Shown: positions 1 to 64,000, counted from the stretch's first letter. The stretch is DNA of 64,000 nucleotides from a bacterium BMS3Abin14 (GCA_002897695.1 BDTG01000033.1:1-64000), one strand, 5' to 3'. Numbers and translations are program-made. The notes: generated by a model not told the origin, from the sequence alone.

Positions 1-99
1 CGTTATCGCTGCCGTCAACGTCGTCTTGCCGTGGTCAACGTGACCTATCGTCCCTACGTTGATGTGCGGCTTCGTCCTCTCATACTTCGCCTTAGCCAT
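1..99 (-). CDS. tuf: Elongation factor Tu, 5' end only
   Basis: The first 33 codons of EF-Tu read from the minus strand; the rest lies beyond the window. The translation begins [20 protein letters not shown] and continues into VDHGKTT, the P-loop (G1) of the GTPase that carries aminoacyl-tRNA to the ribosome. A strong Shine-Dalgarno sequence (AGGAGGAG) sits 1-9 bases before the ATG. The gene follows four tRNA genes on the same strand and is probably cotranscribed with them. Confidence 0.97.
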
Positions 100-172
100 C
101 TTCTCCTCCTTGAGCTAACCGTGCCGGATGGAGCGGCGCCTGCTTTTGCAAAGATCCCCCTCAAAATCGCCA

Positions 173-247
173 TGGAGCCCACGGCCGGGATTGAACCGGC
201 GGCCTCTTCCTTACCAAGGAAGTGCTCCACCTCTGAGCTACGTGGGC
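173..247 (-). tRNA. tRNA-Thr (GGT)
   Basis: A 75-nt cloverleaf with encoded CCA. The acceptor stem GCCCACG pairs with CGTGGGC, the anticodon stem CTTCC/GGAAG encloses loop TTGGTAA (anticodon GGT), and the T arm is GCCGG-TTCAATC-CCGGC. It is the last tRNA before tuf, the position of thrT in the E. coli tufB operon. Confidence 0.96.
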
Positions 248-256
248 AGATCTTTC

Positions 257-333
257 TGGAGCGGGAAACGGGACTCGAACCCGCGACCCTCAGCTTGGAA
301 GGCTGACGCTCTAGCCAACTGAGCTATTCCCGC
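257..333 (-). tRNA. tRNA-Gly (TCC)
   Basis: A 77-nt cloverleaf with encoded CCA: acceptor GCGGGAA/TTCCCGC, anticodon stem TCAGC/GCTGA, loop CTTCCAA (anticodon TCC), T arm with GTTCGAGTC. It lies 9 bases upstream of the tRNA-Thr(GGT) gene, corresponding to glyT of the E. coli cluster. Confidence 0.96.
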
Positions 334-429
334 TTACCTCAAAAAAATATACGCTCCAAGAGCGAAAAACACCCTCTCTTGAAAGCTGGCACCTGCGAAC
401 CGATCAATCGCGCCGCCGAGCATTTCAGA

Positions 430-514
430 TGGTGGGGAGGAGTGGATTCGAACCACTGTAGGCAGCGCCAACGGGTTTACAGCCCGTCCCCTTTAGCCAC
501 TCGGGCACCTCCCC
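430..514 (-). tRNA. tRNA-Tyr (GTA)
   Basis: An 85-nt class II tRNA with a long variable arm and encoded CCA. Acceptor GGGGAGG pairs with CCTCCCC; the anticodon loop CTGTAAA gives anticodon GTA. It is the second tRNA of the four-gene cluster upstream of tuf. Confidence 0.96.
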
Positions 515-573
515 CGAAATCCTGCTGAAACCCTATAATACCGGCCGGATATTGCCCGACCCAATTGGGCCTT

Positions 574-648
574 TGGAGCTGGCGATGGGACTCGAACCCG
601 CAACCTGCGCATTACAAATGCGCTGCTCTACCATTGAGCTACGCCAGC
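574..648 (-). tRNA. tRNA-Thr (TGT)
   Basis: A 75-nt cloverleaf with encoded CCA: acceptor GCTGGCG/CGCCAGC, anticodon stem GCGCA/TGCGC, loop TTTGTAA (anticodon TGT). It is the first gene of the Thr-Tyr-Gly-Thr-tuf cluster, so the cluster promoter should lie just upstream (positions above 648). Confidence 0.96.
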
Positions 649-745
649 GACAATACGAGATGCGCGAGTTCCGTTTCTGCCTCGTCCGGGTCGATTTTCA
701 TGCCTCTTCCAGGTAGATACCTTCCAATAAAGGATAACACGCTTA

Positions 746-772
746 ATTAGAAGGTCGGCCCCTGTTTGTCAA
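746..772 (-). promoter_or_regulatory. Putative sigma70 promoter of the tRNA-tuf cluster
   Basis: On the minus strand a perfect TTGACA (767-772) is followed after 15 bp by TCTAAT (746-751), five of six matches to TATAAT. The spacing is shorter than the usual 16-18 bp. It is the only good match between rlmB and the first tRNA, about 100 bp upstream of tRNA-Thr(TGT). Confidence 0.5.
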
Positions 773-790
773 GTTTTTTTTCCGCAGGTT

Positions 791-1558
791 TTACAGAGTT
801 TTCACTTCTCCCGCCGCCGTCCGGGCCCTTCGGGTCGTCACATGATAAAGAACAATGCCCGCAGCCACGGAAACATTAAGGGACCCTATGGTTCCGCACC
901 CCGGGATTGATACCACCAGGTCGCATAGATTTCTGACCCCCTTGCCCAAACCGCGATCCTCCCCTCCCAGGACCAGAACGATTTTACCGGTTGCGTCCTC
1001 CCATTCACACAGGCTAACGCCCCCCGTCTCTACACCGATCATCCAGTATCCCGCTTTTTTCAGGCGTACGCAAGCCGAAGCGGCACCGGGGACTACCGCG
1101 ATGGGCAGGCTTTCCATTGCTCCCGCTGAGGTTCGGGAGGCCGACGGACTGAGGGGCGATGAGCCCTTCCCCGGAACCAGAAGGGCCCTGGCTCCCAGGA
1201 ATGACATGCACCTGGCGATGGCGCCCAGGTTCCGCGGATCCTCAATGCCGACACACAGAACAAGCAGATCCCGGCCCTCGGGGGGGTCGAACCTCAATAT
1301 CTCATCCAGTGAGAACACAGGGAGTGGGCTGCACTCAAGCAAAACACCCTGATGCTTGCCGTGTCCCGCGATCCTGGACAGTTCAGCGGAATTCTCCCGG
1401 CGGACGGGGATATTCAGGCCGCGGGCCAGGCGCTCGAATTCCCGGGCTTCCGTCTTTCGCGATATCAAAAGGCGGTAAAGGGCCCTTCGGCGATTGCGCA
1501 GCGCTTCCAGGACGGCCTGGCGACCGGTCAGTATCTGGGTTTCTTCGTTATCTTTCAT
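791..1558 (-). CDS. rlmB: 23S rRNA 2'-O-ribose methyltransferase, TrmH/SpoU family (RlmB-like)
   Basis: A 255-residue SpoU-family enzyme, about the usual RlmB length. Residues 10-80 form the substrate-binding domain. The rest is the knotted methylase domain with motif 1 DPRNLGAIAR (107-116), motif 2 GGEDRG (198-203) and motif 3 SLNVSVAAG (226-234), which build the S-adenosylmethionine pocket. RlmB methylates G2251 in the P loop of 23S rRNA; some relatives act on tRNA, so the exact target is inferred. The ATG overlaps the cysS stop by four bases (ATGA), implying translational coupling. No hairpin terminator is visible before the tRNA cluster promoter. Confidence 0.88.
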   Translation of the reverse strand: MKDNEETQILTGRQAVLEALRNRRRALYRLLISRKTEAREFERLARGLNIPVRRENSAELSRIAGHGKHQGVLLECSPLPVFSLDEILRFDPPEGRDLLVLCVGIEDPRNLGAIARCMSFLGARALLVPGKGSSPLSPSASRTSAGAMESLPIAVVPGAASACVRLKKAGYWMIGVETGGVSLCEWEDATGKIVLVLGGEDRGLGKGVRNLCDLVVSIPGCGTIGSLNVSVAAGIVLYHVTTRRARTAAGEVKTL

Positions 1559-3024
1559 CCCTTCCGCCCAAGCGGCGCCAGAACCGGCCCCTGTGGGGTA
1601 TCCTGAACTGTGAAGCCCATCTCGGCAATCCGGTCCCTCAGTCGGTCGGCCTCGGCCCAGTCCTTCCCCTTTCTCGCCCCGTCCCGTCTGACGGCCAGAG
1701 CCATGGCTTCCCGGGCATTGCCGTCCTCTGATTCCCGGCCCACACCCAGATATGCCGCGCCCTCCTCAAGGCCGCCCTCAAAAAGCCCCAGCACCCCGCC
1801 AAGACGGACAAAAAGCCGGTCCACTTCCCCCTTCCATCCCCCCGACACCGAATGCCCCTCCGAGTCGGCCCGGTCCAGCACACTGTTGACAACAGGAAGG
1901 GCTGAAAAGAGGTGGCCCAACGCCGCCGCAGAGTTGAAGTCGTCATCCATGGCCCGGATAAAGGCCGATTCGACCTCATCCCCGAGAACCCTGAGGGATT
2001 CCGCCTCCGCCCTGCCCGGCTCACGTTCATCGGGCACATAGCGACCAGCCCTGGCGAAAAGATTCATGAATCTCTCGTACCTGACCTGTGCCTCATCCAG
2101 GTTCCGGTCCGAAAAATCCAGGGGGCTGCGATAGTGGGTGGAGAGGAGGAAGATGCGCACCACTTCCGGCCTGTACTTTTTCAGCACATCCCGGATCGTA
2201 AAGAAGTTGCCGAGGGATTTGGACATCTTCTCGCTGTCAACGTTGACGAATCCGTTGTGCATCCAATACCTGGCGAACTCTCTGCCGGCTGCGGCCTCGG
2301 ACTGGGCAATCTCATTTTCATGGTGAGGAAAGATGAGGTCTTTTCCTCCCCCATGAATGTCGAATGGCTGGCCCAGCAGGGCGGAGGACATGGCCGAGCA
2401 CTCAATGTGCCAGCCGGGACGCCCCCGCCCCCAGGGGCTTTCCCACCAGGGCTCGCCCGGCTTAGAGGACTTCCAAAGGGCAAAATCCAAGGGGTCTTTT
2501 TTTCGCTCATCAACCTCAATCCTGGCCCCCGCCCTCATGTCGTCCGGATTTCTCCCGGAAAGCCTGCCGTACGGCTTGAACCTGGCGACCTCGAAGTAGA
2601 CATCCCCCTCAACCTCGTACCCGTAACCCCTGTCCACGAGCCGCTGGACCAGTTTAATGATATCCCCGATATACTCCGTGGCTCTGGGACCCTTGTCTGC
2701 ACGCCCGACTCCAAGCGCTTCCATGTCCTCATCGTGGGCCCTGATGAAGGTTTCGGCTACATCTTTCCAGGCCCGGCCCTCCTCATTGCTTTTTTTGATG
2801 ATCTTGTCGTCAATGTCGGTGTAGTTCCTGACGAAGGTCACGTCGTAGCCTTTAAACTCCATGTACCTTCGGACCATATCAAAAGCCACCGCGGCCCTGG
2901 CGTGCCCGATATGACAGTAGTCGTAGACCGTCACACCGCAGGTATATATACCTACACCGGGGGGATTGATTGGAACGAACTCCTCCTTACGGCCGGTCAG
3001 GGTGTTGTATATGCGAAGGGTCAT
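1555..3024 (-). CDS. cysS: Cysteinyl-tRNA synthetase
   Basis: Charges tRNA-Cys with cysteine in the cytoplasm. I place the start at the ATG giving MTLRIYNTLTGRKEEF (489 residues), preceded by GGGAG; an in-frame extension of 18 codons upstream lacks family similarity. The class I signatures are present: HIGH at 38-41 and KMSKS at 266-270. The zinc ligands Cys29, Cys209, His234 and Glu238 are all visible in their family contexts. The C-terminal tail is of usual length. It is followed with a four-base overlap by rlmB and preceded after about 95 bp by ispF. The upstream gap holds a short heptamer repeat. Confidence 0.97.
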   Translation of the reverse strand: MTLRIYNTLTGRKEEFVPINPPGVGIYTCGVTVYDYCHIGHARAAVAFDMVRRYMEFKGYDVTFVRNYTDIDDKIIKKSNEEGRAWKDVAETFIRAHDEDMEALGVGRADKGPRATEYIGDIIKLVQRLVDRGYGYEVEGDVYFEVARFKPYGRLSGRNPDDMRAGARIEVDERKKDPLDFALWKSSKPGEPWWESPWGRGRPGWHIECSAMSSALLGQPFDIHGGGKDLIFPHHENEIAQSEAAAGREFARYWMHNGFVNVDSEKMSKSLGNFFTIRDVLKKYRPEVVRIFLLSTHYRSPLDFSDRNLDEAQVRYERFMNLFARAGRYVPDEREPGRAEAESLRVLGDEVESAFIRAMDDDFNSAAALGHLFSALPVVNSVLDRADSEGHSVSGGWKGEVDRLFVRLGGVLGLFEGGLEEGAAYLGVGRESEDGNAREAMALAVRRDGARKGKDWAEADRLRDRIAEMGFTVQDTPQGPVLAPLGRKG

Positions 3025-3070
3025 AGAAACTCCCGTTAAGTGGTTAGTCCAGTGCCTGGTTCCTGGTTTT

Positions 3071-3103
3071 AACCTCAAACCTCAAACCTCAAACCTCAAA
3101 CCT
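3071..3103. repeat. Heptamer tandem repeat (AACCTCA)n
   Basis: Four to five head-to-tail copies of a 7-bp unit (CCTCAAA) fill the gap between ispF and cysS. The same unit, in either orientation, recurs at 40329-40389 and 40570-40603. It codes for nothing visible. Confidence 0.85.
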
Positions 3104-3118
3104 GCCTTTCCCCATTGC

Positions 3119-3610
3119 CTATCGTCTGCTTTTCCTCCTGATCAATGCGACGGCGATGGCCGCAAGGCCCTCACCCCGCCCCACGAACCCCATCCCCTCA
3201 CCGGTCGTGGCCTTGATGTTAACCGTGCCCGGCCCCAACCCGGCATTCTCCAGCTTCAGGATCATCCGGGGGATGAACGGGCCCATTTTGGGACGCTCTG
3301 CAAGGAGGGTGGCATCCACGTTGACGGCCTCCCAACCATCCCCTCTCAGCAGGCCGAGGACCTTTTTAAGCAGTGTAAGGCTGTCAGCCCCTTTGTACCT
3401 GTCATCGGTGTCGGGAAAATGCCCTCCCAAATCCCCCATGCCCGCAGCGCCCAGGAGGGCATCCATAAGGGCGTGGGTGAGGACATCCGCGTCAGAATGC
3501 CCTTCCAGACCCATTTCATAAGGAATTCGCACACCACCGAGGACAAGAGCCCTGCCCACGATCAGCCTATGGGAGTCAAAGCCGATCCCCGTGCGGGTCC
3601 GGTCATCCAT
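3119..3610 (-). CDS. ispF: 2-C-methyl-D-erythritol 2,4-cyclodiphosphate synthase
   Basis: Fifth step of the MEP isoprenoid pathway: cyclises CDP-methylerythritol 2-phosphate with release of CMP. The protein is 163 residues, the normal size. The metal-binding motif GFDSH (10-14, Asp12 and His14) and the segment GHSDADVLTHALMDALLGA, which contributes the third ligand and substrate contacts, are intact, as is the C-terminal motif with KATTGEGMG (family KATTTE). Its ATG overlaps the end of ispD by eight bases, so ispD and ispF form one unit, as in many bacteria where they are adjacent or fused. Confidence 0.97.
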   Translation of the reverse strand: MDDRTRTGIGFDSHRLIVGRALVLGGVRIPYEMGLEGHSDADVLTHALMDALLGAAGMGDLGGHFPDTDDRYKGADSLTLLKKVLGLLRGDGWEAVNVDATLLAERPKMGPFIPRMILKLENAGLGPGTVNIKATTGEGMGFVGRGEGLAAIAVALIRRKSRR

Positions 3611-4313
3611 TATCCGGCCCTCCTTTCTGAATGATCCACCTTGCCAGATCGAGGTCGTTCAGGGTCGTGATCTTTATGTTCCCGGGATCACCCTCCACAA
3701 GTCTGGTCTCATGGCCCGTCTCCTCGATCAGGGATGAGTCGTCGGTGGCCGAGATACTCCCCTTTATCGCCCTCTTGTGCGCCGCCAGGATCAGATCCCG
3801 ATGGAAGGCCTGAGGGGTCTGGGCCAGAAACACCTTCTCCCTCCCTATTGTACCGGCTGCCGTTTCACCCCCGTCATCGGATATTTTTACGGTATCCGTG
3901 GCCGGCATCGCGGCGAGAGCGGCCCCCCACTCAGCGGCCGCGGCCAGCACATCACCGATGAGGCGCTCAGATACGAAGGGCCGGCCCCCATCATGTATCA
4001 GAACAATGTCCCGGTCCGCCGGGATCTTCATCAGCAGTTCCCACACGGTGTGCCGCCTTTCCTCTCCCCCTCCGATAACGGAGACATCATCCTGGAGGGA
4101 ATATTTTCTGACTACCTCCCTCATGCACAGATCAACCTCATCGGGACGGACGGCAACGGTAACGGAATCGATGTGGCGGCTTTTCAGGAGCGATCTCAAG
4201 GTGCGGGCCAGGAGGGGAACGCCTGAAACGTCCAGGTATGCCTTGCTGTAGCCCAACCCCATTCGGACCGCGGAGCCGGCAGCCGGCACGATGGTGTAAA
4301 CACGCCCTCTCAT
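3603..4313 (-). CDS. ispD: 2-C-methyl-D-erythritol 4-phosphate cytidylyltransferase
   Basis: Third step of the MEP pathway: transfers CMP from CTP to methylerythritol 4-phosphate. The nucleotide-binding loop reads IVPAAGSAVRMG near the N terminus, followed by SKAYL. HDGGRPFVS (family HDAARP) and AQTPQAF are also family signatures. I chose the ATG giving MRGRVYTIVPAAG (236 residues); a TTG six codons earlier overlaps the upstream stop by four bases and has a good Shine-Dalgarno match, so it cannot be excluded. The gene is translationally linked to the HD-nuclease gene before it and ispF after it. Confidence 0.95.
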   Translation of the reverse strand: MRGRVYTIVPAAGSAVRMGLGYSKAYLDVSGVPLLARTLRSLLKSRHIDSVTVAVRPDEVDLCMREVVRKYSLQDDVSVIGGGEERRHTVWELLMKIPADRDIVLIHDGGRPFVSERLIGDVLAAAAEWGAALAAMPATDTVKISDDGGETAAGTIGREKVFLAQTPQAFHRDLILAAHKRAIKGSISATDDSSLIEETGHETRLVEGDPGNIKITTLNDLDLARWIIQKGGPDNG

Positions 4314-4327
4314 CGAGTCAGTCCCCG

Positions 4328-5335
4328 TCAAAACAGCTTCCCCTGATCGTCTGCTCCCGTTTTCCCGGACGGGTTCTTCCGGATAACCGGCTTTTCATCC
4401 CCCGGAAACAGAAAAAATCTGCCGAGGCCCCTGACGTACTCCCCCGGAGGATCTCCGGCCCCCTCCCGGGATGATGATATCCGCGACGCCCTGAGCATAT
4501 CCAGCTTCGCGTCCAGGTCATCAGCATAGTGGACCACCAGCGCTTCAGGGATCGAAGGGGCTTTTGGCGAACCCAGTTCCAGTTTACCATGATGGCTGAG
4601 GATGATGTGGTAAAGCTCCAGGGCGAGGGCCTCAGGAAAACCCGGGACCTTTTCGATGTAGCTCTTCAGCATGGGGATCCCAAGGGCAATATGGCCCATG
4701 AGCCGACCTTCGGTGGAGACCTGAAAAGCGCGGGCAATCTCGTACTCCCTTACCTTTCCAATGTCATGCAGGAGCGCCCCCGCAATAAGGATGTCAGGTC
4801 TCAGCCATGTGTATTTCTCTCCCACAGCGCCGGCCAGGGCACATACCCCGAGACTGTGTTCCGCGAGGCCTCCTATGCGGGCGTGATGCATTGTAACCGC
4901 CGCCGGAGAACGGAGAAAATCTTTCATGAAAGCGCCATCTCTCTCTATCGCCGCAAAGAGGGCATTGAGGTTTTCATCGGTAATTTTCTTCACCCATTTT
5001 CTCCAGGATATTCCCAATTCCTCCTCCGAAAATTCCGATGACGGATAGAGGGAACGCGGATCTATGGCGGAGGTTTCCCCGGCGATCCTGTCCACTTTGA
5101 GCTGGATTCGCTCCTGGTAGAGAACTGCTGTACCCGCAGCGTTCACGGGGTCCCCGGGGAGAAGGGACGGAAGGGTTTCCAGATCAGTATCCCAGAGACG
5201 CCCCTCAAAATCCTGTTGGGGGGTTCCGAGGGTCAGGGTGACGAAGGGTTTTCCACCCCTCGTTTTTCCCGAAGAGATCGCCTTGAGAAGAAAGGTCCTG
5301 TTGAACTTTTCGTTTTCTTTAAACAGTGTTGTCAT
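4328..5335 (-). CDS. HD-domain 3'-5' exoribonuclease, YhaM/CBF1-like
   Basis: A 335-residue protein with an N-terminal OB-fold (about residues 10-90, with a GKPFVTLTLGT strand pair) and a C-terminal HD metal-dependent phosphohydrolase domain. The HD residues are visible in order: the His before GLAEHSLGVC, the HD pair in LLHDIGK, the ILSHHG element, and the final Asp in HYADDLDAKL. YhaM proteins are Mn-dependent 3'-5' exonucleases acting on RNA and single-stranded DNA. That activity is known for Firmicutes members and inferred here. It reads into ispD. Confidence 0.88.
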   Translation of the reverse strand: MTTLFKENEKFNRTFLLKAISSGKTRGGKPFVTLTLGTPQQDFEGRLWDTDLETLPSLLPGDPVNAAGTAVLYQERIQLKVDRIAGETSAIDPRSLYPSSEFSEEELGISWRKWVKKITDENLNALFAAIERDGAFMKDFLRSPAAVTMHHARIGGLAEHSLGVCALAGAVGEKYTWLRPDILIAGALLHDIGKVREYEIARAFQVSTEGRLMGHIALGIPMLKSYIEKVPGFPEALALELYHIILSHHGKLELGSPKAPSIPEALVVHYADDLDAKLDMLRASRISSSREGAGDPPGEYVRGLGRFFLFPGDEKPVIRKNPSGKTGADDQGKLF

Positions 5336-5385
5336 ATCGCCTCATCTTTCAAAAAGGTTTTCGCCCCGGGAATGAGTGCCCGGTT

Positions 5386-6993
5386 CTAATCCCTGATCAT
5401 CTGAATGGAAAGAACCATGGCCACGTGGCGTGCGAAAAACTCCAACAGGTTGATGGTCTCGGACGGAATTGGCCTGTGGGTATATTTCCTGTCCGCGCCG
5501 ATGACTCCGACAACCTTCCCCTCGTGGCTCAAAAGCGGAACGATGACAAAGATTCGGGATCGAATAGCGGGTATCCTGCTGTACGGCTCGGCCAGTCGAT
5601 ATTCCGGCGGAACAGGCTTATTGCCGTCAAAATAGATTGTTTTTCCATCTCGAAAAGCTCTGGAGATGGCGCCTCCCCGATCATCCATGGGGACCTTGAT
5701 CTCGTCCTGGGGATAGTTTTCTATGCCGACGGAGGTCTTGCACTCGAGCATTCCCGTCCCCCAGTTCGGCATAAAGAGGTTGAGGCGATCCAGCTCGAAG
5801 AGCTCCTTGGCCATGATCTCCTGTATCCCCTGGATGACCGGCCCTATCTCCCTGTGGGACAGGAAGGCCCGACTCAGTTCGAGCTGAAATTCCTGGAGAC
5901 GCATCAGATGACTATTGCTCTCGGAAAGACTTTCATTGGATGCTACAAGCCGTTTCCCCAGGCGGTGAAGCTCCAACTCACTCTCCACGCTGTGCATGAA
6001 GGCGGAGAGGACCCCCGTTTTCTCCTTTTCCGGCTTAACCTGTCCTTCCGGAAAGACAAGAATAAGGGTCACGGACGAACGGTTCTCATGACAATGGGCG
6101 AACCCCAGGATTACGGCCTTCCCGGCATCCGGCAGATCAACCTCCCTTTCCAGGCCCTCACAGCCGAATTCCGGATAAAGTCCATCAGACCTTATCAACT
6201 TTACGACAGGGGCGGGAGGGTTTCCCCATGACCGGACAACCACCTGGCCTCTCTCGGGATTCCTCCTGTTCAGCAGGAAGATCCACGGGGCATCGCTGAT
6301 TCGGCGGACATATTTAAACACAATGTCATACAACTTCTCATAATCGTCCACCTCCCGGGCATCCAGGAGAAACTCGTGCAGGATAGTGATCTCCGCGAGC
6401 CGCTTTTCCCCAATGGCGTTGGCCTTCTCAAGGGCCGCCGTATAGCGCCGAACCTCGTCGTGAGTTGCGGCGAGCTCCCGGGCCAACCGCTCCGCCCGTT
6501 CCCTTTCCTCAATGGACCTTCGGGCGATGATTCTGAGGAGAAGCGCTAAAAACCAGAACAGGCAGCCCCTTATTACAAGGTCAAACCAGTAGGCGTGGTT
6601 CCAGGTCGAGAGGATGGACGTGATGTAAACCACAGTGCTGCCGGCGGAGATACTCAGGACGCGTGTCCATTTGACGAAAGGCGCCCTTAAGGCCAGTATG
6701 AAATACAGGAGCAGGTAGAACTCGCTGTCGGACCCTCCGGTCAGATAGATCAGGAACCCGACAAAAAGGATATCAAGGTAGACCAGAAATTCCTTCTCCC
6801 CTGAACTGCCCCGGCGCCCGAACTGATCCCACAGATAGACCGCGGCCGAGAAGGCAAGGTATCCCAGTACAATTATTCTGACGCCCGCCACACCCAGGGG
6901 GTGCCTGGTGAAAAGCGTCCAGAGAAAAACACCAATCGCGAAAACGGATCGTACCAGAAAGCGCTGTGCCCGGGGCGGAACCCAATATTCCAT
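5386..6993 (-). CDS. Membrane sensor protein with PilS-like transmembrane region and GAF domains, no output domain
   Basis: 535 residues. Residues 10-165 contain about six hydrophobic helices with the motif DILFVGFLIYLTGGSDSEF, which closely resembles the N-terminal membrane region of PilS-type kinases, including the one at 62502. A coiled coil follows (about 165-215), then two GAF-like domains (about 215-345 and 375-535). The second ends in the typical helix LLEFFARHVAMVLS. No histidine kinase, GGDEF or helix-turn-helix domain follows, so it would have to signal through a partner protein. It sits between the M28 peptidase (1-bp gap) and the YhaM-like gene. The specific signal and partner are unknown. 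Confidence 0.8.
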   Translation of the reverse strand: MEYWVPPRAQRFLVRSVFAIGVFLWTLFTRHPLGVAGVRIIVLGYLAFSAAVYLWDQFGRRGSSGEKEFLVYLDILFVGFLIYLTGGSDSEFYLLLYFILALRAPFVKWTRVLSISAGSTVVYITSILSTWNHAYWFDLVIRGCLFWFLALLLRIIARRSIEERERAERLARELAATHDEVRRYTAALEKANAIGEKRLAEITILHEFLLDAREVDDYEKLYDIVFKYVRRISDAPWIFLLNRRNPERGQVVVRSWGNPPAPVVKLIRSDGLYPEFGCEGLEREVDLPDAGKAVILGFAHCHENRSSVTLILVFPEGQVKPEKEKTGVLSAFMHSVESELELHRLGKRLVASNESLSESNSHLMRLQEFQLELSRAFLSHREIGPVIQGIQEIMAKELFELDRLNLFMPNWGTGMLECKTSVGIENYPQDEIKVPMDDRGGAISRAFRDGKTIYFDGNKPVPPEYRLAEPYSRIPAIRSRIFVIVPLLSHEGKVVGVIGADRKYTHRPIPSETINLLEFFARHVAMVLSIQMIRD

Positions 6994-6994
6994 A

Positions 6995-8182
6995 TTAATC
7001 CAGCTCCCGGAAGATCAGTCGCAAGGACTCGGTGACCAGCGACATTGTCGGGTAATCGACGTTAAAGGCATTGTCGATGCTGGAATGACGGATGTAATTG
7101 GGATAATCCGACAACCAGAGGGATGGGACACCGCGAAGGGCGAACGGGGTATGGTTGCTTTTGCCGGTTTTGGAACGAACACGCTCGGCGGTGTAACCCA
7201 GGCCCTGCAGAACATCACAGGCCAGATGGGAAAGCCCGTCATCCATCACGGCGTCCCTGTCGCGCGTGATGACGCAGAGGTTGGGCCACCCGACGGCGTC
7301 AAGGTTCACCACACAGGATGTCACTTTGAGGAGGTTGGCCCTGTAACGCTGGGCGGCAAACTGTTCCGCTCCGATACATCCCTCCTCCTCGCAGTCGGCG
7401 AAAAGATAACGAAGCTTCACCGGAAGGTCCCGTCCGTATCCGGACCGGATAAAGGCGAGCATGACGGCGACACCGGAGGCATCATCGCTGGCCCCCGGGG
7501 TGTGGGGTCTGGTATCATAATGAGCGGTGAGAAGGGCATGGCGCCCGTTGTCCCCATCGTACCCGGCCTCCAGATTCCGGCACCGGATCCTTCGCCTTTT
7601 GGAACTGCAGCGGAGCCTTACCCTGGCGCCGCCCGCCTCGATCACCCTGAGGGCCACCGATTTGCGTATAGCGAAACCGGGGATGGGGGCAAGGATATAG
7701 TCGCATGCTCCCGAATAAAGTTCATCGATATAGTTATTGTACCATATCAGGGCTGAAGCGCCCCTCATGGCAGCCTCACGGATTTTGGCTGTCTCATGAC
7801 TTTTCCAGAGCATGGCCAGGTGGACCTTGCCCTCAGTATTGTTCAGTGACTCGTAATCCTCCTCACGCGCATGTCCGACGGGGAGAATTTCATACTCCAT
7901 TCTGCGGATTGAAGGGGAACCTATACCCGGAAGCGTCTCGACCTTTTCGTACCCCTGACCGATATCGACCTCCAGGGACCACCTGTGTGGAACGTGGATG
8001 TCAGCCGTAAACGGCTGAACGTTCACCCAAAGCCCACATGAACGCAGTGTCCGGTAGAGATACTCAAATGTTTTTCTGTGCCCCTTGCCGCCGACAAATC
8101 GGTCGGGATAATCCAGACTGAGCCTGTGTATGTAGGATTTCAGCTGCTCTTCCACCGATTCACCTGCCGGCTTCCCCGACAT
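6995..8182 (-). CDS. M28-family zinc aminopeptidase
   Basis: A 395-residue protein with the co-catalytic dizinc signatures of family M28: the His-Asp of LLTAHYDTRP, the Asp of GASDDASGVA, the Glu pair of CEEEGCIGAE, the Asp of NLDAVG and a late His in the region NHTPFALRGVPSLWLSDYPN. M28 enzymes remove N-terminal residues from peptides. No clear signal peptide is visible, so a cytoplasmic location is more likely. An intervening domain around residues 85-190 resembles a protease-associated insertion. Its start lies within the end of the upstream TPR lipoprotein gene (23-bp overlap), so the two are probably coexpressed. Confidence 0.87.
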   Translation of the reverse strand: MSGKPAGESVEEQLKSYIHRLSLDYPDRFVGGKGHRKTFEYLYRTLRSCGLWVNVQPFTADIHVPHRWSLEVDIGQGYEKVETLPGIGSPSIRRMEYEILPVGHAREEDYESLNNTEGKVHLAMLWKSHETAKIREAAMRGASALIWYNNYIDELYSGACDYILAPIPGFAIRKSVALRVIEAGGARVRLRCSSKRRRIRCRNLEAGYDGDNGRHALLTAHYDTRPHTPGASDDASGVAVMLAFIRSGYGRDLPVKLRYLFADCEEEGCIGAEQFAAQRYRANLLKVTSCVVNLDAVGWPNLCVITRDRDAVMDDGLSHLACDVLQGLGYTAERVRSKTGKSNHTPFALRGVPSLWLSDYPNYIRHSSIDNAFNVDYPTMSLVTESLRLIFRELD

Positions 8183-8798
8183 TCAGCTTGTCGAGAAACT
8201 TCCTCAGCGCCCGCCGCATCCGCATATCGGAGGCTGGTGTGAGGCGCAAGGCCATGGCGGCGCTCTTCCGCGCTTCTTCAATGTTTCCCATGGCCCCGAG
8301 AATCCGGGCACGCGTGTCCAGATAGGGGTAAAGCGGAAACGGAACCATTTCAATAGCTTTTTCAATATGAAAAAGAGCAGCCCCGTTATAGCCCAGATCG
8401 GATTCTAACCATGCCAGGTTGTTCCAGACAACCGGATCTTCCTCACCTTTTTCGATAGCTCGACGGTATTCCTCCACCGCCTTCTCAAGATTACCATCGG
8501 AATGGAATATATCCCCCAGCATGGCATAAGCTTCGGGACGTTCAGGCAGTTGGGACGCTGCCTCCTTAAGAACCTCTACGGCCCGCGGGCCCTCAGCGGA
8601 GCGGATGTATCCCACAGCGAGAGTCAAACGGTTTTCATAGCTCGTCCCCGGGCCGACCGGATGCCCGATACCGGCACATCCGTTGAACACCGAAAGCAAA
8701 AGAGGCATGAGAATGAGGACACTCCAGGACACCGGACGCCGGCCTGATGGGCGACGGATGGAACCGTAACCGGGACCGCTGTCGCTTGATCTAATCAA
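8160..8798 (-). CDS. TPR-containing lipoprotein
   Basis: A small outer-surface or periplasmic TPR protein. After a basic stretch (RRPSGRRP), a hydrophobic segment ends in FNGCAG, a plausible lipobox, followed by about four TPR units (for example RPEAYAMLGDIFHSDGNLEKAVEEYRRAI). The start is uncertain. I give a TTG that overlaps the larE stop; a GTG at 8732 just before the signal segment and a TTG at 8849 further upstream are alternatives. TPR proteins act as scaffolds; no specific partner can be named. It overlaps the M28 peptidase gene. Confidence 0.75.
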   Translation of the reverse strand: MIRSSDSGPGYGSIRRPSGRRPVSWSVLILMPLLLSVFNGCAGIGHPVGPGTSYENRLTLAVGYIRSAEGPRAVEVLKEAASQLPERPEAYAMLGDIFHSDGNLEKAVEEYRRAIEKGEEDPVVWNNLAWLESDLGYNGAALFHIEKAIEMVPFPLYPYLDTRARILGAMGNIEEARKSAAMALRLTPASDMRMRRALRKFLDKLNVGEAGR

Positions 8799-9642
8799 CA
8801 GGCTGTAGGACCTCGTCCATGCTTCCCGAACGGAAACCCTGCAGATCAAAGGTAATATAGCGAAATCCTATCTCTTTAAAGACAGCGACTATCCCCTCCC
8901 GGATCCCCTCCCGGACAAGATCACCGATCCGGTCAGCAGGCACCTCCACCCTTGCCACATCACCGTGGACCCGAACTCTTACGACACCGAACCCCAGTGA
9001 TTTCAGGTATTTTTCACCCCTGTCCACCCTGGCGACAGCCTCCAGGCTGATGGGATTTCCATAGGGAAACCGGGTAGCGAGGCAGGGCGATGACGGCCGA
9101 TCCCAGGTTGGCATCCCCAATCTCTCGCTTTCCGACCTGATCTGATCCTTGGTGAGTCCGGCTTCCCGGAGGGGGCTCCTGATTCCCAGTTCATCGAGAG
9201 CTTTGATGCCCGGTCTGAATCCGCTACCATCATCGGCGTTGGTCCCGTCAAGGATCCAGGGAATACGCTTGTGCTTTGCCATCCCGGACAAGCGGGTAAA
9301 GATGAGTTTTTTGCACAGATAGCATCTGTCCGGGGTATTGCGGGCAACACTCGGCTCTGACAGGGGATCCATCTGGATGGAACTGGCCTGGACCCCCCAT
9401 GAGCGGGCAAGCTCTAACGCCCCTTCCGCTTCTCCCTGCGGGAGCAAAGGAGTGCGGACCGTTACCGCGAGTACAGAATCCCGGCCGAGAACATCAACGG
9501 TGTAACGAAGCAGAAAAGAGCTGTCCACACCGCCGGAGAAAGCCACCAGCGCCCGCCGGACATCCCTGAGAACGGAGCAGAGCCGAATCAACTCCGGGCT
9601 GAGACGGCCATGGAAATCACCATGAGGATACGTGTTGCTCAT
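8791..9642 (-). CDS. larE: ATP-dependent sacrificial sulfur transferase, LarE family
   Basis: A PP-loop ATPase of 283 residues from the ATG giving MSNTYPHGDFHG. The PP-loop SGGVDSS binds ATP and adenylates the substrate. LarE makes the thiocarboxylic groups of the nickel-pincer cofactor of lactate racemase. Instead of a lone sacrificial cysteine, this protein has a CYLCKK pair plus the Cys in SSPCLATR. That three-Cys pattern is known from LarE proteins that carry a [4Fe-4S] cluster as sulfur donor. No larB or larC is nearby, so another thiolation substrate is possible. It lies directly downstream of an Rrf2-type regulator gene with a conserved Cys triplet. Confidence 0.85.
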   Translation of the reverse strand: MSNTYPHGDFHGRLSPELIRLCSVLRDVRRALVAFSGGVDSSFLLRYTVDVLGRDSVLAVTVRTPLLPQGEAEGALELARSWGVQASSIQMDPLSEPSVARNTPDRCYLCKKLIFTRLSGMAKHKRIPWILDGTNADDGSGFRPGIKALDELGIRSPLREAGLTKDQIRSESERLGMPTWDRPSSPCLATRFPYGNPISLEAVARVDRGEKYLKSLGFGVVRVRVHGDVARVEVPADRIGDLVREGIREGIVAVFKEIGFRYITFDLQGFRSGSMDEVLQPVD

Positions 9643-9688
9643 TGTTCCGGTCCCCGGAAGGGAATAACGGACCGCGTTATGGCCCGAA

Positions 9689-10150
9689 TCAGATGTTATA
9701 GGTATAGGGGTGGTCGTACTCCCTCTCAACACCCAGGTCTTTCGCCTCATCGCAGAGGTTGGCAATGGTAATGGTGTCGAAGAATTCTTCGATCTGCCCG
9801 CTGATCTTTTTCCACATTCCCGTTGCGACGCATTCATCTTTACGCGGGCACTTCCTGTCGGGGCTATCACCGACGCAAAAAACCAGCTCAAACGGGCCTT
9901 CCGTAGCACGGATAATGTCGCCCATGCTGATATGCGCCGGTTCTTTCAGCAAAAAATAACCGCCGCTCGGCCCCCTCTTGCTCCCCAGGATGCCGGCCTT
10001 CTTGAGTTTCTGAAAAATCTGTTCCAGATACCTCGGGCTGATCTGCTGCCTTCTTGAAATATCCTTGATCTGCGAAGGAAGTCCGACGGAGTGGTATGCA
10101 ATGTCGAACAGGGCCCGGACGCCATAACGGCTCTTGGTAGAAAGTCTCAT
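9689..10150 (-). CDS. Rrf2-family transcriptional regulator with Fe-S-type cysteine triplet
   Basis: 153 residues from the ATG giving MRLSTKSRYGVRALFDIA. An alternative TTG two codons upstream is better spaced from the GGGGG ribosome site. The N-terminal winged helix carries the typical QISPRYLEQIFQKLKKAGILGSxRG pattern. Three cysteines, C-X8-C-X5-C, follow in the loop where IscR, NsrR and RsrR bind an iron-sulfur cluster. The protein is therefore likely a sensor of Fe-S status, redox or nitric oxide. It heads the minus-strand unit containing larE, the TPR lipoprotein and the M28 peptidase and probably regulates itself. Confidence 0.9.
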   Translation of the reverse strand: MRLSTKSRYGVRALFDIAYHSVGLPSQIKDISRRQQISPRYLEQIFQKLKKAGILGSKRGPSGGYFLLKEPAHISMGDIIRATEGPFELVFCVGDSPDRKCPRKDECVATGMWKKISGQIEEFFDTITIANLCDEAKDLGVEREYDHPYTYNI

Positions 10151-10177
10151 GGACAAGATAAACCCCCTTTTTCAGTT

Positions 10178-10221
10178 ATTATCCAACTCCTAAGGGTATT
10201 TTCTTCCATTGATTTCGTCAA
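10178..10221 (-). promoter_or_regulatory. Putative promoter and operator of the rrf2-larE unit
   Basis: Minus strand: TTGACG (10216-10221), a 17-bp spacer and TACCCT (10193-10198). An imperfect dyad, ATACCC-N9-GGATAAT (10178-10199), overlaps the -10 element. Rrf2-family operators are dyads of similar size at such positions, so autoregulation is a reasonable inference, not a demonstrated fact. Confidence 0.45.
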
Positions 10222-10274
10222 GTACATTTTCAAACCCGGGGGACCCCGCTAGCCCGGCGCCTGGTAAAAAATCG

Positions 10275-11126
10275 CTAAAAACTGTAAACGACCTTTACCC
10301 CCATGGCGTGATAAACGCCTGTAACCGACATCGGGACAATACTCACCGATCCATTGTTGTCGGATGAGGACAGATAGGCGACCGTTCTTCCGATAGCCGT
10401 GCCCAATATTGCCCCGAGAAAAACGTCTGAAGGCCATGCGTCCTCAAAGTAGACCTGGGCAAGTCCCACACCGGTGGCCAAGGTGTAATACATTACCGTA
10501 GAGAAGGTTCCCTGACCATATGCTAGCACGCTTGCGGTGGAAAATGTCATCGCAGTATCCATGTCAGGCATGGACCCAAAACCGGAAAAGGGTTTGAAAT
10601 CTTTCGGGCTGTACGTTGATCCGGGGCCATTTCTCCCGAGGATAAACTCCGCGGCCCCTCCAAAGAGGGATGTCAAGGCTGCGGCTTCCAGGCTCATGAG
10701 GGCGGCGGACTTGATATCCACATTTTCCCTGAGGTATCCGATGAGATAGGCGCCCGCGGTAATCTGAAGAATATTATCCCCCAGATCGCGAAAGGCGTCA
10801 TAATAGTCATTCTGGAAATTACTCTGTCTTCCGGAGAGGTCACCGAGCATCTTCCCATCGTTGTCAAGAAGAAAAATGGAGGCAAGAAAAGTCAGTCCAA
10901 GGACGGCAGTCCCCTTGGGGGTAAGCCGAAACGGTGAGGAGGCAACGTAATGAAGGTCGTTATCCAGCTTCTCCATTATGAGCTCGAAAGCCGGATTGAG
11001 GCGGCTTGGACCTGCGGCCGGCTTGATGATCGTCAAACTGCGTCCGGGAGATTCGCTTCCATCCGCCCGCGACACAAGGGGAGATACCAGCATGGCGGTC
11101 AGAAAGAGGACAATCAGGGATCTCAT
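10275..11126 (-). CDS. PAP2-superfamily protein with degenerate active site
   Basis: 283 residues with a Sec signal peptide (MRSLIVLFLTAMLVSPLVSRA) and several hydrophobic helices. The fold is recognisable as PAP2 phosphatase from the third motif, where QVYFEDAWPSDVFLGAILG corresponds to the family's SRxYxGxHYPSDVxxG. However, the catalytic residues appear lost: PSGH is replaced by PDMD in GSMPDMDTAMTFS, and the Arg and His of motif 3 are Gln and Ala. It is likely not a phosphatase; it may bind lipid or have a structural role. The C-terminal VVYSF resembles the end of outer-membrane proteins. It overlaps the DUF502 gene by four bases. Confidence 0.75.
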   Translation of the reverse strand: MRSLIVLFLTAMLVSPLVSRADGSESPGRSLTIIKPAAGPSRLNPAFELIMEKLDNDLHYVASSPFRLTPKGTAVLGLTFLASIFLLDNDGKMLGDLSGRQSNFQNDYYDAFRDLGDNILQITAGAYLIGYLRENVDIKSAALMSLEAAALTSLFGGAAEFILGRNGPGSTYSPKDFKPFSGFGSMPDMDTAMTFSTASVLAYGQGTFSTVMYYTLATGVGLAQVYFEDAWPSDVFLGAILGTAIGRTVAYLSSSDNNGSVSIVPMSVTGVYHAMGVKVVYSF

Positions 11127-11785
11127 CGAAGGGGACCTCCGGCTGATTGGGAGGAACCGGGGAATTGATTTGCCGTGGGAGGTTGAATGACTCCGGCTGA
11201 AACCACCATTCGAAAAGCATCCTCAACGCTCCAACTGAGAGGGATCGTTTCCGTCTCAGGGACAATGTACAGAAAACCGGATGTCGGGTTTGGGGTGGTA
11301 GGGATAAAAACGGTGAGGGAAGGGCCGGGGACTTTTCGGTCCACCTCCCCTTTCGATTCACCCGTCACAAAACCAATGCTGTAAAGCCCCTTTCTGGGAT
11401 ATTCGATGAGGACAACGCGCCGGAAGCTGTCCCCTTCCTTGGTGAAAACGGCCTCGAGAAGTTGTTTGGATGAAAAGTAAAACCACCGTACAAGGGGGAT
11501 CTTTTCCAGCAGTTTCTCCCCTGCCGCGAGAAGTTTCCTCCCGATCACATTGGCGACAAAGGCGCCCAGGATAAACACGAGGAGGAAAGATATTACCATT
11601 CCCAGACCGGGAATTTTGAATCCGATCAAGGTCTCAGGGCGATAGGCGCGGGGAATCAATGCCAGCGCCTTGTCGGTAATTCTGAAGAGGGTAACGAGGA
11701 CCCACCCGGTTAAAAACACCGGGATGAGCACCAGGAACCCGGTCAGAACATATTTCCGGATCAGCGTCTTCAACAGGGCGATCAA
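11123..11785 (-). CDS. DUF502 family membrane protein
   Basis: About 220 residues of a conserved family of unknown function. Two transmembrane helices (TGFLVLIPVFLTGWVLVTLF and GMVISFLLVFILGAFVANV) precede a soluble domain with VRWFYFSSKQLLEAVF and the hallmark PTTPNPTSGFLYIVP. I chose a TTG preceded by AAGGGG at good spacing, which gives the short N terminus usual for DUF502; an ATG 21 codons upstream is the alternative. It lies divergent from groESL and runs into the PAP2 gene. Family members occur next to envelope genes in many Gram-negative bacteria, but no activity is established. Confidence 0.88.
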   Translation of the reverse strand: MIALLKTLIRKYVLTGFLVLIPVFLTGWVLVTLFRITDKALALIPRAYRPETLIGFKIPGLGMVISFLLVFILGAFVANVIGRKLLAAGEKLLEKIPLVRWFYFSSKQLLEAVFTKEGDSFRRVVLIEYPRKGLYSIGFVTGESKGEVDRKVPGPSLTVFIPTTPNPTSGFLYIVPETETIPLSWSVEDAFRMVVSAGVIQPPTANQFPGSSQSAGGPLR

Positions 11786-11909
11786 GGAGTTCCCCTTATC
11801 TATTGAGGATAGGTCCTGAAGGATTGTCCAACCATTCCAGCTTGTCATTCTATCGGAATAACCGAATTTTAATCAAGACCTGATAATCAAGGATTTTTCA
11901 TGCAGCCCC

Positions 11910-11967
11910 TTGATTTTTAAAAACAGCTGGTTATATTCCCACCGTGTCGGCACTCAAGGGTGAGTGC
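11910..11967 (+). promoter_or_regulatory. groESL promoter with CIRCE-like inverted repeat
   Basis: TTGATT (11910-11915), a 16-bp spacer and TATATT (11932-11937) form a sigma70-type promoter. Just downstream lies GCACTC-AAGGGT-GAGTGC (11950-11967). These half-sites match the core of the HrcA operator CIRCE (TTAGCACTC-N9-GAGTGCTAA), but the spacer is 6 bp rather than 9 and the outer TTA/TAA are missing. The leader to groES would be about 135 nt. Confidence 0.6.
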
Positions 11968-12081
11968 AGGTCCAGCGGATGGGAACCGGAAAGGGTGGGT
12001 TCTGTCCAGACCGACAGCGCGAAGGTGAAGAAGGAATTCACAGCAACATTTTATTTTGAATTGCAAGGAGGAGAACGCAAG

Positions 12082-12372
12082 ATGAAAATCAGACCATTGC
12101 AGGACCGGATTCTTGTCAAAAGACTCGAGGAAACACTCAAGACCAAGGGAGGCATCATCATCCCTGACACGGCCAAGGAAAAGCCCATGGAGGGAAAGGT
12201 TGTCGCCGTCGGCAAAGGGAAAGTCATGGAGGATGGCAGCCAGCGTGCCCTGGACGTGAAGGTTGGGGAGAAGATCCTTTTCGGAAAGTACGCGGGAACC
12301 GATGTCAAGATAGACGAGGAGGATTACCTCATCATGCGTGAGGATGACATCCTTGGAGTGATTGTAAAATAA
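12082..12372 (+). CDS. groES: Co-chaperonin GroES
   Basis: A 96-residue GroES starting [17 protein letters not shown], with AAGGAGGAG nine bases before the ATG. The mobile loop [13 protein letters not shown] and the C-terminal strand DDILGVIVK are typical. It caps the GroEL ring during ATP-driven folding of cytoplasmic proteins. An in-frame upstream extension (from 11944) lacks family similarity and was not used. groEL follows after 36 bp with its own strong ribosome site, forming a two-gene operon ended by a hairpin terminator. Confidence 0.98.
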
Positions 12373-12393
12373 CAACACCAAACTAAAGTTTAA

Positions 12394-14043
<1,650 letters not shown>

Positions 14044-14068
14044 AATCCATCTCTTTGATGATAAAAAA

Positions 14069-14100
14069 CCCCGTGGTCACAATGGCCACGGGGTTTTTTT
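14069..14100 (+). terminator. Rho-independent terminator of groESL
   Basis: CCCCGTGG (14069-14076) pairs with CCACGGGG (14086-14093), followed by seven T. A run of A precedes the stem, so the structure could also terminate minus-strand transcripts. Confidence 0.95.
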
Positions 14101-14132
14101 GTCCCACGCAGGATGTCGCTGCGCCTTGCTCG

Positions 14133-14158
14133 TTGGACATTGGACGTTGGACGTTGGG
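14133..14158. repeat. Heptamer tandem repeat (TTGGACG)n
   Basis: Four near-identical 7-bp units (TTGGACA, TTGGACG, TTGGACG, TTGGGCC) lie between the groEL terminator and the end of xseA. Unit length matches the unrelated CCTCAAA heptamers elsewhere in the window. Confidence 0.75.
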
Positions 14159-14159
14159 C

Positions 14160-15389
14160 CTATTTCACCACCCGTGCCCTGATTCTGCCCCTTGACAGAT
14201 CAACGGAGAGCATTTCACCCTCATTAACCTCATGGGCTGCGGTCACCACACGTCCACCGTCCTTCCTCACGACAGCATATCCCCTGTCAAGAACCGCCTG
14301 GGGCCCCAGAGAATCAAGCTTTCCCTCAAGCCTCAGAAGACGGGACCGGCACCTTTCAACCCGGGAGCGAACGGGAACAGTCAGGCGGTAAGTGAGATCA
14401 TCTATCCTCATCCTGCCCTGCTCAAGGAGGTGGCGCGGGTGTACGAGCTTCGCATCAGCTCCCGACAATCTCCCCTGCGCGCCTTTCAATATCAGATGTA
14501 CCCGGGAACCAAGCCTGTAGGCAAGGTTCGAAAGTATCGCGTCAGTCTCTTTCCTGCTTTTCGCCACCATCTCGGCCGCCGCCGAAGGGGTCGGCGCACG
14601 GACATCCGCGCATAGATCAGTCAATGCCATATCTATTTCATGCCCCACCGCAGAGATGATCGGAACAGGGCATGACGCCACCGCTCTGACCACCCTCTCG
14701 TCCGAAAATGCCAGAAGATCCTCGAAGGAACCGCCCCCTCGCCCTATTATAATGGCATCAACCTCAGGCAAACCGGTTATGTTCTCCATGGCGGCAAGGA
14801 TGGATTCCGGGGCCTGCGCCCCCTGAACCAGCGCCGGCGACAGGACAACATTGACGGAGGATTCCCTCTCGTAAAAAACTCTCAGAATATCCCTTATGGC
14901 CGCTCCGGTGGGGGATGTAACCACGCCGATTGTCCTGGGGTACGACGGCAGAGACCGCTTTTGGTCCCTGGCAAACAGCCCTTCACTCTCCAGGCGCTTT
15001 CGGAGTTGATCAATGGCCTCACGAAGGGCCCCCAACCCACGGGGTTCGATTTCCGTGGCAACGAACTGGTAGACACCCCTTCTCTCATACACGCCAAGTG
15101 TCCCGAAAACCAGGACCTGCATCCCATCCTCCGGGATAAAAGGCAGACGGGACGCTTCTCTTCGAAACATCACAACCCTTAGCTGTGAATATCGGTCCTT
15201 GAGATTAAGATAGAGATGGCCGCTTGGAGAGGGCCGAAAATCGGCAATTTCCCCCTCAACCCACAGGGGAGGAAACCCCGCCTGGAGGGCTCCCTTAACA
15301 AGCCTGGTCAGCTCGGTGACTGTCAGAGTTCCCGGTCTGCCCACGGTAATTTCGTCAAGGGGAAACCGATCGGTCAAGTGATTTGGCAA
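14160..15389 (-). CDS. xseA: Exodeoxyribonuclease VII large subunit
   Basis: 409 residues. An N-terminal OB-fold (about 20-115, containing LWVEGEIADFRPSPSGHLYLNLKD) is followed by the catalytic domain with IGVVTSPTGAAIRDI and IIGRGGGSFEDLLAFSDE. A coiled-coil region and the C-terminal segment VLDRGYAVV complete the protein. XseA and XseB form an exonuclease that degrades single-stranded DNA from either end. No xseB is visible here. The start is a TTG inside the upstream ymdB gene (35-bp overlap); a second TTG lies four codons downstream. Confidence 0.96.
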   Translation of the reverse strand: MPNHLTDRFPLDEITVGRPGTLTVTELTRLVKGALQAGFPPLWVEGEIADFRPSPSGHLYLNLKDRYSQLRVVMFRREASRLPFIPEDGMQVLVFGTLGVYERRGVYQFVATEIEPRGLGALREAIDQLRKRLESEGLFARDQKRSLPSYPRTIGVVTSPTGAAIRDILRVFYERESSVNVVLSPALVQGAQAPESILAAMENITGLPEVDAIIIGRGGGSFEDLLAFSDERVVRAVASCPVPIISAVGHEIDMALTDLCADVRAPTPSAAAEMVAKSRKETDAILSNLAYRLGSRVHLILKGAQGRLSGADAKLVHPRHLLEQGRMRIDDLTYRLTVPVRSRVERCRSRLLRLEGKLDSLGPQAVLDRGYAVVRKDGGRVVTAAHEVNEGEMLSVDLSRGRIRARVVK

Positions 15390-16170
15390 CCCGCTGGATG
15401 CTCAGGGCGCGGCCCGTTCCAGGGTCCAGAGTAATTATGGCCCCATTGAGGGTGGGAATTCCCTTTGCCAGGTTAAAACGCGAGGGCATCTGGGTCAGGA
15501 AACGGCACCTCGCAGCCTCGTATTCGATCCCAATAACCGAGCCCTCATCGTTCCCCGTCATACCTACATCGGTAATGTAGGCAGTTCCACCGGGGAGAAC
15601 CCGTTCATCGGCCGTAGGGACGTGTGTATGCGTCCCGAACAGCGCGCTTACGCGCCCATCAAGATAGATTGAGAGAGCTCTTTTTTCAGAGGTGGCCTCG
15701 GCGTGGAAATCCACCAGAGTGCAGGCAATCCCGGGGGCATCCTTCTCCAGAAAATCATCAGCTCTTCTGAAAGGGCAATCAAGGGCGCTCATGAAAACAC
15801 GGCCGGAGATGTTTAATACGGCCACTTCAACTCCGCCCGGCGTCCGGGCCACACACCATCCCTTGCCCGGCACTCCGGGGGGATAGTTGGCCGGGCGCAG
15901 AACATACTCTGCCGATTCGAGGAGGTTCAAAGCCTCCTTCTTATCCCAGACGTGGTTGCCCGTGGTCATGACATCCACGCCGGCATCGAACAGCTCGGTG
16001 AGGGAATCATAAGTAATCCCAAAACCTCCGGCGGCATTCTCAACATTGGCAACGGTGAGATCGATCCGGCAGGTATCGATGAGACCGTCGAGGAGTTCGC
16101 GTACTGCCCTGCGCCCCGGTTTTCCCACCACATCCCCGATAACAAGAATTTTTACCCCGGAATTGGTCAT
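15355..16170 (-). CDS. ymdB: YmdB-type metallophosphoesterase (TIGR00282)
   Basis: 271 residues of the YmdB family of dinuclear-metal phosphodiesterases. Visible ligand motifs are the GDVVGKPGR start, NVENAAGG, TTGNHVWD, and the late VDFHAEATSEK and GTHTHVPTAD. The Bacillus enzyme hydrolyses cyclic nucleotides and influences biofilm and RNA metabolism. It is often encoded beside RNase Y, as it is here (32-bp gap). The substrate in this organism is unknown. Confidence 0.93.
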   Translation of the reverse strand: MTNSGVKILVIGDVVGKPGRRAVRELLDGLIDTCRIDLTVANVENAAGGFGITYDSLTELFDAGVDVMTTGNHVWDKKEALNLLESAEYVLRPANYPPGVPGKGWCVARTPGGVEVAVLNISGRVFMSALDCPFRRADDFLEKDAPGIACTLVDFHAEATSEKRALSIYLDGRVSALFGTHTHVPTADERVLPGGTAYITDVGMTGNDEGSVIGIEYEAARCRFLTQMPSRFNLAKGIPTLNGAIITLDPGTGRALSIQRVAKSLDRSVSP

Positions 16171-16202
16171 ATCGTTAACCCCGGTCTCCCTGAGTATTCC
16201 AA

Positions 16203-17765
16203 CTACTTTGCGTAATCCACCGCACGGGTCTCTCGAATCACCGTCACTTTTATCTGCCCAGGATAGGCAAGCTCATTCTCAATACGGTCAGCCACCTCCC
16301 TGGCCAGGATGGCGGACTGGTCGTCATCAATCTGGCTTGATTCCACCATAATCCGGACCTCGCGGCCCGCCTGAATAGCATAGCTCTTCTCCACACCCTT
16401 GAACGATACTGCTATATTCTCCAGATCCTCCAGCCGCTTGATATATGTTTCCAGCATCTCCCTTCTGGCTCCCGGCCGTGCCGCGGAAAGCGCATCGGCA
16501 GCCTGGACCAGGATAGCTTCAATCGACCCCGCCTTTACCTCGTCGTGATGGGCGGCGACGGCGTTAATAATTTTGCGTGATTCCCCATACTTCCTGCAAA
16601 GCTCCGCGCCGATAAGTGCGTGGGAACCTTCCACTTCATGGTCTACAGCTTTGCCGACATCATGCAGGAAGCCGACCCTTTTGGCGTCCTTTTCGTTCAA
16701 CCCCAGCTCACTGGCCATAATACCGCACAGGAAGGCCACCTCCAGGGAATGGTTAAGCACATTCTGGGCATAGCTGGTCCTGTATTTGAGTTTGCCGATC
16801 AGGCGGATGAGCTCGGGATTAATTCCATGAACACCAAGGTCAAAGGCGGCTTTCTCCCCTTCCTCTCTGATGGCGGTCTCAATCTCAGCAGAAACTTTTT
16901 TGACGACCTCCTCGATCCTGGCCGGGTGAATCCGGCCATCGGAGATCAACCTCTCAAGGGCGATCCTGGCGATCTCTCTCCGGATGGGATCAAAAACAGA
17001 GAGAACAACCGCCTCCGGAGTGTCATCAACTATCAGATCCACTCCAGTGGCGTTCTCGAAGGATCGAATGTTTCTTCCTTCACGCCCGATAATCCGGCCC
17101 TTCATTTCATCGTTTGGGAGGCTGACCACACTGACAGCCCTTTCAGCGATATAGTCCCCGGCATAGCGTTGAACCGCAAGGCTGATGATCTCTCTAGCCT
17201 TTTTATCCGCGGTTTCTTTGGCTTCGGCCTCGAGAAGCTTGATGCTTTTTGCCGCTTCGAATCGAGCCTCTTCGATCATCATGCTCTTGAGTTCCTCTTT
17301 TGCCCTCCCGGCCGTCATTTCGGAAATGGTCTCCAGCCGGGAACGCTGCTCATCAAGCAATCCCGCATACTCCTTTTCCTTCTCCGACAGCGCCCGCTGC
17401 TGCCCTGCGACCGATTTCTCCCTGTTCATGATATCCAGCTCTTTTTTATCAAGGCTCTCAAATTTTCTGTCCATATGCTCCTCCCGCTGGATGAGCCTCT
17501 TTTCCATTCGATGCAGTTCAACCTTTTCCTCCTTTGCCTCCTCCTCGAAACGGGCCCTGGACTGGAACAAAACCTCCTTAGCCTCGATCTCCGCCTCCTT
17601 GCGCAAGCTGTCGGCCTGTCGTTTAGCGTCCTCAATCATTGCAGCAGCGCGGTTATTTTTCCCTTTGCCGGTGAGAACCTGGACCAGGATGGCAACGAGG
17701 CAACCGGCCGCTAGTCCAACTGCCAACAGAACTGCGGAAGTGACTAAGCTGTAGTCTGCGCTCAT
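16203..17765 (-). CDS. rny: Ribonuclease Y
   Basis: 520 residues, the standard length. It has an N-terminal membrane anchor ([21 protein letters not shown]), a long charged coiled coil (about 35-200), a KH domain with [18 protein letters not shown], and an HD domain with [21 protein letters not shown]. RNase Y is a membrane-associated endonuclease that initiates mRNA decay in lineages lacking RNase E. The ATG overlaps the end of the 5-formyltetrahydrofolate cyclo-ligase gene by four bases, and ymdB follows. Confidence 0.97.
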
Positions 17766-18388
17766 CTGTTCTGTACCTCCTCTATTTTATGAAAATCCTG
17801 CCGGTTTTCCACGCGGCGGGGAGTAATGACGTGGTTAACGGGTATATCGCGGTCTCCGGTGGGAAGGTTTTCGATCACCTGAAAATCATGGGCAAGTCCG
17901 AGCATGATTGACGATGGAGAGGCGAGGGCCAGGAGACGGTCGAAATATCCCCCTCCCATGCCGATTCGGTTGCCTGACAGGTCGAATGCAAGTCCCGGGA
18001 CGAAAAAGATATCCACCCGCTCAACCGGGATAATCCGGTCCATGCGGATTCGAGGTTGTGGGACAATCCGCTGATCAGTCAACAGGTCGCGTGCCCCGTT
18101 GATCTGAATTATCCTCAGGCCGGAACCTGTCCTCCACCCTTCCCAGTCCGGTACCGCGACTGTTTTACCTTCCTCAATCAGGGAAAGTATTATTTCATCA
18201 GTTTCAATCTCACCCCCGACGGAAGCGTACGTGCAGAACAGATCGGCCGACCTGACATCATCGCGAGAAAGGGCCTTCCCGGCTACGGCCTGGCTTCCTC
18301 TCCTTATTTGAGAGTGACTGAGCCCCTGTCGGATTTTTTTCATCCGCTCACGGACCCTCTCTTTTTTTTCAATCAGGTATTTTGACAA
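17762..18388 (-). CDS. fthC: 5-formyltetrahydrofolate cyclo-ligase
   Basis: Converts 5-formyl-THF to 5,10-methenyl-THF using ATP. I chose the TTG at 18388, preceded by GAGG at 5-bp spacing, giving about 208 residues. Its N-terminal region [15 protein letters not shown] matches where family members begin. A longer frame to 18460 lacks similarity. The ATP-binding glycine motif [15 protein letters not shown] and the preceding FVPGLAFD are clear. It lies downstream of 6S RNA, the conserved ssrS-ygfA arrangement of proteobacteria, and is coupled to rny. Confidence 0.92.
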
Positions 18389-18679
18389 GACAACCTCATC
18401 TGCGCTGCGGATACAAAACCGCCTGACATGCCGATGAGGTCCGGTTGGGAACCAGCTCAAACTTGAAGGAGGTTATTCACCTCTATCGCACCCCGGAGGG
18501 CAAAAACCCATCCGGATAATGCCGTCCTAAAAAAGATCCGGCCCTGATATTCAAGCTGCAACATGGTCAAGGGCCTTCAGGACCCACCAAAACAAACCAT
18601 CGAATGTGGTTGTATTCCTCAAGTATTATTTTGAACTGGACTCAACGGACCTCCCGATCCGGTCCAGATGTTTGTTAAA

Positions 18680-18858
18680 ACCCCCACCCAACGTAGTGGT
18701 CAAGTTAGACAATTGAACCTGCTCGACCAAGTGGGTTCCCCGCGGGACACTTCAGGCTTTCCGCTCAGGGCGAACTTGCTCACCATGTCCTCGACAGGAA
18801 TCCCTTACTCCGTGTGTTGGTTCAAAAGTAAACAGGTCTCCACTGACAGGGCAGGGGT
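18680..18858 (-). ncRNA. ssrS: 6S RNA
   Basis: About 180 nt. The predicted ends form a closing stem, ACCCCTGCCC (18849-18858) with GGGTGGGGGT (18680-18689), ten consecutive pairs counting G-U. Inside is an extended, mostly self-complementary hairpin with the GGTGAGCA block common in proteobacterial 6S RNA. A promoter (TTGATG-17-TAGATT) ends seven bases before the 5' end. The zapA-ssrS-fthC order matches E. coli and relatives. 6S RNA mimics an open promoter and sequesters sigma70 RNA polymerase in stationary phase. I cannot run a covariance search; exact ends are approximate. Confidence 0.87.
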
Positions 18859-18865
18859 CACCTAC

Positions 18866-18894
18866 AATCTACCAAAATAGGGGGCGTCCATCAA
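18866..18894 (-). promoter_or_regulatory. Promoter of 6S RNA
   Basis: TTGATG (18889-18894), a 17-bp spacer and TAGATT (18866-18871) on the minus strand. The expected start site, about seven bases further, coincides with the 5' end of the 6S closing stem. It lies just behind the zapA stop codon. Confidence 0.75.
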
Positions 18895-18912
18895 GGGGAA
18901 TCGGGGGACAGT

Positions 18913-19179
18913 TCAGGATGCTTCCTGGACCTTTTTTGCCAATTGCCGCATCATGGCCTTAAGGTCGTCCGCCTCATCAAACATTGCGAACAACTCATCA
19001 GCGATGTTCAGCGAAGCCAGGATGGCAATGCGGGAGGTGGAAACGGTTTCAGTGACCTCCGAGATCTCCCGCATTTTTCTATCCACATACTCGGCAACCT
19101 TGCGGACGTATTCCGGATCCTTGTCACCTCTAACGGTGTAGACCTTCCCAAAAATCTCCACATCAACTCGTCCGGACAC
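18913..19179 (-). CDS. zapA: Cell division protein ZapA
   Basis: An 88-residue ZapA: N-terminal beta strands (VDVEIFGKVYTVRG), then the DPEYVRKVAEYVDRKM segment, and a C-terminal coiled coil. ZapA bundles FtsZ filaments and stabilises the Z ring. The start is GTG, with AGGAG eight bases upstream; an ATG nearby is out of frame. It is followed by 6S RNA and preceded after 74 bp by a small coiled-coil gene. Confidence 0.93.
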   Translation of the reverse strand: MSGRVDVEIFGKVYTVRGDKDPEYVRKVAEYVDRKMREISEVTETVSTSRIAILASLNIADELFAMFDEADDLKAMMRQLAKKVQEAS

Positions 19180-19253
19180 CCCATGAACTCCTGTCAGATG
19201 TGTTTATCGGCCCTGCTGATGGACTTTTTACGAAGGCATCAACAGCGGACAGA

Positions 19254-19463
19254 TCACAATGATTTCAACCTCTGAAGTGCCCTTCTGATGAGTTGAACGG
19301 CCTCATCGCTCATCGCTCCGGTTGGGCGATCCACGGCGAAACTCGCCGCACGTGGCAGGCCCCGCTCCCCGGACGCGCGACGCGACCTCTCGGAACGCTT
19401 CAAAAGAAGGTCGACTGCTTCCTCAAGTTCCCTGAAAGTTTTTGTCAGTTCCCCGTTGGCCAT
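19254..19463 (-). CDS. Small coiled-coil protein, possibly ZapB-like
   Basis: A 69-residue, charged, helical protein beginning MANGELTKTFRELEEAVDLLLKR. It has a hydrophobic heptad spacing at the N terminus and a second helix at the C terminus (DEAVQLIRRALQRLKSL). Small coiled-coil genes of the ZapB type often sit next to zapA, so a role in the divisome is plausible. The similarity is too weak to name it. It is on the same strand as zapA, 74 bp upstream. Confidence 0.6.
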   Translation of the reverse strand: MANGELTKTFRELEEAVDLLLKRSERSRRASGERGLPRAASFAVDRPTGAMSDEAVQLIRRALQRLKSL

Positions 19464-19671
19464 TGAAATAATGCGTACCCCATTGCGTCCTTTGCGTCTT
19501 TAGCGAGTCACGTTTCCGATGGGACGAGCGAGCGTGAGAAAACCGGGTTCAAAGCCATGCACTTTTTTTCAATACTCTTAAAATATAGGAACTTCAATGG
19601 GTTCTGTCAAGGAAACTAAAGTAAATCCTTAAACCAGCGGAGGGGGGGGTTCCCCACAGCCTGCCCGGCAC

Positions 19672-20295
19672 CTAGGCGCCGGGCTTTACCAGAAACCCCC
19701 TGATGGCCTTTTTTGTCTTCAATGTGGACAGAGCCTTTCGAGCGTCCATGATCGATCCGTATGGACCCAGCCTGACACGGTACCACACCCCGCGCGGTCC
19801 CAGATCGGCCCTGACCACTGCCCCACGGTAGCCCGAATCGGCCAGTCCTTTGAGAAATTGCTCGGCCGCCCCGCGGTCCCTGTAGGAACCCACCTGGATT
19901 ACCGTTCCACCGAGGGGCTCTCCGGGCTTCCCAACCTGAGCGGACGCCTGGACAGGCCTGGGAACATGTTTTTCTTTGGCGCCCGCCTGTGGGATCTTTC
20001 TCCTGTTGCCTTCCTTCCTCGTCAGGGCAGCATAGAAGGTAATAGTGGTCGCATTCTTAGCCTTCGACCGGCTGTTCCCTGCTTTCAGATTATCCTCACC
20101 ATTCCCGGCATCATGGCCTATCCTGGAGGCGACGGGGTCCCGGATGTTTTTTTTGGCGGATTTGCCCCCCAGAAGGTAACCCGTCAGGAAGGCCGCACTA
20201 ATGAGAAGCACGACGAAGGCCACAGCAGCGCTGAACTGTTTAGGTGAAAAACGTACCAGGTCACGAGGCTGCGTGGTTTTTTTTACCCTTGCCAC
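19672..20295 (-). CDS. SPOR-domain membrane protein
   Basis: 207 residues with one transmembrane helix (AAVAFVVLLISAAFLTGYLLGG, about 25-46) after a basic cytoplasmic tail, a variable linker, and a C-terminal SPOR domain (about 130-205: TVIQVGSYRDRGAAEQFLKGL and WYRVRLGPY). SPOR domains bind denuded septal peptidoglycan, so the protein probably localises to the division site, in keeping with nearby zapA. The start is GTG, seven bases after argS, so the two are cotranscribed. A GC-rich hairpin without T-run overlaps the stop (19663-19684). Confidence 0.9.
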   Translation of the reverse strand: MARVKKTTQPRDLVRFSPKQFSAAVAFVVLLISAAFLTGYLLGGKSAKKNIRDPVASRIGHDAGNGEDNLKAGNSRSKAKNATTITFYAALTRKEGNRRKIPQAGAKEKHVPRPVQASAQVGKPGEPLGGTVIQVGSYRDRGAAEQFLKGLADSGYRGAVVRADLGPRGVWYRVRLGPYGSIMDARKALSTLKTKKAIRGFLVKPGA

Positions 20296-20302
20296 GGTTA
20301 CA

Positions 20303-21973
20303 TCACATCCTCTCGGGGGCGGATACTCCCAGGATGGAAAGGGCCTTGGCGATAGCGGTACGGACCCCGATCACGAGCGCCAGCCTGGCGACAGTCAGAT
20401 CAGGATCATCGGTCAGCACTCTGTGGTGATTGTAGTAACTGTGCCAGGTAGCCGCGATGGCGTTAAGATACGTGGTCAACCTGTGGGGCTCCATGGCCAG
20501 GGCGGCCCCTTCGATCACGTCAGGAAGAGAAGCGACATGCCGCAACAGCTCTCTCTCTTCAGGCAGCGACAGTAATGAAAGGTCTGCACCGGCACATGCT
20601 GACTCACGAATACCGTTATCGCGGGCGTTGCGCAGGATGCTGCAGATCCTGGCATGGGCGTACTGCACGTAAAAAACCGGATTGTCGTTGCTGCGTTCCT
20701 TGGCCAGTTCCAGGTCGAAATCCAGTTTACTGTCGGCCTTTCTGGTGAGGAAGATGAATCGGGCCGCATCACGGCCAACCTCATTCCTGACCTCGCGGAG
20801 GGTCACGAACTCTCCGGCACGGGTGGACATTGCGACAGGTTTACCCTTTCTTAAAAGGTTCACAAGCTGAACGAGGAGGATCTGGATGTCATCGCTGCTC
20901 CTCCCAAGAGCCCGGACGCCGGCCTTCATTCGGGCCACGTAACCATGGTGATCGGCGCCCCATATATTGATGACCCTGTCGAAACCACGATTGAACTTGT
21001 TTCGGTGATAGGCCACATCCGAGGCAAAATAGGTCAGAGAACCGTCCGCCTTGATAACAACCCTGTCCTTGTCATCATCATCGTCAGTGGACCTGAACCA
21101 GAGAGCGCCCTCATCGCGATAAAGATAACCCTCATTTTCCAGAGATTCCAGGGTCTCCCTGACCTCACCTCCGTCAAAAAGCTCCTTCTCTGAAAACCAG
21201 ACGTCAAACCGGACACCGAACTCCTCCAGATCCTCCCTTATATCTTTCAGAATTCTCCCTGCGGCGTAGCCGGCGATCTCATCGATGGCCTCATCCTTAT
21301 CCATCACCCGATATTTATCTCCAGCGGTGTTCAGGAGATCCAGAGCAAATTCCTTTATGTACTCGCCCAGGTAGCCTCCTTCCGGAAAAGTCCCGGGTTC
21401 TCCGGAAAGATCGAGATACCTTGCGTAGACCGAATGGCCCAGGGTCCTGATCTGATTGCCGGCATCATTGACGTAGTATTCCCTCTTGACCTCGAATCCG
21501 GACGACTCAAGCAGGTTGGCAAGTGTATCACCGAGAACTGCTCCGCGCCCATGGCCGACATGAAGCGGGCCCGTCGGATTCGCGCTGACAAACTCCACCA
21601 TGACCTTTTTACCATGGCCGATGGCCCCTTCAGCAAATTTCCTGCCATCCCTGAGAACCGTCCTGAGTGCCCTGGCCCAACAGGATGCGGCCATGGTAAA
21701 ATTGACAAATCCGGGACCGGCGACATCCACTTTTTCCAGGGTTCTTCCACCGTCGGCCTTAAAGATTCTTTCGGCCAGATCCGCGGCCAGAGCCCTTGGG
21801 TTTGCGTTAATGCGAGAGGACAAAATCATGGCGGCATTAGTGGAATAATCTCCAAACCTCCTGTCGCGAGTCAACTCAATTACCACGGGCGGGAGATCTA
21901 TTCCAGAGGGCAACTTCCCCTCGGCGCAGTCATTAAGTGCACTGGCGACTATTTTCGACAACGACCCTCTCAC
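20303..21973 (-). CDS. argS: Arginyl-tRNA synthetase
   Basis: A 556-residue class I synthetase. The HIGH-like motif is HVGHGRGAVLGD, the anticodon-binding end carries LNAIAATWHSYYNHHRVL, and the KMSKS region reads VAMSTRAGEFVTL, typical for ArgRS, which lacks a canonical KMSKS. An N-terminal Arg-tRNA-synthetase domain spans about 1-90. The GTG start overlaps the stop of the PHP phosphatase gene by four bases, and a SPOR-domain gene follows. Confidence 0.96.
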   Translation of the reverse strand: MRGSLSKIVASALNDCAEGKLPSGIDLPPVVIELTRDRRFGDYSTNAAMILSSRINANPRALAADLAERIFKADGGRTLEKVDVAGPGFVNFTMAASCWARALRTVLRDGRKFAEGAIGHGKKVMVEFVSANPTGPLHVGHGRGAVLGDTLANLLESSGFEVKREYYVNDAGNQIRTLGHSVYARYLDLSGEPGTFPEGGYLGEYIKEFALDLLNTAGDKYRVMDKDEAIDEIAGYAAGRILKDIREDLEEFGVRFDVWFSEKELFDGGEVRETLESLENEGYLYRDEGALWFRSTDDDDDKDRVVIKADGSLTYFASDVAYHRNKFNRGFDRVINIWGADHHGYVARMKAGVRALGRSSDDIQILLVQLVNLLRKGKPVAMSTRAGEFVTLREVRNEVGRDAARFIFLTRKADSKLDFDLELAKERSNDNPVFYVQYAHARICSILRNARDNGIRESACAGADLSLLSLPEERELLRHVASLPDVIEGAALAMEPHRLTTYLNAIAATWHSYYNHHRVLTDDPDLTVARLALVIGVRTAIAKALSILGVSAPERM

Positions 21974-22680
21974 TTGTTTACCTCCAGTCCGCGTACAAGA
22001 TCCATGGGATGCTCACTCAGAAGGCGCTTCATCCCTTCGGACCCAACTATCCGCTCGGCTTCTCTCATCCCCCTTTCGAGCAAACCTGCCTGGCGCGCCC
22101 GATGGATATCGGTGGCCAGCGCCCAGTAGCGTCCTCCCTCAAGATACCTCATTCCGCGCCGGCGGATCTCTTTTCCGTACATTCCACCGAGACTGCCGAG
22201 ATTGCCGAGAAATCTGATTCCAAGAGCCTCGATGGCTTCCATCGTGTCCACCTCATCCAGCAGATCGTTATTCCGTTCGGGGTGAACAACGATAACCTGG
22301 ATTCCCGATTTCTGCACCGGTGCGAGCATTTCCGCAAGGTTCTGTGGACAATGGTAAAATCCCAGGTCCACAAGGACATGGCCGGCGTTACCAGGGCGAT
22401 CCGCCACGCGATCTTCCATGCTTTCATCAAGGTCGTATTCCATCCCGGGATGGATTTGAACGGAGAACCCTTTTTTTCGGGCGAAGGACTCCAGACGCAT
22501 GGCGCCGGCCTCCACAACGCCGGGTTCCAGGCTCCTCCATGTAGATAGTCGGTGGTGGGGGGTGGCAAACAGGTGAACAAATCCCAACTCCGCCAGGACC
22601 TTGACGATGGCTATTGAGCCGTCCATTTCATCAGGACCGTCATCAAGCCCGGGGAGGATATGGGAATGAAGATCTATCAT
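21970..22680 (-). CDS. PHP-fold protein, CpsB/CapC tyrosine-phosphatase family
   Basis: 236 residues with the four PHP metal motifs: DLHSHILPGLDDG at the N terminus, FATPHH, PGMEY, VHPERN and the late ATDIHR. Family members such as Bacillus YwqE and Streptococcus CpsB dephosphorylate the tyrosine-rich tail of polysaccharide co-polymerase kinases and thereby control capsule or exopolysaccharide assembly. No such kinase is encoded here, though glycan genes lie at 52-60 kb. It is coupled to argS. Confidence 0.9.
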   Translation of the reverse strand: MIDLHSHILPGLDDGPDEMDGSIAIVKVLAELGFVHLFATPHHRLSTWRSLEPGVVEAGAMRLESFARKKGFSVQIHPGMEYDLDESMEDRVADRPGNAGHVLVDLGFYHCPQNLAEMLAPVQKSGIQVIVVHPERNNDLLDEVDTMEAIEALGIRFLGNLGSLGGMYGKEIRRRGMRYLEGGRYWALATDIHRARQAGLLERGMREAERIVGSEGMKRLLSEHPMDLVRGLEVNK

Positions 22681-22776
22681 TGGTGGATAACCTCGTAAAA
22701 AGGCTCTTCAGACTGCGTGGGGTCCAAAAAAAGGCCCAACCACATACATAGACGCGCCTGGGCCGGGGGGATTCTT

Positions 22777-22852
22777 TGGAGCGGGCAACGGGATTCGAAC
22801 CCGCGACTTTCAGCTTGGGAAGCTGACACTCTACCAGCTGAGTTATGCCCGC
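22777..22852 (-). tRNA. tRNA-Gly (CCC)
   Basis: A 76-nt cloverleaf with encoded CCA: acceptor GCGGGCA/TGCCCGC, anticodon stem TCAGC/GCTGA, loop TTCCCAA (anticodon CCC), T arm GCGGG-TTCGAAT-CCCGT. It stands alone between the ExeA-type ATPase and the PHP phosphatase genes. It is distinct from the TCC isoacceptor at 257-333. Confidence 0.95.
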
Positions 22853-22916
22853 TGAGGGAAAAGATAGTAGTGCAAGACACCGGTTTTGTAAAGGAAAGGG
22901 CAAACAATTCCAGGAT

Positions 22917-23912
22917 TCACTTGTCCCCCTCGAAGGTTTCCGTAAAAAACTCATCGAATCTGGCGTCAATATCCTCCTCGTCCGGATCTCCAGCCACGGG
23001 GTTGGGAGAAATACCCTCATCAAGAGACACCACCTCATCTCCGGGGACCCAGTCGGGCGAAAGGTCAACGGACGGCACTGCCTGCTCCAGGAGAGGCTGC
23101 GGGGCAAATCCGAGGTCGAGGGCCATCTCGTCCACTATGGCCGCATCCACGATCCTTCGCCGCATCAGAAATCCCTGAAAAAGGGCATTGTCGCAGAGGA
23201 TGTTGATCTTTCTCGGAAAGCCTCCGGAACAGCTGTATACCCTCGCCACAGCGTTGTCCGTAAAGAGCTCATCCCTGTTTCCGGCGATAGCCAGCCGATG
23301 GGCGATATAGGCCTTCGTCGCATCCTCAGACAGGGTCGACAGACGGATTTTCATGGCCACCCTCTGGAGGAGGGGCGGATCCAAAGCTAGATTATGTTCC
23401 AGTTCGGGAAGTCCGAAGAAGATGAACGTAACCAGCTTGTGGGCGGTTACCTCCAGGTTAAGCAACCCGCGAAACTCTTCCATAATCTGTTTGGAACTGA
23501 GCATCTGCGCCTCATCAATAAGGACTACGGCTTTTTTGCCCATCTGGTGAAGCTGAAGAAGGCGCCGGTAAAGCTGGCCTATAATCTGGATCTTGTCATT
23601 CCCCGGCTGTTCGACCCCGAGTTGACCGGCAACTCTACGAAGAAGCCATTCAGGAGATACCTCACCATGGAGAATAATAAGCAGCGCAGACTCGTAGGCC
23701 TCATCGGGAAGGCTATCGAGCACCTTCCTTGCCAGGGTGGTCTTGCCTGTGCCGATATCGCCCACCACAACCGCAAACCCCTTCATGGTTTCGGCAACGT
23801 ACATGATCCGGGTCAGGGCACGGGCATGCTGAGCGCTGTTGTAATAGAAACGTTCGTTGGGAGCGTTATTAAACGGTTCTGTATGAAGCCGAAAAAAATC
23901 CAGGTAACTCAA
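22917..23912 (-). CDS. ExeA/GspA-type AAA ATPase
   Basis: 331 residues starting at TTG (GGGAG at good spacing) with the family opening MSYLDFFRLHTEPFNNAP. The Walker A motif is GDIGTGKTT, Walker B is VVLIDEAQML, and FGLPELEHNL and SGGFPRKIN are the sensor elements of the ExeA family. ExeA/GspA helps assemble secretins through the cell wall; related ATPases serve other envelope machines. This copy lacks the C-terminal peptidoglycan-binding domain and ends in an acidic tail. The large TPR gene precedes it on the same strand, and the pilus secretin gene lies 11 kb away. Confidence 0.88.
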   Translation of the reverse strand: MSYLDFFRLHTEPFNNAPNERFYYNSAQHARALTRIMYVAETMKGFAVVVGDIGTGKTTLARKVLDSLPDEAYESALLIILHGEVSPEWLLRRVAGQLGVEQPGNDKIQIIGQLYRRLLQLHQMGKKAVVLIDEAQMLSSKQIMEEFRGLLNLEVTAHKLVTFIFFGLPELEHNLALDPPLLQRVAMKIRLSTLSEDATKAYIAHRLAIAGNRDELFTDNAVARVYSCSGGFPRKINILCDNALFQGFLMRRRIVDAAIVDEMALDLGFAPQPLLEQAVPSVDLSPDWVPGDEVVSLDEGISPNPVAGDPDEEDIDARFDEFFTETFEGDK

Positions 23913-23938
23913 AGCGGATCTCCCTTTCCCGGGAATTC

Positions 23939-26806
23939 TTACAGGTAGGAAACACGGTTCTTCTTTACATTGGGAGAAGACCCCCTATCGCTATCCGAAG
24001 GTGCACCTTCGGTCTCCTCCTGAGCCATTCCCTCAACCTCCTTGATAAGATCGCACAGCAGGTCATCAAGGCCTCCCTCCTGGAGGGCATCCTCCGCGCT
24101 TTTCCCTTTCAAATCGTTCCCACACCGTTTTCCAGCCCGTTCTATTGTTTTGTCGATATCATCGAAATCCGGGTCCAGATTCTTAACCTTTTCATAGGCA
24201 TCAAGGGCCGAATCCCACATCTCCTGCTGCTCTCTGATCTGTCCCATCTGGAAAGTGAGCCCAGGCACACTCTTTTCGGGAGATGATTCGAGGGCCTTAT
24301 CGATGGTCTTGGCAGCCGAATCGTAGTCCTGTTTTTCCACAAAACACATGGCGATAAGGCACATGCTGTCCGTCAGCAGCGCTGGGTCGCCGGTGGCGGT
24401 TTCAAGTTCCCCAATGGCATCATCAAACAGACCCATATCCTTATAGGCAATGCCCAGGTTATAGTGGGTCTCGTACTCCTCAGCGCCAAGAGTATCAGCA
24501 ATTCCTTTTTTGAACTCAGCGAAGATCTCCTCAAATGTAATGGGGCCATCCTGATCGCCGACGGCAGGAGCGGGTTCATCAAATTCATCGGCGAGTTCGG
24601 ACCTCAACTCCGCAGCCAGATCCAGAAACCCGCCGGCCTCCGGGACAGAATCCTCTATGGTGAGTTTCCCTCTCGTCGGCACTGTATCCGGGCTTACATC
24701 CGGATGCGGTTTCGCGCTTCCCGGTTTCTGAGGGGCCTCCATTTCGATTGCCTGCCCTTTTAGATTTGCAAGGGCCTGGAAAGCGCCCTGATGGTCCGGC
24801 GACTTTTCCAAAATAGCAGTATAAACCCTTTCTGCATCCTCCTCGAGTCCTTGAGAAATGTAGAAATCCGCCTCTTCCATGTCATCGGCAAACGGGTCCT
24901 CAGCAAGCTGTGCATCGGATTCGGAAGAGCCGTCCAAAGGCTCCGGCTGAACATCATCAATCGGGGCTTCAGATGGAACCTCAGCAGAAGCCTCCCGGAG
25001 CAGGCCGGCAACCTCCTCCAATCCCTCGAGGTCGGGAAAAGCCTGGGCAATCCTCCTGTAAACACTGTCCGCCTTGTCCAGGTCGCCCTGGTCGGTCAGC
25101 GCCTCTATGAGGTTTCCGGTAGTGGCAGGCACCCTTTCCGGGGCTACCTCCATCTGAACTTCCAGAAGCTTTTCCAGGACATCTATCCTCCCTGGAAACC
25201 TGGTTTCAAGATCGGCAAGAATATCGAGCGCCTTGTCGTGAAGGCCGTATCGAAGATAGACGTCCGCCTCAATGAGGGTGTCTTCCGGTACAAGATCACG
25301 CGATTCGGGCGGTGCAGGCATTGAATCAGGGGATGGGGACTCAGATGCAGGTTCTGAGACAGGATCAATATCCTCAATGACAATTTCCGGCAGTTCCTCC
25401 TCAAGTTCCCCCGGCAAGCCCTCTATTTCGGGCTCCGCCCCGGGTGCCGCATCGGGTTCTGCCTGGAACTCTGTTTCAAGCTCCGCGTCAATCTCAAATT
25501 CAACAACCTCAGGCTGTGAGAATTCGTCAGCCTCCACGCCCCCGGCCTCCACGAGGTCCTCGAACCCGTCCAGAGACAGGGGTTCAACATCGAACTCCGA
25601 ACCACCATCATCAAGATTGGCGGGAGACACCTCATCGGCAAGGCCCAGGGGCTGGATGATATCCTGAAGGTCGGCCTCATCTTCCAGACTTCCCAGATTT
25701 TCCAGGGCGGTTCGGGCCTCACCCATCTGAGGGGCGACATCAAGAATTTGCCTGTAGGCTTCCGCGGCACCACGGAAATCTTCCATCCCTTCCAGGGAAT
25801 GTCCCAGATCGAACAGTGCCTTGACCTGGGAATCCGTATCCCCTCCGGCGCCGAAGACATCCGCCAGACCCCGAACAGCAATGCTCTGTTCGGGATCAAC
25901 CTCGATTATCTGTCTGAAAAAAATCTCTGCCTGCTTCAGTTCACCGTTCCTCAGGTGGGTCTGGGCCACAAAAAGATATTCCCCCATCACCTGCTCCAGC
26001 TGGCCGGTTTCCCTGAACAGCGACAGGGACCGTGAAACACACTCCTCGGCCTTACCGTCTTCCCCCAGTTGGAAATTAATCCGGCCAAGGAGAAGGATCA
26101 TTCGCGGATCATCCGGTCTGATCTTGAGAATGGACTCGATCTCGTTCTTGGCTTCCTTGTAATGTCCGCTCTCCAGAAAGTGTGAACACAGCTCCTCACG
26201 AATACCGATGTTATCGGGATCGAGGGCAACAATCTTCTCGAATAATTCCGAGGCCCGATCGTGAAACCCTCTGCGGCTAAGGGTGGTGGCTGCAGCAGCA
26301 AAAGCCTTCGCGGCTTCCTTCCTATTACCTGATTTGGCCAATATCTCACCGAGGCGCACCTGGAACCCGAGGTTTTCAGAATCCATATCCACCATGACTC
26401 TGAGCACCTCGGTCTGCCTGGGAACATCCCCGCTCTTACTATACAGCTCGAAGATGTTCTGAAGCTGAGCCAGCGCCTCAGCTTCAAGCCCCTGTTTTTT
26501 ATAAAGTTCGGCTAACCTCTCATAAGCGGACAGACGCTCTGGGTCAATGCGCACCACGGTTCGGTAAACGGCGATAGCTTTTGGTATAAAATCCTCTTTG
26601 ACATGGATCTCCGCGACCTTCTCATACTGCTCTACAGCCGCAGCTTTTCTGCCGGTTTTGGCAAGGAGCTCTGCAAGCCGAAGCACGCTCCTCTGGTTTT
26701 GGGGCTCAAGGTCCACCAACTGCTGAAAAACCTTGACCGCCTTATCCAGGCTTCCTTTTGAAAGGAGTTTCTGCGCCTGTTGAAGCAGCTTTTCCTTGCT
26801 AGCCAT
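23939..26806 (-). CDS. Large TPR protein (955 residues)
   Basis: A soluble scaffold made of many TPR units: about ten in residues 1-390 (for example KAVKVFQQLVDLEPQNQRSV), an acidic low-complexity linker rich in Glu, Pro, Ala and Ser (about 390-530), further TPR pairs (about 530-700), a second acidic linker, and a C-terminal TPR block (about 790-920). No signal peptide is seen. The final residues are NRVSYL. Proteins of this architecture are common in Geobacter-like bacteria and remain unnamed. Its partner may be the ExeA-type ATPase, encoded 26 bp downstream. Confidence 0.85.
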   Translation of the reverse strand: MASKEKLLQQAQKLLSKGSLDKAVKVFQQLVDLEPQNQRSVLRLAELLAKTGRKAAAVEQYEKVAEIHVKEDFIPKAIAVYRTVVRIDPERLSAYERLAELYKKQGLEAEALAQLQNIFELYSKSGDVPRQTEVLRVMVDMDSENLGFQVRLGEILAKSGNRKEAAKAFAAAATTLSRRGFHDRASELFEKIVALDPDNIGIREELCSHFLESGHYKEAKNEIESILKIRPDDPRMILLLGRINFQLGEDGKAEECVSRSLSLFRETGQLEQVMGEYLFVAQTHLRNGELKQAEIFFRQIIEVDPEQSIAVRGLADVFGAGGDTDSQVKALFDLGHSLEGMEDFRGAAEAYRQILDVAPQMGEARTALENLGSLEDEADLQDIIQPLGLADEVSPANLDDGGSEFDVEPLSLDGFEDLVEAGGVEADEFSQPEVVEFEIDAELETEFQAEPDAAPGAEPEIEGLPGELEEELPEIVIEDIDPVSEPASESPSPDSMPAPPESRDLVPEDTLIEADVYLRYGLHDKALDILADLETRFPGRIDVLEKLLEVQMEVAPERVPATTGNLIEALTDQGDLDKADSVYRRIAQAFPDLEGLEEVAGLLREASAEVPSEAPIDDVQPEPLDGSSESDAQLAEDPFADDMEEADFYISQGLEEDAERVYTAILEKSPDHQGAFQALANLKGQAIEMEAPQKPGSAKPHPDVSPDTVPTRGKLTIEDSVPEAGGFLDLAAELRSELADEFDEPAPAVGDQDGPITFEEIFAEFKKGIADTLGAEEYETHYNLGIAYKDMGLFDDAIGELETATGDPALLTDSMCLIAMCFVEKQDYDSAAKTIDKALESSPEKSVPGLTFQMGQIREQQEMWDSALDAYEKVKNLDPDFDDIDKTIERAGKRCGNDLKGKSAEDALQEGGLDDLLCDLIKEVEGMAQEETEGAPSDSDRGSSPNVKKNRVSYL

Positions 26807-26902
26807 CTTTCACAACCATGTGTAATATCACCTGTTTCAGTTATCCCCCAAGCAGCATGAGATACTAACACAAACCACTACAGATAAGAAAGCTCAAGTC
26901 AA

Positions 26903-28249
26903 TCAGGATAACATCTTCTCAAGGAAGTCCGTGCCATACTCGCCCCGCTGGAACTTCGTTTCGCTGAGTACCCTCAGATGGAAGGGAATTGTCGTCTTAA
27001 CCCCCTCTATAACGAATTCCTCCAGCGCCCTGCGCATCCTGGCCAGAGCCTCCTCCCTGTCACGTCCATGCGCGATAAGTTTGGCGATCATGGAATCGTA
27101 GTAAGGGGGAATATAGTAGGATTCATAAGCAGCTGAATCGACACGGATTCCCGGCCCGCCTGGAGCGTAATAGAAACGTATTGTGCCGGGGTTCGGCCGA
27201 AAGTCATCAGGGTCCTCAGCATTGATACGGCACTCAATGGCATGGCCCTGAAACCTTACATCCTTCTGCTCCCAGGCCAGGTGAAACCCGGCGCTGATGC
27301 GAATTTGCTCCTTGACGAGGTCAAGGCCGGTGACGCATTCCGTAACCGGATGCTCCACCTGAATGCGTGTATTCATCTCCATAAAGTAGAAGTTCATGTC
27401 CTTATCGACGAGAAATTCGACAGTGCCGGCATTGACGTATCCGGCCTCCTTCGTAACAGCAATGGCAGCCTTGCCCATCCTTTCTCTGAGGTCCTCGTCC
27501 AACATGGGCGAAGGGCTCTCCTCGATCAGTTTCTGATAGCGCCTCTGGATGCTGCAGTCCCGTTCCCCAAGGTGGATGATATTTCCGTGTGTGTCCGCAA
27601 GAATCTGGAATTCGATATGCCGTGGCGACTCAATAAAACGCTCCACGTATACCTCGGGGTTGTTGAATGAGGCGCCGGCTTCGGACTGTGCCATGGAAAA
27701 GGATGCGCGAAACGAGGCCTCGGAATGGACGACCCTGATCCCACGCCCGCCTCCACCGGCGGCCGCTTTGATAATCACCGGAAACCCAAGGTTTCTTGCG
27801 CTTTCCAGGGCATCCTCAGGATCATCAAGTCCACCGACACCGCCGGCCAGAATCGGCAGTTTTGCCCTGACCGCCAGGGCCCTCGCCATAATTTTATTCC
27901 CCATGGTTCGGATATGGGCCGATTCAGGGCCGATAAACTTTATGCCGCTGGCCTCACATACCTCGGCGAACTCAGGATTTTCAGCAAGAAACCCATAACC
28001 GGGATGGATGGCCTCGGCATCCGAGACCTCCGCCGCACTGATAATGGCCGGAATGTTCAGATAGCTTTGCAGGCTGTTGGCAGGCCCGATGCAGATACTT
28101 TCATCGGCAAATCGCGTGTGCAGCGCGTCCCTGTCAGCGTCGGAGAAAACAGCCACAGTCTTGACACCAAGTTCCCTGCACGCTCTGATCACCCTCAGAG
28201 CGATCTCACCACGGTTTGCAATCAGGATTTTTGAGAAGAGTCGGGGCAT
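26903..28249 (-). CDS. accC: Acetyl-CoA carboxylase, biotin carboxylase subunit
   Basis: A 448-residue ATP-grasp enzyme that carboxylates biotin on AccB, the first half-reaction of fatty acid synthesis. The start KILIANRGEIALRVIRACRE, the ATP-binding loop KAAAGGGGRGIRV, the catalytic EMNTRIQVEHPVTE and the C-terminal domain are all standard. The gene follows accB directly (2-bp gap), as in most bacteria. Confidence 0.98.
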   Translation of the reverse strand: MPRLFSKILIANRGEIALRVIRACRELGVKTVAVFSDADRDALHTRFADESICIGPANSLQSYLNIPAIISAAEVSDAEAIHPGYGFLAENPEFAEVCEASGIKFIGPESAHIRTMGNKIMARALAVRAKLPILAGGVGGLDDPEDALESARNLGFPVIIKAAAGGGGRGIRVVHSEASFRASFSMAQSEAGASFNNPEVYVERFIESPRHIEFQILADTHGNIIHLGERDCSIQRRYQKLIEESPSPMLDEDLRERMGKAAIAVTKEAGYVNAGTVEFLVDKDMNFYFMEMNTRIQVEHPVTECVTGLDLVKEQIRISAGFHLAWEQKDVRFQGHAIECRINAEDPDDFRPNPGTIRFYYAPGGPGIRVDSAAYESYYIPPYYDSMIAKLIAHGRDREEALARMRRALEEFVIEGVKTTIPFHLRVLSETKFQRGEYGTDFLEKMLS

Positions 28250-28251
28250 AA

Positions 28252-28722
28252 CTACGCCAGATCGATTATGAAGAGGGGCTCGCCGTACTCGACAGGCTGT
28301 GCGTTCTCCACCAGAATCGCCGACACCTTGCCGCTGACCTCACATTCGATCTCGTTCATGATCTTCATCGCCTCGACAATGCAGAGCACTGTTCCCTTTC
28401 CGGCAACCTGTCCAACCTCAACGTAGGCCGGTTTGTCAGGAGCGGACGCCCTGTAGAAAGTTCCAACGATAGGAGAGGTAACCAAGAACTGGTTTTCTCC
28501 AACGGTGAGGGATTCCGATGGTTCAGGGGACACCGGAGGTGTAATGGAACCCGAAACGGGTTCGGAAGAGGGTGGGGTCTGGGAAACCGGCGCCATTACC
28601 CTGCCGCTTTCGGCCCCTCCCTTACGAATCCTGACCTTTGTGTCTCCCCTTTGCAGGGTGAAATCCTGAATTCCAAACTTTTCGATCAATTTAAGGATCT
28701 CCCTGATCTCTTTCAATTCCAT
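28252..28722 (-). CDS. accB: Acetyl-CoA carboxylase, biotin carboxyl carrier protein
   Basis: 156 residues. An N-terminal helix region ([20 protein letters not shown]), a Pro/Ser-rich linker (about 40-75), and a C-terminal biotinyl domain with [10 protein letters not shown], where the Lys carries biotin. The domain includes the protruding 'thumb' region typical of AccB. It is cotranscribed with efp upstream and accC downstream. Confidence 0.97.
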
Positions 28723-28736
28723 GGAACTACCCCTCC

Positions 28737-29297
28737 TTATCTAACACGCTCAATATATTCGCCTGTCCTGGTATCGATCTTGACAACCTGTCCCTCTTCG
28801 ACAAAGAGGGGCACCTGAATGACGGCCCCCGTCTCCAACTCCGCCGGTTTGGTCGCTCCGGAGGCCGTGTCACCCTTTACCCCGGGGTCAGACCTGGTGA
28901 TCTGGAGCTCGACAAATATTGGGAGTTCCATCCCGATCGGCCTCCCATTAAACATCTGAACAGTGACTGATAACTGTTCCGACAGAAACCCTTTCGAATC
29001 CCCAAGTTCATCCCCGGGGATACAGATCTGATCGTATGTGTTTGTGTCCATAAAGTTAAAGCCGTTCTCATCACTGTAAAGGTACTGCATTTCCTTCTCT
29101 TCAAAGTCGGGCCTTTTAACCTTGTCGCCCGATCGGAAGGTCCGATCCAGGACGTTTCCGGTAACCAGGCTTTTTAGCCTGGTTCTTACAAACGCACCAC
29201 CCTTGCCGGGCTTTACGTGCTGGAAGTCGGCAACAATAAAAGGCTCGCCATCCAACTCTATTTTCAATCCCTTTCTGAATTGATTGGTCGCGATCAA
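28737..29297 (-). CDS. efp: Elongation factor P
   Basis: 186 residues; relieves ribosome stalling at proline runs. The start is TTG preceded by AGGAGAGG, giving [20 protein letters not shown]. The modification-site loop reads [20 protein letters not shown], with a Lys (in PGKGG) at the position modified by EpmA/EpmB in other bacteria. The C-terminal domain is complete. It overlaps aroQ by four bases and precedes accB, the order seen in Geobacter relatives. Confidence 0.97.
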
Positions 29298-29761
29298 AAG
29301 TCCTCTCCTCCCTTTGGGTGTGTGCCATCAAGGATCTGCGCAGCTCCAAGAAGGGCGAGGGTATACCCGAATGGCCCAAAACCGGATACGATGCCGGAAG
29401 CCCCCTCGGAAACGAGGGATATTTGCCGAAAATCCTCCCTTGATTGAATGTTGGAGATATGAACCTCAAAATAGGGAAGCTCCACGGCGATGAGGGCGTC
29501 CCGAATGGCGACGCTGGTATGCGTATAGGCCGCCGGATTTATGATAATCGCCTCAAAGCCTTTTGCAGGCGCTCCCTGAATAACATCAACAATGTCGCCC
29601 TCGTGATTGGATTGAAAATCCACAACGTCCAAACCTTCCTGCCGGCCCCTCTCCCGTAGTTGGGCGTGAACCTCGCCAAGGGTTGCAGACCCGTAAAACT
29701 GCCTTTCACGGCTTCCCAGGAGATTAAGGTTAGGACCCTGGACAATGAGAATTTTTCTCAT
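29294..29761 (-). CDS. aroQ: 3-dehydroquinate dehydratase, type II
   Basis: 155 residues; third step of the shikimate pathway. The type II signatures are clear: GPNLNLLGSRERQFYG with the catalytic Tyr, QSNHEGDIVD, INPAAYTHTSVAIRDAL, and EVHISNIQSREDFR (family VHLSNxxxRExFR). The gene overlaps efp and the roadblock gene by four bases each, so the whole aro-acc stretch is one transcription unit. Confidence 0.97.
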   Translation of the reverse strand: MRKILIVQGPNLNLLGSRERQFYGSATLGEVHAQLRERGRQEGLDVVDFQSNHEGDIVDVIQGAPAKGFEAIIINPAAYTHTSVAIRDALIAVELPYFEVHISNIQSREDFRQISLVSEGASGIVSGFGPFGYTLALLGAAQILDGTHPKGGEDF

Positions 29762-30117
29762 CGAAACTCCTCAACAAGTTGGGGCATGGCCATACGCAAC
29801 AGGTATCTGGCCTTCCCGTGGTTCCCATCAGGCGTCATCGCCAGAGCAACAAAATATTCAGGGGTTATCAGCCTGAGCAGGATTACATTGCTGGTAGTAT
29901 TTATAATAACCTCATGAACATCCCCGGCCGAAAGGGATCCGGCAGCGTTCTGAATACTTTTGATGGCGGTGGCATATTCAATGCCCACAGTCTGGATGCT
30001 GCAGGATGGATCGACGATATGCTCACCGATGGCGATACCGTCCATCCCCATAATAACCACCCCCAGCACCCCCTCAGCACGTTGGACGATCTCATCTAGC
30101 ACAGTCTGGAAAATCAT
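29758..30117 (-). CDS. Roadblock/LC7-domain protein (MglB-like)
   Basis: 119 residues forming a single roadblock domain: LDEIVQRAEGVLGVVIMGMDGIAIG, then the YATAIKSIQNAAG helix and the VIINTTSNVILLRLITPEYFVAL strands. Such proteins dimerise and regulate small Ras-like GTPases; MglB is the GTPase-activating partner of MglA in polarity and pilus motility. No mglA-like gene is in the window, so the partner is unknown. It is overlapped on both sides by aroQ and a TPR gene, and the same trio occurs between aro genes in related bacteria. Confidence 0.88.
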   Translation of the reverse strand: MIFQTVLDEIVQRAEGVLGVVIMGMDGIAIGEHIVDPSCSIQTVGIEYATAIKSIQNAAGSLSAGDVHEVIINTTSNVILLRLITPEYFVALAMTPDGNHGKARYLLRMAMPQLVEEFR

Positions 30118-31163
30118 CGGCTTTTCATCCTTTCCGCTTTATCGAGCCAGTCTGTGAGGACTTGAAGCGGATCCCGGGAGCTCCCGGGCCGATTTTCCAG
30201 CGGGGAAGCCGCTTCCGGAATGCCCTGTACAATCTCCGCGGCCGGGCCAGGGACGTCCGCAGCTGGGCTAGAGGCGGCCCTGCCTGTCTGATGCTCCTCT
30301 ACGGAGCGAAGTTTTTCGTTTATTTCTTCGTCAGCCGGCTTCTCATCGAGAAGCTGTTCGTAGATGTGAGCAGCCTCATCAGGAGCCCCCTGCTGGGCGT
30401 AGAGATCCGCAAGGGTCTCGGTAAAGATTTCGTCTTCGGCCGCCGGGGATGAAGGTTGTTCATCAGGGTGAACGACATCCGGGGAGGCGACAGCTTCCGG
30501 AATAATGTCGATATCGCGAATATCCTCTGTAGAAGGGTTGGTCAAGGCGGACAGATCACTGAGAAATTCCGGTAATTCCATGTCGGAAACCTCCACAGCT
30601 GTCACAGCCGCTTCGGGACCGGGTGTCTGGAAAGAGTCAGCGGAACCGATCCCCTCCGACAGGGGTTCGAGATCCGGCATCCCGGGCTCCTGCGGTTCAG
30701 GGGGTGCGGACGGCTCTTCGGCGAGGTCATCTGAGGAAAAATTGATGCCGCCGGGGTGGGTGACCTTGCCCTGCAGATTTTCTATGTCCGACTGGATCTC
30801 CATGTCCTCTGGACTCAGCAGAATGGCGGCCTGAAGGGCTCGCAGGGCGCGGGCATTCTCCCCTTGTTCCATGGATATTTTTGCCAGGGTCTTTTGCGCA
30901 AGATAGTTTTCCGGAGCCTCATCCACAGCTTTCTGGATGGCCTCTAACGCCGGACTGATTTCACCTTTCTCGAACAGCGCCCTACCCAGAACCACCAGGC
31001 CGCCGCTGTAATGGGGATTGTGCCTCAGCCCCGCCCTTGCAGCTCGAATCGCCTCATCCAGCCGGTTTGCTTTACGGTAGGCGTCGGCCAAGGGGGCAAA
31101 AACCCTTGATCCTGGATCATCGGCCAACATCTGCTCATAACGTTGGATGTCCTGGTCACCCAT
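30114..31163 (-). CDS. TPR protein with proline/acid-rich centre
   Basis: About 349 residues from the ATG giving MGDQDIQRYEQML, which has GGAGG five bases upstream; a GTG four codons earlier is less well placed. Residues 5-145 hold four TPR units (LADAYRKANRLDEAIRAARAG and others). A long disordered Pro/Glu/Ser segment follows, then one more TPR pair (TETLADLYAQQGAPDEAAHIYEQLL). It overlaps the roadblock gene by four bases, which suggests the two act together. Confidence 0.85.
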   Translation of the reverse strand: MGDQDIQRYEQMLADDPGSRVFAPLADAYRKANRLDEAIRAARAGLRHNPHYSGGLVVLGRALFEKGEISPALEAIQKAVDEAPENYLAQKTLAKISMEQGENARALRALQAAILLSPEDMEIQSDIENLQGKVTHPGGINFSSDDLAEEPSAPPEPQEPGMPDLEPLSEGIGSADSFQTPGPEAAVTAVEVSDMELPEFLSDLSALTNPSTEDIRDIDIIPEAVASPDVVHPDEQPSSPAAEDEIFTETLADLYAQQGAPDEAAHIYEQLLDEKPADEEINEKLRSVEEHQTGRAASSPAADVPGPAAEIVQGIPEAASPLENRPGSSRDPLQVLTDWLDKAERMKSR

Positions 31164-31200
31164 GGAGTCCTCCACACTGTTTAAACGCCAAACGCAAGTA

Positions 31201-31249
31201 TTGATGACTTCGCAAAAAACAATTAGTTGCCTTTTTGCGGGCCTGTCAA
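31201..31249. repeat. Short dispersed element with inverted ends
   Basis: A 49-bp sequence whose ends, TTGATGACTTCGCAAAAAA and CTTTTTGCGGGCCTGTCAA, match in inverse orientation the two ends of the 133-bp element at 40440-40572. It fills the space between aroB and the TPR gene. Confidence 0.7.
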
Positions 31250-31277
31250 AAGATGCTATTGGAAACGAATTATCAAG

Positions 31278-32366
31278 TCAATCACCAATGCCCATCCGGG
31301 AGAGAGTATCGACCAGGATTCCGGCATCCTCCAGGGGAACAACCTGTGCCTGGCCGATTTCGCTGATAAGAACGGTCATGATTTTCCCGCCTATGCTCTT
31401 TTTATCCCTGGACATAAAACCGCTCAGGCCGCGCAGGTTAACGGTCCCTGGAACCGGTATTCGGTCCACCATGGCCAGCGCCCGTCTCATCTCCGTCATG
31501 GCAAGCCCACACATCTCGCCCGACAGCATGATGGCTCCTCTCATCCCAAGCGCAACTGCTTCGCCATGGCGGAAGGTCCCATACCCGGAGGATGCTTCCA
31601 GTGCATGGGCCAGGGTATGGCCGAAATTAAGAACCCTCCGCGTGCCTGATTCCCTCTCATCTTCCTCCACCACCTCAGCCTTTCTGAGGCAGGAAACAGT
31701 TATCACCCGCACGACGTCAACTCCGCCTAGAGGCCCAAGATCCGAATATCCCTCAAGGTAATCAAAAAGCTGCCGATCAAGGGCCAGGGCTGTTTTCAAA
31801 ACCTCGGCCATTCCGGAGAACCAGTCCCGGTCGTCCAGTGTTCCCAGCACCCGGGTATCGATAAATACTGCCTCGGGCTGATGGAAGGTCCCCACAAGGT
31901 TCTTGCCCTCCCTGATATTTATCCCGGTTTTCCCACCGACGCTGCTGTCAACCATCGCCAGGAGGGAGGTGGGAAGCTGGACCAACCCGACCCCCCTGAG
32001 GTAGAGAGACGCCGCCAATCCGGCGAGGTCTCCAACGACCCCACCGCCCATTGCAATGACAAGGTCTCCCCTTTCAAGACCAAGGGAGGCCATCCTCCGG
32101 CACAATCGTTCGACCTCGGAAAACGATTTGCTCCCCTCACCCTCCGGGATGGTGTGGATATCAATTCCATAGGAGGTGTGACCCAGCGCCTTGTTCAGGC
32201 GATCAAGATAATGTGAACCTACACGCTCATCGGTTACAACAATTACTCTTGATCCTGTCGTTCTCGCCCCTAAAAATTCCGGAAGAAGGTTCCACGCTCC
32301 TGGCTCGACCCGTATCGGGTAGGCCCGGGAACCCAACCGTACATCTATGACCCCGTTCATGCGCAT
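31278..32366 (-). CDS. aroB: 3-dehydroquinate synthase
   Basis: About 362 residues; second step of the shikimate pathway, NAD- and Zn-dependent. Signatures visible include GGGVVGDLAGLAASLYLRG, LPTSLLAMVDSSVGGKTGIN, and the zinc ligands in NFGHTLAHALE and the RHGEAVALGM region. The start is the ATG at 32366 with AGGAG nine bases upstream; a GTG one codon earlier and an ATG two codons later are possible. It abuts the aroK stop. Confidence 0.97.
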   Translation of the reverse strand: MRMNGVIDVRLGSRAYPIRVEPGAWNLLPEFLGARTTGSRVIVVTDERVGSHYLDRLNKALGHTSYGIDIHTIPEGEGSKSFSEVERLCRRMASLGLERGDLVIAMGGGVVGDLAGLAASLYLRGVGLVQLPTSLLAMVDSSVGGKTGINIREGKNLVGTFHQPEAVFIDTRVLGTLDDRDWFSGMAEVLKTALALDRQLFDYLEGYSDLGPLGGVDVVRVITVSCLRKAEVVEEDERESGTRRVLNFGHTLAHALEASSGYGTFRHGEAVALGMRGAIMLSGEMCGLAMTEMRRALAMVDRIPVPGTVNLRGLSGFMSRDKKSIGGKIMTVLISEIGQAQVVPLEDAGILVDTLSRMGIGD

Positions 32367-32878
32367 CACCGGATACTCCTCCCCATTTTGTTAATGACCA
32401 GGTCGGCAACCTGCCGGGGTGTAAGAGAATCCGTGTCGATTATCAAGTGGGCATCCTCATATACAGCGGAACGCTCCCGCAGCATTGTGGGAACAAAATC
32501 ATCGAGAACGGCACTTGCGAGAAGGGGCCTCGATGCGGACCCGTCCCTCAGCCTCCCGATGAGCGTAGCGGCTGATGCTCGCAGATAAACGACAGTGCCG
32601 GATTTCATAATCAACTTTCGTGAACCGGCATCAATAACGGCGCCGCCGCCGAGGGCCAGAATTCCGCCCTTCGAGGCTAATTCCATTAAAATGGCCGACT
32701 CCATCTGCCTGAAATATTCTTCACCGTGCATGGCGAAAATCTGAGCGATGGCCATCCCGGATCGGCGGACAATCTCCTCATCGAGGTCTACGAAAACATC
32801 GCCGGTAAGATGAGAAAGTATCCGGCCCACGGTCGTTTTTCCGGAACCCATAAACCCGGTTATGAAAACAGTATTCAA
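32366..32878 (-). CDS. aroK: Shikimate kinase
   Basis: 170 residues; phosphorylates shikimate. The Walker A loop is GFMGSGKTTVG, the shikimate-binding Asp-Leu-Asp is FVDLDEEI, and the GGGAV motif of the core (LALGGGAVIDAG) and the lid RPLL are present. The start is TTG overlapping the aroC stop (TTGA), so aroC and aroK are translationally coupled. Confidence 0.96.
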   Translation of the reverse strand: MNTVFITGFMGSGKTTVGRILSHLTGDVFVDLDEEIVRRSGMAIAQIFAMHGEEYFRQMESAILMELASKGGILALGGGAVIDAGSRKLIMKSGTVVYLRASAATLIGRLRDGSASRPLLASAVLDDFVPTMLRERSAVYEDAHLIIDTDSLTPRQVADLVINKMGRSIR

Positions 32879-34032
32879 AGGCTTTTAACGTAATCCAGGT
32901 AACTGTTGAGATTTTTCTGCATCTCCTCCAGGGAATCTCCACCGAATTTCAGGCACATATGTTGGGCCAGCACAAAAGCAATCACGGCCTCGGCAATGAC
33001 ACAGGCCGCTGGAACAGCAGTTACATCGGACCTCTCAACAGCTGCCGACGTCGGCCTTTTGCTGAGAAAGTGAACCGAAGAGAGGGGTGAAGCGAGGGTC
33101 GGGATAGGTTTCATGGCCGCTTTTACTACAATGACTTCCCCGTTGGAAACCCCTCCCTCAATCCCCCCGGCCCTGTTGGTCTCACGGAAAAACCCCTTTT
33201 TCTCCCGAAAACTGATGGGGTCATGAACCTGCGATCCCTCAAGATCAGATCCGGAAAAACCAAGGCCGATTTCCACCCCCTTTATTGCGGGGATACTCAT
33301 GACTGCCCTGGCCAGGTCTCCATCGAGCCGTCGGTCCCAATGGACATAACTTCCGAGACCGACCGGGACCCCGAATGCCTGGATTTCCATGACCCCTCCA
33401 AGGGTTTCCCCCTCAGCTTCGGCTTTCTCGATCCTCTTGATAAAAGCCGTTTCCGCCCTCCGGTCCAGACACCGCACGGGAGAGTTTTCAATTTCCTGTC
33501 CCTGCTGCGGTCTGGTCAATTTTACCTTCGATCCGCCGACCCCTCCGATGGAAAGAACATGCCCCAACACGTAAATATGGAATTTTTCCAGGAGAATCCT
33601 TCCCAGCGATCCAACGGCCACTCGAGCTGCAGTTTCCCTGGCGCTGGCCCTTTCGAGAACATTACGAAAATCCTTGTGGGCGTACTTTATCCCCCCGGCA
33701 AGATCCGCATGGCCGGGCCGTGGCCGGGTAACCGTCCTGGCTTCAACCTGTCCGGCGTCTACGGCCATGACGGTCTTCCAGTTTTCCCAATCCCTGTTGC
33801 GAATACGCATGGCGATGGGTGTTCCAAGGCTTTTACCTCCTCTGACACCCGACATAATCTCAACCCGATCGCTTTCGATCTGCATCCTCTGGCCCCTGCC
33901 ATAACCTTTTTGCCGTCGGACAAGCTCCCTGTCAATGGCCTCGGATTCAACATTAAAACCGGCAGGGAACCCCTCCACGATGGCCGTGAGCGATTCGCCA
34001 TGGGACTCACCCGCAGTAAGAAAACGTAGCAT
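32875..34032 (-). CDS. aroC: Chorismate synthase
   Basis: 385 residues; FMN-dependent last step to chorismate. Signatures: TAGESHGESLTAIVEGFPAG at the N terminus, RPGHADLAGGIKY, ERASARETAARVAVG, and the C-terminal DVTAVPAACVIAEA region. The ATG is preceded by AAGGAGG, which begins immediately after the T-run of a hairpin terminator. It heads aroC-aroK-aroB and follows pilQ, as in Geobacter relatives. Confidence 0.97.
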   Translation of the reverse strand: MLRFLTAGESHGESLTAIVEGFPAGFNVESEAIDRELVRRQKGYGRGQRMQIESDRVEIMSGVRGGKSLGTPIAMRIRNRDWENWKTVMAVDAGQVEARTVTRPRPGHADLAGGIKYAHKDFRNVLERASARETAARVAVGSLGRILLEKFHIYVLGHVLSIGGVGGSKVKLTRPQQGQEIENSPVRCLDRRAETAFIKRIEKAEAEGETLGGVMEIQAFGVPVGLGSYVHWDRRLDGDLARAVMSIPAIKGVEIGLGFSGSDLEGSQVHDPISFREKKGFFRETNRAGGIEGGVSNGEVIVVKAAMKPIPTLASPLSSVHFLSKRPTSAAVERSDVTAVPAACVIAEAVIAFVLAQHMCLKFGGDSLEEMQKNLNSYLDYVKSL

Positions 34033-34047
34033 CTAATATTCCTCCTT

Positions 34048-34110
34048 AAAAAAAACGCATCCGCTGAAAGTTCGGATGCGCTTTTTGCGGGATACTGCCT
34101 CCATGGCAGT
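34048..34110 (-). terminator. Hairpin terminator after pilQ, directly abutting the aroC ribosome site
   Basis: Minus strand: CGCATCCG (34073-34080) pairs with CGGATGCG (34056-34063) and is followed by eight T (34048-34055). The very next bases are the aroC Shine-Dalgarno sequence. A second hairpin, ACTGCC-ATGGA-GGCAGT, lies just upstream (34094-34110). This ends the pil operon, but with no room for a separate aroC promoter after the T-run it may also act as an attenuator. Confidence 0.85.
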
Positions 34111-34135
34111 TAGTTCGAGGTGCCCTGAAAAACCC

Positions 34136-36988
34136 CTAATTCTTGACTATGGAAGCGTTAATGAAAATGAGCAGCTCTTCCTTGTTCTTTTCTTTTGCGG
34201 TGCTTTTGAAAAGATTGCCCAGGAGAGGAACCTTGGACAGGAAAGGAACGCTGCTTTTGCTATCTTGTTTATTCTCTGTGTACACCCCGCCGATTACGGC
34301 GGTCCCGTTGTTTTTTACAATGATCTTGGTGTCGAGCTTATGAGAATTTACGCCGGTGTAGGTGTTGTTCTCAAAGGTGGCCTGCTGCCCCTTGCTGTCC
34401 TTTTCAACAGAAACACTCATGAAAATATCATCGTTGCTCGTCACCTGCGGAGTAATTTTGAGTTTCGTCCAGATGTCGGAGAAGGATACCGATGTGGTGG
34501 TGGTAGCACCTTCGGTGTCCACGCTGGTGGAGGTCCGGTTCTCAGGGAATGGGTTGTTAACCTCGATGGACGCCTCCTGGTTCTGAATAACCATAAGGGT
34601 CGGGCTCGAAATAATCTTGCCCTTGTTGGCCTGCTCCATGACGCTGAGCCTCAGATCTAGATTTGTAAAGCTTCCCACCGACCCGAAGGACACTCCCAAG
34701 ATGGACGTCGGGTTGGATGCAGGCAGATTAACCGCAAAATCCCCACCGCCGTAGGACGCATCGCTCACTCCCGCGTTGCCGAATATTTCTGTTCCCCCGC
34801 TGGTAGCGGCATGACCGCCCCACTTGATACCGAGGTTTCTGGACCATGATTCATCCACGATAACGATTCTCGCCTCAATACGGACCTGTGGGGTAGGTAT
34901 GTCCAGATCGGCGACAAGGCCCTCGATCTTTCTAATGTTCCTCTTCACGTCCTTGACAATAAGGGAGTTGGTCCTGGCATCCGTATTGATACTGCCCCTG
35001 GAGCCGAGAAACGGGGTCAGCTGGCTGACAACGTCTCCAGCCTTGGCATAACTCAGGGGGATAATCTTCAGGATCAGATCTTCCACCTGTTCCTGGGCTT
35101 TTTTGGCCGTCAGTGCGGCATTACGTTCTTTTTCGATCTGAGCGAGAGGTGCGATTCTGACAACGTTGCCCTGGCGGATCTGCCCAAGGCCTTTTGTCTC
35201 CAGAATCACGTTAAGCGCCTGGTCCCATGGAACGTTGACCATCCTCATGCTGATTTTACCGCCGACATTGTCGCCTGTAATGATGTTCAGGCCGCTGACC
35301 TCAGCGATAAGCCTCAGGACATTGAGAACATCCGCATTCTTGAAATCCAGGGTCATCAAATCCCCCGTATACTTCGGTCCCTTGGCAATCTCTGTCGCCT
35401 GCATGGAGGCGCCGTTGGCCTCCTGGGACACAGCCGCCTGTGCCCGGGATCTGGACGCGGCTTCAGCCGGCTTACCCTTGATGCCCTGGGGCGCTTCCTG
35501 GGGTATGGCCTGGGGCACGGCCGCCGCCTCTTCCGTGGCAGGCGAGGCTAAAACAACCGTAAGAGTTATTCCAGTCTGTTCCACCTGGAACTGTGTTCCC
35601 TCTTCGTACGTCAGGCTGACCCTTGCCCCATTCTTACCCTTTGGATTAAAGGAACTGAGCGCCAGCAAAGGCCCCCCGACATCCCTCGTATCCTTGCTCC
35701 TGACGAGGCGGGTCGGAAGTTTCGCCTTATCCAGATCCACAATAAGATGGCGGGAATCCGGTTGGGAAACCGAATATGCCACTGGAGAATCGGCGATGAT
35801 CAGGACTGCGCCGCCGCCCTCCTCGGTCCGGTAGCGTATATCCGATATGACAGGGACAGGTGGGGGCACCGGGGCGGCCTCTGCGACAGGCTCTATGGCC
35901 GGAGTCGGAACAACCTCTGCCGCGGGCTCTATGGCCGGAGTCGGAACAACCTCTGCCGCCGGTTCCACGGCAGGTTCTACTGCCTTCTCCACAGGTTCGG
36001 GGGTCCCCTTTACGGTAATCTCACTGGGTCCTTTCACGCCAAGTGTGACAATCAAGCGATCATCTCTGACATCAAACACATAGGGAGGCACCGTCTCGGC
36101 CTCAAGGTCAAGCACGAAGCGCAGTTTTCCTTCTTTTGCGTGCTCACCCACCCGGATCCTGGCTACCCCAGACATCTCCACAGGGATAACCCGCGGCTTG
36201 AATCCCTTACTGACTCCCCACACATCCACCACAAGCCTCGCTGGGTCTGTGAGATTCAATGCGTCATATTTTCCCAGTGAACCATCCCCGACAAGTTCCA
36301 TGCTGAAGTGGCCGTTCTCCTCGTAGAAGAGAACCTTGGTTACGACGGTGGCAGGCTCCAGGGCCGGCTTCTCAGACACGGGGGCAACGGCCTCAGTGAC
36401 GTTCGCCTCTTCGGTGGTTGTCTCCCCAGGCACGGCCAACTCAACCACCTCCGGCGCGCCCGATTGGGGCATCCCGGTCGAGGGGGATTCGACCGGTTCC
36501 TCCGGAGTCACTGCTACAGCGGCTTGGGCCGGGGCGATCTCCGGCTCGGACACGGCAACAGGTTTTATGAAATCGATGATGATCTGGTTATCGACACGCG
36601 ACGTCTCATAACCCCACAGTTCTGAGAGTCCGATCTCAAGGCGGCCGATGCGTCCGGCCTCCTCGTCAAACTGTTCGGGAACGACGCTGGTCACGTTACC
36701 CAGGGAAACGTCTATCTTATCACCCAGCTGGGTTACATCGGTATCGGCAAGATCGACGATAAGTCTGAGTGGTTCGGAAAGCCTGAATACCGTGTATGTC
36801 AGGGGCGCCGAACCATCTATGGTCAAACGGACCCTGTCCGGAAGATCCTCCCCGGTCACGGAGAGAACCCTGGCCACAGCCGCTTTTTCCACGGACTCCT
36901 TCACCTGGCCGGCCTGGCCGGCGCAGCCTGCGATCACCAGCGTTAAGGCCAGCATGGCCCACGGAAGCTTTTTGATCACGCTCTTCAT
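34136..36988 (-). CDS. pilQ: Type IV pilus secretin PilQ
   Basis: About 950 residues. Outer-membrane channel for the pilus. The signal segment ends in LVIAGCAG, a lipobox. Three AMIN domains (about 40-140, 225-330, 395-490) precede the STN/N0 domain (about 565-640: LDFKNADVLNVLRLIAEVSGL) and the N1 domain. The secretin core ends in GNLFKSTAKEKNKEELLIFI. A Pro/Glu/Ala-rich linker (about 345-395) contains two identical 36-bp units. The start ATG overlaps the pilP stop (TGATG); a GTG one codon earlier is less likely. A terminator follows. Confidence 0.96.
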   Translation of the reverse strand: MKSVIKKLPWAMLALTLVIAGCAGQAGQVKESVEKAAVARVLSVTGEDLPDRVRLTIDGSAPLTYTVFRLSEPLRLIVDLADTDVTQLGDKIDVSLGNVTSVVPEQFDEEAGRIGRLEIGLSELWGYETSRVDNQIIIDFIKPVAVSEPEIAPAQAAVAVTPEEPVESPSTGMPQSGAPEVVELAVPGETTTEEANVTEAVAPVSEKPALEPATVVTKVLFYEENGHFSMELVGDGSLGKYDALNLTDPARLVVDVWGVSKGFKPRVIPVEMSGVARIRVGEHAKEGKLRFVLDLEAETVPPYVFDVRDDRLIVTLGVKGPSEITVKGTPEPVEKAVEPAVEPAAEVVPTPAIEPAAEVVPTPAIEPVAEAAPVPPPVPVISDIRYRTEEGGGAVLIIADSPVAYSVSQPDSRHLIVDLDKAKLPTRLVRSKDTRDVGGPLLALSSFNPKGKNGARVSLTYEEGTQFQVEQTGITLTVVLASPATEEAAAVPQAIPQEAPQGIKGKPAEAASRSRAQAAVSQEANGASMQATEIAKGPKYTGDLMTLDFKNADVLNVLRLIAEVSGLNIITGDNVGGKISMRMVNVPWDQALNVILETKGLGQIRQGNVVRIAPLAQIEKERNAALTAKKAQEQVEDLILKIIPLSYAKAGDVVSQLTPFLGSRGSINTDARTNSLIVKDVKRNIRKIEGLVADLDIPTPQVRIEARIVIVDESWSRNLGIKWGGHAATSGGTEIFGNAGVSDASYGGGDFAVNLPASNPTSILGVSFGSVGSFTNLDLRLSVMEQANKGKIISSPTLMVIQNQEASIEVNNPFPENRTSTSVDTEGATTTTSVSFSDIWTKLKITPQVTSNDDIFMSVSVEKDSKGQQATFENNTYTGVNSHKLDTKIIVKNNGTAVIGGVYTENKQDSKSSVPFLSKVPLLGNLFKSTAKEKNKEELLIFINASIVKN
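35889..35960. repeat. Two perfect 36-bp tandem units inside pilQ
   Basis: Two head-to-tail copies of a 36-bp unit encode AAEVVPTPAIEP twice in the linker between the second and third AMIN domains. Whole-codon units mean copy-number change would lengthen or shorten the linker without frameshift. Confidence 0.85.
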
Positions 36989-37539
36989 CACAAACTCTCC
37001 CCTTTTTTCTCGTGGAGACGGAGGACCGTTTCCTGAGTAACCTTCCGGCCCAGATAATCCTCAAATTCTTCCTGAACAACAATATTCTCGGATGTGATCC
37101 TTGTAATCTTTCCCCTGTTTCGTCCAATAGGGGTTCCAACGGCTACGATATACGGCTTTCCGTCCGGGGTAATAACCTGAGCCATGACCTTCTTGCCCAT
37201 ACTGACAATTCCCTCGACCTTCAGGTCGGAAAGGGAAACCCGCTGAAGTGGGGTCAGTTGCTCTTCAGGGACAGGACTTTTCACCTTATGCACCTTGATA
37301 AGGGAAACAAACGGGTCCCTGAAACCGGTGGGGTTGTAAACAAACACACCCGCTCCTTCCGCTTTTCCCTCCCTTGCCACCGGCGCCGCAGCGGTTTTTT
37401 TATGCGGCTTAACGGTAACCGGAACCTTGGTGCTTGGCGGCGGAGAGGACTTCTGACACGCCACGGTTCCGAGGACCATCAGAACCACAAGTGAAAACAC
37501 TGCGAAGCAGGCACAAGTGCGCTGCCAAGCGGATCGCAT
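36988..37539 (-). CDS. pilP: Type IV pilus lipoprotein PilP
   Basis: 183 residues with a lipoprotein signal (LVVLMVLGTVACQK), a Pro/Lys-rich linker, and the PilP domain (about 70-175: YNPTGFRDPF, VEGIVSMGKKVMAQV, VGTPIGRNRGKITRI). PilP links the inner-membrane PilMNO complex with the secretin PilQ. It is encoded in the conserved pilMNOPQ order and its stop overlaps the pilQ start. Confidence 0.95.
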   Translation of the reverse strand: MRSAWQRTCACFAVFSLVVLMVLGTVACQKSSPPPSTKVPVTVKPHKKTAAAPVAREGKAEGAGVFVYNPTGFRDPFVSLIKVHKVKSPVPEEQLTPLQRVSLSDLKVEGIVSMGKKVMAQVITPDGKPYIVAVGTPIGRNRGKITRITSENIVVQEEFEDYLGRKVTQETVLRLHEKKGESL

Positions 37540-37542
37540 GGA

Positions 37543-38124
37543 TCAACCCCCCTTCTCAATGTATCTGTAGGTGGTAGCGATGGCACTGATATCCAGAACC
37601 ATCGAACCCGTCTCTTCGTCCTCCACCGGATGCCCCATGGTAATATTTCCAACGTTGATAATTCTGGGGAGTTTACTCACGGCATCGAGAAACATACCCA
37701 ACTCGTGATAGCCTCCCTTGACCTTGATCTGGATGGGAACCTCAGCGAAAAAGTCCCTGTTTACATCGCTCATGGGTCTTACATAGACGACCTGCAGCCC
37801 GTTGATGGATCCGAGATTGCTGAGTGTCTCAAGCAGGTTGGGAATTTCCCGCTTGTTAGGCAGTTCCTGGACAACCCTGGTCAACTGAAGATTGAGCTTC
37901 TCCACCTCCTCCTTGAATCTCGGCAAATTCCTGGCGATGGCCTGATTCTCGTTGAGCTTCGCCTGCTTGTTGCTGTATTCAGTCTTAAGCCTGTTATATA
38001 TCTCAGCCTTACCCCGGTAGAAAGAGTACCAGTAGAGGCCCACAATAACCCCGGCGATCACCAGAATCAGCAGCGCCTTTTTTGCCGGCGAAAGGTTGGC
38101 GACGGTTTCGGCATCTACAGCCAT
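37543..38124 (-). CDS. pilO: Type IV pilus alignment protein PilO
   Basis: 193 residues: one transmembrane helix (ALLILVIAGVIVGLYWYSF, about 16-34), a coiled coil (about 35-95, KAEIYNRLKTEYSNKQAKLNE onwards), and a ferredoxin-like domain (about 105-190) with VQIKVKGGYHELGMFLDAVS. PilO pairs with PilN in the inner membrane. It lies 28 bp after pilN and 3 bp before pilP. Confidence 0.95.
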   Translation of the reverse strand: MAVDAETVANLSPAKKALLILVIAGVIVGLYWYSFYRGKAEIYNRLKTEYSNKQAKLNENQAIARNLPRFKEEVEKLNLQLTRVVQELPNKREIPNLLETLSNLGSINGLQVVYVRPMSDVNRDFFAEVPIQIKVKGGYHELGMFLDAVSKLPRIINVGNITMGHPVEDEETGSMVLDISAIATTYRYIEKGG

Positions 38125-38152
38125 TTCCTTCTCCTCCCAGCCCCGGGCTTAT

Positions 38153-38719
38153 CTATGCCCGATTCTGTTCATTGACGATCTTGCAGTGGATGGCAAAATC
38201 GTTGACCCTGATCTTCCGGCCCCTGAGTTTCATATACCGTTGGGTGGTTACATCCAACTCCACATCACTGAAATACTCCGATTTGTCCAGGTTTCTCATG
38301 AAATTCGCTATATCATCGGGAGTCATGGATTTTCCCCGGATCATCAGGCTGTCTTTCCGTTCCTGTATGAAGAGAAGCCAGACCTGTGAAGGCAGCGCCT
38401 TGTTGAGCTCATCCATAACGTGAACCTGAAGCTGTCTGTTCATCCTGAGTTGACCGATCACCCTTATCTTTTCCTGGAGGACCTTCTTGTCGGCCTTGAA
38501 CTTCTCAACCTGTTTAACCACCTTGGAGAGCCGGGCGATCTCTGAATCCACGCGGGAAATATTCGCACGGGTGTTGCTGATTTTCCTGTTGGTGGACGAA
38601 TTCCAGTAATAGATCCCGATAAAAACCAGGATGATCAGCAGAAAGAAAAAAAGCTGCTCCTGCCGGGCGGTCAGCGCCCGTCGCTCCGCTCTAACCGGAA
38701 GAAGATTTATCTTAATCAT
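38153..38719 (-). CDS. pilN: Type IV pilus assembly protein PilN
   Basis: 188 residues. The N terminus MIKINLLPVR is the conserved peptide that binds the groove of PilM. One transmembrane helix (LFFFLLIILVFIGIYYW) is followed by a coiled coil and a small periplasmic domain with MRNLDKSEYFSDVELD. Its ATG overlaps the pilM stop by four bases. Confidence 0.96.
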   Translation of the reverse strand: MIKINLLPVRAERRALTARQEQLFFFLLIILVFIGIYYWNSSTNRKISNTRANISRVDSEIARLSKVVKQVEKFKADKKVLQEKIRVIGQLRMNRQLQVHVMDELNKALPSQVWLLFIQERKDSLMIRGKSMTPDDIANFMRNLDKSEYFSDVELDVTTQRYMKLRGRKIRVNDFAIHCKIVNEQNRA

Positions 38720-39774
38720 CGGTCATGCGCCTTTCTTATGGCCAGCCCGAGTCCGATACCGAGCATGGGCCCGACCTCCTCGATATACGCCGGGTCGAAC
38801 TTCTTCTTTGGGAAGGTAATGCTCTCTACAGGGTTAATCATCTCAACCTGGACCCCAATCCTCTGCTCTATAGATTGGGCGATGTCCGGAACCTTGGCGC
38901 CGCCACCGCAGAGGGAAATCCGGCCGATCTTGACCTCCGGGTTGGATGAGTTGAAAAAGTCGAGGGATCGCTGGACCTCCTGGCCCAGGTTGTCAGAGAT
39001 AACTCCCAGGATAGGCTTGACCTCGGCGGGACCCTTTTCACCTACGGTCTCGCCCCTTTTTAACTGGTCGGCATCATCAAAGCTGACCTGAAGCTGCTTC
39101 TGGATGGCATCGGTGAACTGGTTTCCCCCGACGGAGATGTCACGCGTGAAGATGGACACCCCGTCCTTTATGATATTAATGTTGGTTGTTGAGGCGCCCA
39201 CGTTCACCAGCGCGATCACTTCCTCCGGCGGCAGCACATAATTTGTCTCGTACATATTTTCCAGGGCAAACGCGTCCACGTCCGCAACCACCGGGTTGAG
39301 GCCGGCATCCCTGACAACACTGACAAGGTCGTTGATGACGTCCTTCTTTACCACCACCAGGAGGACATCCATCTTGTCCTTGTCCCTGGAGGGCCCGAGG
39401 ATGACGAAATCCATGTTTACCTCGGAGGCATCGAAAGGAACGTACTGCTCGGCCTCAAACTGGATGTTCCTCTCCAGCTCCTCCTCCGTCATCTCCTGGA
39501 CCTTGATCTTCTTGATGATAACCGAATGCCCTGACACCGACACGGCTACATCCTTTACCTTCAGCTTGATGTCGCGCACCATCTCCCTGATGGTATCACT
39601 GATGACTCCGGCATCCATGATGGCGCCGTCAACAATGGCCTCCTGCGGGAGGGCCCGAACCCCGAGATTGACGAGGCGGTATCCCTTCCCCGTTTCCTTG
39701 AGCTGGACGACCTTTATGGAGCTGGAACCGATATCCAGTCCGGCCAGATTTTTGGAACCCCCAAGCAGCGCCAT
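38716..39774 (-). CDS. pilM: Type IV pilus assembly ATPase-fold protein PilM
   Basis: 352 residues of the actin-like PilM/FtsA fold. The phosphate-1 loop is LAGLDIGSSSIKVVQLKE, the phosphate-2 region LVNVGASTTNINIIKDG, and the adenosine loop LCGGGAKVPD. PilM is cytoplasmic and binds the PilN N terminus. It heads pilMNOPQ and follows a small HTH gene by 11 bp. Confidence 0.97.
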   Translation of the reverse strand: MALLGGSKNLAGLDIGSSSIKVVQLKETGKGYRLVNLGVRALPQEAIVDGAIMDAGVISDTIREMVRDIKLKVKDVAVSVSGHSVIIKKIKVQEMTEEELERNIQFEAEQYVPFDASEVNMDFVILGPSRDKDKMDVLLVVVKKDVINDLVSVVRDAGLNPVVADVDAFALENMYETNYVLPPEEVIALVNVGASTTNINIIKDGVSIFTRDISVGGNQFTDAIQKQLQVSFDDADQLKRGETVGEKGPAEVKPILGVISDNLGQEVQRSLDFFNSSNPEVKIGRISLCGGGAKVPDIAQSIEQRIGVQVEMINPVESITFPKKKFDPAYIEEVGPMLGIGLGLAIRKAHDR

Positions 39775-39785
39775 ACAAACCTCCT

Positions 39786-40016
39786 CTAATCGAGGAAAAC
39801 CTTGTTTCTCTCATCAAGGCTCATCCCAAGAGCGATGATAATCTTCCTCTTTGTATCCATGCGGCAGGGGAGTCCCCTTTCGATCCGGTCCACCGTCGGG
39901 ACCGACACCTCCGCGCGACGGGCTAGCTCCGCCTTGGAGATCATCATAGCCTCCCTCAGCTTCCGGACGTTATTGTCCCTGCTGTCCCTCTGTCGACCTT
40001 TTTTTGTTTTCTCCAT
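39786..40016 (-). CDS. Small XRE-type HTH regulator at the head of the pil operon
   Basis: 76 residues from the ATG giving MEKTKKGRQRD, with GAGGAAA at good spacing; a longer frame to 40196 runs through the promoter and was not used. A Cro/C1-type helix-turn-helix occupies most of the protein (VRKLREAMMISKAELARRAEVSVPTVDRIERG). Small HTH genes stand at this position before pilM in related bacteria. It probably regulates its own operon, whose promoter carries a dyad. Confidence 0.85.
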   Translation of the reverse strand: MEKTKKGRQRDSRDNNVRKLREAMMISKAELARRAEVSVPTVDRIERGLPCRMDTKRKIIIALGMSLDERNKVFLD

Positions 40017-40167
40017 GTCTTTCCTCAACCGCCACTTATGACAACCTGGTATCCGGTGTGACAACCCGGCAAAAAGCCCCTCTTCCCTGATCCGGTGTCC
40101 CTTAAAAACAGTTTCAAAAAACAACAAATTCTTTAAAATATGTGCAAACTTGCTAAAATTTGTATAA

Positions 40168-40196
40168 ACTATGAAAGACAAAACTTGCTTTGTCAA
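40168..40196 (-). promoter_or_regulatory. Promoter and dyad operator of the HTH-pilMNOPQ operon
   Basis: Minus strand: TTGACA (40191-40196), 17-bp spacer, CATAGT (40168-40173). A perfect dyad GACAAA-N6-TTTGTC (40178-40195) covers the -35 element and spacer. The leader to the HTH start is about 145 nt and carries two copies of GGTTGTCA. Confidence 0.65.
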
Positions 40197-40328
40197 GTAC
40201 TTTTTTTAAAAAAATCTTCTTTTATAGGGAGTTACAGCTGTTTCTTCAACGAAAACCACAATATTTGGTATCTAACCGGCCTTATTACCACAACTAATTG
40301 TATAAATTCCCAAACCTCCACCTTCGTG

Positions 40329-40389
40329 GAGGTTTGGGGTTTGAGGTTTGAGGTTTGGGGTTTGAGGTTTGGGGTTTGAGGTTTGGGGT
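40329..40389. repeat. Heptamer tandem repeat (GGTTTGA/GGTTTGG)n
   Basis: About eight to nine head-to-tail 7-bp units alternating between GGTTTGA and GGTTTGG. It is the reverse complement of the array in front of cysS (3071-3103) and of the array at 40570-40603. Confidence 0.9.
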
Positions 40390-40439
40390 CACGTTCAAGG
40401 CCGGCCCTGCCCGCGCCGAAAGCACCTCCAACCTCAAAC

Positions 40440-40572
40440 TTGACAGGGTCGCAAAAAGTCCATTCGTGGCATTTTGCTCAACGGAAAGCGAAAAGTGTCA
40501 TTTTCACTTTCCTCACAAATCTTCGATGCGCCCCATACGGGGCGCATTGATGACTTTTTGCAAAGTCATCAA
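40440..40572. repeat. Dispersed palindromic element, full-length copy
   Basis: 133 bp with related inverted ends (TTGACAGGGTCGCAAAAAG and TTTTTGCAAAGTCATCAA). It contains the hairpin ATGCGCCCC-ATAC-GGGGCGCAT (40526-40547) and the perfect palindrome TTGATGACTTT-TTGC-AAAGTCATCAA (40547-40572). Shorter relatives lie at 31201-31249 and 57478-57512. It has no coding capacity; a MITE-like or REP-like element is likely. It may also terminate the pilX transcript. Confidence 0.75.
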
Positions 40573-40603
40573 ACCTCAAACTTCAAACTTCAAACCTCAA
40601 ACT
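40570..40603. repeat. Heptamer tandem repeat (AACCTCA/AACTTCA)n
   Basis: Four to five degenerate 7-bp units, inverted relative to the array at 40329-40389. The two arrays bracket the 133-bp element. Confidence 0.8.
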
Positions 40604-40607
40604 ACCC

Positions 40608-42419
40608 TTAATACACCCTTCTCCACTCGCGGTTTTTGAAGGATAGAATCGATTGATTTCCGGGCATGTACTGGGGAAGATAGCTTTTCAGGGCCGGTGC
40701 CTGAAATACAGCCGGTGCCTGGAACCAGGGAAATACAAACGGTAACCAGTCGAACCTGAATTTACCGCCGATGAGAGTTCCGGCTATCTGGGCATGGTGC
40801 CCGATCTTAATCTCACCGGGTGTATAGAACATACCCGAAACCAGAGCCATATTCCACGGTATGCCCCTGATCTGGATCTCCTGTCCGGAGATAAACCCTA
40901 TACTGTTCGTATTGCTCCCGCCTTTGAGATAGCCGCCGTTGTCTGGAATGAAATTAGCCATTATCTCGACTTTCTTGTGAGCAACGACAAGTGCTGCCTG
41001 TTCATCCTGGTTTGGCGGGGCCACAGGATTGCCGAATCCATCGTCCACAAACGCTCCCTTGGAGACATAAGTTACATTTCTGCCGATCCCGATCTTAAAC
41101 CGATCATCCGCATAGACCGTCCCGCTGACCGTAACGACATGGGTGGCGGATTCGTATGTAACGCCGTTCCCCAGGCTGTCAACACACTGGAAACTGGGAG
41201 TACATAATTTGATCTCGAGCTGTCCTAAATCGCCGCCATGGAAACCACAGTCCAGCTTTGCAGGTTCACAGCCGGCAAGCCAATTACTGTCCAGAACGAC
41301 TCCCTTGGAGGTTATAGTACCTGAGGGAACTGTACTGGCGTATGTAGCGCCGGCCGCGAAACCATTAACGCCCCTGATGAGATCCTTGTAGATCGCCATG
41401 GCTCTTTCAGTTTTATCACCGATCCCTGAATATGCCGGATCGGCAGAGACGCCCGGATACTCTGATTCCAGACCGTCCAGAATACCGGGCATGGCAACGT
41501 TGGGAACTTCCGCGCCGACATTGTCGGCGAAGTAGGGTTTATTGCTGCTGAAATTACCATCGACCTGTATATCACTCACAGCGCCGTTGGTATTGCTTGT
41601 ACCTATGTGGGCATTTCCCCTGAGCTTGAGATCAGCGCCTTTAACTCTCACCTTGGCATTAAGATCTGTAACGCTTGGTATCATTGCTTCTAGAACCGGA
41701 TTTATACCAGCATCTGTGTAATTATTGGCTATGGCCGAACTTCCACCGAGTTCCATAAAACCCTGGGAGTATATCGACCCTGAGACATTAATTCTTCCGG
41801 TTACCAGTCCGAACCAGGGGAAATGAATAGTACGACCTCTAAGCCCTGTGCCGGAAAAAATAGCGTTGTTGTAAGGGGAGTTGTCCTCTGTGGCGAGGTG
41901 GTATTCAAGAGCGGCAGTGCCATTAGGTCCATTGGCATACGACATCAGGTAGACCTCGTCGTTGCTGGGCGAATATATGTAGAGTTCGTACGTGGAGTTG
42001 CCCAGGGATGTGCCACCGTTCGTGAAGGTCAGCTTCCTCATCTGGGAGGCGGAATCACCGTCAAGGTACATATCCATGGAGCGGACATTTACATCGAAAG
42101 CGGTTGAGCCGTTTACATAAGTGGCAGTCACACTACCTGCAGATGCCGGGAAGTTGAGGTTTCCCCACGGTCCACCGCTGGTGACGTCACCTTCCATGTC
42201 GGCCACCAGTACCTTGAGACCGCGATCCAGGCCCGCTTCTGCCGTATAGAACACCTGGCTTGCAACCTTCTGGTTTGCTGCCATCTTGATCTCCACGATG
42301 GACGTATTTAGAGCCAGCGTTCCCAGGATGGTGAGTACTGTGATTATGAAGAGGGCGGTTATAAGCGCCGCTCCCTTCTGGGACCTGGGATTTGGAAATG
42401 ATCTATTTTCAGTTAACAT
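40608..42419 (-). CDS. Large PilX-like minor pilin
   Basis: About 603 residues from the ATG with GGAGG eight bases upstream. The N terminus carries a prepilin-type leader ending RSQKG, followed by the hydrophobic helix AALITALFIITVLTILGTLAL of the PilX family, which lacks the Glu5 found in major pilins. The long C-terminal part is rich in Gly/Asn/Ser with beta-strand repeats (SGTITSKGVVLDSNW, KVRVKGADLKLRGNAHIG) and a few Cys, resembling polymer-forming beta-helical domains. It is much larger than classical PilX (about 200 residues). A sigma54 promoter and upstream palindrome lie in front of it. Confidence 0.85.
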   Translation of the reverse strand: MLTENRSFPNPRSQKGAALITALFIITVLTILGTLALNTSIVEIKMAANQKVASQVFYTAEAGLDRGLKVLVADMEGDVTSGGPWGNLNFPASAGSVTATYVNGSTAFDVNVRSMDMYLDGDSASQMRKLTFTNGGTSLGNSTYELYIYSPSNDEVYLMSYANGPNGTAALEYHLATEDNSPYNNAIFSGTGLRGRTIHFPWFGLVTGRINVSGSIYSQGFMELGGSSAIANNYTDAGINPVLEAMIPSVTDLNAKVRVKGADLKLRGNAHIGTSNTNGAVSDIQVDGNFSSNKPYFADNVGAEVPNVAMPGILDGLESEYPGVSADPAYSGIGDKTERAMAIYKDLIRGVNGFAAGATYASTVPSGTITSKGVVLDSNWLAGCEPAKLDCGFHGGDLGQLEIKLCTPSFQCVDSLGNGVTYESATHVVTVSGTVYADDRFKIGIGRNVTYVSKGAFVDDGFGNPVAPPNQDEQAALVVAHKKVEIMANFIPDNGGYLKGGSNTNSIGFISGQEIQIRGIPWNMALVSGMFYTPGEIKIGHHAQIAGTLIGGKFRFDWLPFVFPWFQAPAVFQAPALKSYLPQYMPGNQSILSFKNREWRRVY

Positions 42420-42451
42420 GGCGTTCACCTCCAGTTTTACTCTCTATCAAA

Positions 42452-42466
42452 GCAAGAGACGTTCCA
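42452..42466 (-). promoter_or_regulatory. Sigma54 promoter of the pilX-like gene
   Basis: Minus strand TGGAACGTCTCTTGC, with GG and GC separated by exactly 10 bp; it differs from the consensus TGGCACG-N4-TTGC only by A for C. The predicted transcript starts near 42440, about 20 bases before the start codon. Confidence 0.8.
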
Positions 42467-42512
42467 TCCACAGATGTCCACTGTATGCTGTTTTCGCCCC
42501 CTTTGATGCATG

Positions 42513-42535
42513 AACTGTGAATTTTTTTCATAGTT
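42513..42535. promoter_or_regulatory. Enhancer-like palindrome upstream of the pilX sigma54 promoter
   Basis: AACTGTGAA-TTTTT-TTCATAGTT: nine-base arms with one mismatch around a five-T centre. The centre (42524) lies 58 bp upstream of the first base of the -24 element. The same palindrome with the same spacing occurs before the fimT-like gene. Confidence 0.75.
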
Positions 42536-42586
42536 CGGTTTTACTTTTTTTATTTCATCGCTTTCATGACCAGCTCGGCCTCAATT

Positions 42587-45500
42587 TCAGGGCAATGTCT
42601 GGGTGTTGGAATCATCGTCTATTGTGAAGTTGGTATGACATCCTGAATCGGTGTTTTCCACATCCAGCCGTACGCTGTTACCCGTCCCCAGGGAAATTTC
42701 CGAGGGCTGGAATGTGTGGACATAGCTGAAATTGCCGGGGGCAGATGTAGTTACTGAATCGCTATAGGATTGGGAATTTTCCAGGTTTGTAACGGTTATC
42801 GCCATATTCCCGGTGACAGGTGTGGCCGTACCGGTGCTTGATAGCTGAAACAATGTACCATCGAACTGAACCCGATAGCGAGATGGTATAGGCTTGTCCC
42901 AGACAACCGTCCCGAGCGTCGCGACCCTGTTGCAGATCTCGAAGGGAATTTCCGCCGTGCTGAAGCTGTTTTCAGCATGGTCGCTCACCCTGGCCTTGAT
43001 AGAGTGTGGACCGTTGGTGGGAGCGGAACGGGTGTCGACCGTGAAGCTCGCGGTAGTGGTTGCCACCGCCGATGCGAGAGAGAAATTCCGGGTCGAGGAG
43101 AATACCGCCGAGGCGGAGGAATCAAAGACCGAATATCCGGTGCTGGCAAGGAAACCGATATTGGAATCAGCGCTGTATGGGACGGATACCACGCTTGTCG
43201 CGAAACCGGAGCCGGGTGTTGACGAGGCGATAGTGGGAACACCATTGTCCACATAGAAATGATAACTCTGGGTCATGGCGTTGATATTTTCATTATATGC
43301 CAGATCGCGGCCCTTGATATAGATCGCATATGCCCCGCCAGGCCAGGGGGTTGTTGTTGTGGGAATCAGCCCGTCAGTCTCCCATGTGAATGCCATCGCC
43401 GGATTGGTTGCGACATTAAAAGTGGTACTGACAGTTCCCAGGGGGTTATCCTTGCTTATAAAATAGATAAACCCGCTACCGGCGAAACTGTCGTTGACCC
43501 GGCTGCTTAACGTTACTGTCCCTTTCACGAAGGGTCCGTAGGCCGGATTCACGGAACCGTAGGACGAACTCACCACAGGTGCATCCACCGTTGGATCAAT
43601 GTTATCAACATAAAAAGCCAGCGAGCCCGTTCCAAGGTTGCCCGGGGAGGGCAGAGATGAATCGTAGGCCTTCACGCTCCACGTATACGAGGTATCCTCG
43701 ACAGCGCTTCCCGGCCCGGCCCAGCTGAAGGAATAGGAGGCAACGTTGACCTGATTTACGGGATCCCACGTACTGCCCCCGAACTGCGTCGGCTGATCGA
43801 TGAAACCTCCGGTTCCGTTGACGGACACCAGGACCGTGTTGGAGGAATCGGCGAAGCCGGAAGCATCGCTTACCTCGAAGTATCCCCAGTAATTGAAGCT
43901 ACTTACCCACTCACCGGATGTACTGGTTGGACTCACAACGGGCGCTGTATGGTCCACAATGGCCGACCAGGTTGCCGAGTCCGTATTGCCCTGGCTGTCC
44001 TGCACAGTGGCGATCATTGTCTTTTGTCCCGTCCCCTCCAGCGAGGTATCCCAGCTGTAGGCATAGGCATCTCCCCCCAGATCGGTAAGGGTTCTGTAGG
44101 TTGTTCCGATCTTGAGTGTCACCGAGTAGCTCGGGTTAATGGTATCAAAAACCGCCGTCTGAAGGCCCACATCGACCGTCGTGCTGTTCCAGACAGAGTT
44201 GTTTGCGGGTGCGGTGAACCAGATCGTGTTGCCCGGGTTCGTCACGGTTACCGAAATCGAAGCGCTGGTGTTCCAGTTGCCTGCCCCGTCCCGGGCCCTG
44301 ACGTACAACGTGTGCGTGCCGTTCAGCCAGTACGGAACGCCGCCCGATTCAGTTACCCATGAATAAGTATTCGTTCCGGTCAGGTCCGTTCCGGTCCACG
44401 TTTTGACAAGATACGTATCGATGTACAGATCGACCTGGGTTATGGCCGGATTAATAGTGTTGTTTGTATCTTCCGCGTAGACATCGATATCCACAGCGTC
44501 GGAAACCGAGGAACCGTCCGCAGGCGCGGTTATACTGACCTCCGGCAGATCCCCATCCTCTATCAGGAAGGATGCGGTATCAATGGGACTACCTGCCGGA
44601 TAGGAGACCGTTATCGTCTTGGGCGTGTACGGCAGGTAAAGCTCATTGGCCAGGGGTATGGACCCGGACTCTGAAAGGAGGATGTTATCCTGACCGTATG
44701 CGATTATGTCGGGGATGAACACACCGGTATCCAGAAACTCTCTCAGCGTTACCGTCTCGGTCTCGCCCCCGCTTCCCGACGAGTCCAGGGCCGTGACCAG
44801 TTCAGTGCTGATAGAAGAGTCCGACTCGAACCTGGGTATGTATACCTTGGGCCTCATCCTGTCGTTGTTGTACATATTGAGAATCTGGGTACCTCCGGAA
44901 AGTATAGGGCTCTCGGTGCCATCCCCGTTATCTTTGTAGAGCTTCAGCCACCTGGGACCGGAGATGAACACATCCCATGTATACTCCGTGGCGGGCGCGG
45001 GATCATCGTTATCGACATACTTCATCGTAACCCTGTCGCCGTAATCCACCTGGAGCTTGGAGTCGCCGGGGGTAGCTACTGTATTCAGCTCTGTCATGAT
45101 GCCCGGGGCGAAACGGAAGACGGCCGAGTTCGCGCCTGTCTCTCTAATCTCGAAGTTCTCGACATCCCCGGTGAGTTCACTCTGCAAAGTTACGGATACG
45201 GGGGGAGGGGATATGGCGTCGACCTGGAAAACGTGCTCATTTTCGTCGCAGTCTCCCACCTGGACGAAGATGCCGTCTCCCGGATCGTAGTGACGTACAG
45301 CTTCATTTTCGCCCTTCTTGGCAGAGTAGCTGCTGTTGTAGAACCCGCTGCCCGCGTTGGGCTCGCTTACCAGCATCGGCACCTGTACCGACGCTGTCTG
45401 GGGATAGATCTGTCCATCCACATCGGCATCGGCGGCGACTGTAAGGATCTGGTCCTTCATTGCCGAACCCGGGTTCAGCGCGGCATACGCATACCCAAAA

Positions 45501-47632
45501 GCGTCCGTGCTGGTGGTAGTCGTATCCTGGGTAAGATCCGTATGGTTGAAGGATCCGTTACCCAGAATGGGCGAACTTCCGGTTACCGTGAAGGTGACGG
45601 GGTATGAATCGGTGACCGACCCTTCCGGGCGCACTATATTTACACATTCGTCCACCACAGGGTCGTACTCCTGGAGGACCGCTGACACGTCCACCTCATC
45701 GGATGTACAGCCGGCAGTGAGGCCGAAGGGGCTGGTGCCCTTGGTAACGCTCAGGTTAAGGATCGGTTCGAGGCTGGCAAAGAGGTTGAACTCTATTGTC
45801 TCGGTACCCAGGGCAGTTGTGATCCCGGAGTCGGTTATTACCATATTCTGGTCGCTGATGGCGGGACCGCATCCGAGGGGGGAGTACCAATCGAAGGTGT
45901 ACGTACCGTCGGCCTCGGCGACAACCGCAGTTGCAGCCCCATAGCTCGGGGTGATTGTGAGGTTGCTCTCCTGGCCGAAGACCCTGTTGCCGCAGGCGTC
46001 CACAACGGAGAAGTTGATCAGAACGTGCTGGTTGCTGACCCGCTCCATATTGAAGGAGTTGCTGGTCGGGCTGGCGAACTGGTAGAGGTAACTTCCTCCC
46101 CCGTCCTTCGGGCCCTCGATGGAGTTTATGACCATATCGTAGGCTGAGCCGGGTGTGAGTGTAAGGGTGCGCGTGTTTGACGAAGTAGACCACTGTGCGG
46201 CTATATCCACTGTCTCGGAGGCTGCTCCGGTAGTTATTGTATCTGGAGGTATGTAAACCACGCTGTAGGTCCCGTCACCGTTATCCTGCGTCCCGGTCTG
46301 GAAGGTGCCCTTGCCGGTTGGATCGATAGAATAATCCACCGTCTCGCCCTCAATGCCGTTGTCGCAGTCGTCCTCGACGCGAACCTTCAATTTCGCGCCG
46401 ACGTTGCTGGCTGCTGAACACAACGGCAGACTGGATGGCTGTGGAGATATATTGGTACCCGTGTCCAGGAGGACATACTCGAGGTCGAGGACGTTGATAT
46501 CATAGGGCGCAAGCGTATCAAACCGCGAGGGTGTGCCGCTCGTTACAGTAAGAGTTTCTGTGTGGGAAAGCTGGAGGCATCCGGCCTCCGGAGGCGTAAA
46601 GTAAGCGCTCACCGTAACCTGCGTTCCCTCAGCGGTTACGGCGGTTGGGCTTGCACCCAGGTAAACACTGCCTGCACCGTTGGACCTTCCGGTTATAACG
46701 CTCCGCTCGGTTCCCCCCGAATCCGCGAATATATAATCGTAATCCGCAGAGATGGACACGGGGGTATTGTTATCCGGATTACCGTCAGGATCAACGACCG
46801 TAACGGTCAGGAGGGGATTATCGGTCAGGGTCTGCGTGCCGGTGGCAAGCTCATCCTGCTGGTCGGAACATGAAGAATACTCACCGCTTGCACCGGGATA
46901 GGCGACATCCATGGTGAAGGAGGAACAGCTCCCCGTTCCGACTCCTCCGGAAGCGACCGTCACGTCCTCTACATTTCTGGTCCTGATGTCGACAACCGCG
47001 GACCTCCTTCTGAAATTGTCCCCTTTCGTAGGGTTAGTGTAGTTCAAGTCGGGCCTCGATGATTTTACTACAATCGTCGAACGGATGCGTCTGATGGTGG
47101 CCAGCGCATTGTCATTAGTGGGACTGACGGCTGGATTCAATGGAGATATTTGGGTTAACTGAGCGCCGAATCCGTCAAAGTACGAGAAAGTCAGTGAATC
47201 GACGTCATTGGCAAGGATCTTCAGGTTGTTGTCGTTCTGGACCGCGGCCAGTGTGGTTTCCACCGCCCTCATTATCCTTTCGTTGGTAGCGTCGAAGGTG
47301 TACCTGACGAAGCTGTCCGTCCCGCCCGTATTGGGGAGGTTGGCCTTGTAGATTATCTGTGTGGTGCCGGCGTAACGAATTGCAAGGTTGGGTACACCGT
47401 AACCCAACCAGGACATCTCCTGGTTCAGGAACTCGGTGGTGGCCCGGAGGTTCTCCTGCATCCCGGCCACCTGCTCCTGGGTCCGGAACATGCCCTCCTG
47501 AGAGATAAATACCCTGTATATGGCGGTCAGGAGAACTCCCATTATCAGAAGGGCGATCATGAGCTCGATTAGAGTGAACCCCCCTCTGTTCTTTTTCCTG
47601 TCTTCCACTGAGTGGATCGCCGTAAATCTCAT
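42587..47632 (-). CDS. Giant PilW-like prepilin fused to a long Ig-like region
   Basis: 1681 residues. A prepilin leader ends RGG, with cleavage before FTLIELMIALLIMGVLL and Glu at mature position 5. Residues 19 to about 225 correspond to a PilW-type minor pilin (AGMQENLRATTEFLNQEMSWLGYG). The remaining 1450 residues are secreted beta-sandwich material: cysteine-rich segments (about 235-900), then clear Ig-like units such as VSITAPADGSSVSDAVDIDVYAED, each followed by LNGTHTLYVRARDGAGNW-type strands, to about 1600. Classical PilW is about 250-350 residues. It probably forms a tip adhesin built into the pilus. It lies between the pilV-like and pilX-like genes; the base composition matches its neighbours. 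Confidence 0.9.
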   Translation of the reverse strand: MRFTAIHSVEDRKKNRGGFTLIELMIALLIMGVLLTAIYRVFISQEGMFRTQEQVAGMQENLRATTEFLNQEMSWLGYGVPNLAIRYAGTTQIIYKANLPNTGGTDSFVRYTFDATNERIMRAVETTLAAVQNDNNLKILANDVDSLTFSYFDGFGAQLTQISPLNPAVSPTNDNALATIRRIRSTIVVKSSRPDLNYTNPTKGDNFRRRSAVVDIRTRNVEDVTVASGGVGTGSCSSFTMDVAYPGASGEYSSCSDQQDELATGTQTLTDNPLLTVTVVDPDGNPDNNTPVSISADYDYIFADSGGTERSVITGRSNGAGSVYLGASPTAVTAEGTQVTVSAYFTPPEAGCLQLSHTETLTVTSGTPSRFDTLAPYDINVLDLEYVLLDTGTNISPQPSSLPLCSAASNVGAKLKVRVEDDCDNGIEGETVDYSIDPTGKGTFQTGTQDNGDGTYSVVYIPPDTITTGAASETVDIAAQWSTSSNTRTLTLTPGSAYDMVINSIEGPKDGGGSYLYQFASPTSNSFNMERVSNQHVLINFSVVDACGNRVFGQESNLTITPSYGAATAVVAEADGTYTFDWYSPLGCGPAISDQNMVITDSGITTALGTETIEFNLFASLEPILNLSVTKGTSPFGLTAGCTSDEVDVSAVLQEYDPVVDECVNIVRPEGSVTDSYPVTFTVTGSSPILGNGSFNHTDLTQDTTTTSTDAFGYAYAALNPGSAMKDQILTVAADADVDGQIYPQTASVQVPMLVSEPNAGSGFYNSSYSAKKGENEAVRHYDPGDGIFVQVGDCDENEHVFQVDAISPPPVSVTLQSELTGDVENFEIRETGANSAVFRFAPGIMTELNTVATPGDSKLQVDYGDRVTMKYVDNDDPAPATEYTWDVFISGPRWLKLYKDNGDGTESPILSGGTQILNMYNNDRMRPKVYIPRFESDSSISTELVTALDSSGSGGETETVTLREFLDTGVFIPDIIAYGQDNILLSESGSIPLANELYLPYTPKTITVSYPAGSPIDTASFLIEDGDLPEVSITAPADGSSVSDAVDIDVYAEDTNNTINPAITQVDLYIDTYLVKTWTGTDLTGTNTYSWVTESGGVPYWLNGTHTLYVRARDGAGNWNTSASISVTVTNPGNTIWFTAPANNSVWNSTTVDVGLQTAVFDTINPSYSVTLKIGTTYRTLTDLGGDAYAYSWDTSLEGTGQKTMIATVQDSQGNTDSATWSAIVDHTAPVVSPTSTSGEWVSSFNYWGYFEVSDASGFADSSNTVLVSVNGTGGFIDQPTQFGGSTWDPVNQVNVASYSFSWAGPGSAVEDTSYTWSVKAYDSSLPSPGNLGTGSLAFYVDNIDPTVDAPVVSSSYGSVNPAYGPFVKGTVTLSSRVNDSFAGSGFIYFISKDNPLGTVSTTFNVATNPAMAFTWETDGLIPTTTTPWPGGAYAIYIKGRDLAYNENINAMTQSYHFYVDNGVPTIASSTPGSGFATSVVSVPYSADSNIGFLASTGYSVFDSSASAVFSSTRNFSLASAVATTTASFTVDTRSAPTNGPHSIKARVSDHAENSFSTAEIPFEICNRVATLGTVVWDKPIPSRYRVQFDGTLFQLSSTGTATPVTGNMAITVTNLENSQSYSDSVTTSAPGNFSYVHTFQPSEISLGTGNSVRLDVENTDSGCHTNFTIDDDSNTQTLP

Positions 47633-47651
47633 GGCCTTCCTCCTTGAAGGA

Positions 47652-48167
47652 TCACTGATAGTAGTCCAGGTTCTTACGCGCTATCTGTGTTTCCAGCACC
47701 ACGGAGCGGGGAGTCGACCCTTCGTTCCAGCTGACCCTGACCCGGACTGTCTTGATATTGGCATCCGGCATATTGTCCACAACGTTCCACTCACGGGTGA
47801 ACATCCCCCCCGGCGTTCCGTCCTCAGCAAGGAGCGCACCGTCCGCGTGATCCGGATTTGTCCAGTCGCCGAGGTCGTTCCCGCTGTCAGGGTCCACCAG
47901 GTCGGTATCAACAATCTCGGCACCGCCCGCGGTGGGAATATAATATTCCCTCAGTTTCTTGAGCTCCTCGATCTTGTTCCTGGCAAGGTTCACCGCAGAG
48001 GACATGTGCCTCGCAGTGGCATTGCCGAAACCGCTTTGCATCTGAAGCCTGACTATTCCCAGGAGCCCGATGGCGAGGATCATCATGGCAATGAGAAGCT
48101 CTATAAGGGTGAAACCCCTATCCTTTGCAATAACGTGATTATATTTTTCTTTATTTATCCTTTTCAT
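47652..48167 (-). CDS. pilV: PilV-like minor pilin
   Basis: 171 residues from the ATG overlapping the fimT-like stop (ATGA). The leader ends KDRG, with cleavage before FTLIELLIAMMILAIGLLGIVRLQ. The body contains ARHMSSAVNLARNKIEELKKL, typical of PilV. Minor pilins of this type prime pilus assembly and sit at the tip. An ATG seven codons upstream is possible. Confidence 0.9.
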   Translation of the reverse strand: MKRINKEKYNHVIAKDRGFTLIELLIAMMILAIGLLGIVRLQMQSGFGNATARHMSSAVNLARNKIEELKKLREYYIPTAGGAEIVDTDLVDPDSGNDLGDWTNPDHADGALLAEDGTPGGMFTREWNVVDNMPDANIKTVRVRVSWNEGSTPRSVVLETQIARKNLDYYQ

Positions 48168-48805
48168 TGCCAGCTTCCCCCTGACCATTGATAGGTCTTG
48201 ACTCGGCCCGTAATACCTATGGAAATCGCAAACCCCTGATCCCTGGTGTTCTTCAGAAAAATGATTACCGAATTCGTGGGACTTCTAATTGACGCGAGAT
48301 CAACTACGGGAAGACCGGTGGGCCTGAACCCTATATTGTTCTTGCCGGACATGCCGACTCCGGCAACGAATACACCATCGGTGTCGCCGCCGGGCGTAAC
48401 GCCGTCAGGGCCGCTGCCGCCATAGGATGAGGGCCACCCGAAGGAGACGCCATCAGGCAGCAGAAAACCCGGCGTTCCTCCAAAAGTATCCGGCATATCC
48501 ATCCCCGCCTCGGTATATTCACCCGGTGCGTCAATGGCGGAATCAGCATCCTCATCCACGAATCCAGTGAAAAAATTGTTCGATGTGTTAACCACCAACC
48601 AGGCGCTCCTGTTTTTCGCTATAGCCCTCATTTTTACGAGCTGGAGGGAGGCGGCGATCTTGTTCGTCGCTCCCCTTAACCTGTACGCAGGCAGCTCGGC
48701 CAGGAAGTTGTAGACTCCCACAGCCGTGAGAATTCCGATGATGGCCACCACCAGCATGAGCTCAATAAGAGTCAGGCCGCTTTCACTGCTTATTCTTCCA
48801 TTCAT
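48164..48805 (-). CDS. fimT: FimT/GspH-like minor pilin
   Basis: 213 residues from the ATG eight bases after GGAG. The leader ends SESG, followed by LTLIELMLVVAIIGILTAVGVYNF. The GspH domain includes AASLQLVKMRAIAKNRSAWLVV. First gene of the minor-pilin unit FimT-PilV-giant PilW and preceded by a sigma54 promoter and the enhancer-like palindrome. FimT proteins are minor pilins; some bind DNA during natural transformation, which cannot be judged here. Confidence 0.88.
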   Translation of the reverse strand: MNGRISSESGLTLIELMLVVAIIGILTAVGVYNFLAELPAYRLRGATNKIAASLQLVKMRAIAKNRSAWLVVNTSNNFFTGFVDEDADSAIDAPGEYTEAGMDMPDTFGGTPGFLLPDGVSFGWPSSYGGSGPDGVTPGGDTDGVFVAGVGMSGKNNIGFRPTGLPVVDLASIRSPTNSVIIFLKNTRDQGFAISIGITGRVKTYQWSGGSWQ

Positions 48806-48830
48806 ACCCATATCTCCAGTTCGTAGTTAA

Positions 48831-48845
48831 GCAAAAGGTATTCCA
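48831..48845 (-). promoter_or_regulatory. Sigma54 promoter of the fimT-pilV-pilW unit
   Basis: Minus strand TGGAATACCTTTTGC with GG-N10-GC spacing and intact TTGC. The predicted transcript starts about 14 bases before the fimT start codon, which leaves the GGAG ribosome site just inside the 5' end. Confidence 0.7.
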
Positions 48846-48893
48846 CACCCTGATGCCCATTTTGCGCAGGTCACCAGATATACTAAGGACAAA

Positions 48894-48912
48894 CTATGAA
48901 TTTTTTTCATAG
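48894..48912. promoter_or_regulatory. Enhancer-like palindrome upstream of fimT and behind the response regulator gene
   Basis: A perfect CTATGAA-TTTTT-TTCATAG palindrome. Its centre (48903) is 58 bp upstream of the -24 element, the same distance as for the pilX copy. It begins 21 bp after the stop of the sigma54-dependent response regulator gene. Confidence 0.78.
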
Positions 48913-48933
48913 ATATATATAATAATTTTCAGA

Positions 48934-50307
48934 CTACTTGGGTATCTGTATTCCGTAATCCTTGATCTTGTATAGCAACGCCCTGTGACTGATCTCCAGC
49001 AGACGGGCCGCCTTGCTCCTGTTGTACATGGTCTTCTGCAGTGCCCTTATTATCAACCGTCGCTCAAGATGACGGGTTGCTTTCTTGATGGACTGTTCAT
49101 CCGAGGCATCCTCATCCACAAACCGGTCCTCAACACCCGTCAGGAGGGGAGCTATCTGTTCCTCACCCAGCTCGCTGGAACCCGATAGAATTGCAGCCCG
49201 TTCGAGAAGGTTCTCCAGGTCCCTGACGTTGCCCGGCCATGGATAGCCAAGAAGGACCTTTATGGCCCCTGGTAAAAGCACCAGAGAGGCACCACCCAAC
49301 CTCTGTGATATCTGCCCCAGGAGGTATTCCGCAAGGGGCTTTATATCCTCTCTCCTTTCCCGCAGCGGGGGGATATGGATCGGTACGACGCTCAACCTGT
49401 AGTACAGGTCCTCCCTGAATTTACCCTCCCTGACGGCCTTTTCCAGATCCACCGCCGTAGCGGCAATGATCCGTGGATTGACCTTTATCGAAGTGCTCTC
49501 GCCCACCCGCCGGATCTCTCCCTCCTGAATGGCCCGAAGAAACTTCACCTGCATATCCAGAGGAAGATCGCCGATCTCGTCCAGGAAGAGGGTGCCCTCG
49601 CCGGCCTCCTCGAACAGTCCTGTCCTGTCCGACGTCGCATCGGTAAAGGCGCCCCTGACATGCCCGAAGAATTCACTCTCCATCAGTGTAGGAGGTACAG
49701 CTCCGCAGTTAACACCGACGAAAGGCCCGTCCTTTCTCAGGCTGAGATTGTGGACGGCTCTTGCCAGGACCTCCTTGCCGGTCCCGCTCTCTCCGGTTAT
49801 GAGGACGTGGCTCTGGTATTCGGCGACTTTTTTAACCATATCGAGGATCTTGACCATTGCCGGGCTCCTGACGACAAAACTCTCCAACGAGTATTTTTCC
49901 TCGATCTGTTCCCTCAGAATGATATTTTCCCTGCGCAGGCTCTCCCGCTCCTGCGCCTTCCTGAGAGTCAGCAATATCTCATCGGGCTTGAAAGGTTTGC
50001 TGATGTAATCGTAAGCACCCTGCTTCACTGCTTTCACCGCAAGATCTACAGTCCCGAAGGCGGACATCATTATCACTGTCGTATCCGGATACTGGGATCT
50101 GATAGTGGAAAGGACCTGCAGCCCGTCCATGCCGGGCATTCTCACGTCACACAGTACGAGATCGAAGGGCCTCTCTCCCAGTAGCCGGAGAGCCTCTTCA
50201 CCGCTGGAAGCGCCGCTTGCATCGAACTGTTCCTTCTGAAGAAGGACCGTTATCATGTTCCTGACGCTGTTTTCATCATCCACTACCAGGACTTTTTTGA
50301 GTTCCAT
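48934..50307 (-). CDS. NtrC-type sigma54 response regulator with GAFTDA loop
   Basis: 457 residues. A receiver domain (1-120, VVDDENSVR, phosphoacceptor Asp in DLVLCDVRMPGMDG, KPF), a sigma54-activation AAA domain (about 145-375) with Walker A GESGTGKE and Walker B GTLFLDEIGDLP, and a C-terminal Fis-type HTH (NRSKAARLLEISHRALLYKIKDYG). The loop that contacts sigma54, normally GAFTGA, reads GAFTDA. It overlaps its histidine kinase gene by 32 bases and reads towards the fimT unit, whose upstream palindrome follows the stop codon. I infer it activates the minor-pilin promoters. Confidence 0.93.
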   Translation of the reverse strand: MELKKVLVVDDENSVRNMITVLLQKEQFDASGASSGEEALRLLGERPFDLVLCDVRMPGMDGLQVLSTIRSQYPDTTVIMMSAFGTVDLAVKAVKQGAYDYISKPFKPDEILLTLRKAQERESLRRENIILREQIEEKYSLESFVVRSPAMVKILDMVKKVAEYQSHVLITGESGTGKEVLARAVHNLSLRKDGPFVGVNCGAVPPTLMESEFFGHVRGAFTDATSDRTGLFEEAGEGTLFLDEIGDLPLDMQVKFLRAIQEGEIRRVGESTSIKVNPRIIAATAVDLEKAVREGKFREDLYYRLSVVPIHIPPLRERREDIKPLAEYLLGQISQRLGGASLVLLPGAIKVLLGYPWPGNVRDLENLLERAAILSGSSELGEEQIAPLLTGVEDRFVDEDASDEQSIKKATRHLERRLIIRALQKTMYNRSKAARLLEISHRALLYKIKDYGIQIPK

Positions 50308-51973
50308 GGTCTTCCCTTTCCGTTACATTACCGTGAGTTTCTATCGGAAGGTCGATAATCAGTTCCGTTCCCTTTCCTTCTTCGCTCTTTGCCCATACCC
50401 TGCCGCGGTGAGCCTGGATTATCCCGAAGGTGATGGACAGGCCGAGACCGGTCCCCTCGCCAGGCTCCTTGGTGGAGAAGAAAGGATCGAAGATCCGGCC
50501 AAGCTGATCCGCGGGTATTCCCGGTCCGGAATCCCTGACGCTGATACTAACCACAAGGTCCCCCTCTCCCATCTGACGGTTTCCCGGAATATCCTGTCTC
50601 AGGGCGAGGAAGTCGCTGTCCCTCCTGTCCACCGCCCGCCTCCTTGACACCACACCCTCACCTTTTTGCAATTTTCTCAGTGAGGATGCCACCGTCAGCT
50701 CCCCCATGCCGTCCATCGCCTGAGCACCGTTCACAAAGACGTTGATAAGTGCCTGGCACAGGAGGTTCCGGTCCCCTCGTACTGTGGGCAGATCCTCAGT
50801 GAAAGCAAGCTCTATGCTGACATTCCTGAATATATCCTGGGGGCGTACCAGATCCAGTGTCGATTGCACAATAGTGTTGACATCAAGCTCTTCAATCTCA
50901 GCTTCACCGGGCCTGGAAAAATCCAGGAGCCCTCTGATGATACGCTGGATCCTTTCCGTTTCCTTTTCTATGTATCCGAGATACTCTCTTTCCTCTTCGT
51001 CTCGGGCATCCTTCAGCAGAATGGACGCATAACCGAGGATGGCGCTCAGGGGATTTCCGATCTCGTGGGCGATACCGGCTGAAAAGCGTCCTACCGATGC
51101 CAGTTTTTCGCTTCTCATCGCCTCCTGCTGGGCGGCCCGCAGATCTCTGTTTGCTTTCTGAAGCGCCTCAAGGTGTTCCTCCTGCTTCTGTACGGCTGAT
51201 TCTATCTTCTCCGCCATGGAGTTGAAAGATTCTGAAAGGGCAACAATCTCCCTCGGCCCCTTGACCTTCACACGTGAGCTGTAATCACCTGCCGCCAGCG
51301 CGGCAGCGCCCTCGGAGATCCTCACCAGGGGCCTGATGGCCACCCGTCCGATCATCCAGCTACCGAAAAGGATGATAACAAAAGCATCGGCCAGGGCGAA
51401 GGACAGGATGATCTTCCTGTGTACCCTGAAGGTAACTCCGACGTTTTCCATCGGGTAGCTGATGCTGAATGCTCCCACCAGTTTCTCCCCTGAAAACAGT
51501 GGCGACGAGAAGGACCATGAGCCGGCAGGCCGGTACGCTTTCTGTCCGGAGAACTCTTCGGACATTACCATGCGGCGAAGGTTGAGGGCCCTTTCCAGGC
51601 CGGGATCGGTTGATACTGTGCCGATGCTTTCCGATCTGGTGTTCGCGATGATCCTGCCGTCGGCGTCTGCGATGACAAGATCCGAAAGCCCCATCCCCTC
51701 CACCATGCGGCTGACCATGGAGTTGAGATAGTCCGGATTCCGGGCGCCCTCATCCCAGGCCAGGGCGATAGTCTCCTTGACCGACCGGGTGATCTGCGTC
51801 AGAGATTCCACCTCCTGGATGACGACGGCCCGCTCAGCCGCCTTCAGAGCCGTAATTCCCATAAAAGCCACTCCTCCGAACATGAGGAGTCCCAGGCTCA
51901 CCAGTATCTCCCAGCGAAGGCCCCGCTGCCTTCTGGTAAACAGCGCTTTCAGATGATTCGCCCCAGGTACCAA
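50276..51973 (-). CDS. Membrane histidine kinase of the minor-pilin regulator
   Basis: 565 residues starting at TTG with AAGGAG at 8-bp spacing. Two transmembrane helices (about 22-42 and 194-216) enclose a periplasmic sensor domain of about 150 residues; HAMP follows (about 217-270), then a coiled coil, HisKA with the phosphoacceptor in GIAHEIGNPLSAI, and HATPase with N-box, DSGPGIP and GTGLGLSI. An insertion of about 35 residues lies between the N and G1 boxes. The gene overlaps pilD and the response regulator gene, forming pilD-kinase-regulator. Confidence 0.93.
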   Translation of the reverse strand: MVPGANHLKALFTRRQRGLRWEILVSLGLLMFGGVAFMGITALKAAERAVVIQEVESLTQITRSVKETIALAWDEGARNPDYLNSMVSRMVEGMGLSDLVIADADGRIIANTRSESIGTVSTDPGLERALNLRRMVMSEEFSGQKAYRPAGSWSFSSPLFSGEKLVGAFSISYPMENVGVTFRVHRKIILSFALADAFVIILFGSWMIGRVAIRPLVRISEGAAALAAGDYSSRVKVKGPREIVALSESFNSMAEKIESAVQKQEEHLEALQKANRDLRAAQQEAMRSEKLASVGRFSAGIAHEIGNPLSAILGYASILLKDARDEEEREYLGYIEKETERIQRIIRGLLDFSRPGEAEIEELDVNTIVQSTLDLVRPQDIFRNVSIELAFTEDLPTVRGDRNLLCQALINVFVNGAQAMDGMGELTVASSLRKLQKGEGVVSRRRAVDRRDSDFLALRQDIPGNRQMGEGDLVVSISVRDSGPGIPADQLGRIFDPFFSTKEPGEGTGLGLSITFGIIQAHRGRVWAKSEEGKGTELIIDLPIETHGNVTEREDHGTQKSPGSG

Positions 51974-52725
51974 AGGATCAGCTCCTTCCCGAAAAAGATG
52001 TGGGCCAAAGCTCCCAGCGCCAGAAACGGCCCGAATGGAACGGCGTAGGTCCTACCCTCACCCTGCACTTTCATGGCTGCCAGCCCGATGACCGACCCGG
52101 TTACCGCCGCGAGGAGGATCGTAACGGGAAGGGCCTGCCATCCCAGGTAGGCCCCTATCATCCCCAGCAACTTGACGTCGCCCATCCCCATGCCCTCCCT
52201 CTTTGTGATGAGGTAGTACCCTGTTGCGACAAGATATAGAAACCCGCCTCCCACAAGAAGCCCGATCACCGAATCCAGCGGCCGAGGAAACCCGGCAAGG
52301 AAGCTCAGGCCCAGACCGGCCGCCATGCCGGGATAGGAAATGACGTTGGGAATAATGCGGTGATCCATATCGATGAAGGTGATGACAAGGAGGGCGGTAA
52401 CGAACGGCGCCAGGACGAGAGCGGCGGTTCCCGCCCCGAACCGCATGGCAAGGCCAAGGTAAAGCAGCCCGTTTACCATTTCCACCGCCGGGTATCTCCA
52501 GGGAATGATCTCCCCGCAGGAACGGCATCTCCCCCGGAGGATGAGATAGCTTATAAGAGGGATATTGTCGAACCACCGGATCGGCTTCCCGCATCCCGGA
52601 CAGTGGGATCCCGGGGAAACGATGGACTCCCTCCTGGGCAGGCGGTAGATCAGCACGTTTGCGAAGCTGCCGACCACGGCGCCCAGAATAAATGTGAAAA
52701 GCAGAATCATGTGCCACGTCGGCAT
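51949..52725 (-). CDS. pilD: Prepilin peptidase
   Basis: A 258-residue aspartic membrane protease that cleaves and N-methylates type IV prepilins. The N-terminal methylase-like domain has the four-Cys zinc motif CPGC...CRSC. The catalytic aspartates are in FIDMDHRIIPN and GMGMGDVKLLG (family GxGD). Eight hydrophobic helices are apparent. It processes the pilins encoded here and in pilA. It overlaps the glycosyltransferase gene upstream and the kinase gene downstream. Confidence 0.96.
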   Translation of the reverse strand: MPTWHMILLFTFILGAVVGSFANVLIYRLPRRESIVSPGSHCPGCGKPIRWFDNIPLISYLILRGRCRSCGEIIPWRYPAVEMVNGLLYLGLAMRFGAGTAALVLAPFVTALLVITFIDMDHRIIPNVISYPGMAAGLGLSFLAGFPRPLDSVIGLLVGGGFLYLVATGYYLITKREGMGMGDVKLLGMIGAYLGWQALPVTILLAAVTGSVIGLAAMKVQGEGRTYAVPFGPFLALGALAHIFFGKELILWYLGRII

Positions 52726-53900
52726 GGAACCTCTCCTTTTTCGACAAGGCCCTTCTCATCCAGAAGACGAATATACAGATCCTCCTGCTTCTTTATCATG
52801 ACATCCCTGTCAAACTCGTCCACGGACCTGCTCCCCGCTTCTCCCATACGTCTGGCGGCGGCAGGGTCACTCAGTAGGGCAAGGAGGCGATCCGCCAGCG
52901 CCCTGACGTCGCCGGGGGGACAGAGATACCCGTCCACACCATCGACGATCGCCTCCACAGATCCGTCCACGGCCGTCGCCACCACCGGTCTCCCCGCGGC
53001 CTTGGCCTGGGGAATGACACGGGGCAGCCCTTCCCACCGCGAGGTCAGGATAACCACATCGCCGGCCTTCATCAGCCTGGGTACGTCTTCCCGCCAGCCC
53101 AGAGAATGAAAGACTTTTCCGAGCCCGAACCTCTCGATCTCCCGGGACAGATCATCCCTCAACTCGCCGTCACCGGCAAGGATGAAATGGGCGTCCGGAC
53201 GGCGGAGATGCACTTCATGCGCCACACCGACGAAATCCAGGGGCGCTTTCTGGGGTTTGAGGCATGCGACCATAAGGACAAGCGGGCTGTCATGCGGGAC
53301 AGCCAACTCCCCTGTCAGGTCGTCCCGGTTGGATCGGGCATTCCTGAACAGATCCAGATCGAATCCTGATCGAATTACCGAACAGCGCTCGGGAGTAAAA
53401 AAACCGTATCCGACGCCGGCAGCTTTATTGGAGTGGGAAACCGCAATAAAATGGTCGGTACTCCGTGCGGTGAACCGTTCCGCCTCAATGAGAGCCTTAC
53501 GAAACAGCGACGGCTGGCCCGGGGTGAACCCAAACCCGTGGATGGAGTGGATGATCAGGGGGACCCCCGCCCGGCGCGCGGCATGTCTTCCCAGGATTCC
53601 GGCTTTGGAACCGTGTGTGTGGACGATGGCGGGCGGGCGGGGAAGAGACCTCAATATGCCCCGGATCTCGCGGAAGGCGGCAAGATCGGCCGGCGGGCGG
53701 ATTCTTCTTTGAAGGCTTCCGGCCACATGAAGGGGTACATCCAGTTCGCGGGCCTCCCTCATGAGGTAGCCGCCGGGTCCGGTCACCAGCACCGGCTCGA
53801 ACAGATCGCGATCGAGTTTTGAGACGGTGTAGAGGGTATTCTGCTGCGCTCCGCCGAATTCAAGCTGTGTGATGACATGGACCACCGGGACGCATCTCAC
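52707..53900 (-). CDS. Glycosyltransferase, GT4 family
   Basis: 397 residues with two Rossmann-like domains. The N terminus reads VVHVITQLEFGGAQQNTLYTV, the acceptor side carries IVHTHGSKAGILGRHAAR, and the C-terminal nucleotide-sugar site has LTSRWEGLPRVIPQAKAAGRPVVAT, the E-x7-E motif region. GT4 enzymes add sugars to lipid-linked glycans on the cytoplasmic face of the membrane. The substrate is unknown. The start is GTG overlapping the FAD-protein stop (GTGA). Confidence 0.9.
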   Translation of the reverse strand: MRCVPVVHVITQLEFGGAQQNTLYTVSKLDRDLFEPVLVTGPGGYLMREARELDVPLHVAGSLQRRIRPPADLAAFREIRGILRSLPRPPAIVHTHGSKAGILGRHAARRAGVPLIIHSIHGFGFTPGQPSLFRKALIEAERFTARSTDHFIAVSHSNKAAGVGYGFFTPERCSVIRSGFDLDLFRNARSNRDDLTGELAVPHDSPLVLMVACLKPQKAPLDFVGVAHEVHLRRPDAHFILAGDGELRDDLSREIERFGLGKVFHSLGWREDVPRLMKAGDVVILTSRWEGLPRVIPQAKAAGRPVVATAVDGSVEAIVDGVDGYLCPPGDVRALADRLLALLSDPAAARRMGEAGSRSVDEFDRDVMIKKQEDLYIRLLDEKGLVEKGEVPCRRGT

Positions 53901-55198
53901 CTCATCACCTCCCCCGCGGCTTCAATACCCCATCGGATGGCATCCTCCATGGCCGAATACTCCCACGCCCCATAGCGGCCGACGGAAAGGATGGAATGCT
54001 CCCGAAGCCCGGCAAGGATCCCATCCAGGTGGTCCTTGCGATAACGATTGTAAAAAACGTAGGCGTACGGCATGGCGAGGGACCGCCGGGCGACGACCCT
54101 TCTGCCCGGGGGAATGATCCCGGCTGATTTCAGCCCTTCCATGATCTGCTTTTCCATTGAACCGTTCCCGGGCGGTTCGCCGGGCCGGTGGGCCACCTCG
54201 ACATAAAGGGAGGACGCCCCCTCGGGGGCCAGATCCGCTGAGAAATTGGTGAAAACCCCCACCCGGTAGAAGGGGAACTTCGCCTCGGGAAAGTAGATCC
54301 AGTGCTCATCCCGAAGCACCGGCCCGTCCAATCCAAGGCAATAGCCCATCACGGAACTGTGCCGCAGTCTTCCGGCGCCCATGCCGGGCAAGCCGGAAAG
54401 GTTCGGGGCCATTTTGAGCAGATCCGGGAGGGGCACCGTGGATATGAGGTGCCGGTAGCCGATCTCCCGGTTGTCGTCGGTGACAACGACCTTTCTCCCG
54501 ACATCAATACGGGCCACACCCGTATTCAGTGCAAGGAGGTCATCCAGACCATCGGCCAGCATCATGGGGAGCATCTCGATTCCACCCCGTGTGGGATAAT
54601 GGAAAGCGGCATTATAACCGAAGGTTCCGGAATCCTCCCCCCCGGCGGCCATCTCCATCTCCCCCGCCGTGGGACGGGGAATGGACCATGAGGTCCAGGA
54701 TGTCTCCATCTCCTCCAGGGGGTGGACATAGAGCTTTCGGTTGTAGGGGATCATGAAGAGTTCGGCCAGGGTGTCCCCGAACTGTGTCCTCGCCCACCGG
54801 ACAAACGATGGGTCGACCGGCATCACTGCCTTTGCGGCACGCCGAAAATCACGGATGCACCTTTTGACCAGGTCGGGCCGCAGGGAACCGAAGTTGGCCT
54901 GTATGGGAAAGGGGACATACGTTTCCTTGAGAAAAACCGATGCATTCCGGACATGTTCGGTCAATTTCCCGGCAAGCTCCCCGATGATCATGTCGCGGAC
55001 CCGGCCCTCCCGGAGGTGGAGAAGATGCCCGGTATAGTCGAAGGCGAATCCGTCCACCGTCTCCGTGCGGCAAAGGCCCCCGACCCTGTTTTCTCTTTCC
55101 AGGACCAGTACTTCCACATCCGCCCTTCGCAGGGCACGGGCCGCGGACAACCCCGCCAGCCCGGCGCCGATTATGACGACGGGCTCCCTATGGGACAC
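53897..55198 (-). CDS. FAD-dependent oxidoreductase of the protoporphyrinogen oxidase/UDP-galactopyranose mutase-like group
   Basis: 433 residues with the FAD-binding start VVIIGAGLAGLSAARALRRA and GGLCRTETVDGFAFDYTGH. The segment PYNRKLYVHPLEEM and a late YAYVFYN resemble a group of flavoproteins common in polysaccharide clusters and related in sequence to UDP-galactopyranose mutase and amine oxidases. The reaction is unknown; modification of a sugar or lipid-linked sugar is a reasonable guess. The start is GTG. Confidence 0.82.
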   Translation of the reverse strand: MSHREPVVIIGAGLAGLSAARALRRADVEVLVLERENRVGGLCRTETVDGFAFDYTGHLLHLREGRVRDMIIGELAGKLTEHVRNASVFLKETYVPFPIQANFGSLRPDLVKRCIRDFRRAAKAVMPVDPSFVRWARTQFGDTLAELFMIPYNRKLYVHPLEEMETSWTSWSIPRPTAGEMEMAAGGEDSGTFGYNAAFHYPTRGGIEMLPMMLADGLDDLLALNTGVARIDVGRKVVVTDDNREIGYRHLISTVPLPDLLKMAPNLSGLPGMGAGRLRHSSVMGYCLGLDGPVLRDEHWIYFPEAKFPFYRVGVFTNFSADLAPEGASSLYVEVAHRPGEPPGNGSMEKQIMEGLKSAGIIPPGRRVVARRSLAMPYAYVFYNRYRKDHLDGILAGLREHSILSVGRYGAWEYSAMEDAIRWGIEAAGEVMR

Positions 55199-55252
55199 CG
55201 ATGATCACCATTGCAGCCACCTCATTTCAAAACTCCTTCAAGATCCAGGGGG

Positions 55253-56260
55253 TCAGAGGGTCATGTCGAGCCGCTTCAGCCATACGGCGACTGCCAGAAT
55301 CAGGGCGGATACCGTTCCCAGGAGCACCAGAGCTGTGGTTTCGGTCCCGAAGACCATGGCCAGCGCGGCGAGCCCCAGCAGGAACGCCGCACCATAGCTG
55401 ACACCGATTGTCTGTCTCACCGACAGTTTCCACTTCCTGAGGCGGATAGCGAAGTGGTCCGGACTCCCCTTCATGACGGGGATTCCCCTCATCCATCGGA
55501 CCATCATGACAAACAGGGTGTCGAAGATGGGAACACCCAGGATGAGGATGGGGGCCAGAAGCGCCACGTGGTTATTCCTCGAGTACTTCGTCGTCATCCC
55601 GAGGGCCCCGAGCATGAACCCGATAAAAAGGCTTCCGGCATCACCCAGAAAGATTCGCGCGGGGTGTGAATTGTACATAAGAAGCCCCAGGAGCGCCCCC
55701 AAAAGGGCAATAGCTATAAACGCCAACCCCTTCTGACCGGCTGCGAGAGCCAGGATAGTGAGAAAAAATGCGGCAATGGCCCCAACCCCGGCGGACAGCC
55801 CATCCATGATGTCGATGATGTTAAAAGCATTGGTCAGGCCCAGAAGCCAGAGGAAGGAAAGCGGGAGGGACACGACAGGGGGAAGAAAGGCGATCTTGAT
55901 GGCGATACCGGCCTTCATGACCACCAGCACAGCCAGGGTCTGCCCCAGCAGCTTCGTCCTGGGAGGCAGGTTTCCCATATCATCCAGAAACCCCAGGAGA
56001 ACAACCAGGTTCCCGCCGAGGAGCAGCGCCAGGCTCTGCCGGTCCAGATGGGCAAATGGCGAGAAGCCCACCAGGAAAGAGACGAAGACCGTGATTCCCC
56101 CCATGTAGGCCACCGGCTTCTCGTGCACCTTGAGCCGCCCGTCGGGTCTGTCCACGAGACCGATGCGGTGCGCCGTTTCCACCATCCAGGGGGTTATGGC
56201 CAGCGACACCCCCAGCGAAACGGCGAAGCAAAACAGGTATGCCAGGAGGGTCCAGTCCAT
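55253..56260 (-). CDS. Polyprenyl-phosphate sugar-1-phosphate transferase, WecA/TagO-like
   Basis: 335 residues with about ten transmembrane helices. Family motifs: RPDGRLKVHEKPVAYMGGI, GFLDDMGNLPPRTKLLGQ with the catalytic Asp pair, NAFNIIDIMDGL, and FLGDAGSLFIGFMLG. The loop HFAIRLRKWKLS is the basic C-terminal HxxR-like region. WecA-type enzymes start lipid-linked glycan synthesis by moving a sugar phosphate onto undecaprenyl phosphate, so this gene probably starts the glycan pathway of this cluster. Confidence 0.92.
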   Translation of the reverse strand: MDWTLLAYLFCFAVSLGVSLAITPWMVETAHRIGLVDRPDGRLKVHEKPVAYMGGITVFVSFLVGFSPFAHLDRQSLALLLGGNLVVLLGFLDDMGNLPPRTKLLGQTLAVLVVMKAGIAIKIAFLPPVVSLPLSFLWLLGLTNAFNIIDIMDGLSAGVGAIAAFFLTILALAAGQKGLAFIAIALLGALLGLLMYNSHPARIFLGDAGSLFIGFMLGALGMTTKYSRNNHVALLAPILILGVPIFDTLFVMMVRWMRGIPVMKGSPDHFAIRLRKWKLSVRQTIGVSYGAAFLLGLAALAMVFGTETTALVLLGTVSALILAVAVWLKRLDMTL

Positions 56261-56265
56261 GACAG

Positions 56266-57462
56266 CTATCCGTTTCGCCCCTTTCCCCTGGACAACAGGC
56301 GATAATATTCCTCAATTTTCTCCTGGGTTCGTCGGAAATCGAAGAACTCGTGGACACGCCGGGAGCCTCTTTTCCCCCACTCCCGGGCCTCCTCTCCCAT
56401 TTTCATGACCCTCTCCATGGCCCCCGCGAGGGCCGATGGGTCCGAGGGAGGGACAATAAAACCGGTGCGCCCCTCTTCCACCATACCAGGCACGTTCCCC
56501 ACCCTTGTCGCCACCACTGGCAGCCCGGCCGCCATGGCCTCGAGAACGGCGAGAGGGCTTCTTTCGGACAGGGAGGAAAGGACGAAAAAGTCGGAGGCCC
56601 TATAGATATCCTCCACATCCTCCCGTATTCCCAACAGGCTGACACTGCCGGAAAGCCCCGTCCGGGAGATGGCAGAGCTTATTCTTTCTCTTTCAGGGCC
56701 ATCGCCCACTATCAACAGGAAAGGCCTTTCTCCACGGGTTTTCATAAGCCCGAAAGCCTCGATCAGGACAGGAAAACCTTTTTCCGGAATCAACCGTCCG
56801 ACCGAGACCCAGACCACGGCATCATCGGGAATATCGAGGGCGGCTCTCAGTACTCTTCGGTCCCGTTTCAGTTCCTCGTTGATCTCAACTCCATACGGGA
56901 AAACCTCCCGGGTCGGCCTCCAGAAAAATTCAGGCGCCACCAGATTGTCTGAAGGTAGAGAAAAAACAATCTCGGCGGCGGCCATTGGGCCGGTTACCGA
57001 ACAGGCCAGACGCCGGAAGATGGATTCATGCTCATGATGAATGGTGTTAAGCACGTGCAGTTCCCTGCCGGAAAGCCCTATAAGGCGGACCCCCATGAGG
57101 CGAGCAAGGATGTTTGAATGGAACATATGCCCCTGAAGGACCTCCGGATCAAATTCTTTCGCAATGGAAAAAAGGCTCCGAAGCCCGGAAACGGAAAGCC
57201 TTCCCCTCCTCTGTCCTAACTCGAACACAGGGACATCCTCGCACCGGATGGCATGGGCGAACCCGCCGCCGGACATCAAAGAGACAACCCCCACCCGAAA
57301 CCTCGACCGGTCATGATAGCGTGCCATCCAGACGAGCATCCGCTCCGCCCCTCCAACGGTGAGTCCGCTGATGATGTGAAGCACCCCTATCCGGTCGTCC
57401 GTGGGATCGAGTTTACCAATTGACGGCAAGCCGTCACCCCTCCTATACTCGCAGCTAAGCAT
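56266..57462 (-). CDS. Glycosyltransferase, GT4 family
   Basis: 398 residues: GVLHIISGLTVGGAERMLVWMARYH at the N terminus, VSVGRLIPEKGFPVLIEAF at the start of the second domain, and SSLSERSPLAVLEAMAAGLPVVAT at the donor site. It begins the minus-strand run GT4-WecA-FAD-GT4-PilD-kinase-regulator. Its start lies 60-80 bp from the third copy of the enhancer-like palindrome. Confidence 0.9.
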   Translation of the reverse strand: MLSCEYRRGDGLPSIGKLDPTDDRIGVLHIISGLTVGGAERMLVWMARYHDRSRFRVGVVSLMSGGGFAHAIRCEDVPVFELGQRRGRLSVSGLRSLFSIAKEFDPEVLQGHMFHSNILARLMGVRLIGLSGRELHVLNTIHHEHESIFRRLACSVTGPMAAAEIVFSLPSDNLVAPEFFWRPTREVFPYGVEINEELKRDRRVLRAALDIPDDAVVWVSVGRLIPEKGFPVLIEAFGLMKTRGERPFLLIVGDGPERERISSAISRTGLSGSVSLLGIREDVEDIYRASDFFVLSSLSERSPLAVLEAMAAGLPVVATRVGNVPGMVEEGRTGFIVPPSDPSALAGAMERVMKMGEEAREWGKRGSRRVHEFFDFRRTQEKIEEYYRLLSRGKGRNG

Positions 57463-57477
57463 ACCAGATCTGATCTT

Positions 57478-57512
57478 GTCGCAAAAAGTCCATTCGTGGC
57501 TTTTTGCTCAAC
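57478..57512. repeat. Partial copy of the dispersed element
   Basis: 35 bp, identical at 34 positions to 40448-40482 within the 133-bp element. Only the left-hand part is present; the hairpin part is missing. It lies in the divergent intergenic region between the two glycosyltransferases. Confidence 0.85.
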
Positions 57513-57522
57513 ATATCTCTTG

Positions 57523-57541
57523 CTATGAATTTTTTTCATAC
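57523..57541. promoter_or_regulatory. Third copy of the enhancer-like palindrome
   Basis: CTATGAA-TTTTT-TTCATAC, 18 of 19 bases identical to the copy at 48894-48912. It sits between divergent glycosyltransferase genes. No GG-N10-GC sigma54 element lies at the 58-bp distance on either strand. Confidence 0.6.
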
Positions 57542-57614
57542 TATATCTGTATACGGCAGGAATTCAAGCACCATTTAGCCGGACTATGGCCGCATGAGGA
57601 TAGAAAGGACCCGG

Positions 57615-58577
57615 ATGGCTTTTTTCCCTGCAAGCAGAAGGATCACCGGGGAGATCCGGACGTTTTTGAGCTCCCCCCGTTTTTCCACCGGTTCTCCACC
57701 TCCCCAGGATTCCGCATGGCCCAGGATTTCCGTCATAACCCCGTCCTTCAACCAGGTGGAATTTCTCGAACGCACCATCATCTCAGTCCACAATCAGGAA
57801 TATCCCAACTTTGAGCACATCGTCATCGACGGCGGTTCGACGGATGGAAGCGTTGACATCATCAAGCGCTACGGGAAGGTCCTGAAATACTGGCACAGCC
57901 GGCCGGACCGGGGCCAGTGCGACGCCATCAATATGGGAGCGGACATCGCCACCGGCCGCTTCATGACATGGATCAACTCTGACGATCTCCTGCTGCCTGG
58001 GGCGCTGATGAAGGTGGGGACCGTTATCCGCGACAACCCCGGCCTTGATCTCGTCTACGGAAACCAGGTTGAGATCGACCGAAACGATGTTGTTACCAAA
58101 CGGGTGTTCACGGTGGATTTCGACATTTATGACTTCCTCTATGAGGTAAACATCATCATAAAACAGCAGTCGGCCTTCTGGAACGCGGATCTGTTTGAGC
58201 GGATCGGCGGCCTTAATGACTGTCCATACGCCATGGATTATGACCTTTTCTACAGGATGTTCGGGCAGGGGATGCGATACCGCCGCCTGGACGATTTTCT
58301 CTCGGCCTTCCGGGTCTACCCTGAGTCCCTGACAGGCTCAGGGGAGGTGAACAGATCCCGGGGCGATACGGTGGATACCATCTTCGCGGATTACCTGGGA
58401 AGAGAAAGAGGCCTGCTGGACAGAACGGTAATAAAGGCCTGGTATAAAACCAGGCGTTTTGCGAAAGAACCCAGGGCGTTTGCCGCGGCCCTGGAACACA
58501 GGTTGGGTCGCCTGTCGGGGAGATTGCGAAAAACCGCCCGGCGCTTAAAGGTTCATTCAAGCAGCTCCGATTCATAG
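57615..58577 (+). CDS. Glycosyltransferase, GT2 family
   Basis: About 320 residues of a GT-A fold enzyme. ISVITPSFNQVEFLERTIISV, IDGGSTDGSVDII, and the DXD-like metal motif in TWINSDDLLLPGAL are typical. A further conserved segment is PYAMDYDLFYRM. I chose the ATG with AAAGGA at 5-bp spacing; an ATG 21 bases upstream is the alternative. It is the only plus-strand gene of the glycan cluster and converges with the O-ligase gene (six-base overlap of ends). Confidence 0.88.
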   Translation: MAFFPASRRITGEIRTFLSSPRFSTGSPPPQDSAWPRISVITPSFNQVEFLERTIISVHNQEYPNFEHIVIDGGSTDGSVDIIKRYGKVLKYWHSRPDRGQCDAINMGADIATGRFMTWINSDDLLLPGALMKVGTVIRDNPGLDLVYGNQVEIDRNDVVTKRVFTVDFDIYDFLYEVNIIIKQQSAFWNADLFERIGGLNDCPYAMDYDLFYRMFGQGMRYRRLDDFLSAFRVYPESLTGSGEVNRSRGDTVDTIFADYLGRERGLLDRTVIKAWYKTRRFAKEPRAFAAALEHRLGRLSGRLRKTARRLKVHSSSSDS

Positions 58578-60383
58578 CCGTTTGGACCTGGACCTGATTT
58601 CATCCAGGTATTTCCGGGCCGTATCCGTCGCCCTCCGGTCGAACCGACTGTATTCCGCGACCTCACCCAGTATATCCCCGGCATCTCCCCAGCGCCCAAG
58701 GCCAGCCAGGGCTTTTCCCATGTCGATCCTGATCCACGGTGAGGATGGATAACGCTCCAGAGCCTTTCCCAGATACAGCAGGGCTTTCCCGTAATCCCCT
58801 GCCGATCCGGCCAGTTTCGCCAACTCCCATGGAGGATAGGGACTCATGTCCATGAGCCGCCCGGCCCGTTGAAAAACATCCCTCGCCTCCCCGGTCTGTC
58901 CGGTTCGAACCAGGCAAAGGCCCTCCATCAGGGTGAATTGACCCGAGAAAGGGATGATATCAAGAGCATCGCGGTACATTCCCCGCGCCTCCGTAAAATC
59001 CCCCTCATCAAATGCCCTCCGACCCATAAAACCGTAGATCTCTCCCTGGGAATATATTACGGCCGGGAGAATTAACGCCAGCACAACGCTGCAGATAAAG
59101 ATGGACGACCCGCTCAAAGACCTCTTCTCAGTTTGCGGGTCACCTTCCCGGCCGTCTTTTGCCACCGCCAAACCCATTGCTGCTCCCATGGCCGCCCATC
59201 CGAAAAAGGCCGATTCCGGAATGGAGAAATCCATGTCAACAAGGGAGTGAAGGAGAAAGGCCGCGGAGGAACCCACGAGGCCGGCAAGGACAAGGTTCCG
59301 TCGTCCTTGCCTCACAGCCTTGATTATCGGCGCGGCCCACAGTGCCAGGAAGGAGCAGAAAAACACCACGCCCACGATCCCCCATGAAGCCCAGATATAG
59401 ACCAGGAAGTTGTGGGGGTCTGTGACAGGGCGGATGCCGGGAGGGATGAAGCCCACAAGGGTGCTGGGAATGGCGCCGGTGCCCCATCCCAGGAACGGGT
59501 GTTGGGCCGCCATACGTACCCCGGCCAGGATATACCCGAACCTCTGCCAGAGCGAGTTCTCCGGACCTGCTATAAAACCGGTGCCGCGGATGAGGAAAAC
59601 GGAAATCACCCCTGCAGCCGCGGCAAAAAGACCTGCCAGATAAACCTTACGGTTCAGTCGTACGGAAAGAGAAAGAAAAAGGGCCACCCCACCGATAGCC
59701 GCCAGGACCCCTCCGAGGGATCCGGTGAAAAACAGGACCAGGCATTCGAGGATGACCATGGCGCTGAGAACCACCTTTCTCGGGGGGTCCTTTTCGTCCA
59801 GGGCCAGGGCCAATGAAAACGGGATGGCGACGGCCAGAAAGCCAGCCAGGATGTTCGGGTTGAGAAACGCCCCGAAGACCCGGCCCTGGGCGATGATCCC
59901 TGAAATGGCTGCGACCTGACTTCCGGGGACATCGATACCGGTAAGGGATTCCCCCATAGCCTTGAAACCATAGAACCTCTGGAACAGGGCGTACAGGGTC
60001 ACCGGAAAAACGACCAGGAGAACCGTCAGCTTCTCGGCGGAAAACTTCACCTTATCGGTGGAAACCAGGCCGGCCGCGAGGCCGAAGGCTGAAAGATCAA
60101 GAAGGAGGGTCGCGGATTCGCGGAGCCCCTGTCCGGGATCGGCGCTCCACCATAGGGAAGCTGTCGACCAGAGAACCAGAAAGAGAAGGGGCCACATCGG
60201 GCGAAGGGCATCGGGCCGGTATTGACTCGGGGATGGTGGCTCAAGAAGGAAAAGACCCACAGCCAGCAGCGTCACCGCAAGAAGAAAACCCTGAAAGAAA
60301 GGATATGCCACCCCGGAGAAGTGTGGACGGACCGCAAGTGCAAGGATGAAGAGAACTCCGGCCCACTTTCGTCCATGCGGCAT
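58572..60383 (-). CDS. O-antigen ligase/polymerase-like membrane protein with C-terminal TPR
   Basis: About 603 residues. Some twelve hydrophobic helices precede the Wzy_C signature (HPFLGWGTGAI and DPHNFLVYIWASWGIVGV, containing the conserved His). The C-terminal 170 residues hold TPR repeats (FMGRRAFDEGDFTEARGMYRDAL). This family includes WaaL ligases, Wzy polymerases and the pilin glycosyltransferases PilO/TfpO and PglL. Its position directly downstream of pilA is the one tfpO has in Pseudomonas. The start is uncertain: I give the ATG after AGGGA; an ATG five codons earlier is possible. Confidence 0.87.
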   Translation of the reverse strand: MPHGRKWAGVLFILALAVRPHFSGVAYPFFQGFLLAVTLLAVGLFLLEPPSPSQYRPDALRPMWPLLFLVLWSTASLWWSADPGQGLRESATLLLDLSAFGLAAGLVSTDKVKFSAEKLTVLLVVFPVTLYALFQRFYGFKAMGESLTGIDVPGSQVAAISGIIAQGRVFGAFLNPNILAGFLAVAIPFSLALALDEKDPPRKVVLSAMVILECLVLFFTGSLGGVLAAIGGVALFLSLSVRLNRKVYLAGLFAAAAGVISVFLIRGTGFIAGPENSLWQRFGYILAGVRMAAQHPFLGWGTGAIPSTLVGFIPPGIRPVTDPHNFLVYIWASWGIVGVVFFCSFLALWAAPIIKAVRQGRRNLVLAGLVGSSAAFLLHSLVDMDFSIPESAFFGWAAMGAAMGLAVAKDGREGDPQTEKRSLSGSSIFICSVVLALILPAVIYSQGEIYGFMGRRAFDEGDFTEARGMYRDALDIIPFSGQFTLMEGLCLVRTGQTGEARDVFQRAGRLMDMSPYPPWELAKLAGSAGDYGKALLYLGKALERYPSSPWIRIDMGKALAGLGRWGDAGDILGEVAEYSRFDRRATDTARKYLDEIRSRSKRL

Positions 60384-60410
60384 TACACGATCCCTCATAT
60401 ACACCGGAAA

Positions 60411-60440
60411 AGAGGACGGCGGCCAAAAGCCGCCGTCTTC
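60411..60440 (-). terminator. Terminator behind pilA
   Basis: Minus strand: GACGGCGGC (60429-60437) pairs with GCCGCCGTC (60415-60423) around a five-base loop, followed by CTCTTTT. It lies between the pilA stop and the start of the O-ligase gene and would allow high pilA expression with limited read-through. Confidence 0.8.
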
Positions 60441-60464
60441 AATACAGTCTACCCTGTCGGCCTT

Positions 60465-60887
60465 CTAGTGATTATAGGAGCTTGGGGTAATCCCGGAGGG
60501 GGTTCCTATCAATGTGTCGGAATACCGGTTGGCGACGTTAGCCGTAATGGTATAGCTGCCGCCAGATGCGTTGACGTAGGAGAAAGTCTTTAATTTGGCA
60601 TTTCCTATTGAGGGCATATTCGCATTAGACAGCTTAGCTCTGAGTAGGGGCCAGCTGGACATATCCGCTGTAGCAGGATACGTGTTGTCGGCGTTGTTCG
60701 CCGCATAGGCTGCAAGGGCGGAGCGGATAACATCTACGTTCGCCTTGGCCGTTCCGAAGATCGCCTTGTCCTTCAGGTTAAGGAAGTTGGGGATGGCGAT
60801 GGCCGCCAGGATTCCGATGATCGCCACAACGATCATCAGCTCGATCAGGGTAAAACCTTTTTCACCTTTTCTCATCTTCATCAGCAT
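60465..60887 (-). CDS. pilA: Type IV major pilin PilA
   Basis: A 140-residue prepilin from the ATG with GGAAGGG seven bases upstream. The leader MLMKMRKGEKG is cleaved before FTLIELMIVVAIIGILAAIA, with Glu at mature position 5. The mature body of about 129 residues contains NFLNLKDKAIFGTAKANVDVIRSALAAYAANN and ends TPSSYNH, with no Cys pair, so it lacks the usual disulfide loop. It is followed by a terminator and preceded by a near-consensus sigma54 promoter, and pilR-pilS lie directly upstream. Confidence 0.96.
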   Translation of the reverse strand: MLMKMRKGEKGFTLIELMIVVAIIGILAAIAIPNFLNLKDKAIFGTAKANVDVIRSALAAYAANNADNTYPATADMSSWPLLRAKLSNANMPSIGNAKLKTFSYVNASGGSYTITANVANRYSDTLIGTPSGITPSSYNH

Positions 60888-60950
60888 TTTGGTTCCCTTC
60901 CTTTCTATAAATCGAGTGGGGTGGGCATGTATGTTTTCACCCGGAAGAAA

Positions 60951-60965
60951 GCAAAGGCTGTGCCA
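60951..60965 (-). promoter_or_regulatory. Sigma54 promoter of pilA
   Basis: Minus strand TGGCACAGCCTTTGC: perfect -24 TGGCAC, ten-base GG-to-GC spacing, perfect -12 TTGC. The predicted transcript starts near 60939, giving a leader of about 50 nt. The enhancer palindrome of the minor-pilin promoters is absent at the corresponding distance (around 61023). Confidence 0.9.
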
Positions 60966-61116
60966 AGGGTTGCCGGAAAGGCTCAGACCGCCTGAAACAA
61001 CCGTAACTGATTGAAGTATAAGAACATTCAACTATGGCATGGAACATTTACAGGGGATCGGCCGTGGAACATGGTGACAATTTACGTCACTCCGGGTGAC
61101 CGGGAATGTCCGAAGT

Positions 61117-62505
61117 TCACTCCTCCGCCATGCCGTACTTTTTCAGACGGTACCGGAGGGACCGGAAACTCACGCCCAGGAGCTCGGCCGCCCTGGTCCT
61201 GTTTCCTCCTGCCTGATTAAGGGCTTTCTCTATAATCTGTCTTTCGTACCGCTCCAGGAGGGTGTCAAGCTGGGCCGTTTCGAGCGGCAGAACATCCGAT
61301 AGCCGGGGCATCGTGTCCCTCCGCCCGACCTCCGGCGGCAGCAGGTCCGCGCCGATGATGTCCCCTGTGGCAAGGGCCACCCCGCGCTCGACTATGTTCT
61401 CGAGCTCGCGGACATTGCCCGGGTAGTTGTAGGACATGAGAGCCTTCATGGCGTCCTGGGAAAAAGCGGGGACCTGTCTTTCCTGGCGGTCGCAGAGAGC
61501 TTCAAGGAAATGGTCAACGAGCAGGGGGATATCCTCCTTCCTGTCACGCAGGGGAGGAACCTCTATATGGATTACGTTCAACCTGTAAAACAGGTCCTCC
61601 CGGAAACGGCCCTCCCTGACTTCATTTGTCAGATCCCGGTTGGTCGCCACCAGGATGCGCAGGTCCACCTTGACCGGGCGCGTATCCCCGACAGGGACTA
61701 CCTCCCGTTCCTGAATGGCCCTGAGCAGTTTAACCTGAAAGGCGGAGGATGTTTCGGTGATCTCATCGAGGAACAGGGTTCCGCCGGCGGCTGTCGCAAA
61801 AAGACCTTTCCTGTCCGTATCCGCACCCGTAAAGGCGCCTTTTCTGTGCCCGAAGAGCTCGCTTTCCAGAAGGGTTTCCACCAGGGCTCCGCAGTTCACA
61901 GTTACGAAAAGCCCTTTTCTCTCCTTGCCGTGGTAATGAAGCGCCCGTGCGATGAGTTCCTTCCCTGTGCCGCTCTCCCCCGATATGACCACCGTGGTGT
62001 CCATATCGCTGACCCTTTCGATGACATCGAAAACCCTTCGCATGCACTCGCTTTTGCCCACGATGCTCTCAAAGCCGAAGCGTGCCTCAAGCAGTTTCTG
62101 GAGCTCGACGTTCTCCTCGGCAAGCCGCCGCCTCTCGATGGCCGCGCTGATTCTCGCCTTTATCTCCTCGATACGGAACGGTTTCGTGATGTAATCCTCG
62201 GCTCCAAGCTTCATGGCCTCCACCGCCGAGTCGGGGGAACTGTAGGCTGTGATCATGAGGACCGGCATATCCGGATAATCGCTCCGGGACTGACGAAGGA
62301 AATCGAAACCGGACAGCCCCGGCATGTTGATATCGGTGATGGACAGATCGAAGGGCCCTTCCCTTTTCAGGGCATCCAGGGCATCTCCGGCCGAGGAGCA
62401 GCATTGGACCGAATAACCTTCCCTGCCCAGGAAGATCTCCAACATGTCGCGCATGCTCCTTTCATCGTCGATAACCAGCACATGTCCCTTTTTCTTTTTG
62501 CTCAT
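61117..62505 (-). CDS. pilR: Sigma54-dependent response regulator PilR
   Basis: About 462 residues from the ATG overlapping the pilS stop (ATGA), with GGAG six bases upstream. The receiver domain has DDERSMRD and the phosphoacceptor Asp in DLSITDINMPGLSG. The AAA domain contains GESGTGKE, an intact GAFTGA loop (RKGAFTGADTDRKG) and GTLFLDEITE. The C-terminal Fis-type HTH reads GGNRTRAAELLGVSFRSLRYRLKKYG. It activates the adjacent pilA promoter by analogy with Pseudomonas. Confidence 0.95.
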   Translation of the reverse strand: MSKKKKGHVLVIDDERSMRDMLEIFLGREGYSVQCCSSAGDALDALKREGPFDLSITDINMPGLSGFDFLRQSRSDYPDMPVLMITAYSSPDSAVEAMKLGAEDYITKPFRIEEIKARISAAIERRRLAEENVELQKLLEARFGFESIVGKSECMRRVFDVIERVSDMDTTVVISGESGTGKELIARALHYHGKERKGLFVTVNCGALVETLLESELFGHRKGAFTGADTDRKGLFATAAGGTLFLDEITETSSAFQVKLLRAIQEREVVPVGDTRPVKVDLRILVATNRDLTNEVREGRFREDLFYRLNVIHIEVPPLRDRKEDIPLLVDHFLEALCDRQERQVPAFSQDAMKALMSYNYPGNVRELENIVERGVALATGDIIGADLLPPEVGRRDTMPRLSDVLPLETAQLDTLLERYERQIIEKALNQAGGNRTRAAELLGVSFRSLRYRLKKYGMAEE

Positions 62506-64000
62506 TCCGATCTCCACGGGGGAAGGCTGATGCTGATGACCGTTCCGACCCCTTCCCTGGATTGGACCTCGATACGGCCCTGGTGGGCCTCTACCAGCTG
62601 GTAGACGATGGCGAGGCCGAGCCCCGACCCACGCTCCTTGGTGGTTTTGAAAGGCTCGAACAACACGGGCAGAATATCCTCCGATATTCCCGATCCATCG
62701 TCCGACAGGAGCAGGATGGTTTCCAACCCCGATTTTCCTTCCTCCCGTTTCAGGGCAATCCCGATCCTGCCGGAACCGGTAATGGAATCGACGGAATTTT
62801 TCAGGAGGTTGATGAGGATCTGCCTGATCTGGGACGAATCCACAGAGAGGACCGCCGGGCCCGCCGGGAGATCAAGATCAATATCCACCGAAGCCGATTC
62901 GGGACTGCTCTGGAAAAATCGTACCGTTTCCTCGATAATCGTTCGAAGATCAACATCCTGAAAGTGTGGGGTGGGCGGCCTGGCGTAGGTCAGAAAATCC
63001 CCCACCAGGTAGTCCAGGCGGCCCGTCTCCCTCAGAACGATGTCCATGAGCTTCCGATTTTCATCCTCGACATGGAGGGAATCCTTCAGGATCTGGATTG
63101 ACCCGCTCATCGAGGCCAGGGGATTGCGCACCTCGTGGGCGATACTGGCCGCCATTTGTCCAAGGACCGTCAATTTTTCGGCCTTTTTGAGCTTTTCCTC
63201 AAGATGTCTAAGCTCGGTGAGGTCCTGAAAGATTACCACAAATCCCATCTCCGGTTCCTTCAGGGGGGATATGGAAAGACCCATGATACGGCTCTCCCCG
63301 CCTTGGGCCGTAAAGCTTCCTTCCCACCGGTCGAGCTGCCTGTCGGAGGCCCGCGCACAGAGCTCGTCCAGGGGTATGCTCCCGAAGGCATCCGGTGGCG
63401 GCGGAATTCCGGGTTTAATGCCGGTCGGCCCAAGAATTTCGTAGGCGGATGAATTCATGGATCGGATACCTCCCCGGCCGTCCAGGACGGCGATGCCGCT
63501 GTTGATACTCTCAAACACCACATCGGACAGATGCTGCAGCTTCTCCAGGTCCGCCGCTTTTTCGGTGAGGGCCTCCCTGGCTATCGTATACCTTTTCGCC
63601 ATCTGCTGGCCCAGAAAGCCCACAGCGTAGAATGCCGCAATATTCAGGCCGACCCGCCCCAGAACATCCCATGGATTGGCTGCGACAGATAAGGACGCCG
63701 ACTGTGGAAGAGGCGGCGAAAGGACGCCATAGTACATGAGGTCTACAATCACACCGTAGAGGATGGCGGAAAATGAGGCCGTCCAATAGCCTCCGGAGCG
63801 CAGGGCCAGGGAGGACCAGAGGATAGAGAAGATAAAGAGAAACGGGAAGGGGCTCTCGTGCCCCCCCGTCAAGTATATCATCAGCGTATAGATGGCCAAG
63901 TCGACGGCAATCTGGGCTTTCGCCAAACGACGGTCGTCACGGACCTGGTTGAATATGCCGGCGAAGAGGATCGTCAGCAGATAGACAGCGACAACAACCA
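62502..64000 (-). CDS. pilS: Sensor histidine kinase PilS, 5' end outside the window
   Basis: The reading frame stays open to the last base, so the N terminus is missing. Visible are several transmembrane helices (including LAIYTLMIYLTGGHESPF), a PAS domain (about 130-240), HisKA with the phosphoacceptor in SIAHEVRNPLASMSGS, and HATPase with NLLKNSVDSI, DDGSGI and GSGLGLAIV. In Pseudomonas, PilS senses inner-membrane pilin through its membrane region. It is coupled to pilR. Confidence 0.94.
   Translation of the reverse strand, partial: VVVAVYLLTILFAGIFNQVRDDRRLAKAQIAVDLAIYTLMIYLTGGHESPFPFLFIFSILWSSLALRSGGYWTASFSAILYGVIVDLMYYGVLSPPLPQSASLSVAANPWDVLGRVGLNIAAFYAVGFLGQQMAKRYTIAREALTEKAADLEKLQHLSDVVFESINSGIAVLDGRGGIRSMNSSAYEILGPTGIKPGIPPPPDAFGSIPLDELCARASDRQLDRWEGSFTAQGGESRIMGLSISPLKEPEMGFVVIFQDLTELRHLEEKLKKAEKLTVLGQMAASIAHEVRNPLASMSGSIQILKDSLHVEDENRKLMDIVLRETGRLDYLVGDFLTYARPPTPHFQDVDLRTIIEETVRFFQSSPESASVDIDLDLPAGPAVLSVDSSQIRQILINLLKNSVDSITGSGRIGIALKREEGKSGLETILLLSDDGSGISEDILPVLFEPFKTTKERGSGLGLAIVYQLVEAHQGRIEVQSREGVGTVISISLPPWRSE

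Follow-up and report, generated by a model that had tools for sequence, protein, structure and literature searches.

Located at the pilus tip, the minor pilins and PilY1 act as primers of pilus assembly. AlgR, a regulator acting on minor-pilin supply in Pseudomonas aeruginosa, is a LytTR-type protein and is not known as a sigma54 activator. The FimS-AlgR system, which acts on the fimU operon (PMC5979040), resembles the system considered here in that a two-component pair controls minor-pilin supply apart from PilSR-pilA, but the output domain of AlgR is not homologous to that of PilR2. In Myxococcus xanthus, the NtrC-like regulator of HsfBA directly binds upstream of minor-pilin/PilY1 clusters (PMC9109919), and in this it is comparable to the regulator proposed below; it is, however, another protein with another regulon (heat shock, secondary metabolism). 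M. xanthus also has the two-component system PilS2R2 (Bretl 2016, as cited in PMC6211767 and PMC11841059). Pilus-dependent motility requires this system (PMC6211767), through a route reported to be separate from PilSR, and PilS2R2 controls pilus assembly by a mechanism that was called unknown in 2025 (PMC11841059). Its genes, pilR2S2, sit inside the T4aP cluster of Myxococcaceae (PMC6060248). No binding site or minor-pilin target of PilS2R2 is described in these three papers.

The locus analyzed here lies in a window of 64,000 nucleotides from bacterium BMS3Abin14 (genome G000, 2.28 Mb). A kinase-regulator pair is located within the pil cluster of the window, next to a set of minor-pilin genes:

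50276-51973, minus strand: sensor histidine kinase in the PilS2 position, with HAMP, HisKA and HATPase domains (Pfam)
48934-50307, minus strand: EBP2, response regulator and putative PilR2 ortholog (Pfam PF00072, PF00158, PF02954; tree; synteny)
48164-48811, minus strand: fimT, GspH/FimT-type minor pilin
47652-48188, minus strand: pilV-like minor pilin
42587-47632, minus strand: 1681-aa protein with a prepilin N-terminus and a bacterial Ig domain, in the pilW/pilY1 position
40608-42419, minus strand: pilX-like gene with a PilX_N domain, an ATG start and a GGAGGTG ribosome site

The 1681-aa protein is possibly a pilin-adhesin fusion that replaces PilW and PilY1. A small gene encoding a Cro/C1-type HTH protein (39786-40196) lies between pilX and pilMNOPQ, and its sigma70-like promoter, TTGACA-N17-CATAGT, contains a TTCATAG half-site.

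Relation of EBP2 to PilR2 and AtoC

EBP2 consists of a receiver, a sigma54-activator AAA+ domain and a Fis-type HTH (Pfam), the architecture of a sigma54 enhancer-binding protein (EBP). Its recognition helix reads EISHRALLYKIKDYGI, and its AAA+ loop is GAFTDA, a variant that keeps activity (PMC4641369). GAFTDA was found in 67 of the 73 PilR2-clade loci counted, some of them redundant, and most other EBPs read carry GAFTGA. In a tree of 39 EBPs, all 23 proteins with the recognition helix form one clade (100/99), separate from the PilR rows; the clade includes the Myxococcaceae rows L135 and L139, with M. xanthus PilR2 itself outside the tree. The order pilD-kinase-regulator is found in the window and in distant genomes, and the Myxococcaceae loci L135, L136 and L139 show the order kinase-regulator-pilM-pilN. 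Because the clade is common with Myxococcaceae and the synteny there matches pilR2S2, EBP2 is taken to be the PilR2 of a PilS2R2 system, in a clade apart from PilR; like PilS2R2 of M. xanthus, it forms with its kinase a pair inside the pil cluster that is separate from PilSR. The Myxococcaceae loci read differ from the window in that minor pilins are not adjacent and the dyad described below was not found. A search for the dyad at the GC-rich Myxococcota orthologs of PilR2, which also lack adjacent minor pilins, was likewise negative.

The experimentally known recognition closest to that of PilR2 is, judged by the protein and its sites, that of AtoC from Escherichia coli. The two recognition helices are very similar (ISRRALMYKLQEYGI in AtoC, ISHRALLYKIKDYGI in PilR2). 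The verified AtoC sites, GCTATGCAGAAATTTGCACA and GCTATGCAGAAAATTGCGCA, lie in tandem upstream of a sigma54 promoter and are built on CTATGCA (PMC3118216), which is one of the two half-site forms seen in PilR2 dyads. By contrast, the spacer is 6 bp in AtoC sites and 5 bp in the PilR2 dyad, AtoSC serves acetoacetate catabolism, and AtoC and EBP2 are 43% identical. EBP2 scores 478 bits against the NCBIfam AtoC equivalog, whose cut-off is 714 bits, and is therefore not filed as AtoC despite the similar DNA-contact helix.

Promoters and dyads before pilX and fimT

Both pilX and the fimT-pilV-pilW/Y1 operon are preceded by a GG-N10-GC element with a conserved dyad upstream, the arrangement of a sigma54 promoter with an activating site:

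42452-42466 (read 42466-42452), minus strand: sigma54 promoter of pilX, TGGAACGTCTCTTGC, a GG-N10-GC element
42515-42533, minus strand: site A, proposed PilR2 site for pilX, CTATGAA-AAAAA-TTCACAG
42537-42555, minus strand: weaker, A-rich copy 22 bp upstream of site A
48831-48845 (read 48845-48831), minus strand: sigma54 promoter of the fimT-pilV-pilW/Y1 operon, TGGAATACCTTTTGC, kept in seven family orthologs
48894-48912, minus strand: site B, proposed PilR2 site for fimT, CTATGAA-AAAAA-TTCATAG, a perfect dyad
48916-48934, minus strand: weaker second dyad with TGAAAATTATT core, 22 bp upstream of site B

The initial annotation of this DNA had reported these promoters, each with an identical palindrome upstream at the same distance, and had judged chance an unlikely cause. 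The promoters and dyads are present as reported. The dyad centres lie at 42524 (A) and 48903 (B), each 58 bp from the first base of the -24 element, which bears out the equal phase, and 68 bp separate the first dyad base from the GG of the sigma54 element at both. The palindromes are not identical: site A (CTGTGAATTTTTTTCATAG on the plus strand, CTATGAAAAAAATTCACAG on the coding strand of pilX) has one arm mismatch, site B (CTATGAATTTTTTTCATAG; CTATGAAAAAAATTCATAG on the coding strand of fimT) has none, and the two agree at 18 of 19 positions.

Pattern searches of the 2.28-Mb genome for CTATGAA-N5-TTCATAG with at most two mismatches returned three matches, which are A, B and a third site, C, all within 15 kb of window sequence. 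From base composition, about 0.004 exact dyads and 0.19 dyads with at most one mismatch are expected genome-wide. At three mismatches the window alone holds four matches for 1.5 expected, a weak excess by itself, so that the case depends mainly on the genome-wide and comparative counts. Together with the conserved spacing of 67-69 bp described below, they confirm that the dyad is real and far from chance, as had been argued. One additional composite match (G000:C1:3468) has a different spacing and no second arm, and was treated as a chance match.

The source genome was compared with 11 relatives from its own family; most of the genomes compared in this work are MAGs. EBP2 orthologs (70-88% identity) occur in six of the 11, always directly upstream of fimT. 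All seven fimT promoters contain a TGG...TTGC sigma54 element with CTATGMAAA 67-69 bp upstream; the distance between dyad and promoter is fixed, although regulator and fimT lie 124 to 384 bp apart, depending on the genome. G000, G006 and G008 are the only genomes with a separate sigma54 promoter for pilX, and at pilX the dyad is found in just these three, at 67-68 bp, so that the 67-69 bp spacing holds in 10/10 orthologous promoters from seven genomes. The initial annotation had expected its palindrome to recur in related genomes, and it does so strongly, in these ten promoters and in distant loci too. Because the right arm is degenerate in most relatives, strict conservation is limited to the left arm, the A-tract and the distance. 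The copy 22 bp upstream scores 5.6 of 8 over the 10 family sites against a background of 2.07 (sd 0.60); it was sought in distant lineages and was absent there, and is therefore claimed for the source family only.

The composite promoter accompanies EBP2 in all seven family genomes that yielded the regulator and is absent from the remaining five (p 0.0013); as a background, the composite pattern occurs in 21 of 374 genomes outside the family. L126 was left out of the counts because its promoter is identical and it is apparently the same species as G011. As the compared genomes are kin, the Fisher p values given here overstate independence. Since the fimT genes and the site are neighbours, their co-occurrence with the regulator is partly linkage; the pilX site, and sites located 0.6-1.2 kb from the regulator (L127, L244, L245), disfavour linkage alone.

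Conservation extends to distant genomes. Searches for the exact palindrome in two partly overlapping sets of 247 and 393 genomes gave 18 distinct sites, 10 of which lie upstream of sigma54 promoters that serve minor-pilin operons; wherever the contig is long enough, the gene order there is the same. The recognition helix EISHRALLYKIK is encoded in 44 of the 393 genomes. Thirty helix-bearing loci were read, 26 with a readable downstream sigma54 element, and in 20 of these 26 the dyad CTATGMA-N5-TKCATAG, with at most one mismatch, precedes the minor-pilin promoter; no dinucleotide shuffle scored as well as these 20 loci. The spacing to the sigma54 element is mostly 70-73 bp, and the half-sites take the forms GAA or GCA on the left and TTC or TGC on the right. 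Two of the helix loci (L269, L273) retain the left arm only. In six of the distant loci that were read over a longer stretch (L225, L240-L243, L248), the bases CTATGA of the left arm double as the last codon (Leu) and the stop of pilR2; there the arm is partly constrained by coding, and independent evidence comes from the remainder of the dyad only. The Myxococcota-assigned MAG L127 has a regulator of 55% identity, the order pilD-kinase-regulator-fimT, and a perfect dyad, CTATGAAAAAAGTTCATAG, which occurs once in its 4.1 Mb and lies 125 bp before the sigma54 element of fimT. Among the 393 genomes, the exact palindrome is found in 9/44 with the helix and 5/349 without it (p 1.6e-6). In one of these five, G511, the dyad stands at a minor-pilin operon on a contig without the regulator region.

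A third dyad between glycosyltransferase genes

Site C adds a third copy to the two of the initial annotation, and is located between divergent glycosyltransferase genes:

56266-57462, minus strand: GT1, glycosyltransferase group 1
57420-57449, plus strand: sigma70-like promoter TTGACG-N18-TATACT toward GT2, upstream of site C
57523-57541, no strand: site C, CTATGAA-TTTTT-TTCATAC (CTATGAATTTTTTTCATAC)
57540-57567, minus strand: sigma70-like promoter TTGAAT-N16-TATAGT toward GT1, touching site C
57594-58577, plus strand: GT2, glycosyltransferase family 2

A GT2 ortholog with its upstream region was found in seven family genomes, and site C is conserved in every one of them, in two cases with two mismatches. 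No GG-N10-GC element occurs near it in the window, and none is kept across the seven regions. By reading, four relatives have TTGGAA/T-N17-TATACT/TATAGT at the same place as the GT1-directed promoter. Of the genomes at least 90% complete, five have both site C and PilR2 and two have neither (p 0.048, from a small sample). G003 and G009 have site C, and PilR2 was not found in them. Considered as counter-evidence, this absence was traced to assembly gaps: the partner kinase of PilR2 is present in G003 and cut by a 100-N gap, and the pil cluster of G009 is cut likewise. The 100-N joins (L279 13541, L280 3410) interrupt pil genes in both of these apparently single-contig genomes, in which presence/absence calls are unreliable.

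The initial annotation had envisaged a dedicated switch for pilus-tip genes, separate from PilR-pilA. The separation stands, in that PilR has a dyad of its own (see below); the restriction to pilus-tip genes does not, because site C lies near glycosyltransferase genes and has no sigma54 element. EBPs can repress sigma70 promoters that they overlap, which makes repression the likeliest role at site C. PilR2 bound there would probably occupy the sigma70 promoter, and site C may thus mediate repression of the glycosyltransferase gene. That PilR2 activates from site C instead, or that another regulator acts there, could well be the case, though we lean slightly away from it: another sigma70-like promoter is directed at GT2 from a position upstream of the site, but the dyad touches the -10 hexamer of the GT1-directed promoter, which most relatives also have at this position, and this favours occlusion.

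A dispersed intergenic repeat, GAGCAAAAAGCCACGAATGGACTTTTTGCGA, occurs at 40449-40479 and 57479-57509, the latter copy close to site C. Similar sequence is found in intergenic regions of the relatives G001 and G005.

The candidate regulator of the dyad

We hold with considerable confidence that PilS2R2 acts through the dyad as its upstream activating site, and that PilR2 activates fimT and pilX through sigma54 and probably represses at site C. As judged from its set spacing to the promoters of pilus-tip genes and its location beside the PilS2/PilR2 genes, both here and in many distant bacteria, the dyad very probably reveals which genes PilR2 switches on. The initial annotation had named the adjacent response regulator as the binder; this candidate is backed by co-occurrence, synteny, the invariant helix, the separate PilR dyad and the likeness to AtoC sites. 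Upstream of fimT-pilV-pilW/Y1 and of pilX, phosphorylated PilR2 would bind CTATGMA-N5-TKCATAG at a distance of about 75-95 bp from the start site, assisted in the source family by the weaker dyad 22 bp further up. Its AAA+ domain would then open sigma54 RNA polymerase at both promoters, and PilR2 would set the supply of the pilus-priming minor-pilin complex independently of PilR, which is predicted to act on pilA through the other dyad.

An unlinked DNA-binding protein might instead read the dyad, with PilR2 a mere neighbour, as the retention of site C in G003 and G009 could suggest. We consider this improbable, since the gaps described above interrupt the clusters of both genomes, distant genomes share the dyad together with the PilR2 helix, and the exact dyad is so rare where the helix is absent. 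Still less probable is binding by PilR (61117-62517), which would coordinate pilA with the minor pilins. PilR, another EBP of this cluster, does occur in G003 and G009, the genomes that have site C and in which PilR2 was not found, but the pilA promoters of six genomes carry another conserved dyad, GTGACR-N5-TGTCAC, the recognition helices of the two proteins differ (SFRSLRYRLKKYG against SHRALLYKIKDYG), and G002, G003 and G009 have PilR-type EBPs before pilA without the composite promoter. PilR was therefore rejected as the binder of the minor-pilin dyad, having its own dyad at pilA. PilSR-pilA is similar to the system proposed here in that an EBP adjoins a pilin promoter of the sigma54 type that has an N5 dyad upstream, and is different in the dyad, the helix and the target, a major pilin rather than minor pilins. 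In the window, GTGACG-TAAAT-TGTCAC precedes TGGCACAGCCTTTGC upstream of pilA (minus strand, ~61100-60950). The pilA regions read in other family genomes contain a similar TGACR-N5-TGTCA dyad, a clean paralog contrast to that of PilR2.

A hairpin in RNA, such as a terminator of the regulator transcript, was rejected as very unlikely. In its favour, the dyad at fimT directly follows the stop codon of the regulator, and site A gave a terminator-like match, but this match and the pil genes are on opposite strands. The stem is rich in A/T, the arm sequence is fixed rather than freely covarying, the right arm degenerates in relatives that retain the left arm and the distance, and the dyad recurs before pilX and between the glycosyltransferases. 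An RNA element or riboswitch was also rejected, the Rfam scan of the window having returned only tRNAs and 6S RNA.

An EBP with a dyad and a sigma54 promoter beside its own gene is a known type of system. What appears to be new, within the literature consulted, is that PilR2 is paired with this dyad and with minor-pilin operons, and part of this may stand in the 2016 study of PilS2R2. In the literature text available on the half-site together with sigma54 and pilin, the only match was in work on Ralstonia rpoN genes.

These results propose a concrete and testable site, promoter and target operon for PilR2. Two paralogous regulators of one cluster with cleanly different dyads are also useful for learning the recognition code of Fis-type proteins. 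Tentatively, and with less confidence than we attach to the binding site itself, PilR2 may be an ancient, dedicated regulator of pilus priming in several bacterial groups, which here also represses glycan synthesis from a sigma70 promoter. If so, a single phospho-signal would trade surface sugar against pilus tips, and the missing mechanism of PilS2R2 would be provided.
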